A stretch of DNA of 64,000 bases from Phyllobacterium endophyticum (GTDB taxonomy: Bacteria; Pseudomonadota; Alphaproteobacteria; Rhizobiales; Rhizobiaceae): contig NZ_PGGN01000004.1 in the NCBI RefSeq assembly GCF_003010935.1, positions 496,001 through 560,000 of the forward strand, read 5' to 3'. Shown one piece after another: positions 1-64,000 of the stretch. Numbering within the stretch: the first letter of the stretch is position 1; each line of letters starts with the position of its first letter. Under the pieces are notes generated by a model. That model was not told the origin of the DNA and did no database searches. It saw only the letters and a program-made list of their open reading frames with translations. Both the position numbers and the translations under genes were made by a program.

Positions 1-1218
1 TGCTATGAATTGATGATCGAACGATCCGAAATGCTCGCTATGCTGATCTCGCTGGAGAACGGCAAGGCCTTGCGGGATGCGCGCTCCGAAGTCGCCTATG
101 CCGCAGAATTTTTTCGCTGGAATTCGGAAGAAGCAGTCAGGATCAGCGGAGAATTCGGTATTGCTCCGGGAGGTGCCAATAGAATTGTTGTCGACTACCA
201 GCCAATTGGCATTTGCGTGCTCATCACGCCGTGGAATTTTCCCGCCGCAATGGCGACGCGGAAGATAGCGCCGGCACTTGCCGCAGGCTGTACGGTCATC
301 CTCAAACCAGCAAGCGAAACACCGTTGACAGCCTATGCCCTTGCTACACTTTATGAGGATGCGGGTGTGCCTGCCGGTGTGGTAAACGTCCTGACGACCT
401 CCAATCCGGGGCCAGTCACGGCCGCCATGCTCGCAGATCCGCGTGTACGCAAGCTCTCGTTCACCGGATCAACTGCCGTGGGACGTCAATTGCTTGGGGA
501 AGCGGCCAAAAGCGTCATCAATTGTTCGATGGAACTTGGCGGCAATGCACCGCTCATCGTGTTTGACGATGCTCAGCTTCAGACCGCACTCGACGGGACG
601 ATGATAGCAAAAATGCGCAATGCTGGCGAAGCATGTACGGCCGCCAACCGCATCTATGTGCAGGCAGGGATATATGAGGCTTTCACCCGGGGATTGGTGG
701 AGCGTATGTCGGCGCTTAAGGTCGGCAATGGCGTTGATCCGGCAACCGAGTGCGGACCGATGATCACCCCGGCCGCAGTCGAGAAAATTGAACGTTTGGT
801 GGCAGATGCGGTAAAAGGCGGGGCACGCGTGCTTTGCGGCGGGATAAAGCCCAGTTCAAAGGGCTTCTTTTACCCACCGACAGTGCTTGCTGACGTTCCC
901 TCACAGGCCGCAATGGCGCACGAAGAAATTTTTGGGCCTGTTGCTGCCATCACAAAATTCACGACTGAAGACGAGGTCGTGGCGAACGCCAACAATACAG
1001 AGTATGGACTTGCGGCGTATGTCTTTACCAGCGACCTAGCGAGGGGGCTGCGAATGGCACGGCAGATCGAAGCGGGTATGATCGCGCTCAATCGTGGGCT
1101 CGTCTCCGATCCTGCAGCCCCATTCGGGGGGGTCAAACAGAGTGGTCTCGGTCGCGAGGGCGGTCAACATGGAATTTTGGAATTTCTGGAGGCAAAGTAC
1201 ATCGCGGCCACATTCTGA
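1..1218 (+). CDS. Aldehyde dehydrogenase, succinate-semialdehyde type (5' partial)
   Basis: The frame is open to the left edge of the window, so the N-terminus lies outside; about 405 residues remain of a family that is usually near 480. Visible ALDH motifs are PWNFP, the Rossmann-like FTGSTAVG, the general-base region MELGGNAP, the catalytic cysteine in GEACTAANR and the C-terminal EEIFGPV. The ALDH family oxidises an aldehyde to an acid with NAD(P). Overall similarity is closest to succinate-semialdehyde dehydrogenases, but the true substrate cannot be read from the sequence. The hydrolase gene begins 23 bases downstream, so the two are probably co-transcribed. Confidence 0.9.
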
Positions 1219-1241
1219 GCGCCTGCAACAAGGATAAATCT

Positions 1242-2075
1242 ATGCACCTCGATCCGTTTCGCACGCGAGATCATGTACCTGACTTCGATGATCAGATGCG
1301 CGATTACATAGTAAGAAGCGACGCAAGCCGTTCCAGTCTGAGGATGATAGGCGACATTGCCTATGGCACCGATTCCTCTGAAAAGCTCGACCTGTTTTTT
1401 CCGAACGAAGATACTTTCAAAAGTCCGGTCCACATGTTCATCCATGGGGGCTATTGGCGCATGTTCTCGAAGGAAGATTTTTCCTTTATTGCTGAAACTG
1501 TAACAAAAACTGGGGCCATCGCAGTCATAATTAACTACGCCCTCATGCCGGCTGTTCGCATGGCAGCTATTGTCGATCAGGTACAAAGGGCAAAACTCTG
1601 GGTTCAGCAAAATATCGCTACCTATGGCGGAGATCCGCAGCACCTCACGATCAGCGGACATTCGGCCGGAGCGCATTTGTGCGCGTTCCTGTTCAACGAC
1701 GCCATGGCAAGTTCGGGTATATGCGGTGCTTTGCTCCTTAGCGGTCTATATGATCTAAAGCCGCTGCAATCGTCGTTCCTCCAGCCCGAGATAGCGATTA
1801 CAGCTGAAGAGGTCAGGGACTTCACGCCGCTAACCCACCGCTACGATCCGCGTGTCTCAGTTTCAATTCTTGTCGGAGAGCGCGAGACTGAGCCGTTTCA
1901 TCGTCAAGCTTCCAACTTTGCAAGTCTTCTCAGCGGCCAAGGCCTCTCGGTCGCATGTCATAAGCTTCACGATGCGAACCATATGAGCGGCGTGCGCGAC
2001 CTCGGTGTCGCGGACAGCGAGGCGGGCATACTGTTGGGCAAACTAATTCGTAGCTGTTCCAAACGGATCGCCTGA
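1242..2075 (+). CDS. Alpha/beta hydrolase, arylformamidase-like
   Basis: A 277-residue alpha/beta hydrolase. The oxyanion-hole motif HGGYW lies near residue 68 and the nucleophile elbow GHSAGAH near residue 139; a late His in the HDANHM context could complete the triad. HGGYW plus GHSAG is typical of the esterase/lipase and kynurenine-formamidase-like group. It follows the aldehyde dehydrogenase closely. A paralogue at 53390-54223 sits in a real kynurenine locus, so this copy probably acts on another ester or amide. The substrate is unknown. Confidence 0.8.
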   Translation: MHLDPFRTRDHVPDFDDQMRDYIVRSDASRSSLRMIGDIAYGTDSSEKLDLFFPNEDTFKSPVHMFIHGGYWRMFSKEDFSFIAETVTKTGAIAVIINYALMPAVRMAAIVDQVQRAKLWVQQNIATYGGDPQHLTISGHSAGAHLCAFLFNDAMASSGICGALLLSGLYDLKPLQSSFLQPEIAITAEEVRDFTPLTHRYDPRVSVSILVGERETEPFHRQASNFASLLSGQGLSVACHKLHDANHMSGVRDLGVADSEAGILLGKLIRSCSKRIA

Positions 2076-2263
2076 AAAAATCGGCCGGGCTCTACGGTTG
2101 CTCGCGGGAGTGCGGCGTTAGCAGGCGCAGAGTCACGGTTGATTGCACCTACTAAGTGGTGCTTGCCCTATCCAACGAAGTATATCCGCATAGGCTTGAG
2201 CAGAAATCCAATTCAAGAATCGGGTACACGTCTATCCGGCTTTCTTTCTGACGAAATCCAAAA

Positions 2264-3427
2264 TCACGAAGCACCTCGGTTCCAGCCGCGGCCACGATTG
2301 CCAAACATCTCATAACCGCCGTCGGTAATGGCAAGCGTATCCTCCAGCTTGATGAAGCCTCGCCTTGGGTGAAGCATAGTCGTCTCGACTGAGATCACCA
2401 TACCTTTTTCCAATGGCCTGTCGACGTCGATGCCCTCATAGGTAACGGGGTGGTTCGTCATCAGGAATGGGGCTTCGTGGCTGACGAGACCCATGCCGTG
2501 GCAGAAGAAGTCGGTGAAGGCAGCCGATGGCGAGGCTTTAAGCGCGGATTCCGCCGCCACAATCATTTCACTGCCGGGCGCGCCTGCCCTCACCCTGGAG
2601 AAAGCCGCCTGCTGTATGGACTCAACCTCGGCCAGAAGGTCGTCCAGTTCCGTGTCCGGCTCGCCAAGCACGCCCATGCGGCAGAGGTCACCAATATAGC
2701 CGTCATGGTTGCCGCCGGAATCGATTGAAAGGATCTCGCCCTCGGCCCAGGCCCGGGATGAGGCGGCTCGATTGTGGCTGGATCCCAGCGTCAGCAGACA
2801 ATATTCGAAATGCAGGCCCCGGTTCGTTTCCTCCCGTCGCAGTTGTTCAATGATCTCCCTCTTCGTCGAGCCCACCCTTGCCGCCGCGATCGTTGCCAGC
2901 ATCGAGTCGGTGATCAGTTCGGAAGCGCGTCTCAGCTTTACCAGTTCACCCGGCGTTTTCACGGCCCTGAGCCGCTCCAATGCATGTGTGGCGTCGGCGA
3001 ACCGCGCGCCTTCCAACCGCGAGGCGAGCAAGTCTCGTGCGTCGCACGGCAAGAAGGCTGGCTCTATGCCGATACGGCATTCGGCCTTGCCGATCGTCTT
3101 CAGGTGCTCGACGGCAAGTCCAGCGGCATCCTGCGTGCCCCAGGTTGCGGTGTGCACGGTCGGCGTCCAAAACGGATTGTTCTGGTGCTCTCCACCCTCC
3201 ATTCGGTTGCCCACATAGGCCGAATGCTCTGGCGCACCTTTCTCATAGATTGCTATGGGCAAGTACCGGCTATGGCCGATGGCATCCATTGCAGCGAAGA
3301 AGATGAACTTATAGCCGCCCATCAGATATTGGGTGTTGTGCTTGGAGGTGGCGACGATGACGTCAATACCTGCCTCCTCCATGAGCCGGTCGAGCTTGGC
3401 GGTATCGAACGGCGCGACGGTGTACAT
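2264..3427 (-). CDS. M24 family metallopeptidase (Xaa-Pro aminopeptidase-like)
   Basis: A creatinase/prolidase-fold protein of 387 residues. All five metal-ligand positions of the pita-bread fold are visible in order: Asp in SIDSGGN, Asp in GDLCR, His in FCHGMG, Glu in SVETT and Glu in KLEDT. An active dinuclear metallopeptidase, or a related C-N hydrolase, is therefore plausible. I chose the start at 3427 because GAGGAAACA lies just upstream; an in-frame ATG at 3475 has no such site. It is the last gene of a leftward cassette, 57 bases after the cupin gene. Its substrate is unknown. Confidence 0.85.
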   Translation of the reverse strand: MYTVAPFDTAKLDRLMEEAGIDVIVATSKHNTQYLMGGYKFIFFAAMDAIGHSRYLPIAIYEKGAPEHSAYVGNRMEGGEHQNNPFWTPTVHTATWGTQDAAGLAVEHLKTIGKAECRIGIEPAFLPCDARDLLASRLEGARFADATHALERLRAVKTPGELVKLRRASELITDSMLATIAAARVGSTKREIIEQLRREETNRGLHFEYCLLTLGSSHNRAASSRAWAEGEILSIDSGGNHDGYIGDLCRMGVLGEPDTELDDLLAEVESIQQAAFSRVRAGAPGSEMIVAAESALKASPSAAFTDFFCHGMGLVSHEAPFLMTNHPVTYEGIDVDRPLEKGMVISVETTMLHPRRGFIKLEDTLAITDGGYEMFGNRGRGWNRGAS

Positions 3428-3484
3428 TGTTTCCTCTGCATTGATGTTCACAGGTTTTTCTCCAGAAGAATACATGGTCGGGAT

Positions 3485-3898
3485 CTAGCAGCCGACCGGC
3501 AGTTGGCGGAAATCCGGCAGTTCGCGGAGGGCAAGCTCCGGACCCGCCGGCGAATAGACGACGAAGAGTTGCATGGGCCCTGCACCGGTATTCTTTGTCG
3601 CATGGAAGCGGCTTTCGGGGATATAGATCGTGCAGCCGGGGCCGACTTGTCTCGTGATCGGGTTTCCGTTCTCGTCCTCCACCATCTGCTCGCCTGCCCC
3701 GGAAATGACAAAGATGATTTCTTCCGCGCCCGGATGATTGTGGCGGGCATGGCCTTCGCCACTCGGCAAGTCGACGACACCGCCGGAAAATCGGTCGGCG
3801 CCGTTGACCTCCGGCGCCACGGTCAGTGACAGCTTGCCCCAGTCGAATCCGAATGCACTCACATCCTTCGGATAGATGAAGTACTTGTCTCTTGTCAT
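3485..3898 (-). CDS. Small cupin-domain protein
   Basis: A single-domain cupin of 137 residues. Motif 1 has the pattern HARHNHPGAEEIIFVISG, supplying His, His and Glu as metal ligands; motif 2 contains PESRFHATKN, supplying the last His. The start at 3898 has a strong GGAGGA site, whereas the longer open frame upstream overlaps the next gene and is not needed. It lies between the Tm-1-like pair and the M24 peptidase in one transcription unit. Cupins of this size may be isomerases, dioxygenases or ligand binders, and nothing here decides between them. Confidence 0.82.
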   Translation of the reverse strand: MTRDKYFIYPKDVSAFGFDWGKLSLTVAPEVNGADRFSGGVVDLPSGEGHARHNHPGAEEIIFVISGAGEQMVEDENGNPITRQVGPGCTIYIPESRFHATKNTGAGPMQLFVVYSPAGPELALRELPDFRQLPVGC

Positions 3899-3924
3899 GA
3901 AACGCTCTCCTCCAGTGTCTTTTG

Positions 3925-4767
3925 TCAGACGATCGCGCCGATGGCGAGCGCCTTGAAATCTTCCGTCTGCTTGCGGATCGCTGCCTCGGCCGGCAGGCGC
4001 TCCATCGAGCTTGCGCCATAGAAGCCGTTGCAATCAGGGCAACGTTCGAGGATGTAGCGCGCATCGTGCGGCGTAGAGATCGGTCCGCCGTGGCAGAGCA
4101 CGATAACGTCGCTGCGTACGGAGCGCGCTGCCTTGGAAATCGCTGTGATCTCATCGACGCAGTCGTCAAGCGATTTGCCGGAGATTGCGCCGATCGTACC
4201 ACCTGTCGTCACCCCCATATGCGCCACAACGATGTCGGCACCGGCAACCGTCATGTCGATCGCCTCGCTCGGGTTGAAGACGTAAGGCGTTGTCAGCAGG
4301 TCGAGCGCATGGGCCGCCGCAATCAGCTCGACCTCCAGTGCATAGCCCATCCCCGTCTCCTCGAAACTCTGGCGCATCTGGCCGTCAAAGAGGCCGATTG
4401 TGGGGAAGTTTTGCACACCGGAAAAACCCATCGCCTTCAATTCTGCGAGGAAGAGCGGCATTAGAATAAAGGGATCCGTGCCATTTACACCGGCAAGCAC
4501 CGGCGTCTTCTTCACAACAGGCAGCACCTCGAGCGCCATGTCCTTGACGATCTCATTGGCATTGCCATAAGCCAGCAGGCCGGCTGCCGAGCCACGGCCT
4601 GCCATGCGGTAGCGTCCCGAATTGTAGATGATGATGAGGTCAATGCCACCTGCCTCCTCGGCCTTGGCGGAGAGGCCCGTGCCAGCGCCGCCGCCGACAA
4701 TTGGCACGCCGGCTGCGATCATGCCGTGAAATTTTTCGAGGATGATTTTGCGAGGTATGGCTGGCAT
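3925..4767 (-). CDS. TIM-barrel protein of the PEP-hydrolase-like / Tm-1 C-terminal family
   Basis: A 280-residue protein with the features of the family named phosphoenolpyruvate-hydrolase-like: an N-terminal glycine-rich segment [13 protein letters not shown], the sequence [16 protein letters not shown], and alternating strand/helix character to the end. In plants and fungi this domain is fused behind a UPF0261 domain (the tomato Tm-1 architecture). Here the two are separate neighbouring genes, only 15 bases apart. Despite the family name the reaction is unproven. It is the second gene of the leftward cassette. Confidence 0.85.
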
Positions 4768-4782
4768 CGTTTCTCTTGACTC

Positions 4783-5979
4783 TCAGGGGTTGGCGATTTC
4801 GCGGTAGGCTGCTACGGCGGCCTCTGCGAATTGCGGGTCATTGATATGCATCGGTATGCGGATGACGCGTCGCGCCGGAGTCGGCTTCACGGTCTCCTCA
4901 ATCGCGTTAAAAAGAACGGCGTCGGCTTGCGGGTCGAAGAATACATTACCTTCGATGTCGAGGGCCGAGACCCCTTTTTCGGGGATGAGGATGCGCACAG
5001 GACCCTGGCAGAGATTGAGCCTTTCTCCGATCCAGCGCCCGATCTGCTCACATTCTACGGACGTCGTGCGCATAAGTGTGACGTTCGGGTTGTGTCGGTA
5101 GAACAGCCGCCCGGCATATTGTGCGGGCACCGTCTCAGGAGCCCAGAAATTCACCATGTCGAGGGCACCCAGAGAGCCTACATAAGGCAAGCCGGTGCGG
5201 GCTATCGCGCCGAAACGGTCTGTTGTGGCAGGCAGGACACCCCCCAGAAGCAGGTCACAAACCTCGGTAGTCGTAATGTCGAGTACGCCCGAGAGGAATC
5301 CGCTATCGGCAAGCTTCTCCAGTGTGCGCCCTCCCGTGCCGGTGGCGTGAAAGACGAGGCAATCGTGATCGGCTCTGAGGCGCTCGACCATTGCGGTTAC
5401 GGCAAATGTCGTTACCCCGAACATGGTGAGGCCTAGTGCTGGTTTCGACGCTGTCATTTTCGCAGCTTGGCTGGCCATTGCCGCAATCGCCTGGGCCGCA
5501 TTGTGCAGAATGACCCGGCTGAGCCGGTTCAGGCCCGCCATGTCAGTTACGGACGGCATCATGATAATATCGGAAATGTCCACATAGGGAGCGACATCTC
5601 CCGACGCGAGCGTGGAGACCATGATCTTTGGCAGACCGAGCGCCAATTGGCGCATCCCCGCGGTGATGATCGAAGTGCCCCCGCCGCCACCGATACCGAT
5701 GACTGCAGCGATGTCTTGGCGCTCGACGATAAAACGGGAAAACGCAACACCCATCGCTTCTACCGCCCTGCCCCGATCATCGCACGCAAGGACCGCAGCA
5801 GCGCCATGCGGATGGTAAGCCGCAACTGTCTCGGCATTCACATCAAAGGACGTCCCGGGCGGGCGCGTGCCAACGTCAACACTTAGCACAGTGCCTCCCG
5901 CCGTCTCGATGCAGGAAACCAGGTAAGCCAGCTCTTCGCCCTTCGTGTCAGCCGTACCAACCACGTAGATGTGCTTCAT
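4783..5979 (-). CDS. UPF0261 family protein (Tm-1-like ATP-binding domain)
   Basis: A protein of 398 residues starting with MKHIYVVGTADTKGEE, the conserved opening of UPF0261. A glycine-rich loop, GIGGGGGTS, and the block HATGTGGRTLE are also typical. The family's plant homologues bind nucleotide; no bacterial reaction is established to my knowledge. The start at 5979 has GGAGGAG upstream; a longer frame to 6048 would run into the TetR promoter. It is the first gene of the leftward cassette and faces the TetR gene, so it is the likely target of that regulator. Confidence 0.88.
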   Translation of the reverse strand: MKHIYVVGTADTKGEELAYLVSCIETAGGTVLSVDVGTRPPGTSFDVNAETVAAYHPHGAAAVLACDDRGRAVEAMGVAFSRFIVERQDIAAVIGIGGGGGTSIITAGMRQLALGLPKIMVSTLASGDVAPYVDISDIIMMPSVTDMAGLNRLSRVILHNAAQAIAAMASQAAKMTASKPALGLTMFGVTTFAVTAMVERLRADHDCLVFHATGTGGRTLEKLADSGFLSGVLDITTTEVCDLLLGGVLPATTDRFGAIARTGLPYVGSLGALDMVNFWAPETVPAQYAGRLFYRHNPNVTLMRTTSVECEQIGRWIGERLNLCQGPVRILIPEKGVSALDIEGNVFFDPQADAVLFNAIEETVKPTPARRVIRIPMHINDPQFAEAAVAAYREIANP

Positions 5980-6050
5980 TTCTCCTCCGCGACGAGGCGA
6001 GTCATCACCGCCCTGTCTCCATCCACAGAACTTGGGAAGCTCTTGCAAAT

Positions 6051-6072
6051 TTATGAGACGCGAGTATCATAA
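6051..6072. promoter_or_regulatory. Palindromic operator candidate for the TetR regulator
   Basis: An interrupted palindrome with 9-base arms, TTATGAGAC and GTATCATAA, separated by GCGA. Eight of the nine arm positions are complementary. It ends four bases before the preferred TetR start (6077) and lies about 70 bases before the UPF0261 start (5979). That is the usual position of a TetR operator controlling both divergent units. Binding is inferred from position and symmetry only. Confidence 0.6.
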
Positions 6073-6076
6073 AGAT

Positions 6077-6718
6077 ATGGAAGTCTCACGTCAACCGAAC
6101 GAAACCGCCAGAACCGCCGAGCGAGGCCCACGCGCCCGCACGCGAAAACTGATGCTCGACACCGCCACCCGGCTTATGCAATCGGGCATCACGCCCTCGA
6201 TAAGCGAAGTCGCCGAGGCTGCCGAAGTGTCGCGCGCAACGGCCTACCGCTATTTTCCCAGCCAAGCGGCGCTCGTGCATGCGGTTGTGGACGAGGCTTT
6301 GGGTCCAATACTCGACTGGTCGTCCGACAGTCCGGATGCACGTACCCGCGTCACCGATCTGCTAGCGACGGCGATGCCGCGTATCGACGAGTTCGAAGCC
6401 ACATTCAAAGCGGCGTTAAAACTATCGCTGGACCAATGGGCACAGCGCCAAGCTGGCACGCTCGGCAACGAGCCGCTGTTCACGCGTGGCCACCGTATTG
6501 ATCTCCTGAGGTGCGCTACTGCGCCTTTGCAGGGAACCGTGCCGCCTGAGGCCCGGGAGCGGCTCGCACAGGCGCTCTCCCTTGTGTTCGGCGTGGAGGT
6601 GCTGATCGTGCTGAAGGATATCTGGGGCCTGTCATCCGATCGGGCGCATTCGGTTGCCGTTTGGGCCGCCAATGCGCTCGTCCAAGCGGCGGTCCGCGAG
6701 GCGGGAGGCCAGGGATGA
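6077..6718 (+). CDS. TetR/AcrR family transcriptional regulator
   Basis: A 213-residue regulator. The N-terminal DNA-binding domain carries ISEVAEAAEVSRATAYRYFPSQ, a typical TetR helix-turn-helix ending in the YRYF motif. The rest is a divergent all-helical ligand and dimer domain. In-frame ATGs exist at 5969, 6053 and 6077; I prefer 6077 because the earlier ones place coding sequence over the palindrome at 6051-6072 and the divergent promoter. It probably represses the UPF0261/TIM/cupin/M24 cassette and itself; the inducer is unknown. Confidence 0.85.
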   Translation: MEVSRQPNETARTAERGPRARTRKLMLDTATRLMQSGITPSISEVAEAAEVSRATAYRYFPSQAALVHAVVDEALGPILDWSSDSPDARTRVTDLLATAMPRIDEFEATFKAALKLSLDQWAQRQAGTLGNEPLFTRGHRIDLLRCATAPLQGTVPPEARERLAQALSLVFGVEVLIVLKDIWGLSSDRAHSVAVWAANALVQAAVREAGGQG

Positions 6719-7077
6719 AATTTACAATTCAATGCGATTTAGCAATGTGTGGTTGGACCAGTTTGATTGATGCGCGTTGGATCCGTTGTGCGGATCGGCC
6801 AGGGCTCAACAGCCTGTGCGACAGGAAATGCGCAGATATATCCGCTATTGTCCGCTACATCGGTCACTTTAAAGAACAGTTCTGGCGCAAGCTTCGTCAG
6901 AAGTCGCTCTTGACGACATTGTCATTTGGTAATACCAGATTAACGAACTGGCATCCGACTTGAGATCTTAAATGGCGCAAAGGTCGGGAGGACCCGGCGC
7001 ACAACGGAACCCATGAGGAAATCAGATCGGGAGGCCCGCAACAAAGCGGGAAACGTGCATAAATGGGAGGAAACGTT
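6719..7077. other. Intergenic region, promoter of the first ABC operon
   Basis: There is no convincing gene in these 359 bases. It holds a GntR-type box at 6926-6938, described separately, and near its end the strong ribosome binding site GGGAGGAAACGTT for the binding-protein gene. TTGACG at 6910-6915 resembles a -35 element, but I see no good -10 at the right distance. An open frame at 6661-6963 shows no recognisable protein features. Confidence 0.5.
6926..6938. promoter_or_regulatory. GntR-type operator box upstream of the first ABC operon
   Basis: The sequence TTGGTAATACCAG contains an 11-base palindrome, TGGTAATACCA, symmetric around the central base. The same 13-mer, differing only in the central A/T, occurs at 16951-16963 between the divergent epimerase genes. 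FCD-type GntR regulators commonly bind TGGT-N3-ACCA sites, and one is encoded at 13867-14568. It lies about 140 bases before the binding-protein start. Confidence 0.6.
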
Positions 7078-8388
7078 ATGCGCAAAACTATAACCGGTCT
7101 TCTGGCCGGTGTCGGATTGATGTGGGCCTGCGGAACGTCTGCACAAGCCCAGGAACTGACAATCTTCTGGGCCGAGTGGGATCCGGCAAACTATCTCCAG
7201 GAGCTCGTAAACGAATACGAGGCTCAGACCGGTGTGAAGGTTACGGTGGAGACCACGCCGTGGGCCGACTTCCAGACCAAGGCCTTTACTGAGTTCAACT
7301 CCAAGGGTTCAGCCTACGACATGGTGGTTGGCGACAGCCAGTGGATCGGTGCAGCGTCAGAATCCGGACATTACGTCGATCTAACCGACTTCTTCAACAA
7401 GCATAAGCTGACAGAAGTCATGGCGCCTGCAACGGTGAAATATTACTCCGAATACCCATCAAACTCGGGAAAGTACTGGTCGATTCCGGCTGAAGGCGAT
7501 GCTGTCGGCTGGTCCTATCGCAAGGACTGGTTCGAAGACCCAAAGGAGATGCAGGCCTTCAAGGCGAAGTACGGCTATGATCTGGCCCCGCCCAAGACTT
7601 GGGCGGAAATGCGCGACATTGCCGAATTCTTTCACCGCCCTGACGAAAAGCGGTACGGTATCGCGATCTATACCGACAACTCCTATGACGGTCTCGTAAT
7701 GGGTGTCGAGAACGCGATATTCTCTTATGGAGGCGAGCTCGGTGACTATCAGAGCTACAAGGTTGACGGCATCGTCAATTCGGAGAAGAACGTCAAGGCG
7801 CTCGAAATGTATCGAGAGCTCTACGGCTTTACGCCTCCGGGCTGGGCCAAGACCTTCTTCGTCGAAAACAACCAGGCGATCACCGAAAACCTGGCGGCGA
7901 TGAGCATGAACTACTTCGCTTTCTTCCCGGCCCTGGTGAATGAGGCATCCAACCCTAACGCCAAGGTCACCGGCTTTTTTGCCAATCCGGCAGGTCCAAA
8001 CGGCGATCAATTCGCGGCGCTTGGCGGTCAGGGCATCTCGGTCGTTTCCTACTCGGACAACCAGGAAGAGGCCATGAAATTCCTCGAATGGTTTATCAAG
8101 GACGAGACACAGAAGCGCTGGGCTGAACTCGGGGGCTACACGGCAAGCGCAAAGGTGCTTGAATCGCCCGAATTCCAGAACGCTACACCCTATAACAAGG
8201 CCTTCTACGAGACAATGTTCAAGGTGAAGGACTTCTGGGCGACGCCTGAATATGCCGAACTGCTGATACAGATGAACCAGCGCATCTATCCCTTCGTTAC
8301 CGCCGGACAAGGCACTGCGAAGGACGCGCTCGACGCGCTGGCAGCAGACTGGAATGCGACGTTCGCGAAGTACGGACGCAACAAATAA
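7078..8388 (+). CDS. ABC sugar/polyol importer, periplasmic binding protein
   Basis: A 436-residue type 1 extracellular solute-binding protein. It has a Sec signal peptide (MRKT, a hydrophobic stretch, cleavage near TSAQAQ) followed by ELTIFWAEWDPANY. It is clearly paralogous to the binding protein at 27258-28583: both contain WDPAN, GDSQW and LGGQGISVV at matching positions. The start at 7078 follows GGGAGGAAACGTT; an ATG 15 bases earlier is less well placed. It is the first gene of a six-gene importer operon. The ligand is probably a sugar, polyol or sugar acid. Confidence 0.92.
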   Translation: MRKTITGLLAGVGLMWACGTSAQAQELTIFWAEWDPANYLQELVNEYEAQTGVKVTVETTPWADFQTKAFTEFNSKGSAYDMVVGDSQWIGAASESGHYVDLTDFFNKHKLTEVMAPATVKYYSEYPSNSGKYWSIPAEGDAVGWSYRKDWFEDPKEMQAFKAKYGYDLAPPKTWAEMRDIAEFFHRPDEKRYGIAIYTDNSYDGLVMGVENAIFSYGGELGDYQSYKVDGIVNSEKNVKALEMYRELYGFTPPGWAKTFFVENNQAITENLAAMSMNYFAFFPALVNEASNPNAKVTGFFANPAGPNGDQFAALGGQGISVVSYSDNQEEAMKFLEWFIKDETQKRWAELGGYTASAKVLESPEFQNATPYNKAFYETMFKVKDFWATPEYAELLIQMNQRIYPFVTAGQGTAKDALDALAADWNATFAKYGRNK

Positions 8389-8403
8389 CACGTGGGTTCC
8401 TGT

Positions 8404-8424
8404 GGAGGGGGCCCTGCTCCCTCC
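8404..8424 (+). promoter_or_regulatory. Stem-loop between binding-protein and permease genes
   Basis: GGAGGG and CCCTCC pair perfectly around a nine-base loop, followed by CTTTATT. It lies 16 bases after the binding-protein stop and well before the permease start. In mal-type operons such structures protect the upstream message or attenuate transcription, so that the binding protein is made in excess. That role is inferred here. Confidence 0.5.
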
Positions 8425-8545
8425 CTTTATTCTGCATGCCCGCGCTGAAAAGTGCGGTTCGAGCGGGCACGGCGCCCGACATTAACTTCGCGCATCGTGA
8501 TGCTCATTCTGGCATCCGGCGCCGAACTCTCGAAGGAGGAGAGTA

Positions 8546-9451
8546 TTGGCTACCGCAGTCATGACATCGCTCGACACGAAATCGCCTGCTGCATCCCGCG
8601 GCATGAGCGACATCCGGATCCGCAATCTATTCATTATCCCGACGATCCTGTTCTTGATTGTCTTCAACATCTTTCCGCTGATCTACTCTCTCGGCTATTC
8701 CTTTACCGATTTCCGCGCATCCTCCAACGCGCCAGCCAATTTCGTCGGCTTGCGCAATTATCGAGAGCTGCTGAACGATCCCTTCATTTGGGCGAATTTC
8801 GCCATTACGGCCAAATACGTGATCATCTCGGTGAGCGGCCAGGTGATCGTCGGTTTTGGCACGGCGATGCTGCTCAACCGCGACATACCACTCAAGGGCC
8901 TACTGACGACATTGCTGCTGCTGCCGATGATGCTTTCCATGGCGGTCGTCGGCCTCTTTTGGAAACTGCTCTATGATCCCTCTTTCGGCATCATCAACTA
9001 TGCGCTCGGACTGGGTTCATTCGAGTGGCTGTCCAATCCGGACATGGCGCTCTATGCTGTTGCAATCACGGACATCTGGATGTGGTCGCCATTCGTAATG
9101 CTGCTATCGCTCGCGGGCCTTTCGGCCGTGCCAAAGCATCTTTACGAGGCAGCTGCGATCGACCGGGCGGGGCCATTCTACACCTTCTTCCGCATCACAC
9201 TGCCGCTTGTGGCGCCGATCCTGATGATCGCCATCATCTTTCGCACTATGGAAGCCTTCAAGACCTTCGATCTCGCCTACATTCTGACGAGCCAACCGAC
9301 GACGGAAGTGATCTCGATCCGGCTCTACAAGATGGCGTTCCAGGAATGGCAAACGGGGCGCTCGTGCGCACTCGCCTACATCGTCCTCATCATGGTGCTC
9401 GCCATAACCAATATCTACGTCAAGTACCTTAACAAGGTGAAGGAGCGCTGA
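8546..9451 (+). CDS. ABC sugar importer permease 1 (MalF/UgpA type)
   Basis: A 301-residue inner-membrane permease with about six hydrophobic segments. The cytoplasmic EAA-loop region reads YEAAAIDRAGPFYTFFRITLPL, matching binding-protein-dependent permeases. I take the TTG at 8546 as start because AAGGAGGA lies just upstream; an in-frame ATG at 8561 is the alternative. The next permease follows after one base, so both are translated from one message. Its paralogue is at 26195-27154. Confidence 0.9.
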   Translation: MATAVMTSLDTKSPAASRGMSDIRIRNLFIIPTILFLIVFNIFPLIYSLGYSFTDFRASSNAPANFVGLRNYRELLNDPFIWANFAITAKYVIISVSGQVIVGFGTAMLLNRDIPLKGLLTTLLLLPMMLSMAVVGLFWKLLYDPSFGIINYALGLGSFEWLSNPDMALYAVAITDIWMWSPFVMLLSLAGLSAVPKHLYEAAAIDRAGPFYTFFRITLPLVAPILMIAIIFRTMEAFKTFDLAYILTSQPTTEVISIRLYKMAFQEWQTGRSCALAYIVLIMVLAITNIYVKYLNKVKER

Positions 9452-9452
9452 G

Positions 9453-10412
9453 ATGGCTGCCGTCCAAACCCGCTCCGAACGTGCGCTGAACCGCGTCGCG
9501 ATTACCGCCGTGCTGGTCATCACGCTCATTTTCCTGGCGCCGATCTACTGGATCACTTCGACGGCCTTCAAGCCGCGCAATCTCGCCACCACCATTCCGC
9601 CAACCGTGCTCTTCCAGCCGGAAATCTCGCCCTTCGTGAAGCTCTTCACCAAGCGTTCGCAACTGCGCACAGCGCCAACGCCAGAAGAATATTCCGCCGC
9701 GCCCTGGTGGGAGCGCATGGTATTCGACGGCGGTGAGAAGATTGTCCGTTCCGGCCGCGGTGAGGTGCAGCCGTCTGGCTACCCGAGCCGTTTCATGAAT
9801 TCGCTGATCGTCGCCATCACGTCCACTGTACTGGCCGTTGGCATGGGAACCTTTACGGCTTACGGCTTCTCGCGTTTCAAGGTAAAAGGCGAAGCCGACC
9901 TTCTCTTCTTCATCCTATCGACGCGCATGCTGCCGCCCGTCGTTGTGGCAATCCCGATGTTCCTCATGTATCGCGCCGTCGGCTTAAACGATACCCATTG
10001 GGGCCTCATCATCCTCTACACCGCCTTCAACCTTTCCTTCTCAGTCTGGTTGATGAAGGGCTTCATCGACGAGATTCCTAAGGAATACGAGGAGGCGGCC
10101 CTCGTTGACGGTTACACGCGCATGCAAGCCTTCTTCAAGATTGTCATCCCGGAAGCGGCCACCGGCATTGCCGCCACGGCAGTCTTTTGCTTCATCACGG
10201 CTTGGAACGAATATGCTTTCGCGCTGATCATGACGAACCGACGGGCGCAGACTGCCCCGCCTTTCATTCCGAGCCAGGTCGGCTCCGGCCTACCGGACTG
10301 GACGGTGATTGCCGCTGGCACCTTCCTCTTCCTGCTACCGGTCGCCATCTTCACCTTCCTGCTCAGGAATCATCTCCTGCGCGGCATGAGCTTTGGAGCC
10401 ATCCGCAAATGA
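9453..10412 (+). CDS. ABC sugar importer permease 2 (MalG/UgpE type)
   Basis: A 319-residue permease. The EAA loop reads YEEAALVDGYTRMQAFFKIVIPEA. An extended hydrophilic segment of about 75 residues follows the first membrane helix and contains EEYSAAPWWERMVFDGGEKI. A similar enlarged loop occurs in the paralogue at 25245-26198, so it is a subfamily trait. The gene begins one base after permease 1 and its stop overlaps the next ATG (ATGA). It forms the membrane channel with permease 1. Confidence 0.9.
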   Translation: MAAVQTRSERALNRVAITAVLVITLIFLAPIYWITSTAFKPRNLATTIPPTVLFQPEISPFVKLFTKRSQLRTAPTPEEYSAAPWWERMVFDGGEKIVRSGRGEVQPSGYPSRFMNSLIVAITSTVLAVGMGTFTAYGFSRFKVKGEADLLFFILSTRMLPPVVVAIPMFLMYRAVGLNDTHWGLIILYTAFNLSFSVWLMKGFIDEIPKEYEEAALVDGYTRMQAFFKIVIPEAATGIAATAVFCFITAWNEYAFALIMTNRRAQTAPPFIPSQVGSGLPDWTVIAAGTFLFLLPVAIFTFLLRNHLLRGMSFGAIRK

Positions 10413-10612
10413 CCTTCCGCGCTCTGAACCAGAAATACCTGGAGCCCGGGTCGCAGTACCTGATGATCTTCGGCATCATCGCGTTGTGCCAACCCTGGAA
10501 CCTGTTGCTCCATCGCTATGGGCTGACTTTAACGCTCATCGGACTGATCGCCTTCATGGTAGCGACCAAGATTCCGCGGCCGGAGCAACGAGCCGAAGGC
10601 AGTGAGTCATGA
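10409..10612 (+). CDS. Small two-helix membrane protein of the importer operon
   Basis: A 67-residue protein with two hydrophobic segments around residues 18-32 and 38-52, a connecting QPW turn and a charged tail. It starts inside an ATGA overlap with the permease stop, and its own TGA overlaps the ATPase start, so it is tightly coupled. The second ABC operon encodes a matching protein at 25042-25248 in the same position; both share a QP(W/F) and a final K(I/F)P. It may be a transporter accessory or assembly subunit, comparable in position to extra small membrane proteins of glycerol-type ABC operons. The function is unknown. Confidence 0.75.
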   Translation: MTFRALNQKYLEPGSQYLMIFGIIALCQPWNLLLHRYGLTLTLIGLIAFMVATKIPRPEQRAEGSES

Positions 10613-11718
10613 CGCAGATCGAACTTCGTGGAATTCATAAATATTTCGGTGCGGTCAAGGTAATCAAGGACCTCAATCTTGCTATCGCAGACAATGAATT
10701 TATCGTGCTGCTTGGTCAATCCGGATGCGGCAAGACGACGACGCTACGCGCTGTTGCCGGGCTCGAGACCATTGATGAAGGCGACATCCTGATCGATGGC
10801 CAGCCCGTGCAACATATCAAGGCATCCGACCGGGACATCGCCATGGTGTTCCAGTCTTTCTCGCTCTATCCGCACATGACGGTCTACGAGAATATCGCTT
10901 TTCCGCTCCGCGCTACCCGGATGAGCCGGAATGATGTCGACAGGTCCGTGCGTGAGATCGCCGGCGTGCTGCGCATTACGGGCATGCTGGGTCGCAAACC
11001 TTCGGCCTTGTCAGGCGGCGATATGCAGCGCGTGGCGATCGGCCGTGCGCTTGTGCGGCGTCCGAAAGCTATGCTGATGGACGAGCCAATAGGCGCGCTT
11101 GATGCGAAATTACGCGAAGAAATGCGGGCGGAAATCAAACGCCTGCATACCAAACAAGGCTCGACCACTATTTATGTCACCCACGACCAGGTGGAGGCCA
11201 TGTCGCTCGCAGATCGCATCGTCATCATGCACGAGGGCATACTTCAGCAGGTGGGTACGCCGGAAGAGGTCTACTCGCGGCCCGCCAACATCTTTGTCGC
11301 CCAGTTCGTTGGAAGCCCGGTGATGAACATGGTCGACGCAGATGTCAGCGAGACAGGAGGCCGTGCAAGCGTGCAGGTCGGCGGTGAGGCAAACGGCTTC
11401 GAGTTCCCGGCCACACTTGTCAACCGTCTTTCGGACGCGAATGCCGAGAGCGGCAAGCTGACGCTCGGCGTACGGCCAGAGGGCGTTCTCATCTCGCGCG
11501 AGGCCCGCGAAGGCTTTATGCCGGTCAAGGCACATATTATCGAACCCCTCGGTTCGCACGATATTGTCGACCTGAGAGTTGGCGACCAGATGATCAGAGC
11601 CCGTACCAAGAGCGGGTTCGTGACCGGTCCGGGCGAGTCTGTCTGGGCACGCATCGACCCCGCTCAAGCGCATTTCTTCAACACGGCGACTGGCTCGTCG
11701 CTCGGGATCATACTCTGA
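10609..11718 (+). CDS. ABC sugar importer ATPase A (MalK/UgpC family)
   Basis: A 369-residue ATPase. Walker A is GQSGCGKTT near residue 36, the signature is LSGGDMQRV (Asp where Gln is usual), Walker B ends in LMDEP, and the switch His is in VTHDQVEAMSLAD. A C-terminal TOBE/MalK-type domain follows. Its start overlaps the small membrane protein by four bases and the next ATPase begins on its last base. Two different ATPase genes suggest a heterodimeric motor, as in glycerol-type (GlpST) importers. Confidence 0.92.
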   Translation: MTQIELRGIHKYFGAVKVIKDLNLAIADNEFIVLLGQSGCGKTTTLRAVAGLETIDEGDILIDGQPVQHIKASDRDIAMVFQSFSLYPHMTVYENIAFPLRATRMSRNDVDRSVREIAGVLRITGMLGRKPSALSGGDMQRVAIGRALVRRPKAMLMDEPIGALDAKLREEMRAEIKRLHTKQGSTTIYVTHDQVEAMSLADRIVIMHEGILQQVGTPEEVYSRPANIFVAQFVGSPVMNMVDADVSETGGRASVQVGGEANGFEFPATLVNRLSDANAESGKLTLGVRPEGVLISREAREGFMPVKAHIIEPLGSHDIVDLRVGDQMIRARTKSGFVTGPGESVWARIDPAQAHFFNTATGSSLGIIL

Positions 11719-12794
11719 TGGCGCATATCGAACTCAAGGGCATTACCAAGAATTTCGGCGACCACACAGCGCTGCAGAACATGAATCTCGACATCGCCGA
11801 CGGCGAGTTCTTCGTGCTGCTCGGCCAGACCGGCGCTGGCAAGACGACGACACTTCGCTTGATCGCAGGTCTCGAAAAGCCGACGGCAGGGCAGATATTC
11901 ATCGACGGGCGGGACGTCGCGAGCTGGGGCGCCGCCGAGCGCGACGTAGCCTTGGTGCTTCAGCAGTATTCGCTTTATCCGCGCTATACTGTGCGGGAGA
12001 ACCTGGAATTTCCGTTGAAATCGCCTATTCGCCGCGTTGAACCCGCCGAGATCAAGGAACGCGTCGACCGGGTTGCAAGAACGTTGCGGATCGAGCACCT
12101 GCTCGATCGCAAGACGGACCGGCTGTCAGGTGGGGAAATGCAGCGCGTTTCGATTGGCCGGGCGATCGTGCGCAAGCCGCGCGTCTTTTTGATGGACGAA
12201 CCACTTTCCGCGCTAGACGCGAAACTGCGCGAGGCGCTGCGCACCGAGCTGAAAAACCTGCAGATGAATCTCGGTGCCACCTTCCTGTTCGTCACACACG
12301 ACCAGATCGAGGCCATGTCGATGGGCGACAAGATCGGCGTCCTGAACAACGGCAATCTCGTACAGACGGGCACACCGCATGAAATCTACAACAACCCGGT
12401 CAACACGTTCGTCGCCGGCTCGGTCGGTTCGCCACCGATGAACCTGATCGACGGTACGATTGCCGGCGGCGAAGCAGTATCGGATGATGGATACCGCCTT
12501 CCCTTCGCAAACGGTCACGCAATCGTGACGGATGGACGTCCCCTAACCTTCGGCATCCGACCCGAAGACCTGCAACTCGAAAGCGGAGGTGCTGGTAAGG
12601 CGACGGTGCATGATGTCGAGAATCACGGCGTCGCCAAGATTGTCACGCTGCGCACAGGCGAGAAGTTCATCCGAGCGACGGTACCGGCGCAGGCGGTGCT
12701 GCGTATCGAGGAGAAGGTTCGTTTTTCGTGGAATCCAGAGAAGGTCGTTCTCTTCGACAGCCGGACCGGCGTCAGCCTGAGGCACGCCAGTTGA
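11718..12794 (+). CDS. ABC sugar importer ATPase B (MalK/UgpC family)
   Basis: A 358-residue ATPase with Walker A GQTGAGKTTT, signature LSGGEMQRVSIGRA, Walker B FLMDEP and switch VTHDQIEAMSMGD, followed by an OB/TOBE regulatory domain. The start codon shares a base with the stop of ATPase A (TGATG). It differs from ATPase A at the signature (Glu instead of Asp); the same D/E division is seen in the pair at 22941-25038. It is the last gene of the operon and ends convergent with the dehydrogenase gene. Confidence 0.92.
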   Translation: MAHIELKGITKNFGDHTALQNMNLDIADGEFFVLLGQTGAGKTTTLRLIAGLEKPTAGQIFIDGRDVASWGAAERDVALVLQQYSLYPRYTVRENLEFPLKSPIRRVEPAEIKERVDRVARTLRIEHLLDRKTDRLSGGEMQRVSIGRAIVRKPRVFLMDEPLSALDAKLREALRTELKNLQMNLGATFLFVTHDQIEAMSMGDKIGVLNNGNLVQTGTPHEIYNNPVNTFVAGSVGSPPMNLIDGTIAGGEAVSDDGYRLPFANGHAIVTDGRPLTFGIRPEDLQLESGGAGKATVHDVENHGVAKIVTLRTGEKFIRATVPAQAVLRIEEKVRFSWNPEKVVLFDSRTGVSLRHAS

Positions 12795-12875
12795 CCCGTC
12801 TGACCGGGAAGGAGATTGGCGGTCACAGTGTCCGATGAAGTCGACATCTTTTTTACTTGTTGTCATCGCCCGAAA

Positions 12876-13850
12876 CTAAGCAGGAAAGCGGCGGCGATAG
12901 TGTTCGACTGCTTCCGGATTGCGTAAATTGACGGGCAATTCGCCCTTCAAGACCCGTACGACTTCGCTTGCCGCACCCGTTCCCATACGCATCATGCTCT
13001 CTTGCGTAAGACCGGCTATATGCGGAGTGATGATAACATTGTCGAAGCTGAAATACGGATGGCCTAGCGGCAGCGGCTGCGTTGTGAAAACGTCGAGCGC
13101 AGCTCCGCGGATGCGGCCCTCACGCAGTGCCTCGATCAGCGCCGCGTCATCGATCACTGGACCGCGCGAAACGTTGACCAGAATGCTGTCGCGCTTCATC
13201 CGGCCAATGCGACGGTCATTAAGCAGACCGGTTGTCTCCGGCGTCAGTGGACAGCAGAGCACAAGAATATCGGCGGTCGCGACCAAATCGTCCAATGGCA
13301 GGAAACGCGCACCATCCGGTACGCCTTCTGCGAGCCTGCTCGTGGCGACCACCTCCAGATTGAAACCGAACTTTGCGATCCGGAAAATCGCCTGGCCGAC
13401 ATTGCCCATGCCAACGATGCCGATTGTACGGCCGCCAAGGTCCCCAGCCTCGTCCGATTGGCTGCGCCCGGTGGCCCAGCCCCCCTGCCGCAATTCCCGG
13501 TCCATCACGCGGAAGCGTCTTAACAGTGCAAGTGTCACGAGAAAGACATGCTCGGCGACCGTCGAGGCATTGACGGCAGGTACATTGGCGACAAGCACGC
13601 CGGCGCGGGTCGCCGCATCCATCGGCACCATGTCGAGTCCGGCGCCATGGCGGATGGCAGCGCGAAGGACTGGTGCATCGTGGAAAAAGGCCGGTGGGAT
13701 GGGCGCGCGCACTATGACGATGCCGGCGCCGTGACCTTCTCGCAGCAACGTTTCTCCATCGGGGGCAGAGGCGACGCGCAGTTCGCCCGCGGCCTTAAGC
13801 ATGGCCTCGGCGGCGGAATGCAGCGGATGTGTGGAAAAGATGAAGCTCAT
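12876..13850 (-). CDS. D-isomer-specific 2-hydroxyacid dehydrogenase
   Basis: A 324-residue NAD(P)-dependent dehydrogenase. The cofactor loop is GMGNVG in VGMGNVGQAIFRIAKFG. The catalytic Arg is in NVSRGPVIDD and the catalytic His in ITPHIAG. The usual Glu-containing segment after ALDVF reads TTQPLPLGHP, so the canonical Glu is not obvious. The start at 13850 has a purine-rich GAGAGAG upstream; the longer frame would overlap the GntR gene. It probably reduces or oxidises a 2-keto/2-hydroxy acid in the sugar-acid pathway of its operon. Confidence 0.88.
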   Translation of the reverse strand: MSFIFSTHPLHSAAEAMLKAAGELRVASAPDGETLLREGHGAGIVIVRAPIPPAFFHDAPVLRAAIRHGAGLDMVPMDAATRAGVLVANVPAVNASTVAEHVFLVTLALLRRFRVMDRELRQGGWATGRSQSDEAGDLGGRTIGIVGMGNVGQAIFRIAKFGFNLEVVATSRLAEGVPDGARFLPLDDLVATADILVLCCPLTPETTGLLNDRRIGRMKRDSILVNVSRGPVIDDAALIEALREGRIRGAALDVFTTQPLPLGHPYFSFDNVIITPHIAGLTQESMMRMGTGAASEVVRVLKGELPVNLRNPEAVEHYRRRFPA

Positions 13851-13866
13851 TGGCTCTCTCTGCTGC

Positions 13867-14568
13867 TCACGCATAGGCGGCGGCTGTCGCCGCCCCGCCG
13901 ATGAGACCCTTCCAATAACTTTCCGCACCCTGAAGATGCGCGTTCATAAGTGCCTGGGCGAGATTGCCGTCGCGGGCAAGCAGCGCCTCGTAAATGCGGA
14001 TATGTTCCTCATGCGAGCGGCGGCTGCGGGCGCTCTCACTAAAATAAATCGGCAGACGCTGCTCGCCCATCATGTAGTAGACACTGCAAACGCGATAAAA
14101 GACGCTATTCTTGGTGGCCCGGACGATCTCCAGATGGAAATCCCGGTCCTCGCGCGCCAGTCCCTCGCCCGCGGCCAGCCTCTTCTCGGACGCGGTCAGT
14201 ATCTCGCGCAGGCGCTGGTAGTTCTCCTCGGTCGCCCGCAGGCAGGCGAGTTCCGCGGCCCTGATCTCGTGGATCTTGCGAAGCTCCACCGTCTCGTAAA
14301 TTAGAATCGGATCAAGCGGCACCCCAGCGCGGGCAAAAAGTGCCATGGCGTCTACGCTTACTTCCGTGGTCGTCAGGTAGATCCCTGACTTGGCGCGGCG
14401 CTCGACGATACGCATCGCTTCGAGGATCGCCAGCGCCTCGCGTATTTGGCCGCGGCTGACGCCGAAATGCTCCGCAAGCTCCCGCTCGGAAGGGGTACGG
14501 CCGTTGCCGCTTGAATTTGAAAACAGATATGCGGCGAGATCCGCGAGGAGGGAATTTTCTTTCATCAT
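13867..14568 (-). CDS. GntR family regulator, FCD (FadR/VanR) type
   Basis: A 233-residue regulator. The N-terminal winged helix contains TPSERELAEHFGVSRGQIREAL; the rest is an all-helical FCD domain with metal-binding candidates in RDFHLEIV and SHEEHIRIYEAL. Its ATG at 14568 overlaps the stop of the upstream gene (TGATG), indicating translational coupling; a GTG at 14571 is possible. FCD GntR proteins favour TGGT-N3-ACCA operators, and such boxes precede the ABC operon (6926) and the epimerase genes (16951). It is therefore the likely pathway regulator. Confidence 0.88.
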   Translation of the reverse strand: MMKENSLLADLAAYLFSNSSGNGRTPSERELAEHFGVSRGQIREALAILEAMRIVERRAKSGIYLTTTEVSVDAMALFARAGVPLDPILIYETVELRKIHEIRAAELACLRATEENYQRLREILTASEKRLAAGEGLAREDRDFHLEIVRATKNSVFYRVCSVYYMMGEQRLPIYFSESARSRRSHEEHIRIYEALLARDGNLAQALMNAHLQGAESYWKGLIGGAATAAAYA

Positions 14569-15737
14569 CACTGTCTTTGTGCGTGAGCCTCCAAGAACCG
14601 CTGATTGATCGTGAAGCCGAGGCCGGGTTTATCGGGAATCTCTATCATACCGTCTTTGACCGACACAGTATCCTCGACAAGATCATGAATCATTGGATTC
14701 GCGCCCAACGAATATTCGACCACGAAGCTCGACGGAGAAGCCGCGCACAGGTGCAGGCCCGAGAAGAAACATGGCGCACCGGCCCATAGATGTGGCGCGA
14801 ACCGAAGGTTGAAGGCACTGGCGAGCGAACTGATCCGCATGGCCTCTGTGATTCCACCGCAGAACGCCGGATCGGGCTGGAATATATCGGCGGCCCGTAA
14901 CATGGCAAGATCCCGGAATGCAAAACGCGTCGCCTCGCTCTCGCCCGCGGCGATCGGCACGTTGCCCGCCGCTCGCACCTCCGCCATGCCCTGCTTGTCG
15001 TCCGCGATCACCGGTTCCTCAAACCAGGCGAGGTCGCAATCCGCGACCATCTGGATGAAGCGCTTGGCCTCGGCCACCGTATAAGTACCATGTGCATCTA
15101 CCATAAGGTCAACGTCCGGGCCGATTGCCTCGCGAGCCGCCCGCACCCGCGAAGCCGAGACATGCGGCGCATGGTCCATCGCGCCGACGCGCATTTTGAC
15201 CGACTTGAAGCCGCCTGCCGCTATATAGGACCGTAGCTGATCGCCAATCCGTTCCGAGCTCTCCCAGCCGCCTGAGGCATAGGCGGGTAACCTGTCCGCT
15301 TTGCGACCACCCAGAAGCTTCCAAATAGGAACGTCAAGCGACTTGCCGAGAATGTCCCACAACGCTATGTCGACAGCGCTGATCGCAGCGACGGACAGGC
15401 CGCGCCGTGAGATCTCCGGCATGGCGTGACCCGAGATCGCCGCCATCTCATGGCGTACGCCATTGTAAAGCATTTCCCATATGGCGGAGATGTCGGCAGG
15501 ATCACGGCCGATGATCTTTGGCCCCACCTCGTAATTGAGCATATGCACCAGCGTGCCGTAGGTGCCTGCACTGCCGGCGGCATTCTTGCCCTCTCCCCAG
15601 CCGACGATGCCGTCGTTCGTTTCGATACGCACGATAGCGGCGTCGAAGGTCGTCAGCCGCCCGAAGTCGCTGCGGTGCTGGCGGCTCGTCTGGATGGGGA
15701 TCTTCACCCACCAGGCTTCTACGGTCTTGATGCGCAT
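14568..15737 (-). CDS. Enolase-superfamily enzyme (mandelate racemase / muconate lactonizing family)
   Basis: A 389-residue enolase-superfamily protein. The capping domain is followed by a barrel with a KMR motif at strand 2 (the usual KxK or KxR position). Metal ligands appear in VDAHG (Asp), WFEEP (Glu) and AAGES (Glu), and a His is in FAPHLWAG. This pattern fits sugar-acid dehydratases or racemases of the mandelate racemase group. It sits between the epimerase and the GntR gene in the leftward operon, suggesting dehydration of an aldonic-type acid. The exact substrate is not determinable. Confidence 0.87.
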   Translation of the reverse strand: MRIKTVEAWWVKIPIQTSRQHRSDFGRLTTFDAAIVRIETNDGIVGWGEGKNAAGSAGTYGTLVHMLNYEVGPKIIGRDPADISAIWEMLYNGVRHEMAAISGHAMPEISRRGLSVAAISAVDIALWDILGKSLDVPIWKLLGGRKADRLPAYASGGWESSERIGDQLRSYIAAGGFKSVKMRVGAMDHAPHVSASRVRAAREAIGPDVDLMVDAHGTYTVAEAKRFIQMVADCDLAWFEEPVIADDKQGMAEVRAAGNVPIAAGESEATRFAFRDLAMLRAADIFQPDPAFCGGITEAMRISSLASAFNLRFAPHLWAGAPCFFSGLHLCAASPSSFVVEYSLGANPMIHDLVEDTVSVKDGMIEIPDKPGLGFTINQRFLEAHAQRQ

Positions 15738-15795
15738 GTGTCGGGTCCCCTGCCCTTACGCCCCGCGGGCCGCCGGGCATGTGCCACTCCGTTCA

Positions 15796-16683
15796 TTACT
15801 TGATCAGCGGCAGGATCGTCTCGGCAGTGATCCGCATCTGATCGTCGTAGAACTTCTCGGTGAGAAGGCTCGAGCCGTGGTCCTGAATGAACTTCAATTG
15901 CTCCGGCGGGATGTCGACTGGGTTACGCTCCACCATGTCGGGATATTTCGCTGCCGGCGTGCGGTCAACAGGTGCGACAAATTCGTTCGTCACCGCGCCG
16001 TCGTAGCCGATCTCCTTCAACGTCGCGATGATTTTCGGCCAATCAAGTTGACCGAGCCCGGCGGCAAAGCGGGTGTTGTCGGCAATATGGAAGTCGAAAA
16101 GGCGTTTCCCAGTAAGCCGTATCGCCTCATACATGTCATCTTCCTCGATGTTAAGGTGGAAGGCATCGAGGCAAACACCGCAATTGGGGCTGACGGCATC
16201 GGCAAGCGCCAACGCCTGGGCGGCACGATTGAAGAAATAGGTTTCGAAACGGTTGAGCGGCTCAACCGCAATGCGCACGCCCTTCTTTTGGGCATGGGAA
16301 AAACACTCTTTGGTGGCATCAACCACCCACTTCCACTCTTCTTCCTCCGTCCCATCTGGAACTACCTTGCCAACAGTTGCCGGCACGAGTGTGACGATCT
16401 CACCATCGAGTTCACTGACCATCGAGATGACGCTCTTGACGTAGTCCACTGACTTTGCGCGCTGGCCCTCGTCCTTGGCGGCAAGGTTGCGTTCGCCAAG
16501 CGTAAGTGTGACGGCGCCCCAGCAACGGATGCCGTACTCTTTGAGCAGAGCGCGGGTCTCCTTGACGTCGTACTGTGCCGGCTCTCCGGATATCTCGATG
16601 CTCTCGTAGCCATACTTCTTTATGCGTTTTAACGTAACGGCGAGCGGTTCTGCCCGCATCCAGTTATGTGTCGAAAGATGCAT
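15796..16683 (-). CDS. Sugar phosphate isomerase/epimerase (AP-endonuclease 2-type TIM barrel)
   Basis: A 295-residue xylose-isomerase-like TIM-barrel protein. Metal-ligand candidates are Glu in VEPLNRFET, Asp in CLDAFHLNIEE, His in DFHIAD and Glu in VTNEF. This layout resembles ketose 3-epimerases and hydroxypyruvate-isomerase relatives. It is paralogous to the divergent gene at 17012-17863, with matching NRFE and FHxNIEE blocks. It is the first gene of the leftward catabolic operon. Confidence 0.85.
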   Translation of the reverse strand: MHLSTHNWMRAEPLAVTLKRIKKYGYESIEISGEPAQYDVKETRALLKEYGIRCWGAVTLTLGERNLAAKDEGQRAKSVDYVKSVISMVSELDGEIVTLVPATVGKVVPDGTEEEEWKWVVDATKECFSHAQKKGVRIAVEPLNRFETYFFNRAAQALALADAVSPNCGVCLDAFHLNIEEDDMYEAIRLTGKRLFDFHIADNTRFAAGLGQLDWPKIIATLKEIGYDGAVTNEFVAPVDRTPAAKYPDMVERNPVDIPPEQLKFIQDHGSSLLTEKFYDDQMRITAETILPLIK

Positions 16684-16726
16684 GGGTCCTCCCAGACTGT
16701 TGCAACTCGCTCGACCGCCAGCGGTC

Positions 16727-16752
16727 GGCCAATAGTGAATTCGTCATTGGCC
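16727..16752. promoter_or_regulatory. Interrupted palindrome upstream of the leftward epimerase operon
   Basis: GGCCAAT and ATTGGCC form perfect seven-base arms around a central GAATTC, with three unmatched bases on each side, all sharing one symmetry axis. It lies about 45 bases before the start of the leftward epimerase gene. A further TTGGCCAA occurs about 30 bases away. It could be an operator for a second regulator; no candidate protein is adjacent other than the GntR. Confidence 0.4.
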
Positions 16753-16950
16753 AGCTCCGCCTCGCTCTGGAAATCTGGTTTGGCCAATTGGTGGTTATTT
16801 GAAGCTCTAGCGCAATTTCTAACCCGCGGCAAGATGGGGAGAGAAATGGCAATGCGGTCAGTTGCACCGTGAATTGACGCCTGTGTTGTTGATCTTTGTC
16901 CAAGAGGCTAGAGAAAAGTCTCTGCGAATTGGATTGACCAGCTCGTCGAT

Positions 16951-16963
16951 TTGGTATTACCAG
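16951..16963. promoter_or_regulatory. GntR-type operator box between divergent epimerase genes
   Basis: TTGGTATTACCAG contains the 11-base palindrome TGGTATTACCA. It matches the box at 6926-6938 except for the central base. It lies about 50 bases before the ATG at 17012. The FCD-GntR protein encoded at 13867-14568 is the natural candidate to bind both. Confidence 0.6.
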
Positions 16964-17011
16964 TTCAGGGCAAATCAGAATACTGGGTCGGCGCGTTCTA
17001 GGGGTGAAATC

Positions 17012-17863
17012 ATGAAGGTCGGAATGTGCATGTTCCTGTGGACGACGAATGTCAGCTCCAAGCATGAGGCATTGTTGCGCGACATCAAGGCCACCGGATT
17101 TGACGGTGTCGAGATTCCAGTCTTTTCGGGCACAAGCGATGACTATCGCAAACTGGCGTCCCTTCTAGACTTAATCGGCCTGGAACGCACCGCCGTTTCT
17201 GCGATGGGCGACCCCTCGATGAACCTGATAGCGCCCGACGTAGCGTCACGCAGACGCGGGATCGACTACATGAAATGGGCAATTGACTGCAGCAATGCGC
17301 TAGGCGCCACGACGCTGAGCGGACCGCTGCATTCGACGCTCGGCCAATTCTCCGGAAGCGGGCCGAGCCCCGCGGAACTCAAGCGCTCGGTCTCCTCGCA
17401 ACGTACCATTGGTGATTATGCGGCAAAACACGGTGTCACGATCGGACTTGAGGCGTTGAACCGCTTCGAATGTTACCTGTTCAACACGATGGACGCACTC
17501 GCGGCTCACATCGATGCTGTGGGACATCCGAATATCCGCGCCATGTACGACACCTTTCATAGCAATATCGAGGAGGCCGACCCCATCGGCGCCTTCATGC
17601 GAAATAGCGACCGTATCGTTCATGTCCATATCTCGGAGAACGACCGCGGCGTGCCAGGACGTGGCAACATTCCCTGGGCGGAAACATTCCAAGCGCTGCG
17701 CGCAAGCGGCTATGACGGCTGGCTGACGATCGAGGCCTTCGGTCGGGCGCTCAAGGAGCTTGCCGCCGCGACAAAAGTCTGGCGCGATTTTTCCGAGACG
17801 CCGGAAGCGGTCTATCGGGAAGGCTACCGCCACATTCGCGATGGATGGCAAGCGGCCGCATGA
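17012..17863 (+). CDS. Sugar phosphate isomerase/epimerase, second paralogue
   Basis: A 283-residue TIM-barrel protein beginning MKVGMCMFLWT. Metal-ligand candidates are Glu in LEALNRFEC, Asp in MYDTFHSNIEE, His in VHVHISEND and Glu in TIEAFG. It belongs to the ketose 3-epimerase group and is paralogous to the divergent 15796-16683 gene. A longer frame starts at 16862 but runs over the GntR box; the ATG at 17012 follows GGGGTG and gives the family's usual start. It is a single-gene rightward unit ending convergent with the dhaK gene. Confidence 0.85.
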   Translation: MKVGMCMFLWTTNVSSKHEALLRDIKATGFDGVEIPVFSGTSDDYRKLASLLDLIGLERTAVSAMGDPSMNLIAPDVASRRRGIDYMKWAIDCSNALGATTLSGPLHSTLGQFSGSGPSPAELKRSVSSQRTIGDYAAKHGVTIGLEALNRFECYLFNTMDALAAHIDAVGHPNIRAMYDTFHSNIEEADPIGAFMRNSDRIVHVHISENDRGVPGRGNIPWAETFQALRASGYDGWLTIEAFGRALKELAAATKVWRDFSETPEAVYREGYRHIRDGWQAAA

Positions 17864-18116
17864 ACCAGACCGCAGCCACTTTCTTTTCAAAGTTGAAGGT
17901 TGCCAGGAAACTGCCGCAGGAGCCTCTTGAGATGCGGAAGCAGCCGAATAGGCAACGTTCTTTGGTTTAGCGAGCTGTCCCTGGCAGCGAGCGAGGGTGC
18001 GCCTCCGCCATGGCAATTTTCTCAAAAGACGCGTCATGGCAGGCACGATCAATTCAGCGCGTAGCACTTAGGACAAGAGCCTGCTGGTAAAGGTCGCACA
18101 AACTCCAATGCAGTGC

Positions 18117-19124
18117 TCAGTGCTTCGCGCAACCCCACTGCAACACGGCTGTCGAAATAGGATCGTCCCAAAAACGCAGCCCTTTCTCGTCAAACATTGA
18201 CAACGTCACGGAGAGACCGGCCATATCGAGCGAGGTCACGTAAGTTCCCACCAGTGATCTCGCTACGCTGATGCCTCTGGCTTCAAACAGCCGACGGACA
18301 ATATTGTAAATGAGATAGAGTTCTGGCGTCGGCGTACCTCCGAATCCGTTTACCATAATCAACGCACGGTCGGAGTTCTGCAGCTCTATGTCCGCAAGAA
18401 TGTTATCGCAGATCATGCGAGCGATAGTGTTGGCATCGACCAGTTTCTGCCTGGAATGCCCCGGTTCGCCGTGTATCCCGACTCCGACTTCCATCTCGTC
18501 CGGATTCAGCACAAAGGTGGACCGGGCAGTGTCAGGAACGGTAACGCCACCAAGCGCCACGCCCATCGTGCGAATCCGCTTGTTCAAACGGTCACCAAGT
18601 GCCTTCAATCCAACCAAGTCCATACCAGCCTCAGCAGCCGCACCGAGAATCTTCTCCACGACGAGAGTACCGGCGACGCCCCTCCTGCCGGAGCTTCGCC
18701 CCGCGCCTTGCACCGCGATTTCGTCGCTTACAACGACTGTTTCGGTACGATGCCGCCCCGTCACCGCCTCCGCAGCCATTTCGAAGTTCATCAAGTCCCC
18801 GTCATAATTCTTCACGATCAGCAAACATCCCGCTCCCGTGTCCGTCTCTTCGACGGCGGCAATAATCTGGTAAGGCGTCGGAGAGGTAAAGATATGACCG
18901 GTACAGGCCGCATCCAGCATGCCTGGTCCCACGAAGCCAACATGCATTGGCTCATGACCCGCTCCTCCGCCCGATATGACCGCAACTTTTCCCGGCGTAA
19001 GATGCCGCCGCCTGACGAACTTACGGGCCGAGCCGAACATAACCAGACGATCGTGGGCCAGAACGAAACCTTCGAGGCTTTCGGCAACCATGGACTCGGC
19101 CTTGTTCATGAATTTCTTCATCAT
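18117..19124 (-). CDS. dhaK: Dihydroxyacetone kinase subunit DhaK (free-standing)
   Basis: A 335-residue DhaK-type protein. It has the substrate loop SGGGAGHEPMH, the KNYDGDLMNF block, and GIHGEPG, whose His forms the covalent hemiaminal with the ketone substrate in this family. It lacks a DhaL domain, so it needs a phosphoryl donor subunit, most simply the DhaL at 20614-21228. The start at 19124 follows GGAGGGG and overlaps the stop of a small upstream frame (ATGA). It is the last gene of the long leftward operon. The substrate may be dihydroxyacetone or a C4 ketose such as erythrulose. Confidence 0.9.
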   Translation of the reverse strand: MMKKFMNKAESMVAESLEGFVLAHDRLVMFGSARKFVRRRHLTPGKVAVISGGGAGHEPMHVGFVGPGMLDAACTGHIFTSPTPYQIIAAVEETDTGAGCLLIVKNYDGDLMNFEMAAEAVTGRHRTETVVVSDEIAVQGAGRSSGRRGVAGTLVVEKILGAAAEAGMDLVGLKALGDRLNKRIRTMGVALGGVTVPDTARSTFVLNPDEMEVGVGIHGEPGHSRQKLVDANTIARMICDNILADIELQNSDRALIMVNGFGGTPTPELYLIYNIVRRLFEARGISVARSLVGTYVTSLDMAGLSVTLSMFDEKGLRFWDDPISTAVLQWGCAKH

Positions 19125-19369
19125 GCCCCTCCACCGGCATCGAATTGTTCAAGCATCGCGCGAGCGGTCATGACCAAGCCATTCTGAGATGATACCAGGA
19201 TCATGACTAACGATCTCGTCGAATTGTAGAGAGCGTCTGCCGGGTTGCAAGGATCAAAGACGATGCTGCCCATGTGTAGGCAATATCGTCCGCATGTTGA
19301 GAGTGCTCCAACGTTGGAGCTTGAACAGAGTACAAGACCTTCCCTCCTGTCCTCGTCTATTTCTGGCAT
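19121..19369 (-). CDS. Possible small protein between the HTH gene and dhaK
   Basis: An 82-residue frame that I do not recognise. Support for it being real is contextual: AGGGGCGAA lies just before its ATG, it begins 28 bases after the HTH gene stops, and its TGA overlaps the dhaK ATG. It has four cysteines in the first 41 residues and a mixed C-terminal part (SLVMILVSSQNGLVMTARAM). If it is not translated, this stretch is simply a 273-base gap carrying the dhaK ribosome binding site. Confidence 0.4.
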   Translation of the reverse strand: MPEIDEDRREGLVLCSSSNVGALSTCGRYCLHMGSIVFDPCNPADALYNSTRSLVMILVSSQNGLVMTARAMLEQFDAGGGA

Positions 19370-19397
19370 TTCGCCCCTATCAAACTTGGCCCCTGCC

Positions 19398-19808
19398 CTA
19401 GTCTGAATTTCCTAAAAGTGTTGCGATCTTTTGGACAAAATCTGTGATCGCTTCATCCATCAGTCGATTTTTCTTTTCGTCTCCAAGGTCCGGAACTATT
19501 AGGGACAGCGATCTCAGTCCGTCGGAACCGCCGGACTCGGGCAATTTTCCCGGATGCGCGGCATCATAGGCCGCCACAAACTCTTCCTGCTCGGTTGGAC
19601 TAAAGTGACAAACTCTAAAAATCGTCGCCAGATGGCGGGCAGGCAATGGTGTGGAATAAGTTGGGCTTGTAATCTGGGTAACAAAACTGCGGTGTTTGCC
19701 CAGCGCCACAGCAAGGCGCTGTCGGGTACCTGAGGGGCGATTGTCGATGATCTGAGCCAGAATAGTTTTGTAGGCCACGACGGGATCTTCAGTGACTTCC
19801 CGTGTCAT
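19398..19808 (-). CDS. HTH-like DNA-binding protein of the dihydroxyacetone kinase operon
   Basis: A 136-residue protein. The segment TRQRLAVALGKHRSFVTQITSP resembles a helix-turn-helix of the XRE type, with the recognition helix near residues 40-52. The C-terminal part is helical and charged. It lies within the leftward operon between the HPr-like and DhaK genes, 66 bases after the former, and is the only evident regulator in that operon. It may therefore act as the local regulator; its ligand and sites are unknown. Confidence 0.65.
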   Translation of the reverse strand: MTREVTEDPVVAYKTILAQIIDNRPSGTRQRLAVALGKHRSFVTQITSPTYSTPLPARHLATIFRVCHFSPTEQEEFVAAYDAAHPGKLPESGGSDGLRSLSLIVPDLGDEKKNRLMDEAITDFVQKIATLLGNSD

Positions 19809-19874
19809 GCCAATTCTCCACCAGGCGGCGAGCAGTGGGCTACGCTAAACTCCAATCCTGTAGGGGCAGGCACG

Positions 19875-20219
19875 CTAGGCATTTCGGCCTTCGACTTTGC
19901 CCTCGTCGAAATTGTGTTCGACCAGTTGCTTCAACGCCGCGACGGCTTCTGCCGCACCAATTCCGTCGGCTCGAATCTTCAGAACGGAACCTTTCCGGAT
20001 ATTGGCTCCCATAACTTTCACAATGCTCTTGCCATTCAGCCAGATGCTGTTTCCGTTCACTTCTATTTCTATGGTGCAGGGAAAAGATTTGGCAAGACGC
20101 GTGAAGATGACGGATGGACGGGCATGCAACCCAGTACCGTGTACGACTTCGATTTCCGTCTGCCGCTGCGCCATGGCGCGATCGACCTGACTTATCCTCG
20201 CATCCCGTTTGTCGCTCAT
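19875..20219 (-). CDS. HPr-family phosphocarrier protein
   Basis: A 114-residue protein with an HPr fold. The active-site segment is GTGLHARPS, with His32 as phosphorylation site and Arg34 in its usual place. The later GKSIVKVMGA matches the regulatory-serine region of HPr (Ser65 here). The first 15 or so residues are extra compared with typical HPr; an internal ATG at residue 16 would give a standard length. However, the longer start sits in an ATGA overlap with the dhaM gene. It probably passes phosphate from Enzyme I to the adjacent EIIA. Confidence 0.85.
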   Translation of the reverse strand: MSDKRDARISQVDRAMAQRQTEIEVVHGTGLHARPSVIFTRLAKSFPCTIEIEVNGNSIWLNGKSIVKVMGANIRKGSVLKIRADGIGAAEAVAALKQLVEHNFDEGKVEGRNA

Positions 20220-20617
20220 GAGGGTGAGAGTTCCTCGGCTGTAGCCACAACCTTGGCGAGCGGAGCCCCACCTGACGCCTCGGCCGCAGCAATGACTGCA
20301 CCCTCGACCAAGGGTGAATTGCAGATGGCAACTAGCCGGGAACGGGGTTCGCCCAGCATTTCAATTGCCATTTCGCTGTTGGTCTCCGCGCCTCCGAGAT
20401 CAACGAACACGGCAACCCCATGATCGGACCACGCTGCCTCTATGGCGGCAAGAATTCCAGCTGCATTGGTTCCGAGACCACCCTCTGGATTGCCTCCGCA
20501 CCATGAAAGCGGCACGCGGTCGCCAACCATCTGCCGCACCATGTCGGCAGTGCCCTTCGCAACCAGTGGCGAGTGCGACACAATCACGATACCCACATTT
20601 GTAAACTTGCCCTTCAT
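20216..20617 (-). CDS. dhaM: DhaM-type EIIA phosphotransfer subunit of dihydroxyacetone kinase
   Basis: A 133-residue EIIA (mannose-type) domain. The active-site region VIVSHSPLVAKG places His15 as the phosphoryl acceptor, as in DhaM; GGAETNSEMA and the following segment match the fold. E. coli DhaM has EIIA, HPr and a partial Enzyme I in one chain; here EIIA and the HPr-like protein are separate genes and no Enzyme I gene lies in the window. It overlaps dhaL by four bases and the HPr gene by four. It would recharge ADP bound to DhaL. Confidence 0.87.
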   Translation of the reverse strand: MKGKFTNVGIVIVSHSPLVAKGTADMVRQMVGDRVPLSWCGGNPEGGLGTNAAGILAAIEAAWSDHGVAVFVDLGGAETNSEMAIEMLGEPRSRLVAICNSPLVEGAVIAAAEASGGAPLAKVVATAEELSPS

Positions 20618-21228
20618 GCCGGACGGTACTCCTCCAAGTAGCGGCAGATGGCCGTTGTCAGATGAGCGCAGCTTGATGCGCCCGGATCGATATGGCCAAC
20701 GGAACGATCCCCAAGAAACGAAGCACGTCCGCGCATTGCTTTCATATCGGCCGTCAGTTCAGCAGACAAAACTGCCCTTTTGGCTATGTTGATCAGGGTC
20801 GATCGCCGCATGATTTCAGCCTGAATGGGGTAAAGAACGTCAAGCAATGTTTTGTCACCTGCACCGGCGCGTCCGCGCCTGGCCACTGCTTCGATTGCTT
20901 CGCCGAAGATCAGAGCGAAATCGCCCTCATTCTCCAATATGCTGAGCCGCCGCCCCAGCTCTATCAGCAAGGTCCCGTACAAGGGCCCAGCCGCGCCGCC
21001 AACACTCATGACAAGCGCCACGCCAATCAGCTCGATTGCCTGTGGCAACGCCAGGCAGCAAAGCCTTTCACGATCAAGATATACCGCCTCGCAGCCGCGC
21101 CGCATGTTCGTTCCGTGATCTCCGTCGCCGATGGCCCGATCGAGCTCACACAGATCATCAGCATGGATCGTGATGGCGTCGTGGCACGCTTCAATCAGCC
21201 CAAGGATCAGCGCGCGATCAGTCTGCAC
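20614..21228 (-). CDS. dhaL: Dihydroxyacetone kinase subunit DhaL (free-standing)
   Basis: A 204-residue DhaL protein. The metal/ADP-binding motif is intact: Asp30, Asp35 and Asp37 in LDRAIGDGDHG. Further typical blocks are SVGGAAGPLYGT and GAGDKTLLDVL. It overlaps the Dak fusion gene by 11 bases and dhaM by four, so the three are coupled. In PTS-type kinases DhaL holds ADP, which EIIA rephosphorylates; it would work with the DhaK at 18117-19124. Confidence 0.9.
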   Translation of the reverse strand: MQTDRALILGLIEACHDAITIHADDLCELDRAIGDGDHGTNMRRGCEAVYLDRERLCCLALPQAIELIGVALVMSVGGAAGPLYGTLLIELGRRLSILENEGDFALIFGEAIEAVARRGRAGAGDKTLLDVLYPIQAEIMRRSTLINIAKRAVLSAELTADMKAMRGRASFLGDRSVGHIDPGASSCAHLTTAICRYLEEYRPA

Positions 21229-22882
21229 CGACTCTACCGTCGATCAGCTTTGCCGCAGTCTCGAAAGCAGCAGCGGTGGCCACAGCTCCCGGGTCGGCTA
21301 CACCGGCGAGATCTCTTGCTCCTACATATGATGCGCGGCCAGCATTTGCCCTGGTCATTTCCATGGTGGCGTTGGCGCCCGCACGAGCCGATCGGGCAGC
21401 GTCGGAGAGCCCCCTTGCCGCGAAGGCTCGCAATGCCGGATCAAGGGCGTCGACCATGGTTCTGTCACCCGGCCTGGCGCCGCCGTAGAAAGTCATGCGG
21501 TCGAGACCTGCAAGCAAAGCGGTCGGTAGAGTGCCCGTCTCCGTCATCTCCTTGGCGGCTGCCGTAAAAAAAATTGAGAGCAGAACGCCGCTTGATCCAC
21601 CCATACTGGTGGCCAAAATTCTGCCGATCGCTGCCAATGTTTCGGCGGTGTCAGCGAGCGGCAACGACTTTACCTTGGCAAGTACACTTTGTGCCCCGGC
21701 TGCGACCGTCGATCCCGTATCGCCATCTCCAGCGCGGGCATCCAGATGATTGAGCTCCGTTTCGAGCGATATCAGGTGTTGACATATCCCGGTCACCAAT
21801 TCTTCGGTCAACGGATCGTGGCTCGCTACCGCGATGGAGTTCCCAATCGGAGCTTCGGGCACGGGAAGTACATTCAGGCCATGTCGTGGCACTGGCGGAG
21901 TCCACGCCCGAAGGTCGACGGGGTGGGCAAGCGCCGTCTCACGTTCTGCATCGAGCTTGATGAGCGACAACGAAAATCCGTTCATGTTGAGCGCTGTCAT
22001 CATTGGCGAGGGCCCGATCACCAGTCTCACGCGATCCGCAAGTGAAGACGCAAGAACATCATGGGCAATGAGGCCCATTTCCAGGGGCGGAACAGCTCCA
22101 AGATTGTTGATTAGCAACGCATAATCGCCCGCCCCAGGCAGAGCTGCCGCGAGCCGCTCCGCCATGATCCTTACTATTTTTCCGGCCTCCTGCAGCTCGA
22201 AGCGCTCGACGCCTGGCTCGCCGTGAATACCAAGGCCAAGTTCGCCCTCGTCAGCGCCGAGACGTTGTTCCTGAACCTGGCCCGGGATCGAGCATGTTGA
22301 CAGCGAGACACCCAACGAGACAATCTCGCCGGCCGCTGCGGCAGCAGATGCAGCTACATCTTCAACACTATCGCCACGTTCGGCGAGAAAACCTGCGATC
22401 TTGTGAATGAAGAGCGTCCCCGCGACACCGCGCGGCTGAGGAAGATCGGGAAGGGCGATATCATCGGCGACGATCACCATTTCCACCTTGAATCCTTCTG
22501 CCCGCGCTCTTTCAGCGGCAAGTCCGAAGTTCAGCCGGTCTCCGGTGTAATTCTTGACGACGAGCAGGCAACCTTTCGGCCCCGTGACTGCACGGATCGC
22601 TGTAAGCACCGCATCAACGCTGGGAGAGGCAAAAATCTCGCCCGATATGGCGGCCGTCAGCATGCCCCTTCCGACAAACCCGGCGTGGGAGGGCTCGTGC
22701 CCCGCACCTCCGCCTGATATGACGGCGACCTTGGATTTATCCCAGTCCGCCCGCAGAATGACCTTGATATCCGGATAGCTGTCCAGTCGCGCCAGCATTC
22801 CCGGACGACTGGTCAGCAAAAGACCATCGAGGGCCTCGGTGACAATGTTCTCCCTGCGGTTGAAAAAATGTTTCATGGGCAT
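21218..22882 (-). CDS. Dihydroxyacetone kinase, DhaK-DhaL fusion (ATP-type)
   Basis: A 554-residue protein. Residues 1-330 form a DhaK module: SGGGAGHEPSH (His62), KNYTGDRLNF (Asp115), and GIHGEPG with the covalent-binding His220. Residues about 355-554 form a DhaL module with the metal-binding Asp381, Asp386 and Asp388 in DARAGDGDTG. This is the single-chain layout of ATP-dependent dihydroxyacetone or ketotetrose kinases. It lies 58 bases after the ATPase gene of the importer operon and overlaps dhaL. Presence beside a complete separate DhaK/DhaL/EIIA set is unusual. Confidence 0.92.
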   Translation of the reverse strand: MPMKHFFNRRENIVTEALDGLLLTSRPGMLARLDSYPDIKVILRADWDKSKVAVISGGGAGHEPSHAGFVGRGMLTAAISGEIFASPSVDAVLTAIRAVTGPKGCLLVVKNYTGDRLNFGLAAERARAEGFKVEMVIVADDIALPDLPQPRGVAGTLFIHKIAGFLAERGDSVEDVAASAAAAAGEIVSLGVSLSTCSIPGQVQEQRLGADEGELGLGIHGEPGVERFELQEAGKIVRIMAERLAAALPGAGDYALLINNLGAVPPLEMGLIAHDVLASSLADRVRLVIGPSPMMTALNMNGFSLSLIKLDAERETALAHPVDLRAWTPPVPRHGLNVLPVPEAPIGNSIAVASHDPLTEELVTGICQHLISLETELNHLDARAGDGDTGSTVAAGAQSVLAKVKSLPLADTAETLAAIGRILATSMGGSSGVLLSIFFTAAAKEMTETGTLPTALLAGLDRMTFYGGARPGDRTMVDALDPALRAFAARGLSDAARSARAGANATMEMTRANAGRASYVGARDLAGVADPGAVATAAAFETAAKLIDGRVGAD

Positions 22883-22940
22883 TTTCCAGTCTTTCGTCTT
22901 CTACACGTGTTGAACAAACCATTCGGATCGCGGTAATCCC

Positions 22941-23948
22941 TCAAACCACCCTGTTTCCATCCGCACCGAAATAAAGAGGATTCCTGAGCGCTAGGCCAAT
23001 CGGATCTCCCGGCTTTACTGGCAGACGTGGATTGGCCAAGGTGGTCAGCTTGCAGTCGCCGAGCCGTATATGCAGGTGATTCTGGTCTCCGAGATGCTCC
23101 ACCCAAGCGACGTGTGCATTGACATGTCCGCCTAGCGTGATGTCCAGATGTTCGGTCCGCGCCCCGATTGTTTGTGTACCTGCCGGGATCTTGCTGTCCG
23201 GAAGAAGGTTAGCCGGAAAAAGGTTGATGTGCGGCTGACCAAGACGTGCAGCGACATGAACATTGGCCGGATTGCTGTAGATCTCTCGTGGCGTTCCAAT
23301 TTGTGCCAGTCGCCCCTCAGTGAGAATGCCGATGCGATCGGCCATTGTCATGGCTTCGATCTGATCATGTGTCACGTAAAGAAGCGTTGAACCGAGTTCT
23401 TTCTGGATACGTTTGAGTTCCAGCCTGAGATCGGCGCGAAGCTTGGCGTCCAACGAGGAAAGCGGCTCGTCCATGAGATAGATTGCAGGGCGGCGTACAA
23501 GCGCCCGGCCGATGGCGACCCGCTGCATTTCACCTCCAGAAAGACGGGTCGAGCGGTTGTCAAGCTTGTGGTCGATGCGCACCATCCGTGCGACCTCCCG
23601 CACCCGCCGGTCGATTTCATTCTTGTCGAGACGGCGTGCCGGCGACCGCAGGGGAAAGGCTAGGTTGTCGTAGACCGACAGGTGCGGATAAAGCGAATAT
23701 TGCTGAAAGACGAATGCGACATCTCGGCCCGCCGGCGCTTCCTTCGCCACATCGTATCCGCCGATGAGAATGCGGCCATGATCGGGGCGCTCCAACCCGG
23801 CAATCAGGCGCAGGGTAGTGGTCTTGCCGGCTCCGGTGGGTCCTAGAAGCACCACGCATTCCCCGTCGGCGATCACCAGATCCAGATCGGAAACGGCAGG
23901 GGTTTCACCGAAATTTTTGTTGATCCCTTGCAGGATGACTTCAGCCAT
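22941..23948 (-). CDS. ABC polyol/sugar importer ATPase B (MalK family)
   Basis: A 335-residue ATPase with Walker A GPTGAGKTTT, signature LSGGEMQRVAIGRA, Walker B LMDEP and VTHDQIEAMTMAD, then a short TOBE-type domain. I chose the start at 23948 (MAEVILQG), which overlaps the previous gene by eight bases; the much longer frame to 24173 is out-of-gene extension. It matches ATPase B of the first operon in its LSGGE signature. It precedes the Dak fusion gene. Confidence 0.92.
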   Translation of the reverse strand: MAEVILQGINKNFGETPAVSDLDLVIADGECVVLLGPTGAGKTTTLRLIAGLERPDHGRILIGGYDVAKEAPAGRDVAFVFQQYSLYPHLSVYDNLAFPLRSPARRLDKNEIDRRVREVARMVRIDHKLDNRSTRLSGGEMQRVAIGRALVRRPAIYLMDEPLSSLDAKLRADLRLELKRIQKELGSTLLYVTHDQIEAMTMADRIGILTEGRLAQIGTPREIYSNPANVHVAARLGQPHINLFPANLLPDSKIPAGTQTIGARTEHLDITLGGHVNAHVAWVEHLGDQNHLHIRLGDCKLTTLANPRLPVKPGDPIGLALRNPLYFGADGNRVV

Positions 23949-25038
23949 GACGATGCTCCACAAAGCGGGATGACGCAACTGACCTGCCCGAGGTGCAGTC
24001 AAAAAGGGACAGTTTCTCGCGATTGAGTTCAAGCCCGACAGTTTCGCCGATACGGAAGTTCTGGTCGGCCGGCACCCGGGCCTTGACAAGTCCCTTGCCC
24101 ATCTCCACCGCGACGATCTGGTTAGTCCCATGATACTCGCTGCCAAAAACTGCACCGCGCAAGGGCGAAGCATCGTTGAAGCTTATATCTTCAGGCCGCA
24201 CGCCAAGCGCAAGTTCGCCTTCTGCCAGATCCTGGTGGATTTCAGGCATGGAAATTTCAACGCCATCGACCACGACGGATCGCGTGCCCTTTTGCAGGCC
24301 TGCCGTAAACCGCAGGAAGTTCATTGGCGGCGAACCGATAAAATCAGCCACATACATGGTTGCCGGGCGGTTGTAGATTTCCTGGGGCGTGCCGAATTGT
24401 TCGATTACCCCATGGTTCATCACTGCGATCTTATCGGCCATCGCCATTGCCTCCAACTGGTCGTGTGTCACATAGACCGTAGTGGCACGGATCCTGTTGT
24501 GCAGTTCGCGCAGCTCGCGAACCATCAGATCGCGAAATTCCGCATCCAGCGTGCCTAGGGGCTCATCCATAAGAAAGCACTTGGGACGCCGGACGATTGC
24601 CCTTCCGAGCGCCACCCGCTGACGATCGCCGCCCGCAAGCCCCGACACCGATCTGTCCAGAATATGGTCTATCTGCAGGAGCTTCGCCGTTTCCTCGACG
24701 CGTGCGCGGATCTCTGCTTTGGCAACACCTTGGGCAAGCAATGGAAACCCGATGTTCTTACGTACATTCATGTGCGGATAAAGCGCAAAGAGCTGAAATA
24801 CAAACGCGATATCCCGCTCCCTCGCCCGGTTGAAGGTGACGTCTTCACCGCCAAGAAATATCTTGCCGTCGGTGGGCAGTTCAAGTCCCGCGATCATCCG
24901 CAGCGTTGTTGTCTTGCCGCAGCCCGACGGGCCAAGCAGCGCGAGGAATTCGCCGTCATGCACAACGAAGCTCGAATTTTCCACGGCGCTGAAGGCGCCG
25001 AATTGCTTGCGAAGTTTTTCTATTCTGATCTCTGCCAT
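23941..25038 (-). CDS. ABC polyol/sugar importer ATPase A (MalK family)
   Basis: A 365-residue ATPase. Walker A is GPSGCGKTT, Walker B FLMDEP and the switch VTHDQLEAMAMAD. The signature reads LAGGDRQRVALGRA instead of the usual LSGGQ, comparable to LSGGD in ATPase A of the first operon. A C-terminal TOBE-type domain follows. It starts three bases after the small membrane protein gene and overlaps ATPase B. Confidence 0.92.
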   Translation of the reverse strand: MAEIRIEKLRKQFGAFSAVENSSFVVHDGEFLALLGPSGCGKTTTLRMIAGLELPTDGKIFLGGEDVTFNRARERDIAFVFQLFALYPHMNVRKNIGFPLLAQGVAKAEIRARVEETAKLLQIDHILDRSVSGLAGGDRQRVALGRAIVRRPKCFLMDEPLGTLDAEFRDLMVRELRELHNRIRATTVYVTHDQLEAMAMADKIAVMNHGVIEQFGTPQEIYNRPATMYVADFIGSPPMNFLRFTAGLQKGTRSVVVDGVEISMPEIHQDLAEGELALGVRPEDISFNDASPLRGAVFGSEYHGTNQIVAVEMGKGLVKARVPADQNFRIGETVGLELNREKLSLFDCTSGRSVASSRFVEHRHG

Positions 25039-25041
25039 CGC

Positions 25042-25248
25042 CTACTCCGGGAACTTTGAAACGATGATGAACATGATCGTTCCGGCCAGCAGCGTAACAA
25101 GCGACCAAGTGTAGAAGATCAGGAGGAAGGGCTGGAACAGCATCAGGAATCCAAGGCCGATCAGGCCAGTCGCAATGTTTTCCATGGGACCGCGTCTGAT
25201 AAAAAACGGTCGCTTGGGCTTTGCGGGAGCCGGTCTTTGTACCGTCAT
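25042..25248 (-). CDS. Small two-helix membrane protein of the second importer operon
   Basis: A 68-residue protein with a basic N-terminus (KPKRPFFIRRG) and two hydrophobic segments around residues 24-42 and 46-63 joined by a QPF turn, ending SKFPE. It occupies the same place as the 67-residue protein at 10409-10612: after permease 2 (ATGA overlap) and before ATPase A. Shared features are the QP(W/F) turn and the terminal K(I/F)P. It is probably an accessory membrane subunit; function unknown. Confidence 0.75.
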   Translation of the reverse strand: MTVQRPAPAKPKRPFFIRRGPMENIATGLIGLGFLMLFQPFLLIFYTWSLVTLLAGTIMFIIVSKFPE

Positions 25249-26198
25249 TTGCGTACAGCTCCAAAAGTGATACCGCGCAACAGCTGCTTGCGCAGGAGGA
25301 TGGTGAACACCAGGATCGGTACGACAAAGATCGTCGTACCGGCAGCGACTGCCGGCCAGTCCTGCCCGCCCTCACCGATAATGGTCGGAATGAACGGCGG
25401 AGCAGTCTGGGCTGCTCCGGATGTCAAGAGCACCGCGAAGGCGTATTCATTCCAGGCAAAGATGAGGCAGAAGATGGCCGTTGCGGCGATGCCCGTGGTC
25501 GCCTGCGGCAGGACGACCTTGAAAAACGCCTGCATGCGCGTGTAGCCGTCGATCATGGCTGCCTCTTCGTATTCGCGCGGAATTTCGTCGATGAAACCCT
25601 TCAGGAGCCAGACGGCCAGCGAGACGTTTACAGCCGTGTAAAGCAGGATCATGCCAAGCGCCGTGTCAGACAGGCCAAGCTGCCGATACATCAGATAAAT
25701 AGGGATTGCGACGGCAATGGGCGGCATCATTCTCGTCGAGAGAATAAAGAACAAGAGGTCCTCGGCCAGCGGAATTTTGAAACGCGAAAAACCGTAAGCT
25801 GCAAACGTTCCAAGGGAAACCGCGAGGAACGTCGAACCAAAGGCGATCACCAGCGAGTTTTGGAAGCGCGGCCAGTAGTTTGAAGCCCCGGCGATGACCA
25901 TGTTGCGACTGCGCGTAATCTCATCGCAGGTACTCGTAGGTTCGCCTAGCGAAGCGATATAGTCCGGAGTTTGCCGTGTGCGGGTTGTGAATAGGTTGCA
26001 ATAACCTTCAAGGGTTGGCTGGAATACGATTTTCGGCGGGTAGCTAATGGAGTCCGGCGGAGACTTGAAGCTCGTCAGAACGATCCATAGCAGCGGGATC
26101 ATCGTGATCACAGCATAGATGATGACGATGGACGCAGCGATGCGTTTTGATGTCCGGCTCGGCTCGACGACAGAGTGGGCAGTGCTGACAGAGCTCAT
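25245..26198 (-). CDS. ABC polyol/sugar importer permease 2 (MalG type)
   Basis: A 317-residue permease with an EAA loop YEEAAMIDGYTRMQAFFKVVLPQA, almost the same as permease 2 of the first operon. A large hydrophilic loop of about 70 residues follows the first helix and contains NLFTTRTRQTPDYIASLGEP. It overlaps permease 1 by four bases and the small membrane protein by four. Confidence 0.9.
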   Translation of the reverse strand: MSSVSTAHSVVEPSRTSKRIAASIVIIYAVITMIPLLWIVLTSFKSPPDSISYPPKIVFQPTLEGYCNLFTTRTRQTPDYIASLGEPTSTCDEITRSRNMVIAGASNYWPRFQNSLVIAFGSTFLAVSLGTFAAYGFSRFKIPLAEDLLFFILSTRMMPPIAVAIPIYLMYRQLGLSDTALGMILLYTAVNVSLAVWLLKGFIDEIPREYEEAAMIDGYTRMQAFFKVVLPQATTGIAATAIFCLIFAWNEYAFAVLLTSGAAQTAPPFIPTIIGEGGQDWPAVAAGTTIFVVPILVFTILLRKQLLRGITFGAVRK

Positions 26199-27154
26199 CG
26201 CTGTTTCACCTTGTTGAGGGCTTTCACGTAGATGTTGGCAAGACCGAACACCGCGACGAACAGAATAATGGCGAAGGCGGAAGCGCGGCCGGTCCGCCAG
26301 CTTTCAAATGCCTCGCGTTTCAGCGTGATCGAGGCGACTTCGGTTGTTGAACCCGGGCCCCCGCCCGTCAGAAGAGTTACCATGTCAAACATCTTGAAGT
26401 TTTCGATGCCACGGAAAAGTATCGCCAACATGATGAAAGGCAGCGCCATCGGCAACGTGATCGACCAGAATTGGCGCCAGAGCGAAGCGCGATCCACCTC
26501 AGCGGCCTCATAGATATAGTCGGGAATCGAACGCAGACCGGCCAGGCAGATCAGCATGACATAGGGCGTCCACATCCAGGTATCTACGATGATAATCGCC
26601 CAGGGTGAAAGCCGAACCGAACCCAGCATTTCGAATGAGGACGGCGGAATTCCAGTCAGGAAAGACACGATGTGATTGAAAAGGCCAATCTGCGGCTGAT
26701 AAAGAAATCGCCAGAAATTGCCGACGACGGCTGGCGACAGCATCATCGGAACAAGGATGATGGTCGTCCAGAATGCGTGACCGCGGAATTTCCTATCAAT
26801 CAGATAAGCGAGAGAAAATCCGATAAGCGTCTGCAGCAGAATCGTCCAGAAGACAAAATGTGCGGTTGTCTGCATAGCCTGCCAGGTGTTCGGATCGTTC
26901 AGCACCCGGCTATAATTGCTAAGGCCAACATTCTCGAGTGCAGCATTGGGCCGGTTCGCCCGAAAGTTCGTAAAGGAAAGGTAGATTGCCCATATGAGCG
27001 GGAAGATGTTGACGGCCAACAGCAACGCAATGGCCGGGGTAATGAAGAGCCAAGCCATGGAACGATCGGATAGGCCACGGATTCTCGAAGCTATGGGCGC
27101 GGGCGCGGCACGGGCAACAGCCTCACCCAAACTGGTGGAACTTGTATCTGTCAC
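26195..27154 (-). CDS. ABC polyol/sugar importer permease 1 (MalF type)
   Basis: A 319-residue permease with about six membrane segments and the EAA loop YEAAEVDRASLWRQFWSITLPM. The start is a GTG at 27154 preceded by AGGTGAG. It lies about 100 bases after the binding-protein gene, with a stem-loop in between, and overlaps permease 2 by four bases. It is paralogous to 8546-9451. Confidence 0.9.
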   Translation of the reverse strand: MTDTSSTSLGEAVARAAPAPIASRIRGLSDRSMAWLFITPAIALLLAVNIFPLIWAIYLSFTNFRANRPNAALENVGLSNYSRVLNDPNTWQAMQTTAHFVFWTILLQTLIGFSLAYLIDRKFRGHAFWTTIILVPMMLSPAVVGNFWRFLYQPQIGLFNHIVSFLTGIPPSSFEMLGSVRLSPWAIIIVDTWMWTPYVMLICLAGLRSIPDYIYEAAEVDRASLWRQFWSITLPMALPFIMLAILFRGIENFKMFDMVTLLTGGGPGSTTEVASITLKREAFESWRTGRASAFAIILFVAVFGLANIYVKALNKVKQR

Positions 27155-27191
27155 GGACTCACCTGAATTTCAAAGTATCGCATTTGAAGAA

Positions 27192-27222
27192 ACTGCCCGG
27201 CATGTTTTCAGATCCGGGCAGT
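27192..27222 (-). promoter_or_regulatory. Stem-loop between binding-protein and permease genes
   Basis: ACTGCCCGG and CCGGGCAGT form a perfect nine-base stem around a 13-base loop. It lies in the 103-base gap after the binding-protein stop, the same place as the structures at 8404-8424, 46587-46686 and 55986-56077. A role in differential expression within the operon is inferred. Confidence 0.5.
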
Positions 27223-27257
27223 CACTGCAGCACCGGGTCGTCTGAGGCGCCGGAGCT

Positions 27258-28583
27258 TTAGAGCTTGCCGTCGTCCTTGAAGACCTCGGTCCAGTCTTTG
27301 ACAAGCCCGTCAAGCGCCTCTTTCGCTGTGCCCTTGTCGGCAACGACATAGTCGTGAAGGCGCTTCTGCATAGCTTGCAAAAGGATGGCGTAGGACGGTT
27401 CCTGCCAAAAATCCTGCACCTGGTTCATGGCTACCAGGAAGTCGGCGGCAAACGGCTGGCTCTCCGTAAAAGTAGGGTCGTTCAGGACTGACTTGTGCAC
27501 GGCGTATCCGCCAAGCGACCACCATTTCTTCTGAACGTCCGGCTGCGCAAACCATTTGATATAGGCAAGAGCACCATCCATGTTGTCTGTGTTGGCGACG
27601 ACGGAAATTCCCTGCCCGCCCAGCGTCGATGCCGCAACCTTCTCTTTCGGGTTGACGAAGAACCCGATCTTGTCTCCGCCGACCTTCTCGTCCTTGTAGA
27701 GGCCAGGGAAGAAGGCGAACCAGTTCATCGCCATGGCCACTTGTCCGGATTTGAATGCGTCGAGGCTTTCGCCCATATAGGCGTCGGTATATCCGGGCGG
27801 CGTGCAGCATTTGTAGAGTTTCTTGTAGGCTTCAAGCCCAGCTATCGCTTCCGGAGAGTTGACAGCACCCTCCATGTCATATTTGCCCGGCGTATTTTCA
27901 TATTTGAAGCCATAGGGATATAGAGCCGATGTCGAGCCCATCGTAATGCCTTCGGAAGCGCGCTCGGTGAATATCGCGGCGCCATAAACCTTCTTCCCGT
28001 CAATTTCGCGGCCATTGAAGAACTCGGCGACCTCCAGCAGTTCATCCCAGGTCGTTGGGGCTGCCAGATCACGATTGTGCTTCTTTTTGAATTCGGCCTG
28101 AATTTCAGGCTGGCCAAACCAGTCCTTGCGGTAAAACCATGCATTGGCATCGCCCATTGCCGGAAGCGCCCAGTAGTTTGGCGTGCCTTTCGGCCATGTT
28201 GCATAGGCGTTGACCGCTGCATCGGCGAAATCACTCATCTTGATCCCCTCTTTGTCGAAGAAATCATTGAGCTTCACGTAATAACCGTTTTCCGCTGAAC
28301 CGCCGAGCCACTGGCTGTCGCCAATCAGAAGATCGCAGAGCTTGCCACCTGAATTGAGTTCATTGAGGATGCGGTCGGCGAAATTCGGCCAGGGCACGAA
28401 CTCGAACTTCATTGTCGTTCCGCTTTGAGAAGTAAAATCTTTGGACAGCTCAACAAGTGCGTTGGCGGGGTCCCAGGCCGCCCAGCAGAGGGTCAATTCA
28501 TCGGCCTTCGCCAGGTTCGGCGCTGCGCCTAACAAGATCAGCGCCGAAGTTGCCCCGAGTAGGGCCTGCTTTATCGTTTTCAT
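27258..28583 (-). CDS. ABC polyol/sugar importer periplasmic binding protein
   Basis: A 441-residue type 1 solute-binding protein with a Sec signal peptide (MKTIKQ, hydrophobic core, cleavage near LAKADE). It shares ordered blocks with the protein at 7078-8388: WDPAN, GDSQWL, the YYV segment and LGGQGISVV. Two adjacent cysteines occur in LYKCCTPPG. The start at 28583 follows GGGAGGAATGC; a further in-frame ATG upstream is less likely. It heads the importer/dihydroxyacetone-kinase operon, so the ligand is probably a polyol or ketose. Confidence 0.92.
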   Translation of the reverse strand: MKTIKQALLGATSALILLGAAPNLAKADELTLCWAAWDPANALVELSKDFTSQSGTTMKFEFVPWPNFADRILNELNSGGKLCDLLIGDSQWLGGSAENGYYVKLNDFFDKEGIKMSDFADAAVNAYATWPKGTPNYWALPAMGDANAWFYRKDWFGQPEIQAEFKKKHNRDLAAPTTWDELLEVAEFFNGREIDGKKVYGAAIFTERASEGITMGSTSALYPYGFKYENTPGKYDMEGAVNSPEAIAGLEAYKKLYKCCTPPGYTDAYMGESLDAFKSGQVAMAMNWFAFFPGLYKDEKVGGDKIGFFVNPKEKVAASTLGGQGISVVANTDNMDGALAYIKWFAQPDVQKKWWSLGGYAVHKSVLNDPTFTESQPFAADFLVAMNQVQDFWQEPSYAILLQAMQKRLHDYVVADKGTAKEALDGLVKDWTEVFKDDGKL

Positions 28584-28845
28584 GCATTCCTCCCAGATAC
28601 ACAAGCGACACCGCGCCGCTTTTAGACATCATCCTTTGTTCCCTTGTCCTCACACGATCTCTGCGCCGTGTTGAGTAATCTTGTTTAGCATGAACGCATC
28701 TACTGAACATTTCAAGCATGAATCGTTGCTGCAGCGCACACCGCACGAACGACCACATGGCTTCAGGGGAAAAAACGTCGTCGACTTGGTGCTGGAATGG
28801 ACGGGACCGCCACTGGCGTGATTGTTTGGGAGACTATTGCCTGTG

Positions 28846-29712
28846 CTAAGGCAAATCACCGCCGTCGATTCCGATGACTTGACCACTCAAGTAAGAACTT
28901 TCATTGCTGGCGAGAAACAGAACCAGAGCTGCAACTTCCTCCGGGGTACCGACCCGCCGCATCGGATAGGGTGCGACCAGTTGCTCGTTACTGACGTTCC
29001 AGTCACGGCGCACACGCTCCAACATGGGGCTCTCGATCGCGCCCGGAGCGATAGCATTTATGCGTACATTGCGGCCATATTCCTGGGCGGCCGCCCGCGT
29101 CATGTGAATGACAGCGGCTTTCGACGCACCATAGGCGACAATGTTCGGGAAGGCGTGGCGACCGCCGATGGAGGCCATGTTGACCATGGCGCCGCTTGAA
29201 CGCACGAGATGCGGTATCTCGTATTTCATCGAGACGAACACTCCACGCAGGTTGGTGGCGATCTGGTCATCGAAACCGATAATATCGGTGTCGGCAATAG
29301 GGGCAGGCGGCAGGTCGATGCCGGCATTGTTGAACGCGACATCAAGCCTGCCATAACGCTCGATGACATCCGATACGAAACGTTCGACCTGGCCGGCATC
29401 ACGTATATCCGTCTTGATATATACAGCCTCGCCGCCCGCTTTGCTTATCTCTGCCTCAACCGTTCGTCCAAGCGCCTCCCGCCGACCGTTGAAGGCGACG
29501 CGAGCGCCGGCAAGTGCAAACGCCTTGGCAGTTGCCGCACCGATACCGGAGGTGGCGCCGGTGATAATTACGACTTTTCCAGCAAGAATGCCGGGTATCT
29601 GCGCCGCTGCGGGTGTGATGGTGTCCGGCAGGGTAACGGCACCTGCTGCCAAAATGCCTTTCAAGACCTGTCGCCGAGCCAGGGCGAAAGTGTTGCCAGA
29701 TATGGTTGTCAT
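28846..29712 (-). CDS. SDR family oxidoreductase with Tat-like leader
   Basis: A 288-residue short-chain dehydrogenase. Residues about 12-38 form a leader with RRQVLKG, a hydrophobic stretch and AAAQ, resembling a twin-arginine signal peptide. The SDR body then starts at residue 44 with TGATSGIG, NNAGID, a catalytic Ser in MASIGG, and YGASK (Tyr and Lys). The C-terminus has the usual SGQVIGIDGG. The start at 29712 follows AGGAGATAGAAG. It is divergent from a LysR gene, the probable regulator. Export is inferred; NAD(P)-dependent SDRs are normally cytoplasmic. Confidence 0.9.
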   Translation of the reverse strand: MTTISGNTFALARRQVLKGILAAGAVTLPDTITPAAAQIPGILAGKVVIITGATSGIGAATAKAFALAGARVAFNGRREALGRTVEAEISKAGGEAVYIKTDIRDAGQVERFVSDVIERYGRLDVAFNNAGIDLPPAPIADTDIIGFDDQIATNLRGVFVSMKYEIPHLVRSSGAMVNMASIGGRHAFPNIVAYGASKAAVIHMTRAAAQEYGRNVRINAIAPGAIESPMLERVRRDWNVSNEQLVAPYPMRRVGTPEEVAALVLFLASNESSYLSGQVIGIDGGDLP

Positions 29713-29811
29713 CTTCTATCTCCTAGAAAAGAAATGCGCCATGCTAGCTCACTTCATTGTGCCAAGAAACGGGCCTTATCTTACAATACTATTTAGGTTA
29801 CCTTTATAATC

Positions 29812-30717
29812 ATGCGCACAATCCATGATCCGTTTTCCGGTCTCGCCGTATTCCTTGCCGTCGCAGAATCGGGCGGATTCACACCAGCATCGGCACATCT
29901 CGGTGTTTCTCCTGCGGCTATAAGCCAAGCTGTCAAGGCGCTCGAGGCGAAGCTTGGCGTTGCCCTATTCGTTCGCACCACACGGCACGTACGATTGACC
30001 GAAGCGGGAACGGCGCTGCTGTCACGCGTCAAGTCGGCGGCTACCGACATTGCCGAGGCTGTCGACGCTGCGGGATCCGCGCAAGATGAACCATCAGGAT
30101 TTTTACGCCTCACGGTACCTCGGATGGCAGTGCCCCTCTTCGTTGACGCGGTGGTGCCTGCTCTTCGGCGTGAGCATCCGAAAATCAGGATCGAGATCGC
30201 CGTGGAGGACGCGGCGGTCGACTTGCTCGGGCGCGGCTTCGATGCCGGCGTCCGGATTGGCGAATATGTCGAGCTCGACATGATTGGCGTGAGACTTACC
30301 CGCGACATCATGTGGTCGGTCGTTGGCAGTCCTTCCTATCTGGCGACACATGGCTTGCCCCAGAGCCCGGAAGACTTGGCTGCGCACGAAAACATTCGCT
30401 ATCGCTTTCCGACGTCTGGCGCAATCTATCGATGGGAGTTCGAACGCAACGGCCGTTCTCTTTCTGTCGATCCGCCGGGCAGCCTTGTCGTCAACGATGG
30501 AGCCCTCCTTGTCTCGCTTGCCGCATCGGGTCTCGGCCTCTCATACGTCGCAGATATTGCAGTAGAAACGGAGCTTCGGGCTGGACTCCTTGTCGGCGTT
30601 CTGCAGCCGTACCTGCCCACCACTCCAGGGCTCTTCCTATACTTTCCGCGACGGGCCCAAAATCAGCCGAAGCTGCGTGCGTTGATCGATATTGCGAGGA
30701 AAGTCTGCCGTGTTTGA
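29812..30717 (+). CDS. LysR family transcriptional regulator
   Basis: A 301-residue LysR-type regulator. The N-terminal winged helix contains SGGFTPASAHLGVSPAAISQAVKALEAKLGVALFVRTTRHV, the classic LysR pattern, followed by a substrate-binding co-inducer domain. It is divergent from the SDR gene with 99 bases between, which include AGGTTACCT, a small palindrome at about 29795. It most likely controls the SDR gene and itself. Confidence 0.9.
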   Translation: MRTIHDPFSGLAVFLAVAESGGFTPASAHLGVSPAAISQAVKALEAKLGVALFVRTTRHVRLTEAGTALLSRVKSAATDIAEAVDAAGSAQDEPSGFLRLTVPRMAVPLFVDAVVPALRREHPKIRIEIAVEDAAVDLLGRGFDAGVRIGEYVELDMIGVRLTRDIMWSVVGSPSYLATHGLPQSPEDLAAHENIRYRFPTSGAIYRWEFERNGRSLSVDPPGSLVVNDGALLVSLAASGLGLSYVADIAVETELRAGLLVGVLQPYLPTTPGLFLYFPRRAQNQPKLRALIDIARKVCRV

Positions 30718-30755
30718 GGCCCTACCTGCTGTGCCCTCTGATCGGATGCTCCGCC

Positions 30756-31589
30756 TCACGAAAGAATGCGGTAGCTGTCAAACAGCATCTTCGTAGAGGT
30801 AATCGCAAGGAAGATGCCGAACAGCAGGCGCAGCGTACGCGGCTCGACGGAGTGTGCCGTGCGAGCGCCGAGCGGCGCTAACCACATGCTTGTGAGAACG
30901 ATAGCGACGAGCCCACCGATATTGACATATCCGAGAGAGAACGCCGGTAGCCCGGCCTTGCCCCAGCCGTTGACAATGTAGCCCAATGTTCCGGGAACTG
31001 CGATAATAAGGCCGATTACCGAGGCCGTGCCAACGGCGCGTCTCACCGGATAGCTGCAGATGCTGAGTGCTGGTACCGTCAAGGTGCCGCCACCAATACC
31101 CATGAGAGTCGAGATCGTTCCGATGGTCGTTGCCATACCCGCCTGCCCCCGGCGACCGGGCAGCCCCTTCACCGGATGCCAACCCTCACGGGTGAAGAGC
31201 ATATACATCGCCACGAGCGCGGCAACGATTCCGAAGATGGCAGTCAGCACCGTCGCAGTCGCATAGGAAGCGATGACGATGCCAAGCAGCACGCCAACGG
31301 CAACGAACGGCCCCCAGATCATCAAGAGATCGCGATCGACTGCGCCTTTGGCTTTATGAGCCCGGATCGACTGCATAGATGTGGGAATGATGGTGGCAAG
31401 TGATGTGCCGACGGCGATATGTGCCCTCAGGGCTGGATCGACATCGAACGCGGCAAGCACAAGGTAGAGGACGGGTACAACGACAATCCCTCCGCCCACG
31501 CCCAAAAGACCGGCCAGGAAGCCGGATATGCAACCAACAAGCCCAAGAACGAGGGCAAACATGATCAACAGCATGAGCGATGCAGGCAT
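30756..31589 (-). CDS. TSUP family membrane transporter (TauE/SafE)
   Basis: A 277-residue integral membrane protein with about eight hydrophobic segments and two internally similar halves, each with a GxGGG-type loop (LLGVGGGIVVVP and LMGIGGGTLTVP). These are hallmarks of the TSUP family of organic-acid or sulfonate/sulfite exporters. I prefer the start at 31589; an upstream in-frame ATG at 31679 adds a non-hydrophobic stretch. It follows the fumarylacetoacetate-hydrolase gene by 116 bases and may belong to the same leftward unit. Confidence 0.87.
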   Translation of the reverse strand: MPASLMLLIMFALVLGLVGCISGFLAGLLGVGGGIVVVPVLYLVLAAFDVDPALRAHIAVGTSLATIIPTSMQSIRAHKAKGAVDRDLLMIWGPFVAVGVLLGIVIASYATATVLTAIFGIVAALVAMYMLFTREGWHPVKGLPGRRGQAGMATTIGTISTLMGIGGGTLTVPALSICSYPVRRAVGTASVIGLIIAVPGTLGYIVNGWGKAGLPAFSLGYVNIGGLVAIVLTSMWLAPLGARTAHSVEPRTLRLLFGIFLAITSTKMLFDSYRILS

Positions 31590-31705
31590 CGGGAGTCCCG
31601 GAAATGAAGTGAGGACATGAGCCCAGAAGGGCTGTGCATGAAGGCAGGGCGCGCCGAAGCGCACCCTCTTTGTTGGCAAATGGTCGGGCGACAGGCCGTT
31701 CCAGA

Positions 31706-32413
31706 TCAGGCGACGCGGAAACTTATGTCGTCTACGCCAGCGACGTGCCCGACCATCTCGTCACCCCTTGCGACGGCGCCAACTCCGGCGGGTGTTCCCG
31801 CGAAGATAAGGTCGCCTGCTTTCAGTTCGAAGAGGCGCGATAGATAGGCGATCATTTCCGGCACCTTCCAGATCATCTGGTTAAGATCACCGCTCTGACG
31901 TATCTCGCCGTTTACCTTGAGCCAGATGGCACCTTGGGTGGGATGGCCCACTTCCGAGACCGGGTGCAATGGACCGCATGGAGCCGACGCTTCGAAGGCC
32001 TTTCCGGTTTCCCATGGTCGGCCGAGTTTCTTGGCCTCCCCCTGAAGATCGCGACGCGTCATATCGAGGCCGACTGCATAGCCATAGACGCAGTCCAATG
32101 CGTTCTCGACGGTAATGTTGACGCCACCCTTCTGCAGCGCCAAGACGAGCTCGATCTCGTGGTGGACGTCGTTCGATTCGCTGGGATAGGGAAAGTCCTG
32201 GCCCAACGGGACGATGGAATCCGGGTTCTTCTGGAAGAAAAAGGGTGGTTCCTTATTGGGATCATGCCCCATTTCAATAGCGTGATCGGCAAAGTTACGC
32301 CCGACGCAATAGATGCGGTGGATCGGAAAGAGCGCATCGCTTCCGGCGACTGCCAATGTCGGCACCGGTGCCGGCGTGATGACGTATTTCTTCAATTGAG
32401 GCATTTCGTTCAT
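31706..32413 (-). CDS. Fumarylacetoacetate hydrolase family protein
   Basis: A 235-residue protein with the FAH fold. Metal ligands appear as the glutamates in HHEIELVLAL and the Asp in GLDMTRRDLQ; a lid sequence GRNFADHAIEMGH precedes them. The length and YCVGRNF/FFFQKN blocks resemble fumarylpyruvate hydrolases and acylpyruvases. Its ATG overlaps the permease stop (TAATG), tying it to the ABC importer. It suggests the imported compound is degraded through a 2-oxo or 2,4-dioxo acid. Confidence 0.88.
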   Translation of the reverse strand: MNEMPQLKKYVITPAPVPTLAVAGSDALFPIHRIYCVGRNFADHAIEMGHDPNKEPPFFFQKNPDSIVPLGQDFPYPSESNDVHHEIELVLALQKGGVNITVENALDCVYGYAVGLDMTRRDLQGEAKKLGRPWETGKAFEASAPCGPLHPVSEVGHPTQGAIWLKVNGEIRQSGDLNQMIWKVPEMIAYLSRLFELKAGDLIFAGTPAGVGAVARGDEMVGHVAGVDDISFRVA

Positions 32414-33165
32414 TATCGCACTCCTGCGTAGTATTCGATGCGTTTTTCAAAGTGTTCCACCCCTGCCGACAGCAGCATCGCCGCCGCGAAGAGCAGCATG
32501 GTAAGGGCCCAGAAACGCTCCATGTCGAAGCTTCGGGAATAGAGCTCGAAAAGCTCCCCGTAGCCAATGATGGAGACCAGTATCTGCCCGATGACAACAC
32601 CCTTTACTCCGCGGATGAGGCCGATCCGGATGCCGGCTAATATTTCGGGTAATGCGGAGAGAAGGATGATTTTGGTGAAGATAGTCCAGCGCGAGGCGCC
32701 GTAGCTGCGTCCCATCTCGATGAGCGACGTCGGCGCCTGCATGACTCCGGCTCTTGCATCCAGCACGATGATCCAGACCGCGAACAGGAAGACCGTTACC
32801 ACGACGGTCGTTTCGCCCATGCCGAACAGGATCATCAGGATCGGAACCAATGCCGACAAGGGCGCACTGACGAACATGTTGACCCAGAGGCCGAAGATGT
32901 TGTCTATCACCCTCACCCGTCCCATGAGAACCCCGAGCGGCACGCCGACGACAATGGCAAGGGCCATTCCGTAGATGAAGGCGCGCAGTGTGATGAGCGA
33001 TGCGCTCTGCCAAGAAGCGGTCTGCACGAGGTTGAGGCCTGCAGCAACGATGGAGGTGATCGGCGGGATGAGGAACATGACCTCAAGGCGTCCGACGATC
33101 TCCCAGACGAGCAGCCAGAATATCAGCGAAGTCATCATGGGAATGCGTCTACCGAACAAAGTCAT
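32413..33165 (-). CDS. ABC importer permease (SsuC/TauC type), second
   Basis: A 250-residue permease with about six membrane segments and an EAA loop IEMGRSYGASRWTIFTKIILLSALPEI. It belongs to the taurine/nitrate/sulfonate class, where a single permease usually forms a homodimer. Here a second, different permease lies at 33979-34824, so a heterodimer is likely. It starts five bases after the ATPase gene and overlaps the FAH gene. Confidence 0.88.
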   Translation of the reverse strand: MTLFGRRIPMMTSLIFWLLVWEIVGRLEVMFLIPPITSIVAAGLNLVQTASWQSASLITLRAFIYGMALAIVVGVPLGVLMGRVRVIDNIFGLWVNMFVSAPLSALVPILMILFGMGETTVVVTVFLFAVWIIVLDARAGVMQAPTSLIEMGRSYGASRWTIFTKIILLSALPEILAGIRIGLIRGVKGVVIGQILVSIIGYGELFELYSRSFDMERFWALTMLLFAAAMLLSAGVEHFEKRIEYYAGVR

Positions 33166-33170
33166 GGTCG

Positions 33171-33977
33171 TTACTCCGCATACTGCCGTAGCCCCTGCCA
33201 GATTTCCTCGACCACATCGAGATAAACGGCGTCGCGGCGAATGTCATCGGGAGAGGCTGTACGATCGATCATCGGGTCAATAATCTGCGACACGCGGCCC
33301 GGACGCGGAGAAAGAAGGACAATTCGATCGGAAACATAGACCGCTTCTTCGATCGAGTGCGTCACGAAGATGAATGTTTTCTTTTCCAGTTCGACCAACC
33401 TGAGCAAATCCTCCTGAAATTTGCGCCGGTTCTGTTCGTCGACGGCGGAAAAAGGTTCGTCCAGCAAAAGTACGTCCGCGTTCACAGCGAAGGCGCGGGC
33501 GATGCCGACGCGCTGACGCATGCCACCCGAGAGCTCATGCGGATACTTCTGCTCGAAGCCTGCAAGCCCCACCTGCTCGATGTAGCGGCGGGCCGTTCGA
33601 TCCCGCTCCGCAGCGGTCACCCCCTTGAGTTCAAGGCCGAAGCCGATATTGCGCAGCACCGTCGCCCAGGGCATCAGTGCGAAATCCTGGAAAACAAAGG
33701 CACGCTCGGGACCCGGTGCCGTGACGGCACGACCGTTGACACGAATCTCGCCTGACGTCGCAGGTACAAGGCCGGCGATAATCTTAAGAAGCGTCGTCTT
33801 CCCGCAACCGGAAGGGCCAAGAAGCGTGGTCAGGTTGCCCCGCTCGAACTCCAGGTTGATGCCGCGCAACGCTTCAATGTCGCCGTAGTTTTTGCAGACA
33901 TCGCGAACCTGAACAACGGCATCGTTGCTGGAGGCGGCCTTCACGCTGCCGCTGCGTGCCAAAGCGGAATTGGCCAT
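33171..33977 (-). CDS. ABC importer ATPase (SsuB/TauB type)
   Basis: A 268-residue ATPase with Walker A GPSGCGKTTLL, signature LSGGMRQRVGIARA, Walker B LLLDEPFSAVD and switch VTHSIEEAVYVSD, typical of the nitrate/taurine class. I chose the start at 33977, preceded by GGAGAAAGTGAC; the longer frame to 34037 overlaps the permease. It lies between the two permease genes. Confidence 0.92.
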   Translation of the reverse strand: MANSALARSGSVKAASSNDAVVQVRDVCKNYGDIEALRGINLEFERGNLTTLLGPSGCGKTTLLKIIAGLVPATSGEIRVNGRAVTAPGPERAFVFQDFALMPWATVLRNIGFGLELKGVTAAERDRTARRYIEQVGLAGFEQKYPHELSGGMRQRVGIARAFAVNADVLLLDEPFSAVDEQNRRKFQEDLLRLVELEKKTFIFVTHSIEEAVYVSDRIVLLSPRPGRVSQIIDPMIDRTASPDDIRRDAVYLDVVEEIWQGLRQYAE

Positions 33978-33978
33978 G

Positions 33979-34824
33979 TCACTTTCTCCTTTTTTCAGGA
34001 CGCAGCAGGTGCGTTTCAACATATTGCAAGCCGGCAAGCGTCAGCGTTGACACGGCTATGATAGAGGCCACGGCGGCGTACATATGGGCGTAATTGGCGA
34101 CCGAACGGTGATAGGTGATGAGATCGCCGATGCCGGTCGGCGTGATCAGCAGTTCGGCCAGCATGACGCCGATGAAGCCGGCAGCTATGCCGAGACGAAG
34201 GCCTGCGAACAGGACCGGTGAGGCGTCGGGAATGATAATCTTGAATATCTGCTGAACACGCGAGCCCTGGAAAGATCGGCACATGTCCACCAGTGACGGA
34301 TTGACGTGACGCACGGCCTTATAGGAGTTCAGCACGATCACGGGGAGCGCGAGCATGATCACTGCGAGCGTTTTTGCTGTCAGTCCGATGCCGTAGACAA
34401 AAGTAACCAGCGGTACGAGCGCAGCCATCGGCGCAGCTTGCAGGACGATGAAGACTGGCGCCAGGAGCCATTCAGCCTTGTCGGAAAGGCCCATGGCAAC
34501 ACCGAGGCCAATACCGACCAGCGCCGAAACAAGGACACCCATTACCAGCGGTTGTAGGGTGATGAGGTAGGCTTTGTGCATGCTTCCATCGGCCACCATC
34601 TCGCCGAAAGCCGAGAGGGTTTCAAGAAATGTCGGAAAGGCAAAGCTTATGGGGATCCTACCGGCCATTTCCCAGGACGCGAAGAGCAGTGTGAGCGAGA
34701 CAACGATCCAGAAGGATCGCCGTTCGTCGGCAAAGGACTGTATCTTTTCGAGGACGGTAGGTGGCACCTCTTTCGGGGCGCCAATCCCGTCACGGAGTTT
34801 GGCAGGGGAAACGCTCATCTGCAT
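33979..34824 (-). CDS. ABC importer permease (SsuC/TauC type), first
   Basis: A 281-residue permease with about six hydrophobic segments and the EAA region DMCRSFQGSRVQQIFKIIIPDASP. It begins one base after the binding-protein gene and ends one base before the ATPase start. It differs clearly from the permease at 32413-33165, so the operon encodes two distinct membrane subunits. Confidence 0.88.
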   Translation of the reverse strand: MQMSVSPAKLRDGIGAPKEVPPTVLEKIQSFADERRSFWIVVSLTLLFASWEMAGRIPISFAFPTFLETLSAFGEMVADGSMHKAYLITLQPLVMGVLVSALVGIGLGVAMGLSDKAEWLLAPVFIVLQAAPMAALVPLVTFVYGIGLTAKTLAVIMLALPVIVLNSYKAVRHVNPSLVDMCRSFQGSRVQQIFKIIIPDASPVLFAGLRLGIAAGFIGVMLAELLITPTGIGDLITYHRSVANYAHMYAAVASIIAVSTLTLAGLQYVETHLLRPEKRRK

Positions 34825-34825
34825 C

Positions 34826-35815
34826 TTACTTCGTACCGATCCTGGATAGGACGTTATTTAGAGCCGATAGATCCCAGAAGTCCTCAACCTTGAGATCCTT
34901 TGCATCCCCTTCAAGTGCGCCGGAGACCGTGTAAAACTCGAGATCATCCTTTGCAGCTGCCCCTCCGCCACCATTGAGCGGCATGTTCGGTGCGGATTCT
35001 GCGAAATACGGCTCTATGTCGGCCACCATCTCAGGCGTTGCGTCCGGGAGCAGCTTGTACTTCTCCTTGAGAGCCGTGACAGACTTTGGATCGGCTGCGA
35101 CCTCCCGCCAGGTCGTCAGGATGGCTTCGACCAGAATCTCCACGTCCTTGGCATTGGCGGAAAGGTAATCTGTGTTTGCAAAGAGCGCCTCGTCGGTCGC
35201 GCTGACGTCGCCCATGGGCAAGAACGCGAACTTGCCGGGGGCCTTGTCTTCCAACACACGCTTGCCGGACGAGTCGACGATCGTCGCCTTCACATTTCCC
35301 TGCAGCAGTGCGCCGGTGCGCACTTCCGCGCCAGGGACGTAGGAGATGCTGGAGTAGCTGATGCCGTTCTTCTCGGCCATCAGCTGCATTATCGCCTCGG
35401 TGCCGGATCCACGCGAGTGGACGGCGATCTCCTGGCCATCGAGATCCTTCCAGTTCTTGTAGAACTCGGTATTGACGACGGGGTAGAACTGCAGCTTGCT
35501 CAGTTGCATGAAGATGCGGATCGGCGCCTTCACCTTTTGGAGCAGAGCGTATGGCGCTCCGACGCCGATGTCTGCTTGACCGCTGACCACCGCCTGAGCC
35601 GCAATATCCTCGCTCTTCAAGAAGGTGACTTGAACGTCCACGCCCTTTTCCCTGGCGCGCTCAAAGGCGGCAAGCAGATGAAGCGATTCTACCGTGGCGA
35701 TGTCACCGAAGGCGACGCGCATTGGATCTGCCCAAGCCTGTCCCGAAACAGCGACTGCGAAGCAGATGGCGACAGCAGAAGCCGACGCCCGGATTTTCCT
35801 AGCTAGGATATTCAT
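34826..35815 (-). CDS. ABC importer substrate-binding protein (SsuA/TauA/NMT1 type)
   Basis: A 329-residue periplasmic protein with a Sec signal peptide (cleavage near GQAWADP). It has the features of the taurine/sulfonate/pyrimidine-binding class: VAFGDIATVESL early, SGQADIGVG, and a later GSGTEAIMQ segment. The start at 35815 follows GGGAGGAAAAC. It is the first gene of a leftward operon and is divergent from a FadR-type GntR gene, with shared TGCAAACCAAT motifs in between. The ligand is unknown; the FAH gene suggests an aromatic or keto-acid precursor. Confidence 0.9.
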   Translation of the reverse strand: MNILARKIRASASAVAICFAVAVSGQAWADPMRVAFGDIATVESLHLLAAFERAREKGVDVQVTFLKSEDIAAQAVVSGQADIGVGAPYALLQKVKAPIRIFMQLSKLQFYPVVNTEFYKNWKDLDGQEIAVHSRGSGTEAIMQLMAEKNGISYSSISYVPGAEVRTGALLQGNVKATIVDSSGKRVLEDKAPGKFAFLPMGDVSATDEALFANTDYLSANAKDVEILVEAILTTWREVAADPKSVTALKEKYKLLPDATPEMVADIEPYFAESAPNMPLNGGGGAAAKDDLEFYTVSGALEGDAKDLKVEDFWDLSALNNVLSRIGTK

Positions 35816-35854
35816 GTTTTCCTCCCGACATTTGTGTCCCTCCCAGAACCCAAT

Positions 35855-35865
35855 TGCAAACCAAT
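35855..35865. promoter_or_regulatory. Half-site repeat TGCAAACCAAT in the promoter of the SsuA-type operon
   Basis: This 11-mer occurs again in inverted orientation (ATTGGTTTGCA) at 36058-36068, where it forms one arm of the palindrome in front of the GntR gene. It lies about 40 bases before the binding-protein start. It is probably a second site for the same regulator. Confidence 0.5.
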
Positions 35866-36044
35866 CATTCATTAATGCCAGCATATGTCAACTTATATTT
35901 CCGGGAAACTTGGCGGAGAGAACGCTGGTAAGCGACAAGCAATGCGTTATTCCTTCAGATTTTCCTGGCGTTTCTATGAAGGAAAGCCCGATCTTGAACG
36001 AGAGGGTTTACGGTTGACAGAAACACAGTAGCCGATTATTGGAT

Positions 36045-36065
36045 AAACCAATCATCAATTGGTTT
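36045..36065. promoter_or_regulatory. Palindromic operator in front of the FadR-type GntR gene
   Basis: AAACCAAT and ATTGGTTT are perfect eight-base inverted arms separated by CATCA. The element ends five bases before the preferred GntR ATG at 36071. Position and symmetry suggest autoregulation and control of the divergent importer operon. Confidence 0.65.
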
Positions 36066-36070
36066 GCATC

Positions 36071-36745
36071 ATGGATCAGAACTTGGACACCGATGTGCTG
36101 GGAAAGCTGAAGAACTTCCTTGCGAATATCGAACTGCCGGACGACGGGCGCCTGCCTCCTGAACGTGAACTTGCGCAATCGCTCGACGTTGGTCGCGCGG
36201 TGCTGCGCAAGGCGCTCGCGACCTTGCAGGCGGAGGGGACGGTATGGCGGCACGTTGGCAAGGGAACATTCCTCGGCGACCGCCCTATCGATACGTTTGC
36301 CGACATCAATGCGATGGTTCAGCGCACCAACCCGCTCGAAGTCATGGGGGCGCGCATTGCGTTCGAGCCGGAGGTGGCACGCTGCGCTGCCCTCAACGCG
36401 ACCGGCGTCCAAATCGCCGAGATTCGCAATTGCATGATCAAGGCGCAACAGGCGCCGACATGGCGGCAGTATGAACAGTGGGACAACCGGCTGCACCGGA
36501 CGATCGGCGAAGCATCGCAGAATTCCCTGCTGCTCGGACTTCTGGACACGTTGAACGCCGTGCGCCGCGCCGTCACCTGGGGCCGGCTGCGCCAGACGCC
36601 CGTTCGCCCGCCTGCCGATCATCACAGCTTCACAGAGCATCAACAGATCGTCGAAGCGATCGCGGATCGCGACGGCGTCATGGCGGCTGATGCCATGCGG
36701 CGACATCTTCGCAGCGTCGAGAGCCATATGCGCGGTATGCGTTGA
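36071..36745 (+). CDS. GntR family regulator, FadR/FCD type
   Basis: A 224-residue regulator. The N-terminal winged helix includes LPPERELAQSLDVGRAVLRKALATLQAEG and GKGTFLG; the C-terminal part is a helical FCD domain with His in DNRLHRTIGEAS and HQQIVEAI. I prefer the ATG at 36071; a TTG at 36059 would place coding sequence over the palindrome. It is divergent from the SsuA-type importer operon, its likely target, and is followed by the glyoxalase-fold gene. Confidence 0.9.
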   Translation: MDQNLDTDVLGKLKNFLANIELPDDGRLPPERELAQSLDVGRAVLRKALATLQAEGTVWRHVGKGTFLGDRPIDTFADINAMVQRTNPLEVMGARIAFEPEVARCAALNATGVQIAEIRNCMIKAQQAPTWRQYEQWDNRLHRTIGEASQNSLLLGLLDTLNAVRRAVTWGRLRQTPVRPPADHHSFTEHQQIVEAIADRDGVMAADAMRRHLRSVESHMRGMR

Positions 36746-36857
36746 GAAGCGGCGGCGGATATGCAAGCGGTTCAATTCGCTCGCTGCCCCTGCTATATTC
36801 GAGAAAATCATAGATCGGCGCATATATGTTTTCGCAGATCCTATGGGAAGGAAACGG

Positions 36858-37256
36858 ATGATGGAACTCAAACGCGGACGTCTGATCGATCACCTGCATC
36901 TGCACTCATCGGACCTAGCGGCAAGCAAGCGCTTCTACGAAGCGGTCCTCAGAGTTCTCGGTATTCAGATAACGGATGGAGGCGAGTACTTTTTTGCCGA
37001 TGAGCTGTGGGTCGATTCAGGCAAGTCCGCAACGAGCGTTCACTTTGCCTTTCAGGCTGCGGATCGCGAAACGGTGGAGCGGTTTTATGAAGCTGGCTTG
37101 AAAGCCGGCGGCCGGGACAACGGCCCTCCCGGCGAGCGGCACTACCATCCGGGGTACTATGCAGCCTTCTTGTTGGATCCCGACGGGAACAACGTGGAGG
37201 CCGTTTACCACGGCCCTGCCAATAAATCGGCTGATTTCATTCAGATCACATGGTGA
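36858..37256 (+). CDS. VOC family (glyoxalase/bleomycin-resistance fold) protein
   Basis: A 132-residue protein with the paired beta-alpha-beta-beta-beta modules of the VOC superfamily: IDHLHLHSSDLAASKRFYE at the start, HFAFQAADRETVERFYEAG in the middle, and HPGYYAAFLLDPDGNNVEAVYHG at the end. Metal candidates are the first His and the final Glu. The start at 36858 follows GGGAAGGAAACGG. It lies 112 bases downstream of the GntR gene and may act in the same pathway; the reaction is unknown. Confidence 0.85.
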   Translation: MMELKRGRLIDHLHLHSSDLAASKRFYEAVLRVLGIQITDGGEYFFADELWVDSGKSATSVHFAFQAADRETVERFYEAGLKAGGRDNGPPGERHYHPGYYAAFLLDPDGNNVEAVYHGPANKSADFIQITW

Positions 37257-37740
37257 GGACGAGGTCGTTGACAAAGGGGTACCCCGGTGCGCGAGTTCTC
37301 AGCTGAGAACTTTTTAGGGTACGCCAATCTTCTCAAATAGACGAGAAAAGTTCTCAGCTGAGAACTTTAAGGCATTCCGGAACGCAATTCCTTCGCCCAA
37401 CGGGTCCTATTATGGTGCGAAAACACCCCCTCACCTCGCAGTTCTTGTGCCAATTTCGCCATTTCTTCTGCAAGAATGATCAAAAGTTATCCACGAAGTA
37501 CGGATCTCCGACCATGGCAAATTGCTGCCCGGAAAGCCCGGCATAGACCTCGACATTATCGTTGACAGCCAGGCCGATGTCGTGAGAACGTCGGGCCTTC
37601 GCACTTCGAGCGATTTGACCGAGCGACAGATAAAAGAAATGCTTCGTCGCCGGGCTCGGGTCCGATCAGGATCGCACAAGCGGAATCCAACCTCTATTTA
37701 ACTTCCGTATTGATTTCATGGTTAACGCGATATCAACGGC
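37257..37740. other. Intergenic region with tandem palindromes and a decayed frame
   Basis: This 484-base stretch has no convincing complete gene. It begins with two copies of a perfect palindrome (37294-37311 and 37347-37368). Further on, 37481-37701 on the plus strand is open for 73 codons with coding-like content (for example DLTERQIKEMLRRRARVRSG) but lacks an ATG start and follows a stop codon. It may be a gene remnant. An open frame on the opposite strand at 37431-37679 looks like its shadow. Confidence 0.45.
37294..37368. repeat. Two tandem perfect palindromes
   Basis: The 18-base palindrome AGTTCTCAGCTGAGAACT occurs at 37294-37311 and again at 37349-37366, where flanking AA/TT extend it to 22 bases (37347-37368). 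The centres are 55 bases apart, close to five helical turns. Both copies are exact, suggesting selection. They resemble a pair of operators for a dimeric repressor, but the gene they control is not obvious. Confidence 0.75.
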
Positions 37741-38436
37741 TTAACTATTGGTGGATTCCCTCCACAGAACATCGGGTGTGCTGGCGCGTGAGCGTGCCGA
37801 AAAAAACCACGGCCCCTGCCCCGCCTCGCCGATCGCAAGCCGTCCTGCCGCCACCATCAACAGGCCGCCGGCTATTGCTTCGATCCACCTGCGACTGCGA
37901 TCGCCGAGAGCTTCTCGGGTTCCCAGCGCGGCAATGATAATGGTTAGGCCTGAATAGACCGCCGCCAATAGGGAAATGAAGATTGCCGACAGGAAGAATG
38001 CCTGGAACCCGGGGTTGATGTTGCCAGTCATGAATTGCGGCAGGATCGCAAAATAGATCATCATCCCCTTGGGATTGAGAAGCGCGGTCATGAGGCCACG
38101 CAGGATCTGGCGTCCGGTTGGCTCGGTCGAGGTCTCGGGACGTCCCGTACTCATCGCTGATCGTACCAGCATGAAGGCGAGATAGATCAGGTATCCGACG
38201 CCCATCCAGCGTAGTGCCGCAAATAGCAGCGGAGAAGCGGCAACCAGTGCCGCAACGCCGATGGCGACGAGAACCGAGTGCACGGTGTAGCCGAGGCAGA
38301 GGCCAGCCGTGGCGCGGAGACCGGCGGCGGCTCCCGCTGACAAAGCTTGCGATGTCACAAACAGCATGTCCGGCCCAGGCGTGCAAATCAAAGGCAACAC
38401 CGTCGCGGCGAAGAAAAATACTGTTCCTGCTTCCAT
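37741..38436 (-). CDS. LysE family amino-acid exporter
   Basis: A 231-residue membrane protein with about six hydrophobic segments. The LysE/RhtB hallmark near the N-terminus is PGPDMLFVTSQALSAG; LNPKGMMIYFAILPQF is the second conserved block. The start at 38436 (MEAGTVFF) gives the usual family beginning; a longer frame to 38517 is possible. It is divergent from an Lrp/AsnC gene, a common exporter/regulator pair. It probably exports an amino acid or a toxic analogue. Confidence 0.9.
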   Translation of the reverse strand: MEAGTVFFFAATVLPLICTPGPDMLFVTSQALSAGAAAGLRATAGLCLGYTVHSVLVAIGVAALVAASPLLFAALRWMGVGYLIYLAFMLVRSAMSTGRPETSTEPTGRQILRGLMTALLNPKGMMIYFAILPQFMTGNINPGFQAFFLSAIFISLLAAVYSGLTIIIAALGTREALGDRSRRWIEAIAGGLLMVAAGRLAIGEAGQGPWFFSARSRASTPDVLWRESTNS

Positions 38437-38541
38437 GGATGGAATTCTAGAGCAGGGATCAAGCAATTGGGTTGCGTTGATGCCAATTAAATGCGCAGTA
38501 TCGGCATTAGAAACCAAACCTATCTGAGAAAGTCGAACTGA

Positions 38542-39006
38542 ATGCCAACCAAGTTGGACGACATCGACAGGCGCATCCTCCGCGCGCTCCAGCGTGACGG
38601 GCGTTTGCAGAATATTGAACTCGCTCGGGAAGTAGGATTGTCGCCCTCGCCTTGCCTGCGCCGGGTCAAACTACTTGAGGAGTCGGGCGTCATCGACCGA
38701 TATGTCGCCGTGCTTGACGCCTCCAAGGTCGGCCTCGGGCTGTCGATGTTCGCGCGGGTCTGGCTGACGGCTCAGGATGCGGAGACCATCGACCATTTCA
38801 TGGCCGCCATGAAGGGGCTGCCCCAAGTGGTGGAATGTTACATCATGCTCGGGGAGAGCGATGCATTGCTGCGCGTGGTGGTAGCCGGTCTGGATGAGTA
38901 TCGGCAATTCCAGGCCACACACCTCACGCGCAAAAACGGCATCCAGAACGTCAAGACCGATGTGCCAAGCCAAACAGTCAAGCAGTCCTACGCACTGCCT
39001 ATCTGA
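38542..39006 (+). CDS. Lrp/AsnC family transcriptional regulator
   Basis: A 154-residue regulator. The N-terminal helix-turn-helix carries LDDIDRRILRALQRDGRLQNIELAREVGLSPSPCLRRVKLLEESG; the rest is the RAM ligand-binding domain with GESDALLRVVV. It starts 105 bases from the divergent LysE gene, which it most likely controls in response to an amino acid. Confidence 0.92.
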   Translation: MPTKLDDIDRRILRALQRDGRLQNIELAREVGLSPSPCLRRVKLLEESGVIDRYVAVLDASKVGLGLSMFARVWLTAQDAETIDHFMAAMKGLPQVVECYIMLGESDALLRVVVAGLDEYRQFQATHLTRKNGIQNVKTDVPSQTVKQSYALPI

Positions 39007-39043
39007 TACACGGCCGTCCTACCCAGACTGCGCCTGAACGTGA

Positions 39044-39979
39044 CTATTCCGCAGCACTCACAGCGAGCCGGTCGCCGAAGCGCAGGATCTTGTCCGAGGT
39101 TGCCGTACCATCGTCGTACAATTTGACGATCTCCTCGGGGAGGGGCCGCCCATCCGCCGCACAGACATAATCGCGCATGGTCGTTCCGGTGCAGCGCGAG
39201 TCGAGATTGACCGCCCCGCGATGCGCAACGACGTCGTCGATATGCACAGTCCTGAAATCGATACTGTAGCGGGCAAAGTCCGTCGTGTTAGGTACGGTTT
39301 CGTGCAACTGAGCGCCCGAAAAGATGATGATGCCGCCGGGTGGTGGAAGATAGCGCAGCGACTCCGAATTCAACTCCTGTTGCGGCTTTGGTTGTTCGCG
39401 CGTATCGCTCTTCACGTGCTGGGCGGCTGTCGCGCGGTTCTTGCTGTTCCATTCGTAGTAGTTGTAGATCTCCGAATTGTTCTTCACCGGCTCATTGAAA
39501 TAATCCGGGTAGAAGCCCATCGCATTTTCGGGATCGATCTCGTAGATCGGCAGCCACCAATTAAGCTGGCACATCGGCGCCGAGTACCATGTGTCACGGT
39601 GCGGATGGAACGCGTAGGCAATGCCCGATGACAGGAAATGCGAAGGATAGGCCGACCGCATCCGTGGTACGTCGAAATAGAGCTTGTCGAGGTCGATGCC
39701 GCTCTCCTGCATGATCAACGGGATAAGGCGCTTGCACTCGGGATGGTGAATGAATGCCGGTTTCATCCTGGAAAGAATGCTGGCAACTTCTTCCGGCGTC
39801 ATGTGCTTGTGTATCGTTCGCGGATCATGCGGTGCGAACGCATCATTCAGCATGGACTTCGCCAAGGCAATCAGCTCTCTGGTCGTGTCCGTGGCACATG
39901 AAATGAAGATATCTCCGGAGTATAGTCTGCGGCGGCGTTCCTCATCGTTCAGGCTGGAATCAATAAACACGCCTGCCAT
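39044..39979 (-). CDS. Putative 2-oxoglutarate/Fe(II)-dependent oxygenase
   Basis: A 311-residue protein that I do not match to a named family, but the facial triad of a 2-oxoglutarate oxygenase is visible. His127-Arg-Asp129 lies in FHPHRDTWYS and the distal His226 in FSGAQLHETVPN, followed by an Arg in ARYSIDFR that could bind 2-oxoglutarate. PPPGGIIIFSGAQLH resembles the phytanoyl-CoA/ectoine hydroxylase group. The start at 39979 has AAGGGGGAAC upstream. It stands alone, convergent with the Lrp gene, so its substrate is open. Confidence 0.65.
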   Translation of the reverse strand: MAGVFIDSSLNDEERRRRLYSGDIFISCATDTTRELIALAKSMLNDAFAPHDPRTIHKHMTPEEVASILSRMKPAFIHHPECKRLIPLIMQESGIDLDKLYFDVPRMRSAYPSHFLSSGIAYAFHPHRDTWYSAPMCQLNWWLPIYEIDPENAMGFYPDYFNEPVKNNSEIYNYYEWNSKNRATAAQHVKSDTREQPKPQQELNSESLRYLPPPGGIIIFSGAQLHETVPNTTDFARYSIDFRTVHIDDVVAHRGAVNLDSRCTGTTMRDYVCAADGRPLPEEIVKLYDDGTATSDKILRFGDRLAVSAAE

Positions 39980-40454
39980 TTTCGTTCCCCCTTCAAGTCA
40001 ACCCTGACTTCCCAACGCTCCGTCCAACAGAAGGTTGGGGAGCGCGCCCGTTTTGAATGTCCGGGATGGTACTTGACCGGGTCTGCGGGAAATACAGGCC
40101 TATTAGTGGAACGGCCCGGAGGAGGACATACTTACTTCGGCTAATTCAAAGGGTCGAACGGGCCGACGCCTATACTTCTGGTAGCAAAGCTTGCCCTATT
40201 GCAATCATTGCGCGAACACGGCATCTTCCCGGTGCAATGCAATCGGTCGCTGGTCACTGGTTAATTTGATGCGCTATTTCACATGCTGATCCCAAGCACT
40301 TTCAGCCACATCTCATTGCAACTCCAGAGCGATGCTTCGGAGAAGCTACACATCTGCAATCTACCCGAACGGACAGAGCCATCGCGGCATTGCCATACGG
40401 GACGCATGGTGCGTCGCCGAAGGAAACGTGAACACTATCGCAAGGAAGATCACG
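39980..40454. other. Intergenic region before the repeat protein gene
   Basis: These 475 bases contain no gene I can support. Open frames here (for example 40057-40269 and 40283-40648) have no recognisable protein features, and the second is out of frame with the downstream gene. The region should hold promoters for the oxygenase (leftward) and the repeat protein (rightward). GGAAGATCACG precedes the ATG at 40455. Confidence 0.4.
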
Positions 40455-41147
40455 ATGAACCAGTTTCGTTTCAACCTATTTGCCGCGACGGTGGTAGCCG
40501 GCGCAAGCCTGGCATTCCTTACGCTGCCTGCATCGGCCCAATCCGTCACCAAGACATGCAGCACGCAATACCAGGCGGCCAAGGAGGCCGGCACACTCAA
40601 GGGACAGAAATGGCCGGACTTTCTTTCGGCTTGCAGTGCGAAGCTTAAAGATGATGACGACGCCGAAGCAGCGGCGCCCGCGGCGAAGACACCTGCCAAG
40701 AAGGCGGCAAAGGAGACTGCAGCAAAGCCAGCCAAGGCACAGACAACAGCTGCCGCCAGCAGCGGCGGCATGTCGGCGAAAGCCGTGACCAAGGCGTGCA
40801 GTACCCAATATCAGGCAGCCAAGGAGGCCGGCACGCTCAATGGACAGAAGTGGCCGCAGTTTCTTTCCAGCTGCAGCGACAGTCTGAAATCCGACGACTC
40901 CGATGCAACTGTTCCTGATGAACCCGCACCGACAAAAGCTTCCACCAGCAAGATGACAAAGACGCAGGTGGCCAAGGCAACGACAAGCTCCGACGGCAAG
41001 GCCCTGTCACCAGCGCAGGTGGCATTCCGAGCGCGCATCAGCGAGTGCGGTGATCAATGGCAGCAGGCCAAGGCAGGAAACAAGACCCGCGGCATGACAT
41101 GGCCGCAGTACTGGAGCGCATGCAACACGCGCCTGAAGTCCGAATAG
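40455..41147 (+). CDS. Exported protein with three cysteine-paired repeats
   Basis: A 230-residue protein with a Sec signal peptide cleaved near residue 29 (PASAQ). It has three repeats at residues about 31-65, 111-145 and 191-228. The first two are nearly identical (CSTQYQAAKEAGTL, GQKWP, FLS-C, LK); the third is divergent (CGDQWQQAKAG, MTWPQYWSAC). Each repeat has two cysteines exactly 25 residues apart (35/60, 115/140, 198/223), suggesting one disulfide per repeat. Linkers are rich in Ala, Lys, Thr and Asp. The function is unknown; resemblance is to small PsiF-like periplasmic proteins. A strong terminator follows. Confidence 0.85.
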   Translation: MNQFRFNLFAATVVAGASLAFLTLPASAQSVTKTCSTQYQAAKEAGTLKGQKWPDFLSACSAKLKDDDDAEAAAPAAKTPAKKAAKETAAKPAKAQTTAAASSGGMSAKAVTKACSTQYQAAKEAGTLNGQKWPQFLSSCSDSLKSDDSDATVPDEPAPTKASTSKMTKTQVAKATTSSDGKALSPAQVAFRARISECGDQWQQAKAGNKTRGMTWPQYWSACNTRLKSE

Positions 41148-41178
41148 GATAAACTTCAAGCCCACCGGAACCACAATG

Positions 41179-41207
41179 AAACGCCCGGATGGTTGGTCCG
41201 GGCGTTT
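41179..41207 (+). terminator. Rho-independent terminator of the repeat protein gene
   Basis: AAACGCCCGGA pairs perfectly with TCCGGGCGTTT around a seven-base loop and is followed by one further T, forming an 11-base stem. It lies 31 bases after the stop codon at 41147. Confidence 0.9.
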
Positions 41208-41309
41208 TGCCGGCTTTGCAGCAGGATCATTTCAGTGGTTGAAGACAGAGGCTGACATTCTGCATCCGGCCATATAAACCGTTGCCACTACCAGGTGGGA
41301 ACTAGCGGT

Positions 41310-41684
41310 ATGAACGGCACCAAGCGGACATTTTATCTCGCACTCGGATGGGTGATGGTGGCGCTGGGATTTATCGGCGTCCTGTTGCCTGTCATGCCGA
41401 CGACGATCTTTCTGATCGCCGCCGCCTGGTGCTTCAGCCGGTCGTCACCGCGCTTTGAAAAATGGCTGATTGAACATCCGGTGTTTGGTCCGACACTTGT
41501 GCAATGGCGCGAGCACGGCGCTGTCCCTGTACGCGTAAAATGGATCGCATGCGCAGGCATGGCATCGGGCTACGCCACGTTCATGTATTTCGCCCGTCCG
41601 TCACCTCTGCTTGGAGGAGTGGTCGCAGTCTTGTTCATCGCCTGCGCTGCTTACGTTTTAACCCGTCCGAGCCTGACGGCCTAA
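41310..41684 (+). CDS. YbaN (DUF454) family inner-membrane protein
   Basis: A 124-residue protein with two to four hydrophobic segments. The N-terminal block LALGWVMVALGFIGVLLPVMPTT followed by WCFSRSSPRFEKWLIEHPVFGP is the signature of the YbaN/DUF454 family. The start at 41310 follows AGGTGGGAAC; a GTG at 41295 is an alternative. It appears to be a single gene, convergent with the sugar operon. The function of the family is not established. Confidence 0.88.
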   Translation: MNGTKRTFYLALGWVMVALGFIGVLLPVMPTTIFLIAAAWCFSRSSPRFEKWLIEHPVFGPTLVQWREHGAVPVRVKWIACAGMASGYATFMYFARPSPLLGGVVAVLFIACAAYVLTRPSLTA

Positions 41685-41763
41685 CGTAAGGGTTCCAGGG
41701 TTTGACTGCACCATCTCTCATCATTCTCGGATCAAACCCGAGGATTCGGAGAGGAAGCGCCAT

Positions 41764-42858
41764 TCAACCAGCACCTGAAACCCTCTGGATGCGCTGGCCG
41801 GTTGCCTTGTCGAAAATGTGCAATGCGCTCGCGTCGACGTCGAAACGTTGCGTCGCACCAACGGCGATACGGGTTTTCGGGGGCAGGCTTGCCGTGAGGC
41901 GCTGGTTGCCGATTGTGGAAGTCACGACAAGTTCCGGACCAGTCAGTTCAACCACGTCGACTTCTGCCTCGATGGCAAGGCCGCCATCCCGGGACGCAAG
42001 TGTCAGACTTTCGGGCCGGATGCCAATGATCACGTCGCGGGCGCTGGCGGCATTGTCCCGGAACTCGCGGGGGAGGGGGATGCCGCCGGGGGAGCCATCG
42101 ACATAGGCGACGCCATCGGCAACCCTTGCATCCAGCATGTTCATCGGCGGTGAACCGACGAAGCTTGCGACATAGCGTGTGGCCGGGCGATTGTAGATCT
42201 CGTCCGGAGTGGCAAGCTGTTCGATCTGGCCGTTGCGCATGACGGCGATACGGGTTGCGAGCGTCATCGCCTCGATCTGGTCATGCGTCACATAGACGAT
42301 CGTGGTGCCAAGCATCTGGTGCAGGCGCTTCAGCTCGGTGCGCATCTCCATGCGCAGTTTCGCATCGAGATTGGAGAGAGGCTCATCGAAAAGGAAGATT
42401 TGCGGATCGCGCACCAGTGCCCTGCCGATGGCCACGCGCTGCCGCTGTCCGCCGGAAAGTTCGGATGGCTTGCGGTCGAGCAGGTTCTCGATCTGCAGGA
42501 TCTTTGCCGCCTTTTCGACCGCCTGTTTGCGCTCGGCGGCAGGAACGTTGCGCATCTCAAGGCCGAAGCCGATGTTTCGTGCAACCGACATGTTCGGGTA
42601 AAGCGCATAGGACTGGAACACCATGGCGATATCGCGGTTTTTCGGATGAACGCCGGTGACGGAACGATTGCCGATGCGCACATCGCCTCCGGTCGCCTCG
42701 GCAAGACCGGCGATGATATTGAGAAGCGTGGACTTGCCGCAGCCGGAAGGACCGAGGAGGACGAGGAACTCGCCACTGGCGAGTGACAGATCGATGCCCT
42801 TCAGCGTTTCGACGGCGCCGAAGCGCTTGTGGACATTGACTAGCTCGAGGGCGCTCAT
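41764..42858 (-). CDS. ABC sugar importer ATPase (UgpC/MsmK type)
   Basis: A 364-residue ATPase with Walker A GPSGCGKSTLL, signature LSGGQRQRVAIGRA, Walker B LFDEPLSNLD and VTHDQIEAMTLA, then an OB/TOBE domain with GIRPESL. It is the last gene of a six-gene sugar operon and overlaps the PfkB kinase gene by four bases. Only one ATPase is encoded here, so it should act as a homodimer. Confidence 0.93.
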   Translation of the reverse strand: MSALELVNVHKRFGAVETLKGIDLSLASGEFLVLLGPSGCGKSTLLNIIAGLAEATGGDVRIGNRSVTGVHPKNRDIAMVFQSYALYPNMSVARNIGFGLEMRNVPAAERKQAVEKAAKILQIENLLDRKPSELSGGQRQRVAIGRALVRDPQIFLFDEPLSNLDAKLRMEMRTELKRLHQMLGTTIVYVTHDQIEAMTLATRIAVMRNGQIEQLATPDEIYNRPATRYVASFVGSPPMNMLDARVADGVAYVDGSPGGIPLPREFRDNAASARDVIIGIRPESLTLASRDGGLAIEAEVDVVELTGPELVVTSTIGNQRLTASLPPKTRIAVGATQRFDVDASALHIFDKATGQRIQRVSGAG

Positions 42859-43790
42859 CGAGGTTTCTCCGGCGGTGTCTGCTGTTGCCCGCCGTCGTAG
42901 CGGCGCGGATTGGTCGAGATGGCCCTGGATGCAACGCGAACGCCGGCGTCGAGGCTTTCGCCGAGCGACCGATCGTCTGCCAGTGCGGCCAGGAAGGCGG
43001 CGTTGAAGACATCACCGGCACCGATCGTATCGGCAACCGCCACGAGCGGCGCGGCGACAGAGACGAGCTTGTCATCCGGGCCGACTGCCAATGCTCCGTC
43101 GGGGCCTCGCTTGACGACGACGATAGCATCGTCTGGCATGAGGGCCTTCAGCGCATGCGCGGCTTCAGCAGGCGCGACGTTATTGGCAAGGCGCGTCGTC
43201 TCGACTTCGTTGAACAGCGCGATATGGCAGCGGGCCAGCCAACGCCGTGCCTTCTCCCGATTGGCGTCGGTCCATCCATCGATCGGCCAGCCGGTATCGA
43301 GTGCGATGCGAATATCATTGGCATTCGCCCAGTCGAACAGGGCGTCATATTGCGCAACCAGAGCGTCGGTCAGGAAGGAGCCGCAAAGGATGGCGGTTCC
43401 ACCCTTCAGCCGCCCGGTATCGAGGGCTGCGATGACGTCGGGCCAAGACAAAGCTGCGATGTGACCTCGCGTCGTGAAGAAAGTGCGCTCGCCATTCGGA
43501 TGGGTGATGCCCACGGAAAGGGTCGTGCCCACGGGCGCAACCGGCCAGCGTTCCGAACGCTTGCCGAAACCCTGCCGCAGCCATTCGCCGAACTGGTCAT
43601 TGCCTACATTGGCGGCGATCTGGAAGTCGAGGCCAAGCCCTTCCCAGGTGAGAGCCGCATTGCCGGCAGATCCGCCGACACGCAGTTCGTCATACTCGAC
43701 CATGATTTCGGTTCCGGGGGTCGGCCAAGGGTCGGCCGGACCGAGAATCAGGTCTACATTGACGTTTCCGATCACGGCGAGGGGTTTCAT
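42855..43790 (-). CDS. PfkB family carbohydrate kinase
   Basis: A 311-residue ribokinase-fold kinase. The N-terminal PfkB signature is GGSAGNAALTWEGLG, and the C-terminal active-site motif DTIGAGDVFNAAF contains the catalytic Asp. The start at 43790 (MKPLAVIGNVNVD) fits the family; a much longer open frame to 44138 crosses the neighbouring gene and is rejected. It lies five bases after the SIS gene. Pairing with a SIS-domain protein suggests an amino-sugar or fructosamine (Amadori) pathway, but fructose- or adenosine-type substrates are possible. Confidence 0.9.
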   Translation of the reverse strand: MKPLAVIGNVNVDLILGPADPWPTPGTEIMVEYDELRVGGSAGNAALTWEGLGLDFQIAANVGNDQFGEWLRQGFGKRSERWPVAPVGTTLSVGITHPNGERTFFTTRGHIAALSWPDVIAALDTGRLKGGTAILCGSFLTDALVAQYDALFDWANANDIRIALDTGWPIDGWTDANREKARRWLARCHIALFNEVETTRLANNVAPAEAAHALKALMPDDAIVVVKRGPDGALAVGPDDKLVSVAAPLVAVADTIGAGDVFNAAFLAALADDRSLGESLDAGVRVASRAISTNPRRYDGGQQQTPPEKPR

Positions 43791-43795
43791 CGCTG

Positions 43796-44818
43796 TCACT
43801 CGTCCCGCGTGATCTTGGACGAGCGCACGGGCGTACCCAGCTCTTTGACGCGTGCACCCGCAAAGCCAAGCATGAAATGCTGGGCCGCCGGAAGGAGGGA
43901 GAAAATTGCCGCCATGCCGCTTGCCCTGCCCACATCGATCGTGTCGGTATCTTCGACGGGAACATCCCCGGATGCGTCGAACACGACGACGGGCGATCCC
44001 GCTTCCCGTGCCGAAAGCGCCATGCGCGCCACGAGCGGCGAGGTTGCGTCCCTGGCGCGGAACAGGACGACGCCGACGTTCGGGCCGAGCATCTCCATGG
44101 GTCCGTGGCGCAACTGCCCGCCTTCGAGCGGAAAGCACGGTACGCGGGAAAGTTCGGTGAGCCCGAGCGCGATGGCTTCCGCGACACCGTGCATGACACG
44201 ACCGGAGGTGACGACGGCCGATACGTTTGCCAATGCGGCGACTGCGGCACCGACGTCTGGCCTTTGTTCCGAATGCAGAATGGCGAGGGCTTCGGCCGGG
44301 TCTTCGCCGAGGGCACTCAAGACAGCCAGATGCAGGGCGAAGCTGACAGTAAGGCTGCGTGTCGCCGCAAATGCTTGCTCCGTGCCGCCGGCGCCGACCA
44401 GCGAAGGTACGGTGCGGGCGAGGGTCGAACCGCCTTCGAGCGTCAGGCCGAACGTGCCGGACGGCACGCCAGCTTCAGAAAACCAGCGCAGGACCTCGGC
44501 GCTTTCACCCGACTGGGAGGTCAGGAGTATTGTTTTGCCGGCTAACGGCAGCGGCTGACCGAGCTGCTCCGACAGCGGCAGTGCTACGGCATCGATGCCG
44601 AGACTGCGATAGAGCGGCTCGACCGCACGACCGACCGCGTGCGAACCGCCCATGCCGAGCAGCAGGAGACGCCCGGTTCTGCGCAATGATTGCGCGATGG
44701 TCACGGCAAGCGGCGCGGCAGCCTCGAAGGAGGAAATCGCATCGGCATTCTGCCGCGCCATTTCTTTCTCGATGGCGATGAGGCCGACGGGTTTGTTGAT
44801 TTGCGAAGACATTCTCAT
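43796..44818 (-). CDS. SIS domain sugar isomerase/deglycase-like protein
   Basis: A 340-residue protein with two SIS domains. The first contains LLLGMGGSHAVG and LLTSQSGESAE; the second includes PLEGGQLRHGPMEML with Glu/His residues typical of the GlmS isomerase and FrlB groups. The ATG at 44818 overlaps the permease stop (ATGA), which fixes the start; the open frame to 45676 is an artefact over the permease gene. With the PfkB kinase next door it may cleave or isomerise a phosphorylated amino sugar or fructosamine. Confidence 0.88.
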   Translation of the reverse strand: MRMSSQINKPVGLIAIEKEMARQNADAISSFEAAAPLAVTIAQSLRRTGRLLLLGMGGSHAVGRAVEPLYRSLGIDAVALPLSEQLGQPLPLAGKTILLTSQSGESAEVLRWFSEAGVPSGTFGLTLEGGSTLARTVPSLVGAGGTEQAFAATRSLTVSFALHLAVLSALGEDPAEALAILHSEQRPDVGAAVAALANVSAVVTSGRVMHGVAEAIALGLTELSRVPCFPLEGGQLRHGPMEMLGPNVGVVLFRARDATSPLVARMALSAREAGSPVVVFDASGDVPVEDTDTIDVGRASGMAAIFSLLPAAQHFMLGFAGARVKELGTPVRSSKITRDE

Positions 44819-45660
44819 CCTTTGACGCCGCCACTTGTCAGCCCCGCGATCAGGGCGCGCTGCATGAAGAGACCGACGACCAGCGGGGGGAGGGCGGCTA
44901 GAACACCCGCCGTGGCAATCAGTCCGTAGTCCGAGACACGTCCGCCCGCCAGATCGGCGATCGCCACGGTCAGGGTCTTGGCCCGCTGGTCCGAAGTGAA
45001 CAGCAAGGCATAGAAGAATTCGTCCCAGGCAAGCAGGAACGCGAAGAGTGCCGCTGTCGCCATGACCGGCGCGGCGAGCGGCAGAGTGATCATCCGCAGG
45101 ATCTGATCGAGCCGGGCGCCATCCATGGTTGCGGCGCTTTCGATTTCGCGCGGGATCGAGTCGAAGCCCGATTTCATCAGCCAGGTGGTGAAGGGCGCGA
45201 GGATCGTCAGGTAGACCAGCGCGAGACCGAAGACGTTGTTGAGGAGGCCGGCCCAGGCGAGCGTCATGTAAAGCGGCACGGCCAATGCCACCGGCGGCAG
45301 CATATAGGTGGCGATGACCGCGTAGAGCGACCAGCCAACCGATGGCGTGCGTGACACCGCCCAGGCTGAGGGTATCGCGACGGCGAGGGCGGCAAATGTC
45401 GCCATGCCGGCCACCTTGATACTGTTGAACAGCGAGGCAACGAAGGCTTCGCCGGCGCTGTTGGCGACCGAAGAAAGCAGGACACCATAGCGGGACAGAT
45501 CGACCGTATCGGGCCACCAGTGCAACGGTTTGGCGATAAGGTCCGGGGTTGATGAAATGCTCATGACGAACAGCCATACGACCGGCGCGAGGATCACGAC
45601 GAGAAGCAATAGAGCGGCGAGATGGACGAGTATGGTTGCGGTGAGGCTGCGGCGTTCCAT
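44815..45660 (-). CDS. ABC sugar importer permease 2 (MalG type)
   Basis: A 281-residue permease with six hydrophobic segments and the EAA loop IESAATMDGARLDQILRMITLPLA. Its ATG overlaps the stop of permease 1 (TAATG), which fixes the start at 45660; the longer frame to 46050 is spurious. Its stop overlaps the SIS gene start. Confidence 0.9.
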   Translation of the reverse strand: MERRSLTATILVHLAALLLLVVILAPVVWLFVMSISSTPDLIAKPLHWWPDTVDLSRYGVLLSSVANSAGEAFVASLFNSIKVAGMATFAALAVAIPSAWAVSRTPSVGWSLYAVIATYMLPPVALAVPLYMTLAWAGLLNNVFGLALVYLTILAPFTTWLMKSGFDSIPREIESAATMDGARLDQILRMITLPLAAPVMATAALFAFLLAWDEFFYALLFTSDQRAKTLTVAIADLAGGRVSDYGLIATAGVLAALPPLVVGLFMQRALIAGLTSGGVKG

Positions 45661-46541
45661 TACGAAGTTCCTGCACTTTTGCGGATCAGTGCGGCATAGG
45701 CCACGGCCAGCACTGTCACGAGCAGGGTGACGATCAGCGCCAGCGAAGCTCCCGATCCCGCTCGCTGAAAGGAAAAGGCCTCCTGGTAGACGAGGATCGA
45801 CAGTGTCCGCGTGCTGTTGGCCGGACCGCCGCGCGTCATGACCCATATGATGTCGAAAACCTTGAAAGCCTCGATGGTTCGAAGCACGAGCGCCACCATC
45901 AGCGGGCCTGCAAGATAGGGCATGATGACGAAACGGAAGCGCGACCAGGCACCCGCGCCATCGACCATCGACGCAGCCGTGATATCGCGTGGCACGGCCT
46001 GCAGCGCGGCGAGCGCTATTAAAGCCACCAGCGGGAAATTCTTCCAGCAATCGGCGACGATAAGGGAGGCGAGGGCAGTGCCGGGTTCGCCCAGCCAGGA
46101 CCTGTATGAATCGATGAGGCCGAACTTGAGCAGCATCGCGTTCAAGGCGCCGTACTCGGGATTATAAATCAGCCGCCACAACGTGGCATTGACGACAGTC
46201 GGCAGCGCCCAAGGCAGGATCATCAGAGCACGCAGGATAGAACGTCCGTAGAATTGCTGGTTGAGAAGCAGGGCCGCAAGCACGCCGATGATCATTTCCA
46301 GGGAAACAGACAGGGCGGCAAACCAGAACGTGGTGATCAGCGTTCGCTGAAAATTGGAACCGGAGAGGACTTTCACATAATTGTCCAGCCCAACAAAACT
46401 GCCTTGGGTGCCAACGAGCTTCGCATCGGTGAAGGACAGGCGCACTGTATCGACGAGCGGCCACCCGATAACCGCAACCATGACGATCAGGAGCGGCAGC
46501 ATCAGGAGCCATGCGCGGGTGGTGATCCAGGTGCTCGTCAT
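45660..46541 (-). CDS. ABC sugar importer permease 1 (MalF type)
   Basis: A 293-residue permease with six hydrophobic segments and the EAA loop ITAASMVDGAGAWSRFRFVIMPYL. The upstream ribosome binding site is weak. It lies 167 bases after the binding-protein gene, and that gap is largely filled by a palindromic repeat element (46587-46686). It pairs with permease 2. Confidence 0.9.
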   Translation of the reverse strand: MTSTWITTRAWLLMLPLLIVMVAVIGWPLVDTVRLSFTDAKLVGTQGSFVGLDNYVKVLSGSNFQRTLITTFWFAALSVSLEMIIGVLAALLLNQQFYGRSILRALMILPWALPTVVNATLWRLIYNPEYGALNAMLLKFGLIDSYRSWLGEPGTALASLIVADCWKNFPLVALIALAALQAVPRDITAASMVDGAGAWSRFRFVIMPYLAGPLMVALVLRTIEAFKVFDIIWVMTRGGPANSTRTLSILVYQEAFSFQRAGSGASLALIVTLLVTVLAVAYAALIRKSAGTS

Positions 46542-46586
46542 GAAATGAAGCCTGCACTATTGCTGTCATAAAGGCGCTGCCCCTGA

Positions 46587-46686
46587 CCCTCCCCCTTGTG
46601 GGGAGGGGCGGAGCGAAGCCGCGAGGGGTTCATCCCTTGATTGCCGAGAAAACGGAGACCCCGCCCCCTCCCACAAGGGGAAGGAG
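46587..46686. repeat. Palindromic intergenic mosaic-type element
   Basis: A GC-rich left arm with CCCCCTTGTGGGGAGGGGCGG (46592 onward) is matched by a right arm with GCCCCCTCCCACAAGGGG (46663-46680), giving an imperfect hairpin with roughly 25-base arms and a loop of about 45 bases. The make-up resembles the CTTGTGGG-type palindromes scattered in Rhizobiales genomes. It sits between the binding-protein and permease genes, where it may stabilise the upstream message. Confidence 0.65.
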
Positions 46687-46708
46687 TAAACGGCATCCCG
46701 TCATGGCA

Positions 46709-47947
46709 TCAGAGACCGCTGTTTTCGACGGCCGTTTTCAGCGCGTCCTCCGGAGCGGCCTGACCGAGCAGGGCTTCCTGGATAGCCTGCTGCAATCCTG
46801 TCGAAAGTTCCTGATATTTCGGTGTTGTCGGACGCGGGTACATTGCAGCCAGACTTACCTTTGCGGCGGCGATCAATTCTTCCTGGCCCTTCGAGACTGC
46901 CGGGTCATCATAGGATGATGCCCATATCGGCAAGCTGAGCTTGGCATACTGGTTCTGCGTCGCCTGCGACGTCATGAACGAGATGTATTTCCATGCTTCG
47001 TCCGGATGCTTGCTGGTGGTGGTGATGCCGAGGCCCATCGAACCGTTGACAGCCGAGACGGTGCTCTTGCCTTCAACACCAGGTGCAGGAACGACACCGA
47101 CCTTGCCGGCAACCTTGCTGTCCTTCGGGTCATTGGCCATGTTGTACATATAGGTCCAGTTGAGGGCGAAGGCCGCTTCGCCATTCTGGAACACACGGCG
47201 GACATCCTCTTCGAGGAACTCCTTGGAATTAGGATTGGTGAGACCAGACTTGTAGCTGTCCACCATGTAGTTGAGCGCATCAAGACCGCCGCCCGACTGG
47301 AACACTGGCTTGCCGTCCTTGAGGAAGCTGCCGCCATAGGCGCTGACGAGCGTGGTGTAATCACAGATCGCAGCTTCCGCCTGTGACCAGCTCCAGGTGA
47401 TCGGCGTTGCAAGCAAGCCCTTGTCCTTGATGGTCTTGGCCTGCTCGGTAAGTTCGGCCCAGGTCTTCGGCGGCGACTTGATGCCGGCTTTCTCCAGGAT
47501 TTCCTTGTTGTAGAAAAGATATTTTGTATCGAGAACCCAAGGCATGCCATAGCGCTTGCCGTCATATTCAACGGTGGTCCAGGCACCAGGAAGCACACCG
47601 GATTTCATTTCCGGCGTAATCTTGTCAGTTACATCCACAAGGACTTTGTTGGTTGCATATTCGGCCGGCCAGATCACATCGAAGAGAACGACATCATAGC
47701 CACCGCCTGACCCTTGAGCGAGGACAGTCTTGTCGTGCAGACCTTCATAGGGGACAAATTCCAGATTTACCGTCACATCCGGGTTCGCCTTGGTGAAGGC
47801 CTCGGTCATGGCGCGGACATCAGCCTCGCTATAGGCTGCCTGGGCCATGAACAATGCGTTGATCTTGGTTTCGGAGTGAGCTGGCGATGCCAAGGCCGCT
47901 CCGAGAATTGTGGCGCCCAGAAGCGCGGCCTGCACGGATCTCAACAT
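46709..47947 (-). CDS. ABC sugar importer binding protein
   Basis: A 412-residue type 1 solute-binding protein with a Sec signal peptide (MLRSVQ, hydrophobic core, cleavage near PAHSET). Typical features are NPDVTVNLEFVPYEG, YDVVLFDVIWPAEYA, GKRYGMPW and the C-terminal SLAAMYPRPTTPKY segment. The start at 47947 follows ACAGGAGGTAATC. It is the first gene of the leftward sugar operon and is divergent from the ROK regulator. Confidence 0.92.
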   Translation of the reverse strand: MLRSVQAALLGATILGAALASPAHSETKINALFMAQAAYSEADVRAMTEAFTKANPDVTVNLEFVPYEGLHDKTVLAQGSGGGYDVVLFDVIWPAEYATNKVLVDVTDKITPEMKSGVLPGAWTTVEYDGKRYGMPWVLDTKYLFYNKEILEKAGIKSPPKTWAELTEQAKTIKDKGLLATPITWSWSQAEAAICDYTTLVSAYGGSFLKDGKPVFQSGGGLDALNYMVDSYKSGLTNPNSKEFLEEDVRRVFQNGEAAFALNWTYMYNMANDPKDSKVAGKVGVVPAPGVEGKSTVSAVNGSMGLGITTTSKHPDEAWKYISFMTSQATQNQYAKLSLPIWASSYDDPAVSKGQEELIAAAKVSLAAMYPRPTTPKYQELSTGLQQAIQEALLGQAAPEDALKTAVENSGL

Positions 47948-48054
47948 GATTACCTCCTGTTTGGCAGCGGCTGGCCGTGATGGACAGACAGCTGATCTTT
48001 GCAATCGAGAGCTTCTTCATCGCGGTGCGCGAAGTCCCAGCTCACATTCCCCTG

Positions 48055-48076
48055 ATCGATTTTTTATTAAATCAAT
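48055..48076. promoter_or_regulatory. AT-rich palindrome, candidate ROK operator
   Basis: ATCGATTT and AAATCAAT form eight-base arms with one mismatch around TTTATT. The AT-rich centre and flanks resemble known NagC/Mlc (ROK) sites. It lies between the divergent sugar operon and the ROK gene, 53 bases before the ROK ATG. Confidence 0.5.
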
Positions 48077-48129
48077 TCGCTTGACTTATTAGTTGATGAA
48101 TATTCTTCTGGTGTCAAGAGGGATTGCGA

Positions 48130-49344
48130 ATGGACGGCACACGATCGATACGGGCGAAGAGCGGCACCAATCTGGGCGGTGCAAGCGCACATAATCGACG
48201 CATCATGATCGATGCGTTGCGCGTCAATGGTGCGCTGTCGCGGGCTGATCTTGCGCGCGCCACGGGACTGACCCCGCAAGCCGTTTCCAACATCATCGAC
48301 GAATTGGCCCGGGACGGTCTTGTCCGTTCGCAAGCCAGCGTACGCAAGGGGAGGGGGCAGCCCGCAACGCCCTACCAGCTTGTGCCGGAAGGCGCCTTTG
48401 CCATCGGCTTGCAGATCGACCGCCACGTGACCCGCACCGTCATCGTCAATCTGGTAGGAGACGTTCTGGTCCAGATGGAAGCGAAGCTGCCTGCGGGCGG
48501 GCCGGCGGAGGGCGTGGTGGTGGTTCTCGACCTCCTGGCCCGGGCGCGCAAAGCGCTTATGGCGCAGATCCCAGGGGCAGGCGATCGGCTGGTCGGACTG
48601 GGCATCGCCATGCCTGGGCCCTTCGGCATCAACACGCTCTATGACGATCCCTGGATGATGACTGCGTGGCAGAACTTTCCGCTGGTCGACAGCATAGCCA
48701 AGGGGACGGGCCTCGAGGTGGCGCTGCAGAACGATGCATCCGCTGCCGCCACCGCCGAACGACTGCTTGGCGCAGCGCATGGGCTTGACCATGTGATCTG
48801 CATCTATTTCGGCTATGGTCTCGGCACGGGATTGATCCTCAACGGGGAACTTTACGGCGGCGCGCATTCCAATGCCGGCGAGATCGGCATGATACTCTTG
48901 CTCGCGCCGGGCGACGATAGCGATGTGGAACCGCTGGAGCATTATGCCTCCATGGCGTCATTGTGCAAACTGCTCGATCTCGATCCATCGGAGCCTGAGC
49001 TTTTCGCCATGGTTACCGACGCGGTGCTTCGTGGCGGTCCGAAGCTGGAGCAGTGGATGGACAATGTGGCCGAGCGCCTGCGCCGGACTGTGCAGGTGCT
49101 GGAATCGATCTTCGACCCGCAGACGATCATCCTGTGCGGAGGCGCCCCGCGCGTGCTGATCGACCGCCTTGTCGAAAAGATCGAGCCGCTGCTGCCCTCG
49201 ATTGCCGAGCGCGCCCGGCGCTATCCCGAGCGAAGGCTCCAGGCAGGGCTCGCGGATCCCTGGTCAGCCGCACTCGGTGCAGCCGCGGAACCCATCGCGC
49301 GCGCTTTCGACCCGCGATTTTCAGCGATACTCAAGACGGCATGA
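48130..49344 (+). CDS. ROK family transcriptional regulator
   Basis: A 404-residue protein. The N-terminal winged helix contains LSRADLARATGLTPQAVSNIIDELARDGLV, followed by a ROK domain with LGIAMPGPFG and NDASAAATAER. The usual zinc-binding CxCGxxGCxE cluster is absent; after NAGEIGM the sequence goes directly to LLLAPGDDSD, and the ExGH His is replaced by Met. It is therefore a regulator, not an active sugar kinase. It should repress the divergent sugar operon, with its phosphorylated or free sugar as inducer. The start at 48130 follows AGAGGGA. Confidence 0.9.
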   Translation: MDGTRSIRAKSGTNLGGASAHNRRIMIDALRVNGALSRADLARATGLTPQAVSNIIDELARDGLVRSQASVRKGRGQPATPYQLVPEGAFAIGLQIDRHVTRTVIVNLVGDVLVQMEAKLPAGGPAEGVVVVLDLLARARKALMAQIPGAGDRLVGLGIAMPGPFGINTLYDDPWMMTAWQNFPLVDSIAKGTGLEVALQNDASAAATAERLLGAAHGLDHVICIYFGYGLGTGLILNGELYGGAHSNAGEIGMILLLAPGDDSDVEPLEHYASMASLCKLLDLDPSEPELFAMVTDAVLRGGPKLEQWMDNVAERLRRTVQVLESIFDPQTIILCGGAPRVLIDRLVEKIEPLLPSIAERARRYPERRLQAGLADPWSAALGAAAEPIARAFDPRFSAILKTA

Positions 49345-49359
49345 GGCATAGACACATTG

Positions 49360-49413
49360 CTATAGCTCACAAAATGCGCTTATGTGAGTTATAGAAAGGC
49401 AGCCTATAACTCA
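49360..49413. promoter_or_regulatory. Inverted repeat plus extra half-site in front of the Fic gene
   Basis: CTATAGCTCACA (49360-49371) and TGTGAGTTATAG (49383-49394) are inverted with 11 of 12 positions matching and an 11-base spacer. A third copy of the half-site, CTATAACTCA, lies at 49404-49413 and includes the A of the start codon. The Fic protein has a C-terminal winged-helix region, so this looks like a self-operator. Confidence 0.65.
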
Positions 49414-50537
49414 TGATCTGGAACTGGCAGCAGGCCGATTGGCCAAATTTCACCTGGGACGCGATGGCGCTCGGACCTTTGGAGCGCCAGTTCCTGTTGC
49501 ACTCCGGCGAATTCTTCGGTGCTTTCCGCCATGTGAGTATCGATGATCGGGACACGCTGCGTATCGAGCTGATCAGCGATGAGGCATTGAAAACTTCCGA
49601 GATCGAAGGAGAATTCCTCAACCGCGACAGCCTGCAGACGTCGCTACGGCAACAGTTCGGTCTGGCGGCGGACGATCGGCGTGTTCCCGCCGCAGAGCAC
49701 GGCATCTCCGAGATGATGGTCGACCTTTACCGGACGTTCGCCGATCCGCTTCAGGACGATATATTGTTCAACTGGCACAAGATGTTGATGGCTGGAGAGA
49801 ACAATGCCATCCAGATTGGAACCTATCGCACGCATGAAGAGCCGATGCGGGTCGTGTCAGGCCGTGCCGACAAGCCGACGATCCATTTCGAAGCTCCGCC
49901 CTCCACGCGCGTTTCGCAGGAGATGAGGGCGTTCACAAGCTGGTTCAACGCGACGGCGCCCGAGGGGAAGACGGCACTGCCGGCGCTCACCCGAGCCGGG
50001 CTGGCGCATCTCTACTTTGTCAGCATACATCCCTTTGAAGACGGCAATGGCCGTATCGGCCGGGCAATATCTGAAAAGTCTCTTGCCCAGAACCTCGGCC
50101 AGCCCAGCCTCATCGCCTTGGCCTATACGATCCAGCGGGCACGCAAAGCCTATTACGACTTGCTTGAACGCAGCAACAAAACCAACGAGATCACCGGATG
50201 GCTGGTCTATTTTGCCGAGACTGTGCTGGAAGCTCAGCGCACGACGCTGAAGCGGGTGGAGTTTTATATCGTCAAGGCCAAGTTTTACGACCGGATGAGC
50301 GGGCAACTCAACCCGCGGCAGGCAAAAGTCATCGCCCGCATGTTTCGCGCAGGGCTCGGCGGGTTTAAGGGCGGTCTCAGCGCCGAAAACTACATCAGCA
50401 TCACCGGAACTTCTCGCGCAACGGCGACGAGAGACCTGGCCGACCTGGTGTCCAAAGGAGCCCTGACAAGGACGGGAGAGCGAAGACACACACGCTATCG
50501 CCTTGATCTTGATAGTGTCCGACTAACGCAGGCTTGA
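49413..50537 (+). CDS. Fic domain protein with C-terminal winged helix
   Basis: A 374-residue protein. Residues 1-80 resemble the DUF4172 N-terminal domain and include the inhibitory motif Thr61-S-E-I-Glu65-Gly66 ([S/T]xxxE[G/N]). The catalytic Fic motif HPFEDGNGR spans 206-214, complete with His206. The last 70 or so residues, from LNPRQAKVIARMF through SITGTSRATATRDLADLVSKGAL, look like a winged helix. Fic proteins transfer AMP or related groups to target proteins. No toxin/antitoxin partner is adjacent. It ends overlapping the convergent LuxR gene by 15 bases. Confidence 0.92.
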   Translation: MIWNWQQADWPNFTWDAMALGPLERQFLLHSGEFFGAFRHVSIDDRDTLRIELISDEALKTSEIEGEFLNRDSLQTSLRQQFGLAADDRRVPAAEHGISEMMVDLYRTFADPLQDDILFNWHKMLMAGENNAIQIGTYRTHEEPMRVVSGRADKPTIHFEAPPSTRVSQEMRAFTSWFNATAPEGKTALPALTRAGLAHLYFVSIHPFEDGNGRIGRAISEKSLAQNLGQPSLIALAYTIQRARKAYYDLLERSNKTNEITGWLVYFAETVLEAQRTTLKRVEFYIVKAKFYDRMSGQLNPRQAKVIARMFRAGLGGFKGGLSAENYISITGTSRATATRDLADLVSKGALTRTGERRHTRYRLDLDSVRLTQA

Positions 50538-51110
50538 AAACCAGGCGATGAGCTCGGCGCTGTTGCGCAGGGAATAGGCGCGCATGATGCGGGCGCGGTG
50601 CGCCTCGATGGTGCGCTTCGACAGGCCGATCTCCTCTGCGATCTGCGCGTTGGTCTTGCCTTGCGACACGAGCGTCAGCACCTGTCTCTGCCGGTCGGAA
50701 ATAAGGCTGGCATTGCCGGCAACCGCCCGGTTCATCGGCTCGAAGCAATAGAGCGCTTCGCCGAACGGATCGCCCAGATTTCGGCTGCGACCGCGCACCC
50801 GGCACCAGAAGCTCGAACCGTCACGCCTTTGCATGACGCGCTCGTCGAGGTAGACCTTGCCGCCCGCAAAGTTCGTGCGCCACATTTCACCCGTCCGGAC
50901 GAAATCCCTGATTTTTGGATAGAGTCTTGAAAAGCTCTGGTCGATCAGTTCATGCCTTTCATAGCCGAAAGTACCGGCGAATTCGAAATTGCAATCGCGT
51001 ATGATACGGTGCGTGGCATAGACCATGGGCACGGGCAGGTCCGTCAGCCGGAACAGTTTCCCGCCTCCGGGTTCAATACTGGGGGAACTGGATAAGTCGG
51101 GTGCTGTCAT
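50523..51110 (-). CDS. PAS-LuxR type transcriptional regulator
   Basis: A 195-residue protein. Residues about 20-130 form a PAS-like sensor with FEFAGTFGYERHELIDQSF and MQRRDGSSFWCRVRGR. Residues about 135-195 form a LuxR helix-turn-helix with SDRQRQVLTLVSQGKTNAQIAEEIGLSKRTIEAHRARI. No receiver domain is present. It is divergent from the CoA-transferase genes, with 79 bases between, and probably controls them. Its 3' end overlaps the Fic gene. Confidence 0.9.
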   Translation of the reverse strand: MTAPDLSSSPSIEPGGGKLFRLTDLPVPMVYATHRIIRDCNFEFAGTFGYERHELIDQSFSRLYPKIRDFVRTGEMWRTNFAGGKVYLDERVMQRRDGSSFWCRVRGRSRNLGDPFGEALYCFEPMNRAVAGNASLISDRQRQVLTLVSQGKTNAQIAEEIGLSKRTIEAHRARIMRAYSLRNSAELIAWFSSLR

Positions 51111-51189
51111 GCAGTATTAATACGACTATCTGCCACGACAGGACAAGCCATACGCTTCTTGCAGAGGATAGAGAAATGGGAGACTGTTC

Positions 51190-51912
51190 TTGAAAAAAGT
51201 TCAATCAAACGTCAGGGAAGCACTCGACGGCGTGCTGTTTGACGGCATGACCATCATGGCCGGCGGCTTTGGCCTGTGCGGTATCCCGGAAGCGCTGATC
51301 TATGCGATCCGCGATTCCGGCGTCAAGGATTTGACCGTCATTTCCAACAATGCCGGTGTGGATGGCATCGGTCTCGGTGTGTTGCTTGAAACCAAGCAGA
51401 TCCGCAAGATGATTTCGTCCTATGTCGGCGAGAACAAGCTGTTTGCCCAGCAATATCTCTCTGGTGAACTCGAGCTGGAGTTCAATCCGCAGGGAACGCT
51501 CGCTGAACGCATTCGTGCCGGGGGCGCGGGCATTCCGGCGTTCTTCACCAAGACCGGCGTCGGCACGATCATCGCCGAAGGCAAGGATGTGCGCGAATTT
51601 GACGGCGAAACCTATGTGATGGAACGCGGCCTCTTCGCCGACCTTTCCATCGTTCATGCTTTCAAAGGCGATACCGAAGGCAACCTCGTCTACCGCAAGA
51701 CCGCGCGCAACTTCAATCCGATCATGGCGACGGCGTCGAGATTTACGGTAGCGGAGGTCGAATATCTGGTCGATGCGGGCAGCATCGATGGCGATCAGGT
51801 CCATACGCCCGGCATTTTCGTCAAGCGGATCGTGCATGTGCCGAACCCGGCCAAACATATCGAACAACGGACGACCCGCCCGCGTCTTGTCGCTGCAAAT
51901 GAGGTAAATTGA
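51190..51912 (+). CDS. scoA: 3-oxoacid CoA-transferase subunit A
   Basis: A 240-residue CoA-transferase family I alpha subunit. The signature [13 protein letters not shown] lies near residue 28, and [15 protein letters not shown] and [15 protein letters not shown] follow. The start is a TTG at 51190 after GGGAGACTG, since the nearby ATG is out of frame. It is followed one base later by the B subunit. The pair transfers CoA from succinyl-CoA to acetoacetate or another 3-oxoacid. Confidence 0.92.
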
Positions 51913-51913
51913 C

Positions 51914-52555
51914 ATGGCCTGGACACGCGATCAGATGGCCGAACGGGCCGCACAGGAACTCGAAGACGGTTTCTACGTCAACCTCGGCATCGGTATTCCG
52001 ACGCTCGTTGCCAATTATATCCCGACGGGAATGAGCGTACAGCTGCAGAGCGAGAACGGCATGCTGGGGATGGGACCCTTCCCCTATGAGGGCGAGGAAG
52101 ATGCCGACTTGATCAATGCCGGCAAGCAGACGATTACCGAGTTGCCAACGACAAGCTATTTCAACGGCGCCGACAGCTTCGGCATGATCCGTGGCGGGCA
52201 TATCGATCTCTCGATTCTTGGCGCCATGCAGGTTGCGCGCAATGGCGACCTGGCCAACTGGATGGTTCCGGGCAAGATGGTCAAGGGCATGGGCGGCGCA
52301 ATGGACCTTGTCGCCGGCGTCAAGAAGGTCGTCGTAGTCATGGAGCACGAGGCGAAGGGCGAGGCGAAGCTCCTGGAAGAATGCACACTGCCATTGACCG
52401 GGCAGCGCGTTACGGATCTGGTCATTACCGATCTCGGCGTCTTTACGGTGGAGCGACGGGGCGACCCGAAGATGACACTCATCGAGATCGCGCCGGGAGT
52501 GACTGTCGAGGAAATCAAAGCCAAGACGCAGGCCGTGTTCGACGTCGCGGTTTGA
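51914..52555 (+). CDS. scoB: 3-oxoacid CoA-transferase subunit B
   Basis: A 213-residue CoA-transferase family I beta subunit. The catalytic Glu is in the [14 protein letters not shown] motif near residue 48. The glycine-rich [13 protein letters not shown] precedes it. It starts one base after subunit A, so both come from one message. A divergent PAS-LuxR gene is the likely regulator. Confidence 0.93.
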
Positions 52556-52598
52556 TCGGCAACGAACGGCGCTGGCGGACCTGAATATCTGCCAGCGA

Positions 52599-52781
52599 CT
52601 ACCGCGTTTTCCTGACCACGCAAACCGGCCCATCTTCCGGATAGCGAGGATCATGATCGACGCACGTGGCGTCATACCGGAAGGAGCCGTAATAGACCCG
52701 CGCGCAAGCGGACAACGTACCGGCAAACGCCAGAACCACCAGAAGCAGAGCAGGCGTGTATTTTTTTAAGTGAGGCTTCAT
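52599..52781 (-). CDS. Small predicted lipoprotein
   Basis: A 60-residue protein with a basic start (MKPHLKKY), a hydrophobic stretch and the lipobox LSAC, giving Cys26 as lipidation site. The mature part is only about 35 residues, with two more cysteines. I do not recognise the family. It stands alone on the minus strand, convergent with the CoA-transferase genes. Confidence 0.65.
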   Translation of the reverse strand: MKPHLKKYTPALLLVVLAFAGTLSACARVYYGSFRYDATCVDHDPRYPEDGPVCVVRKTR

Positions 52782-53046
52782 TTTCCTCGCATCGCTCCTA
52801 TATATGGTCAGCTACGCGCGACACAGTTGCGTAACAATCCACTGATATTCTTCAGTAATTGGTCGGGTTGGCGATCCGCATTCTAAACAGCTTACCGAAA
52901 TCTGGTGCTACATTAAGGCAGGGTCTTGTCCACATTTGCGATCACGTTTTATGTGAAGTGACATAAAGGGGTTGATCCGAAGCGACGGACGTATAAGTTC
53001 TGCCTTCCGATTTGTTAACTAAACCTTTCACGTTAGGAGCAAAGCG

Positions 53047-53313
53047 ATGAACAAAACCGCCGGCGACTATTCATTGCCAGAAAACATTTCCATGGCGCTT
53101 GCCAATGGTACAAATATTGTCAGGGCATTTCGCGAACAATTCGGATATTCGATCGAGGATCTTGCCGTTGCATGCGGCCTGACATCCCTGGAAATCGAAA
53201 CGATCGAGAGCGGGCAGAACACGGATCCGCACAAACTGGAACGCATTGCACATGCGCTTGGCCTCCCGAGCAACGCGATGATTCCCGAGGAACCCAATCG
53301 CCTTAGCGCCTGA
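53047..53313 (+). CDS. Small XRE-like helix-turn-helix protein
   Basis: An 88-residue protein with an HTH of the XRE/Cro type: FREQFGYSIEDLAVACGLTSLEIETIESGQNTDPHKLERIAHALGLP. The start at 53047 follows TTAGGAGCAAAGCG. It is a single gene with its own terminator, preceded by 265 bases without a gene. Its targets are unknown. Confidence 0.85.
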   Translation: MNKTAGDYSLPENISMALANGTNIVRAFREQFGYSIEDLAVACGLTSLEIETIESGQNTDPHKLERIAHALGLPSNAMIPEEPNRLSA

Positions 53314-53340
53314 ACCAACCTCTTGATAAATCGGCATCCA

Positions 53341-53380
53341 AAAAGCTGTCAGAGTGAAATCCCAACTCTGACGGCTTTTT
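53341..53380. terminator. Bidirectional terminator
   Basis: AAAAGC, one base, GTCAGAGT on the left pairs with ACTCTGAC, one base, GCTTTT on the right (one T:G pair) around GAAATCCCA. It is flanked by A and T runs, so it can end both the XRE gene (rightward) and the kynB operon (leftward). Confidence 0.85.
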
Positions 53381-53389
53381 GATTCAGCG

Positions 53390-54223
53390 CTACAGGCAAA
53401 GCAGCGTTCGCGTCAGTTGATGATCGGGATCGACCAGACCTTCGATGACGTCGGCATGGTGCTTTCCGGCCTCCTCGACCGCATCCACACGGCAATCGAA
53501 GCCTGACCAGATATTGGCAAGAAGCGCAGTCTGCCGCAGGAACTCCGGTCTTTCCCCGGCGCCCACCCAGGCCGTTACATCGATATTTTCCTGTGGCTCC
53601 AGAAGGGCAGGGCTCTCCAGCCGCGCCTCCACGGCGTCGAGGTGCAATGTGGCGTTCATCTCCGTCTTCATCAGCGGGCGCATGTCCGCGATCGCCGAGA
53701 TGGGCACGATCTTGCGGATACGGTGGCGAATCGCCTGGTTCAGCGGCGATGTCACCGTAGCCATACGGGCAACGAGGTGACCGCCGGCCGAATGTCCGGC
53801 CAGATGAATCGGCCCGGCCACTTCGCTGGCGGCACGAGTGATGGCAAGCCCGACCTGCACTGTGATATCGCTGACGCGCACCTGTGGACAGAGCGCATAG
53901 GAGGGTATGGCAACGGCGAACCCATGGGCGATCGCACCTCGTGCCAGATGCGACCACGCAGACTTGTCGAAATCCTCCATCCAGTAACCACCGTGGACGA
54001 AGACGGCAAGACCGCGCAGATCACCCCGCGGCATGAAAAGGTCGAGCCGATTGCGTGAATGCTGACCGTATTCAAGGTCGGTCTTCAACAACCCTTCCTC
54101 GTGCATCTCCGCGCGAAACGCAGCGGCCTCCGCCAACCATTTTGCCGGATACTCGAAGCCATTTGGAATATAGGCGAAGTTCGAGTAGGCGTCGTCCCAG
54201 TCGATAGGTGCAGTCGCAGGCAT
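53390..54223 (-). CDS. kynB: Kynurenine formamidase-like alpha/beta hydrolase
   Basis: A 277-residue alpha/beta hydrolase with the oxyanion motif HGGYW near residue 77 and the nucleophile elbow GHSAGGH near residue 144; a His in EEAGKHHADV may complete the triad. It is the last gene of the leftward importer operon, opposite kynureninase and tryptophan dioxygenase genes, so arylformamidase activity (N-formylkynurenine to kynurenine) is the best call. It is not of the cyclase-like KynB fold, so the symbol refers to the role. The start at 54223 follows GGGGGAAAC. Confidence 0.8.
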   Translation of the reverse strand: MPATAPIDWDDAYSNFAYIPNGFEYPAKWLAEAAAFRAEMHEEGLLKTDLEYGQHSRNRLDLFMPRGDLRGLAVFVHGGYWMEDFDKSAWSHLARGAIAHGFAVAIPSYALCPQVRVSDITVQVGLAITRAASEVAGPIHLAGHSAGGHLVARMATVTSPLNQAIRHRIRKIVPISAIADMRPLMKTEMNATLHLDAVEARLESPALLEPQENIDVTAWVGAGERPEFLRQTALLANIWSGFDCRVDAVEEAGKHHADVIEGLVDPDHQLTRTLLCL

Positions 54224-54242
54224 GTTTCCCCCGATCCGATCC

Positions 54243-55154
54243 CTATTCCCGGATCTTTTCCCTTATCTGAATGCCGCCACTCGATCTGCGCAGGTTCGGC
54301 AAGGCCAACATCAAGAGCACGAACGCGCCGGTTGCGAACTTGAGATCCGCGGGCGCGAGGCCAAGCGTCAGACAGAACGAGATCAGCTGATAGTATACAA
54401 GCGAGCCTATGACGGGCGCGAGGACCTGGCGGAATATCGTCTGCCGCCCGGTAATGGCCTCGCCGATGATCAACGCCGCCAGACCGTTGATCAGAATGCC
54501 AAAACCCATATTGACGTCAGCAAAGCCCTGCGTCTGCACCATGATGCTGCCGCCGGTCGCGGAAAGCGCGCTTGCCGCGCCAACGCCGATTATGGTCGCC
54601 GTGCCGACATTGATACCCTGTGCCTCGGCCATATCGGGGCTCGCCCCGACCGCACGCATCGCGGTACCCTTCTCGGACATGAAGAAATAGAGCATCGCGC
54701 CAACGACGAGCGCAATCAGCAAGCCGACAATCAGGATCTTGGTCCAGGGAAAGTTGGCGGAGGGTCCGGCGAGAATGGTAAAGACCGTGTCGTAGGTGAA
54801 AAGCGGAATATTGGTGCGGCCCATAATGCGCAGATTGATGCTGTAGAGCATCGTCATGACCAGGATACCGGCGAGCAATGTGTTGATCTTGAAACGCAGG
54901 TGAATGAACGCCGTCGTACATCCCGCAGCAAAACCGCAAAGCAGCGCAATGAAACAGGCGAGGAAAGGATTGATGCCGATCGAGATCAACGTGCCACAGA
55001 CGCAGCCCCCCAGCGGGAAGGCGCCTTCCGAGGTCAGATCGGGAAAATTGAGAATGCGGAAGGGCAGCATGACGCCGAGGACCACAAAAGAGACAATCAG
55101 GCTCTGAGCGATGGTGACGGGAATGAGGCCATAAAAACTGGTGAAAACGTCCAC
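54243..55154 (-). CDS. ABC importer permease of the TrpY/BPD_transp_2 type
   Basis: A 303-residue membrane protein with about eight hydrophobic segments, similar to branched-chain-type permeases associated with TrpX-like binding proteins. It includes FPDLTSEGAFPLGGCV near the N-terminus and AVGASPDMAEAQGINV in the cytoplasmic loop. It starts three bases after the ATPase gene. With the ATPase and binding protein it should import tryptophan or a related compound. Confidence 0.87.
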   Translation of the reverse strand: MDVFTSFYGLIPVTIAQSLIVSFVVLGVMLPFRILNFPDLTSEGAFPLGGCVCGTLISIGINPFLACFIALLCGFAAGCTTAFIHLRFKINTLLAGILVMTMLYSINLRIMGRTNIPLFTYDTVFTILAGPSANFPWTKILIVGLLIALVVGAMLYFFMSEKGTAMRAVGASPDMAEAQGINVGTATIIGVGAASALSATGGSIMVQTQGFADVNMGFGILINGLAALIIGEAITGRQTIFRQVLAPVIGSLVYYQLISFCLTLGLAPADLKFATGAFVLLMLALPNLRRSSGGIQIREKIRE

Positions 55155-55157
55155 GGC

Positions 55158-55952
55158 TCAGGCTCCCTGCAACGCGATAGCGTCGGATTTGGTATGGAAG
55201 CGTTCGATCAGATCCGCAACCGTGATGCCGTTCTTCTCTTCCTGGCCAATTTCCACCAGAACCTTGCCGGCGTCCATCATGATGATCCTGTTTCCGTACC
55301 TGATCGCATGCTCCATGTTGTGCGTGACCATCAGCGTCGTCAGTTGCAGCGCCTCCACCGCCCGCACGGTCGTATCCATCACCAGCTTTGCCGTGCGCGG
55401 ATCGAGAGCCGCGGTGTGCTCATCGAGAAGCAGGAGCTTCGGCCGCGTCGACACCGCCATGACAAGAGATAAGGACTGGCGCTGGCCACCCGAGAGGAGG
55501 CCGACTTGCATGTCGAGACGTTTCTCCAATCCAAGGTTGAGTTCCGCCAGCTGTTGGCTGTATTTCTGCCGGCGCGCGGCGCTGAGCCCGTAGGAGAAGC
55601 CGCGAGGCTTGCCGCGCAGCTCCGCCAGAAGCATGTTTTCACCAATAGTCATCGTCGGTGCCGTACCGATCATCGGATCCTGAAACACGCGGGCAATGAA
55701 CTGGGCACGACGATGGGCGTTGAGCCTGGTGACATCCTGGCCGTCAATCGTGATACGGCCGGAATCCAGCGGCAGCTTGCCGGAGACGGCATTGAGGAAG
55801 CTCGACTTGCCGGCACCATTGCTGCCGATGACGATGCAAAAATCTCCGGGCTTCAGCGAGACATCGAGGCCGTCGAGCGCCCGGCGCTCATCCAGCGTGC
55901 CGCCATAGAAAATCTTGGTGCCGCCCGTCACGGACAGCATGTCTTTTGTCAT
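55158..55952 (-). CDS. ABC importer ATPase of the TrpZ type
   Basis: A 264-residue ATPase with Walker A GSNGAGKSSFL, signature LSGGQRQSLSLVMA, Walker B LLLLDEHTAALD (His where Pro is more common) and VTHNMEHAIRYG. This resembles the branched-chain-type ATPases found with TrpX binding proteins. It lies 149 bases after the binding-protein gene, with a long hairpin between, and three bases before the permease. Confidence 0.88.
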   Translation of the reverse strand: MTKDMLSVTGGTKIFYGGTLDERRALDGLDVSLKPGDFCIVIGSNGAGKSSFLNAVSGKLPLDSGRITIDGQDVTRLNAHRRAQFIARVFQDPMIGTAPTMTIGENMLLAELRGKPRGFSYGLSAARRQKYSQQLAELNLGLEKRLDMQVGLLSGGQRQSLSLVMAVSTRPKLLLLDEHTAALDPRTAKLVMDTTVRAVEALQLTTLMVTHNMEHAIRYGNRIIMMDAGKVLVEIGQEEKNGITVADLIERFHTKSDAIALQGA

Positions 55953-55985
55953 GTGTAAGCCCTCAAACCAGAGCAGAGCTTGCGT

Positions 55986-56077
55986 TGTAGTTCCCGCGCC
56001 AGTTTCTTTGTTTTCACGCTGTTCCGGACGGAAAAACCGCTTTGGGCTTTCCTGGAATAGCTGGCGCAGGAACTACA
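55986..56077 (-). promoter_or_regulatory. Long inverted repeat between binding-protein and ATPase genes
   Basis: TGTAGTTCCCGCGCCAG (55986-56002) and CTGGCGCAGGAACTACA (56061-56077) are inverted with 16 of 17 positions matching, around a 58-base loop. It lies in the 149-base gap inside the TrpX-type operon. A role in protecting the binding-protein message or limiting read-through is inferred. Confidence 0.6.
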
Positions 56078-56101
56078 TGTTCGCAGGCTAAAGGAGAAGG
56101 C

Positions 56102-57076
56102 CTATTTCGCGAAACATTCGCAATCTTTGAGGCTATCCGGCACTTTCTGACCGGTTTTTGCCAGAACAGCCTCGTTGATGAGCGCTGTGTGGTCCTCATA
56201 GGTCGGCTTGATCGGCGCAAGACTTGCCGGTGACTTGCCGGCGATGATCTCCGAGGCGAGCTTGGCCGCGTTCTGGCCAACCTTGGTGTAGGAGACTTCG
56301 AAGGCTGCGGCGACAAGGCCATCGCGGACCGCCTGTGCCGAGGCATTGACGATCGGAATATTTACGCTGAGCGCCGCGGCGGCGACAGCCGGAACAGCAG
56401 GCTGGACCAGATTGGAGCCTGGAACATAGATGACATCGGCCTTCCCGGCGAGGGAACTGACGCGGATGGGAATATCATTGGTGTTGTCGAGACCGACCTC
56501 CACCAGTTCCAGCCCTTCGGCCTTGGCGGCTTCCTTGATCAGCGCCAGCACCGCGACGTCATTGTCTTCGCCGGGGTTGTAGAGATACGCAAGACGCTTG
56601 GCATCGGGCAACAGCTTCTTGACGAACTTGACCACCGAGTTCACGTCCTGAAGATCGGACGCGCCGGTCATGCCGGTATCGCCCGCGTCCCATGAGGGGG
56701 TGAGCTTGGCCGCAACCGGATCGGTGACCGCAGCGAATACCACTGGCGTAGCGGAATTGCCGACGATCTGGCGTGCGCCCTGGGCCACCGGCGTCGTAAC
56801 GGCAAGGATGAGTTTTGGATTGCTGGAAACGAGCTTTGTGACCATTTGCGGGATCAAAGTCGCATCGAAATTGACCTGCAATTCATCGTAGACTGCATCC
56901 GCAACACCGAGTTTGGTCAGCTCTGCCTTGAATGCGGTAACCGTTTCATCCAGCTGTGGGTGCTTGCCGAATTGTGCAATGCCGATCTTGGTCTCGGCCG
57001 AGGCAGTCCCAAGCCCGAGTCCCATGCCGAGTACCGCGGCCAGCGCCGTCCGCACCACATATTTTGTGCCGATCAT
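56102..57076 (-). CDS. ABC importer binding protein of the TrpX type
   Basis: A 324-residue periplasmic protein with a Sec signal peptide (cleavage near GTASAET) followed by KIGIAQFGKHPQLDETV. It has the layout of the ABC substrate-binding family with TrpX: VTTPVAQGARQ, TPVVFAAVTDPVAAKL, LAYLYNPGEDN and VPGSNLVQPAVPAV. It heads the leftward operon ending in kynB and is divergent from kynU. The likely ligand is tryptophan, kynurenine or a related amino acid. Confidence 0.88.
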   Translation of the reverse strand: MIGTKYVVRTALAAVLGMGLGLGTASAETKIGIAQFGKHPQLDETVTAFKAELTKLGVADAVYDELQVNFDATLIPQMVTKLVSSNPKLILAVTTPVAQGARQIVGNSATPVVFAAVTDPVAAKLTPSWDAGDTGMTGASDLQDVNSVVKFVKKLLPDAKRLAYLYNPGEDNDVAVLALIKEAAKAEGLELVEVGLDNTNDIPIRVSSLAGKADVIYVPGSNLVQPAVPAVAAAALSVNIPIVNASAQAVRDGLVAAAFEVSYTKVGQNAAKLASEIIAGKSPASLAPIKPTYEDHTALINEAVLAKTGQKVPDSLKDCECFAK

Positions 57077-57199
57077 TCTTTAATCCTCCCTTTTCATGCC
57101 CTGCTATCGAGCTGGGTCTGGTTATATTGACAAGTTCATACCAAAGTAAATTGTAGTCGTTAAGCGACTTGTGCAAAGCCGCTGAATCGGCCGGACAAC

Positions 57200-58468
57200 A
57201 TGGATGACAAGAAAGACGAAATGGACAGCACTGCCAACAAGATCGACCCGGCCCGAGCCGACCGCGACGACCCCTTGCGCGCATTCCGCGACAGGTTCGA
57301 ACTGCCGCAAGGCGTCATTTACCTTGATGGCAACTCCCTCGGCGCGCTGCCGAAATCCGTTCGCCAGCGCGTAGCGAAGACGATCAGCGAGGAGTGGGGC
57401 GAGCAACTGATCCGCAGCTGGAACAGTGCTGACTGGGTGCACCTGCCGCAGCGTGTCGGCGAAAGAATCGCCCGGTTGATCGGCGCCGAGGAGCGAACAG
57501 TCGTCGCGACCGACAGCACGTCGATCAACCTGTTCAAGGTGTTGTCGGCTGCCCTCGACCTCAATCCGGATCGCCGCAAGATCGTTTCGGAGCGCGAGAA
57601 TTTCCCGACCGATCTTTACATTGCGGAAGGCGTGGCCAAACAGATTGGCAAGGGTCACCGGCTGGTTCTTGCCGATACCCCCCAAGATATCCTGGGCATG
57701 CTGGATGAAGATGTGGCCGTGCTGATGCTGACTCACGTCAATTATCGCAATGGCTATCGCCACGACATGGCTGCGCTCACGAAGAGCGCCCATGAGAAGG
57801 GCATACTTGTCATCTGGGATCTTGCCCATACAGCCGGTGCAATGCCAATTGACCTGACCGGAGCGCAGGCTGATTTCGCGATCGGTTGCGGTTACAAATA
57901 TCTCAATGGCGGGCCTGGAGCCCCGGCCTTTCTCTACGTCAATCCCCGTCACCAGGGTGGCTTCCGCCAACCGCTTTCCGGCTGGTTCGGGCACCGCGCT
58001 CCGTTTGATTTCGACGCCGATTACAGACCGTCCGAAGGTGTCGAGCAATATTTATGCGGAACGCCGCCCGTCCTTGCCATGGTCGCCATGGACGAGGCGA
58101 TGGCGCTGTGGGACGACGTGGACATGGAGACGGTGCGCGCCAAGTCGGTGGCGATGTGCGATCTCTTCATTCAGGAAATCGATACATATGCGGAGGAATT
58201 CGGGCTGAAGCTCGCCACCCCGCGCGATCCTCACCTGCGCGGGAGCCAGGTTTCCTATTCCTGCCACAATGGCTATGCCATCATGCAGGCGTTGATCGCA
58301 CGAGGCGTCATTGGAGATTTCCGTGCGCCTGACATCATCCGCTTCGGCATGGCACCGCTCTATCTGAGCTTTGCGGAAGTGTCAGAGGCTGCGGCCATTC
58401 TCAAGCAGATTCTTGAGACGCGCACCTGGGACCAACCTGAATATCACGTCAGGGGAGCCGTCACGTGA
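57200..58468 (+). CDS. kynU: Kynureninase
   Basis: A 422-residue PLP enzyme. [12 protein letters not shown] near the start, the [10 protein letters not shown] block and the Schiff-base Lys in [17 protein letters not shown] are hallmarks of kynureninase; SGWFGH follows. It cleaves kynurenine to anthranilate and alanine. The gene is divergent from the TrpX-type importer. TTGACA at 57127-57132 may be a -35 element, but no clear -10 follows. Its TGA overlaps the kynA start. Confidence 0.93.
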
Positions 58469-59304
58469 CCCGAACACCCTATGACCCTGAGAGCGAAGGC
58501 GCGCAGATGGCCTTCAAGGGACGCATGTCCTACGGCGATTATCTGCAGCTCGACAAGATATTGACGGCACAGACACCGCTGTCCCAGGCGCATGACGAGA
58601 TGCTGTTCATTGTTCAGCACCAGGCGTCCGAAATATGGATGCGGCTGGTTATTCACGAACTGACATCCGTTTGCGAGCACATCGCCAGAGACGATCTGGC
58701 GCCGTCCTTCAAAAAGCTGGCGCGCGTCTCGCGTATTCTCGACCAGCTGAACTCCGCATGGGATGTCTTGAGGACAATGACGCCAAGCGAGTATACGACC
58801 TTCCGTGAAGCGCTGGGCATGTCTTCCGGGTTCCAGTCATTCCAGTATCGGGCAATCGAGTTTCTCGCAGGCAACAAGAATGCGGCGATGATGCGCGCGC
58901 ACGAGCACAAGCCTGATATCCATTCCTGGCTGGCCGCATTTCTGCACGCACCGAGCATTTACGATCAGTCGATCCGGCTACTGGCCCGCAAGGGTCTTGC
59001 TATCGACAAGTCGCTGGTGGACCGGGACTGGTCGCTGCCCTATCAGCCAAATGACAGTGTTCGCGAGGCGTGGCTGGTGGTCTACCGCGACCCGGAAGCA
59101 CACTGGCCGCTCTATGAACTGGCGGAAAAGTTGGTGGATTTTGAAGATTACTTCCGGCGCTGGCGTTTCAACCACGTGACGACGGTCGAGCGCATCATAG
59201 GCTTCAAGTCAGGGACCGGCGGAACGTCCGGCGTCAATTACCTGCGCAAGATGCTGGAAGTGGTGCTGTTCCCGGAGTTGTGGAGCGTGAGAACCAACCT
59301 CTAG
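58465..59304 (+). CDS. kynA: Tryptophan 2,3-dioxygenase
   Basis: A 279-residue heme enzyme. Typical features are [24 protein letters not shown] (His52), [14 protein letters not shown], the proximal His237 in [10 protein letters not shown], and [12 protein letters not shown]. It opens the indole ring to give N-formylkynurenine. The start is a GTG at 58465 that overlaps the kynU stop. It ends five bases before a convergent hypothetical gene. Confidence 0.94.
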
Positions 59305-59309
59305 GGCCT

Positions 59310-59684
59310 TCAGGCGGCACGCTTGTCTATCGCGACGCAATCCATGGCTGATTTGGCGTGAATATGGTTGCTATGCGCAAACCCGTGCTCGGCGATTGCG
59401 GCAAGATCATCGTCAGGCTTGATGGGGCGTGACCACCAATTGTCATTGAGGGTCCAGCCTTGCGCCGTGGCACTCTCGACTTCGGAACTGTCGGGACGCA
59501 GCACGCAGGATTCATGCACGATGCGTGCGTTGGGCGACCGCCTGTTCATCATGAGCCGTCCCTGTGCGAGTGCACTTGCCTCGTCATCGGCAATGACAAG
59601 CTGGTGATAAAGGTGGCGCGTCTGTCTGTACTTTGTCAGATAAGCGAATTTAACCTGATATGCTGGCACCGCGTGCTCCTGCAT
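59310..59684 (-). CDS. Hypothetical protein
   Basis: A protein of about 124 residues that I do not recognise. It has a mixed sequence with Tyr-rich YQVKFAYLTKYRQTRHLYHQL near the start, ADDEASALAQGRLMMN, and WTLNDNWWSRPIKP. It looks soluble, with no signal peptide. The ATG at 59684 gives this length; a TTG at 59726 would add 14 residues. Neither has a clear ribosome binding site. It converges with kynA. Confidence 0.6.
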   Translation of the reverse strand: MQEHAVPAYQVKFAYLTKYRQTRHLYHQLVIADDEASALAQGRLMMNRRSPNARIVHESCVLRPDSSEVESATAQGWTLNDNWWSRPIKPDDDLAAIAEHGFAHSNHIHAKSAMDCVAIDKRAA

Positions 59685-59851
59685 CAAGACCGAAGGCGTT
59701 AACCAAACATTAATATTGTTTGACAACCGGTCTTTTTCAAGGAGAAGCAGGTTTTATACAGGATTATTTCCCGGCCTGCGCTCAAGCCATTCCCGGCTTA
59801 AGCTATTCTGTTTGCACAATGATTTAATCGTCACGCGGGCGAAACCACAGC

Positions 59852-61168
59852 TCACCCATAAACCAGCTTGTCCTGCCTCGCGCGCAGCTCGACGATCTTC
59901 GAGCCTGGCGCGGGGGCGGCATTGGCGCTGGTGATGAGTTCGCCCTTCCGGATCGGCGCTGTGACGCTGCCGCCCTGCAACAGGCCGCAAGGGATGGCAC
60001 CCGCCTGGCGGGCCTCGCCCGCCGTCATGATCCAGGCGCGGTAGCAATATTCGCCGATCGCATCGAGCCGGTCGCCGGGTTTCAGGTCCTTCTTGGCGAC
60101 GGCGCAGACCTCGGCGACCGGCTTGGCCAGCGGCACCATGTCGGCCTTGCCGTAGAGCACGACGCGCGCGCAGGTCAGCGGCACCTCCAGCGAGGTCAGG
60201 TGATAGGGGCGGTGGAAGGTGAAATAGGGACCCTTGCCCATCTTCAGGTCCTCCATGCGCTCCGAAATGCGCGGATGCGACATGTCGGCAACGACAAACA
60301 CACCCGGCGCCACGCCCTTGCCGATCGAATAATCGACGACACCGACCCTCGAGAGCACGCCGCCATCCTTTTCCGGCACGAGCACCTTCGACAGCTGGTC
60401 GAGCGTTGCCGCCGGACCATGCATGCCCGGCCTGTCCGGCACGAGCCCGGTGGCATTGGCGATCGCCGCCATCTCCACCATGGTCTTCGAGCCGTCGACG
60501 AACTCGACCAGCATGCGCACATTCATGTGGCGGCGCCTGGCCTCTTCCTCGTAATCGTCGGGTATGGCATCGATGTTGAGCGGATTGTTCTTGCCTTTGC
60601 CGGCGGCAACGATCGGATGGCCCATGGCCGAGACGAACTCGATCAGTTCCATGCACGAAGACGGCTCGTCGCCGGCACCGAGCGAATAGGTGACGCCGAG
60701 CCGGTCGGCCTCGCTCTTCAGGTAGGCGCCGATGGTCACGTCCGCCTCGACATTCATCATGACGAGGTGCTTGCCGCGTTCCATCGCCTTCAGGCCGATC
60801 TCGGCCCCGACCGCCGGAACCCCGGTCGCATCGATGACAACGTCGATCAGATCGCTGTCAAGCACCAGATCGGCATCATCGGTGACGGCGATCCTGCCGG
60901 CTTCCATTGCCGCGGTGAGCGCCGGTGCATTCGACACCTCGCGCCAATGGCCTTCCTCCTGATAGGCGATGTCCACGGCCTTCAGCGCACCCGCAAGGTT
61001 CAGTTCGCAAATCGCCCCGATCTCGATGCCGGGCATATGCGCCACCCGCGTGACGATGTCCGTGCCCATCTCGCCCGAACCGATCAGGCCGATGCGGATC
61101 GGACGGCCCGTATCCGCCCGCGCCTGCATGTCCCGCGCCAATCCCGTCAATGCAACATTCGTAGCCAT
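59852..61168 (-). CDS. SAF-domain NAD(P)-dependent oxidoreductase, homoserine dehydrogenase-like
   Basis: A 438-residue protein. The N-terminal Rossmann domain has [14 protein letters not shown] near residue 24 and [11 protein letters not shown], as in homoserine-dehydrogenase-like enzymes. The C-terminal 100 residues, from [19 protein letters not shown] on, resemble a SAF domain. The reaction of this fusion is not known to me; family members are linked to sugar or sugar-acid metabolism. The start at 61168 lies about 40 bases after a perfect inverted repeat (61210-61238). An antisense open frame across it is only a shadow. Confidence 0.85.
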
Positions 61169-61209
61169 CAATGCCTCCCGGTTGCCAGCCCCTGGGGCAT
61201 GCCCGGCGC

Positions 61210-61238
61210 TGTTCAATCAAGACATCGAATATTGAACA
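61210..61238. promoter_or_regulatory. Perfect inverted repeat upstream of the SAF oxidoreductase
   Basis: TGTTCAAT and ATTGAACA are perfect eight-base arms separated by 13 bases, so corresponding positions are 21 bases apart, two helical turns. The element lies 42 bases before the oxidoreductase start, in its promoter region. It looks like an operator; no regulator gene is adjacent. Confidence 0.6.
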
Positions 61239-61309
61239 TTTGTATTTTAGTCAAGACCTATGTGCAGTCATATAACCTCGCACCAGCTGCGAGCGCAGAC
61301 TGGGCGACG

Positions 61310-61603
61310 TCACTCGAAGCGGTGTCCTTCCCGTTCCGGATCGCGGGATATTTCGGCCTCCTCCTCATCTTCCGGCAGGGCTTCGTCGCTTTCCTGATAT
61401 GCGTTATCGTCGTCATCCTCGGAAAGTCCGGTATCTGCCGGCTCGACCCGGCGTTCGCCAAGGATTGCGAGTTCGTCGTCGGCTTGCACTTCCACCTCCT
61501 CCGCGCCAATGTCGTCCCAATCCTGCGTCTCGATTGGGGTCCGCGTTGTCGGATCCTGTGGCTCGATGTTCTCAGGGCGGTTCTTCGGTTCTTTGCCAGT
61601 CAT
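61310..61603 (-). CDS. Small acidic hypothetical protein
   Basis: A 97-residue, very acidic protein (for example LSEDDDDN and [10 protein letters not shown]), with Pro- and Thr-rich N-terminal third. It looks disordered and I cannot assign a function. The start at 61603 follows AAGGAGC with good spacing; a longer frame to 61711 lacks support. It is divergent from the SIMPL gene. Confidence 0.65.
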
Positions 61604-61750
61604 GAGATGCTCCTTAAGTTGCAAACGGAAACGCCTCAGAAACTGTTTGGATGCATAAAATGGCGCCGGCACCGAAAGATCGGCTCTTTGCCCTATTCCA
61701 CCCATAATCACCTGCGACGCAGCACTTTCATCTTATTCGGGGAGATATCC

Positions 61751-62482
61751 ATGACATCGAAATTACTTTGCCTTGCCTTCGCGGCAACTACGATGACCGC
61801 GATGCCTTTCGGCGCGCTGGCAGACGAGGCGCCGCGTCCGCGCATTGTTGTGACCGGAGAAGGCGAAGCGGCAGCAGCGCCAGACATGGCGATCGTTTCA
61901 ATGGTAGTCCTGCAGGAAAAACCGACCGCGCGCGAAGCGTTGTCCGCCAACAATCAAGCCATGGCAAAGGTGCTGGATGCCATGAAGAAGTCAGGCGTTG
62001 CGGATCGTGACCTGCAGACGTCTGGTTTCAATATTGAACCGCGCTACGTCTACCCAGACAACAAGGACAATACACAACCGCCGGAAGCACCGAAGATTGT
62101 CGGATACGCCGTGTCCAACTCATTGACCGTACGCGTGCGCGACCTGAAGAAGGTTGGCGACATCCTCGACCAGTCCGTGACCCTTGGCGTCAATCAGGGT
62201 GGCAATCTCACTTTCACCAATGACAAACCCGAAGAGGTCATTGAAGAAGCACGCAAGAATGCCGTTGCAAACGCATTGGCCAAGGCAAAAACCCTGACGG
62301 AAGCTGCCGGCGTCAGCCTCGGCAAGGTGATCGAGATCAGTGAGCAGTCTTTTAGTCCTCGCCCGATGCCGATGGTCCAATCCAAAATGATGGCCGCTGC
62401 GCCAGCCGACTCGGTTCCAGTTGCTGCAGGTGAAAACACCTATAGTGTGAACGTGAACGTCACGTTCGAATTGACGAACTGA
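61751..62482 (+). CDS. SIMPL domain (DUF541) periplasmic protein
   Basis: A 243-residue protein with a Sec signal peptide (MTSKLLC, hydrophobic core, cleavage near GALADE). The body has the SIMPL/DUF541 pattern: [52 protein letters not shown] and the C-terminal VNVNVTFEL. The start at 61751 follows GGGGAGATATCC; the open frame reaching upstream to 60200 is antisense to another gene. A terminator follows. Confidence 0.92.
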
Positions 62483-62496
62483 TGCTGCAAAACAAA

Positions 62497-62520
62497 AAGG
62501 GTGCCGGGCGGCACCCTTCT
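62497..62520 (+). terminator. Rho-independent terminator of the SIMPL gene
   Basis: AAGGGTGCC pairs with GGCACCCTT around GGGC and is followed by CTTTG. It lies 14 bases after the stop at 62482 and may also serve the convergent gene at 62535-62876. Confidence 0.85.
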
Positions 62521-62534
62521 TTGATCGTGGAAGC

Positions 62535-62876
62535 TTAACGAACGATCGGGCAGCCTGGAGCGCGGGCAAACACAACCGAAGTACGCAGGCCGCGCTTCCA
62601 TCCAGACACACGCACGACATTGCGCCTCACGACGACCCTCGGGTTGCGGATACCCAGCCGGCTTGCCTTGTTGGCAGCCTGGCCAGGTGTGCAAGCGCGG
62701 TACGGGCGATGGCCGTAGCGGTATTGGACGTCGACAAGCGGCGCCGAACTTATGCCATGTTGGACAATGACCGGCGAGGCGATTGCCGGGGCCGCGAACG
62801 ACGTGTTGGCGCCAATGATCGCACCGATGCTGATCGCAGCACCGACGGCCAACAATTTGAGTGAAAGACTAGCCAT
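62535..62876 (-). CDS. Small exported basic protein
   Basis: A 113-residue protein with a signal peptide (MASLSLKL, hydrophobic core, cleavage near TSFAAP). The mature part is basic, with YRYGHRPYRACTPGQAANKASRLGI and VRRNVVRVSGWKRG. Two cysteines may form a disulfide. It resembles short exported antioxidant/hypothetical proteins of Rhizobiales; function unknown. The start at 62876 follows AGGAGAACCCTC. Confidence 0.75.
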   Translation of the reverse strand: MASLSLKLLAVGAAISIGAIIGANTSFAAPAIASPVIVQHGISSAPLVDVQYRYGHRPYRACTPGQAANKASRLGIRNPRVVVRRNVVRVSGWKRGLRTSVVFARAPGCPIVR

Positions 62877-62983
62877 GAGGGTTCTCCTGATTGTTTGTCC
62901 GGAAGGTTGTTAAAGCGCCGGACAGGCAGCCTTTGTTTCACACATGTTATGAATAAATACCCAATGCCACATTCATGCAGCGT

Positions 62984-63439
62984 TCAGGATGGCAGTTCAT
63001 CCCGCATCATGTGGTCAAAATAATCTTCGTCCTCTTTCATTTCGTGATCGAACGCAGTGATCTTGCCACGCACGGATATACCCGCTTCGTGAACAGTATC
63101 TGGGCTTCCTGAAACCAGCGGATGCCACCAATAGAGGTCCCTCCCCTCGTCGATCAGACGGTAGCCGCATGTCTCTGGCAGCCAATCGACAGTCCGGACG
63201 ATTTCCGGCGTCAGGAACACGCAATCCGGCACTTTCTTCTTGCGATGTACATAGTCTGAACACTGGCACGTGCCCGCATCCAGCAAGGTGCAAGCGACTG
63301 TCGTGAAATAGATTTCTTCCGTATCTTCATCTTCCAGCTTGTGAAGGCAGCAGCGCCCGCAGCCATCGCATAGGCTCTCCCATTCCGAGCGGTTCAGCTC
63401 GTCCAGCATCTTGGTTTTCCAGAACGGTTTTTGGTGCAT
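62984..63439 (-). CDS. UPF0260 / YcgN cysteine cluster protein
   Basis: A protein of about 151 residues with the UPF0260 signature: [42 protein letters not shown], then [19 protein letters not shown] and LPETCGYRL. The cysteine clusters probably bind metal. Family members usually begin shortly before PFW, so I use the ATG at 63439; an upstream ATG at 63544 would add 35 residues. Function is not established. Confidence 0.85.
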
Positions 63440-63702
63440 GCGCTCAAATACATCCCGCGCAGCGCCACGTCCATGTTTTACCGGCTCCTGCAATAATATT
63501 GATGCGTCCGGCTTCCCGGACAGCGAGCGAAACGCTTTCAACATGAACGCTGGATGAACATCGTCTTCACTCGGGATACAGGCTGCCCCTGCAATCCTCG
63601 CTCATGCTACCCGAGGTCGCAAGACAATCGGTCCGATCAGCGGAACAAGGTTGCGATCACAAACATTTGACGTGTTTCAACAATAAGAAACGCGAGACAG
63701 GG

Positions 63703-64000
63703 ATGAACATGAAACGGACAGCACTCTTTTTTGCATCGACGGCGATTCTTTTTTCTTCACCGGCGGCAATGGCAGAACAGGCGCCAATCAACCGGCCCTT
63801 CATCTCCTCTAACAGCAACGTACCCTCCCAGATGCTGGCACAGGCGGAAGAGGCAGCGCCTCAGGGTGAAGAACCCGTCGAGGAGCTAAGAAAGAACAAG
63901 GGCGGTAATCGCGCAGAAGAAGCCCAGAAACGCGCTTCTGAGGAAACGGACGCCGCAGCCAAGGAACAGAGCAAGGCCGAAGAGCAGGCGAAACGCCAGG
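63703..64000 (+). CDS. Exported charged protein, 3' end outside window
   Basis: An open frame from the ATG at 63703 runs off the right edge. It has a signal peptide (MNMKRTAL, hydrophobic core, cleavage near AAMAEQ) followed by a low-complexity region rich in Glu, Gln, Ala and Lys (for example AEEAAPQGEEPVEELRKN and RAEEAQKRASEE). ACAGGG precedes the start. Such charged leaders often precede an OmpA or peptidoglycan-binding domain in Brucella-group proteins, but that part is not visible. Confidence 0.7.
   Translation, partial: MNMKRTALFFASTAILFSSPAAMAEQAPINRPFISSNSNVPSQMLAQAEEAAPQGEEPVEELRKNKGGNRAEEAQKRASEETDAAAKEQSKAEEQAKRQ

Follow-up and report, generated by a model that had tools for sequence, protein, structure and literature searches.

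In Escherichia coli, DhaM is a fusion of EIIA, HPr and part of Enzyme I; the system uses the regulator DhaR and is not known to have an ABC importer. The DhaKLM system of Lactococcus lactis draws on the general Enzyme I and HPr of the cell and is known to have neither a dedicated HPr nor an ABC importer. An operon-encoded Enzyme I is not known to be required of DhaKLM in general. A fusion of DhaK and DhaL is found in the solved chain 1un9, presumably the ATP-dependent dihydroxyacetone kinase of Citrobacter freundii. Rhizobial genes have been described as well. In Bradyrhizobium diazoefficiens the cluster blr3566-blr3577 is co-induced (PMC5017801). RL2903 of Rhizobium leguminosarum 3841 is an HPr that has been attributed to a dihydroxyacetone PTS; its mutant resembled the wild type in colony morphology and in the transport of amino acids (PMC3665714). 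Our locus L113 is the operon in this strain, and RL2903 is presumably its HPr. Among the matches listed from openly licensed PMC literature there was no account of an Enzyme I loss or of the operon in Phyllobacterium.

Here we examined a leftward operon on the minus strand (18117-28583) of a 64,000-nucleotide stretch of contig NZ_PGGN01000004.1 of Phyllobacterium endophyticum (the window). A first-pass annotation had read it as an ABC importer, an ATP-type DhaK-DhaL fusion, DhaL, EIIA (DhaM), HPr, an HTH protein and DhaK, in this order. Gene positions and protein families agreed: Dak1, Dak1+Dak2, Dak2, EIIA-man/DhaM and HPr were assigned far above chance by Pfam and NCBIfam profiles. The importer consists of a solute-binding protein (27258-28583; SBP_bac_8/SBP_bac_1) with solved sugar-binding proteins as distant relatives, two permeases (26195-27154 and 25245-26198; both BPD_transp_1) and two ATPases (23941-25038 with ABC_tran, OB_MalK and TOBE_2; 22941-23948 with ABC_tran and TOBE_2). 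This composition, with a MalK-like ATPase and two ATPases in all, fits an ABC sugar importer of what we take to be the CUT1 type. Between the second permease and the first ATPase lies a 68-residue ORF (25042-25248), membrane-type by eye, whose start overlaps the permease stop; no Pfam family matched it. Another ORF of 82 residues (19121-19369) was considered as an operon gene and rejected. It matched no Pfam family, had no counterpart in the loci of relatives and is probably not a gene.

Operons of this kind are already known. Leaving the fusion aside, the operon corresponds to the Bradyrhizobium cluster as far as its genes are listed (PMC5017801): both have, in common order, a solute-binding protein, two permeases, a small gene (bsr3569, likewise with a permease gene on one side and an ATPase gene on the other), two ATPases, DhaL, EIIA, HPr, one hypothetical protein and DhaK. 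The fusion is present in the window, yet it is not among the genes listed there for blr3566-blr3577. Conversely, blr3566-blr3577 has an Enzyme I between HPr and the hypothetical protein and L113 also carries one, whereas the window operon does not. The latter is thus a variant of the rhizobial form, distinguished by the missing Enzyme I.

The operon encodes two sets of kinases, and the earlier assignment of two donor types held. Separate DhaK, DhaL and EIIA-type DhaM constitute a PTS-dependent DhaKLM gene set, as in E. coli. The best alignment of the free DhaK (18117-19124; Dak1) was with DhaK chains of the PTS type from E. coli; its score fell just below the NCBIfam DhaK cut-off (404.0 versus 406.25 bits). 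The free DhaL (20614-21228), whose 5' end overlaps the 3' end of the fusion gene, passed TIGR02365 (178.2 bits, cut-off 138.3) and matched E. coli DhaL chains. The DhaK-DhaL fusion (21218-22882; Dak1+Dak2) aligned over its whole length with 1un9 (E 1.2e-154), and both active sites are present. At 535.6 bits it remained below the cut-off for the ATP-type glycerone kinase (574.95); by its sequence it is a near relative and is not filed as an equivalog. Differently from 1un9, it shares its operon with a PTS-type set. As had been claimed, the key residues are visible in both sets: the His and Asp motifs of DhaK, DhaL and the fusion line up with the solved chains, and the catalytic motifs are kept. 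These residues, like those aligned in DhaM and HPr, we take to be the catalytic or phosphorylated sites.

EIIA and HPr are indeed separate genes. DhaM (20216-20617) consists of the EIIA domain only, like the solved chain 3ct6 (131 residues), which we assume to be L. lactis DhaM. It matched solved DhaM chains and passed TIGR02364, a model spanning 473 positions, with 133.4 bits (cut-off 98.25). The HPr-like phosphocarrier (19875-20219; PTS-HPr, TIGR01003) has a GLHARP motif, and its phosphorylatable His was found in 18 of 18 aligned HPr sequences.

The first-pass annotation had noted that Enzyme I is missing. This is correct for the operon; the genome, however, has two Enzyme I genes elsewhere, and a comparison of loci indicates that the absence is a secondary loss because the relatives carry the gene in the operon. 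In each of the 37 family loci examined, the genes for HPr and the HTH protein are separated by an Enzyme I gene, which has its His, Arg and Cys motifs; of the 80 named loci, 75 carry the gene there as well. Within Phyllobacterium, seven of ten operons lacked it. In the window the gap between HPr and HTH is 66 bp and holds only a 25-residue ORF (19805-19882), overlapping HPr at its stop and HTH at its start; this leaves no room for an unrecognised Enzyme I. A stub ORF is at the same place in all six genomes of the window's clade, with differing point changes. The window stub is itself little like Enzyme I, and the link was made via aligned stubs of sister genomes with like starts. Relocation within the genome was also ruled out. 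Each of the seven genomes without the operon gene has two Enzyme I genes, one PtsP-sized and one of the size of an HPr-EI fusion, versus three in each of the three Phyllobacterium genomes that keep it. A tree grouping all operons without Enzyme I was rejected (p-AU 0.003 and 0.002); therefore, judged from the sequences, two losses are likelier than one. Instead of a second loss, Enzyme I may have been regained in P. brassicacearum and P. sophorae. No close donor for the P. brassicacearum gene was found among the family loci compared (at most 57% identity outside the genus).

The remaining genes have stayed under purifying selection after the loss. Five named loci without Enzyme I have all other operon genes, matched over nearly full length, and the phospho-histidines of HPr and DhaM are kept in six of six aligned loci of this type. 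Between the window and the named locus L076, dN/dS was 0.05-0.18 for the eight genes computed, at dS 0.38-0.69. An intact relay under selection, with its Enzyme I gone, argues that phosphate is probably taken from another cellular system. The candidates would be PtsP and an HPr-EI fusion that belongs to a sorbitol-type PTS. One of the two Enzyme I genes of P. endophyticum is such a fusion and adjoins sorbitol-type PTS genes; genes of both sizes were present in 20 of 20 Phyllobacterium genomes searched. The earlier suggestion that a nitrogen-type Enzyme I is needed therefore stands as one possible donor, yet not as the only one. Among family genomes with the operon, all 31 that lack an HPr-EI fusion keep the operon Enzyme I. 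Eight have the fusion: six of these keep Enzyme I, P. endophyticum lacks it, and in G073 the site was not read.

The reading we favour, with a probability of about 0.65, is that the operon serves uptake and phosphorylation of a short ketose (dihydroxyacetone or a closely related compound) and that the relay is now fed by another Enzyme I of the cell. The ABC importer would bring in the free ketose. The DhaK-DhaL fusion would phosphorylate it with ATP, and the free DhaK would do so with DhaL-ADP, recharged by phospho-DhaM, which in turn would be charged by phospho-HPr. In other rhizobia the dedicated Enzyme I would start this relay from PEP. In the lineage of the window, where its gene has shrunk to a stub, the phosphate would most likely come from the HPr-EI fusion or PtsP.

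Might the substrate be a ketose of four or more carbons, for instance erythrulose, perhaps with a ketose 3-epimerase and with two kinases for two isomers? The sole hint comes from four of 36 family operons, where the slot of the fusion is occupied by a D-tagatose/D-psicose 3-epimerase-like gene, 73-76% identical to the tagatose/psicose-3-epimerase-like protein neighbouring the operon in the window. However, the other 32 slots are without such a gene, none turned up inside the seven named loci that are Phyllobacterium-like (L076-L082), and for both kinases the best alignments are with dihydroxyacetone kinases. A larger ketose thus appears doubtful. The downstream neighbours gave no substrate clue: no ORF family was common to more than 23 of the 112 loci with room. 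Several of the downstream clusters resemble antisense ORFs. On the other side, before the importer, more than 2 kb of sequence was available in only two loci.

Neither Pfam nor NCBIfam gave a family for the HTH protein (19398-19808). Its predicted fold (mean pLDDT 80.9) had XRE/Cro-type repressors as weak Foldseek matches (best E 0.17 with a probability of 0.98; no match reached E ≤0.001). Upstream of the solute-binding protein is an inverted repeat on the minus strand, TGTTcAGTA...TGCTAAACA (28682-28709), followed by an extra half site, TTACTCAACA (28669-28678). A like repeat precedes the solute-binding protein in 27 of 32 loci; it was from these loci that the pattern itself was derived. The pattern matched once in the window and never in 100 shuffles; in the genome it matched once, as did a reversed control pattern. 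The repeat is a likely operator, and the HTH protein probably binds there and is a possible regulator. One might then ask whether the fusion is the metabolic enzyme while DhaK, DhaL, DhaM and HPr inform the HTH protein about the ketose and the state of phosphorylation. The E. coli regulator DhaR is controlled by DhaK and DhaL; in the family loci the HTH gene adjoins DhaK, as it does in 11 of 13 further genomes with this gene from a class sample (DhaK is inverted in one), and HTH and phosphorelay genes were conserved after the loss of Enzyme I. Such a division of labour is nevertheless unlikely. The fusion is in 17 of the 36 family loci with the slot visible; the other 19 lack it in the operon and there the PTS set should therefore be the kinase, unless another serves. 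In addition, DhaK and DhaL kept their catalytic motifs.

Returning to the relay, the PTS set could be decaying, with Enzyme I lost first, the remainder idle and the ATP-type fusion sufficient. The probable two losses in one genus would agree with this, as would the presence of the fusion in 80 of 80 named loci and the greater change in HPr and DhaM. DhaM dN/dS was 0.135, 0.105, 0.209 and 0.046 in four pairs without Enzyme I versus 0.047, 0.039 and 0.022 in the three Enzyme I-bearing pairs with a value. HPr changed about 3.95 times as much on branches without Enzyme I as on those with it (other genes 0.70-2.02 times), in a short gene with about half of the changes in the N-terminal tail; this could reflect relaxed use rather than adaptation. 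Nonetheless, nearly full-length genes, low dN/dS at a dS of about 0.4-0.7 and the conserved phospho-histidines make decay quite improbable. Finally, an assembly or strain artefact, conceivable for a single gap in a single draft genome, is hardly credible when six genomes share a stub with different point changes and each of the seven without the operon gene has no more than two Enzyme I genes.

We return to the rewired relay as the preferred reading. In its most specific form, a private phosphorelay would have lost its Enzyme I twice in one genus and would have been rewired to the HPr-EI fusion of the sorbitol-type PTS. Two HPr changes beside the phospho-histidine, I29T in the window's clade and L31F in the second lineage without Enzyme I, would then be compensating, and the stub would persist because it couples translation of HPr to that of the HTH gene. 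This combination is possible, yet tentative. We know of no described case of such an Enzyme I swap. Some of these closely related species keep the dedicated Enzyme I and others do not, but all have the same HPr, EIIA and kinase, so that donor specificity and PTS rewiring are testable.

The gene order was sought in other genomes and is conserved across family and named loci. That the free genes travel together had been set beforehand as a test, and they do: 39 of 40 family genomes with DhaM also carry the HTH marker of the operon (247 genomes searched for each). With this marker widespread, in 39 of 247 family genomes, the operon is a plausible carbon-uptake route of soil and plant-associated bacteria. 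If the relay has been rewired to the HPr-EI fusion, ketose phosphorylation in P. endophyticum would depend on the sorbitol-type PTS.

The operon runs on the minus strand from a solute-binding protein gene (27258-28583) through genes for two permeases, a 68-residue ORF, two ATPases, a DhaK-DhaL fusion, DhaL, DhaM, HPr and an HTH protein (19398-19808) to DhaK as the last gene (18117-19124). Gene ends mostly overlap or stand close together. A clear protein family could be assigned to every gene but two, the 68-residue ORF and the HTH gene. The free DhaK is nearest to the PTS-type E. coli enzyme and the free DhaL to its E. coli counterpart. DhaM is most similar to DhaM chains that consist of EIIA only, and the fusion, over its full length, to chain 1un9. 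Because these families and nearest relatives fit, the first-pass annotation of a dihydroxyacetone-kinase-type operon with two kinases using different likely phosphate sources was borne out. Other carbohydrate genes were noted as well. The plus strand encodes a further ABC sugar importer at 7063-12794, with an SBP, two permeases and two ATPases, and near it are a mandelate-racemase-type enzyme (14568-15737) and two TIM-barrel epimerase-like genes (15796-16683 and 16979-17863). Elsewhere in the 5.5 Mb genome, on contig C6 (locus L036, 8741-10403), another DhaK adjoins an apparent DhaL and stands behind ABC importer genes, the DhaL and the ribose type of the importer being assigned by eye.

The HTH protein was used as operon marker. 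Its nearest named relatives are from Phyllobacterium species, in a search from which records of the own genome may be missing. The marker was present in 10 of 20 Phyllobacterium genomes searched and in 39 of 247 genomes of the family sample. Up to 20 kb was taken around it in 37 of these 39, i.e. leaving out the own genome and G073. The gene order was the same wherever the stretch was long enough, except in genomes G062 and G139 (loci L072 and L074), where close importer genes were not seen adjoining the kinase genes; loci L073 and L044 are truncated by contig ends. DhaM was found in 40 of the 247 genomes and 39 of those also carry the marker. Therefore, the PTS-type set accompanies the operon in the family. 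The slot of the ATP-type fusion can be seen in 36 family loci (L073 is too short to show it); 17 of these have the fusion, and four others have a tagatose/psicose-3-epimerase-like gene in its place. Among named relatives (best 80 of 400 loci) all 80 have the fusion. In the class sample 14 of 385 genomes, own genome counted, carry the marker. Reading 1.5 kb on either side of it in the other 13 genomes revealed an Enzyme I match in 12 and DhaK in 11, one of them inverted; the thirteenth had a marginal HTH match (E 6.5e-4) and neither Enzyme I nor DhaK within 1.5 kb. In G394 (L165) DhaK is inverted with respect to Enzyme I and HTH. In G289 (L161) the HTH homologue lies within a 1089-aa open frame and a DhaM match stands between Enzyme I and HTH, possibly a gene fusion or an altered gene order.

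What is missing in the window's operon is Enzyme I. In relatives the HPr-HTH interval spans about 1.6 kb and encodes this enzyme (37/37 family loci, one cut by a contig end). All 39 sequences, from the 37 family loci plus two Enzyme I genes at other sites of the own genome, have the phospho-histidine; they also have the conserved Arg and Cys, which belong to two other motifs of the enzyme. Of the named loci (best 80 of 400), 75 have the operon Enzyme I; those without are from Phyllobacterium sp. KW56, P. trifolii, Ca. P. onerii, P. bourgognense and one Rhizobiales isolate. In the Phyllobacterium sample Enzyme I was absent from 7/10 operons and kept in three. Each of the seven genomes has two Enzyme I genes, each of the three has three. 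Five close genomes, like the window, retain a stub ORF of 22-26 residues. In these five it has an Enzyme I-like start (MAEMFRLQG or nearly) and ends at the HTH start or at most one base off. The window's stub has drifted, and its tie to Enzyme I runs only via the stubs of the five sister genomes. The seventh genome has a different junction in which the HPr frame extends into a short tail. A third Enzyme I, in an open frame of 832 aa, was seen in G632 (contig C3: 91401-91739), one of the Phyllobacterium genomes that do not carry the operon marker.

Was Enzyme I lost once or twice? In a tree of ten operon proteins from 16 loci the second lineage lacking the enzyme stood farther from the window's clade than did the Enzyme I-bearing P. 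sophorae and P. brassicacearum. A constraint grouping all loci without Enzyme I was rejected both for protein data (p-AU 0.003) and for first and second codon positions (p-AU 0.002). The simplest reading of these trees is that two separate losses occurred; a single loss with a later regain might also account for them.

The own genome encodes two candidate phosphate donors. One is PtsP, which combines a GAF with an Enzyme I domain; the other is an HPr-EI fusion. The fusion gene is at 7441-9417 of locus L038 (2315-10899), beside genes for a sorbitol-type EIIBC, a regulator with a sugar-binding domain and TRAP transporters. Judged by Enzyme I domain and frame length, PtsP-sized and HPr-EI-sized genes were present in 20/20 Phyllobacterium genomes; the HPr-EI fusion was confirmed by sequence in the four shared with the family sample. 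Within the family 33/247 genomes have this fusion, as do eight of the 39 that carry the marker. Losses of Enzyme I were seen only in the genus where the HPr-EI fusion seems universal. Six operon-bearing genomes outside Phyllobacterium also have it, and the operon Enzyme I was retained in 5/5 that were read. We lean slightly to the HPr-EI fusion over PtsP as the putative donor of the relay.

The window was compared with L076, the locus of a named relative which also lacks Enzyme I. dN/dS was 0.09 for DhaK, 0.08 for HTH, 0.17 for HPr, 0.14 for DhaM, 0.18 for DhaL and 0.15 for the ATP-type fusion, at dS of 0.39-0.69; the set leaves out permeases and SBP, and several other locus pairs gave no value. 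The phospho-histidines of HPr and DhaM were intact in 6/6 aligned loci without Enzyme I. The rest of the relay has stayed under selection, while its own Enzyme I was probably given up twice. Two results speak against continued use. HPr changed about 3.95 times as much on three branches lacking the enzyme as on two bearing it (other ten genes 0.70-2.02 times), although part of the path without the enzyme is older than the loss. For DhaM, dN/dS of 3/4 pairs without Enzyme I exceeded that of Enzyme I-bearing pairs. The HPr residue three before the histidine is threonine in 5/5 aligned sequences of the window's clade and hydrophobic in 10/10 Enzyme I-bearing ones; the second lineage has a hydrophobic residue there, but a changed residue one before the histidine. 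With these small numbers, the changes in HPr and DhaM may reflect either adjustment to a new partner or a loosening of constraint.

An inverted repeat, TGTTtAGTaA-N8-TtACTaAACA, precedes the importer in 27 of the 32 loci whose sequence reaches far enough upstream (28682-28709 in the window), and the pattern had no match in L042, L043, L045, L046 and L075. It was absent from 200 base-shuffled copies of the upstream set, a test which overstates its strength because the pattern was composed after inspecting the same sequences and many loci are related. In the own genome the window's site was the sole match; a reversed control pattern also matched once. Since the HTH protein is the only conserved regulator-like gene seen in the operon, it is a natural candidate to bind this repeat.

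The operon is of a known kind in view of two precedents. In Bradyrhizobium, blr3566-blr3577 were co-induced in a mutant and were repressed in bacteroids; the genes are the same, but that cluster includes Enzyme I and no fusion is listed there (PMC5017801). RL2903, an HPr gene of R. leguminosarum 3841, was assigned to a dihydroxyacetone PTS; in the PTSNtr tests shown, the RL2903 mutant resembled wild-type (PMC3665714). Our analysis contributes the losses of Enzyme I, the stub, the presence of the fusion in some of the loci and the conserved repeat; no earlier report of them was found among the matches listed from openly licensed PMC papers. The operon described here is genuine, and for the most part its kind is an ordinary one. 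The interesting twist is a dedicated phosphorelay without an Enzyme I of its own, probably given up twice, while what is left is still under selection.
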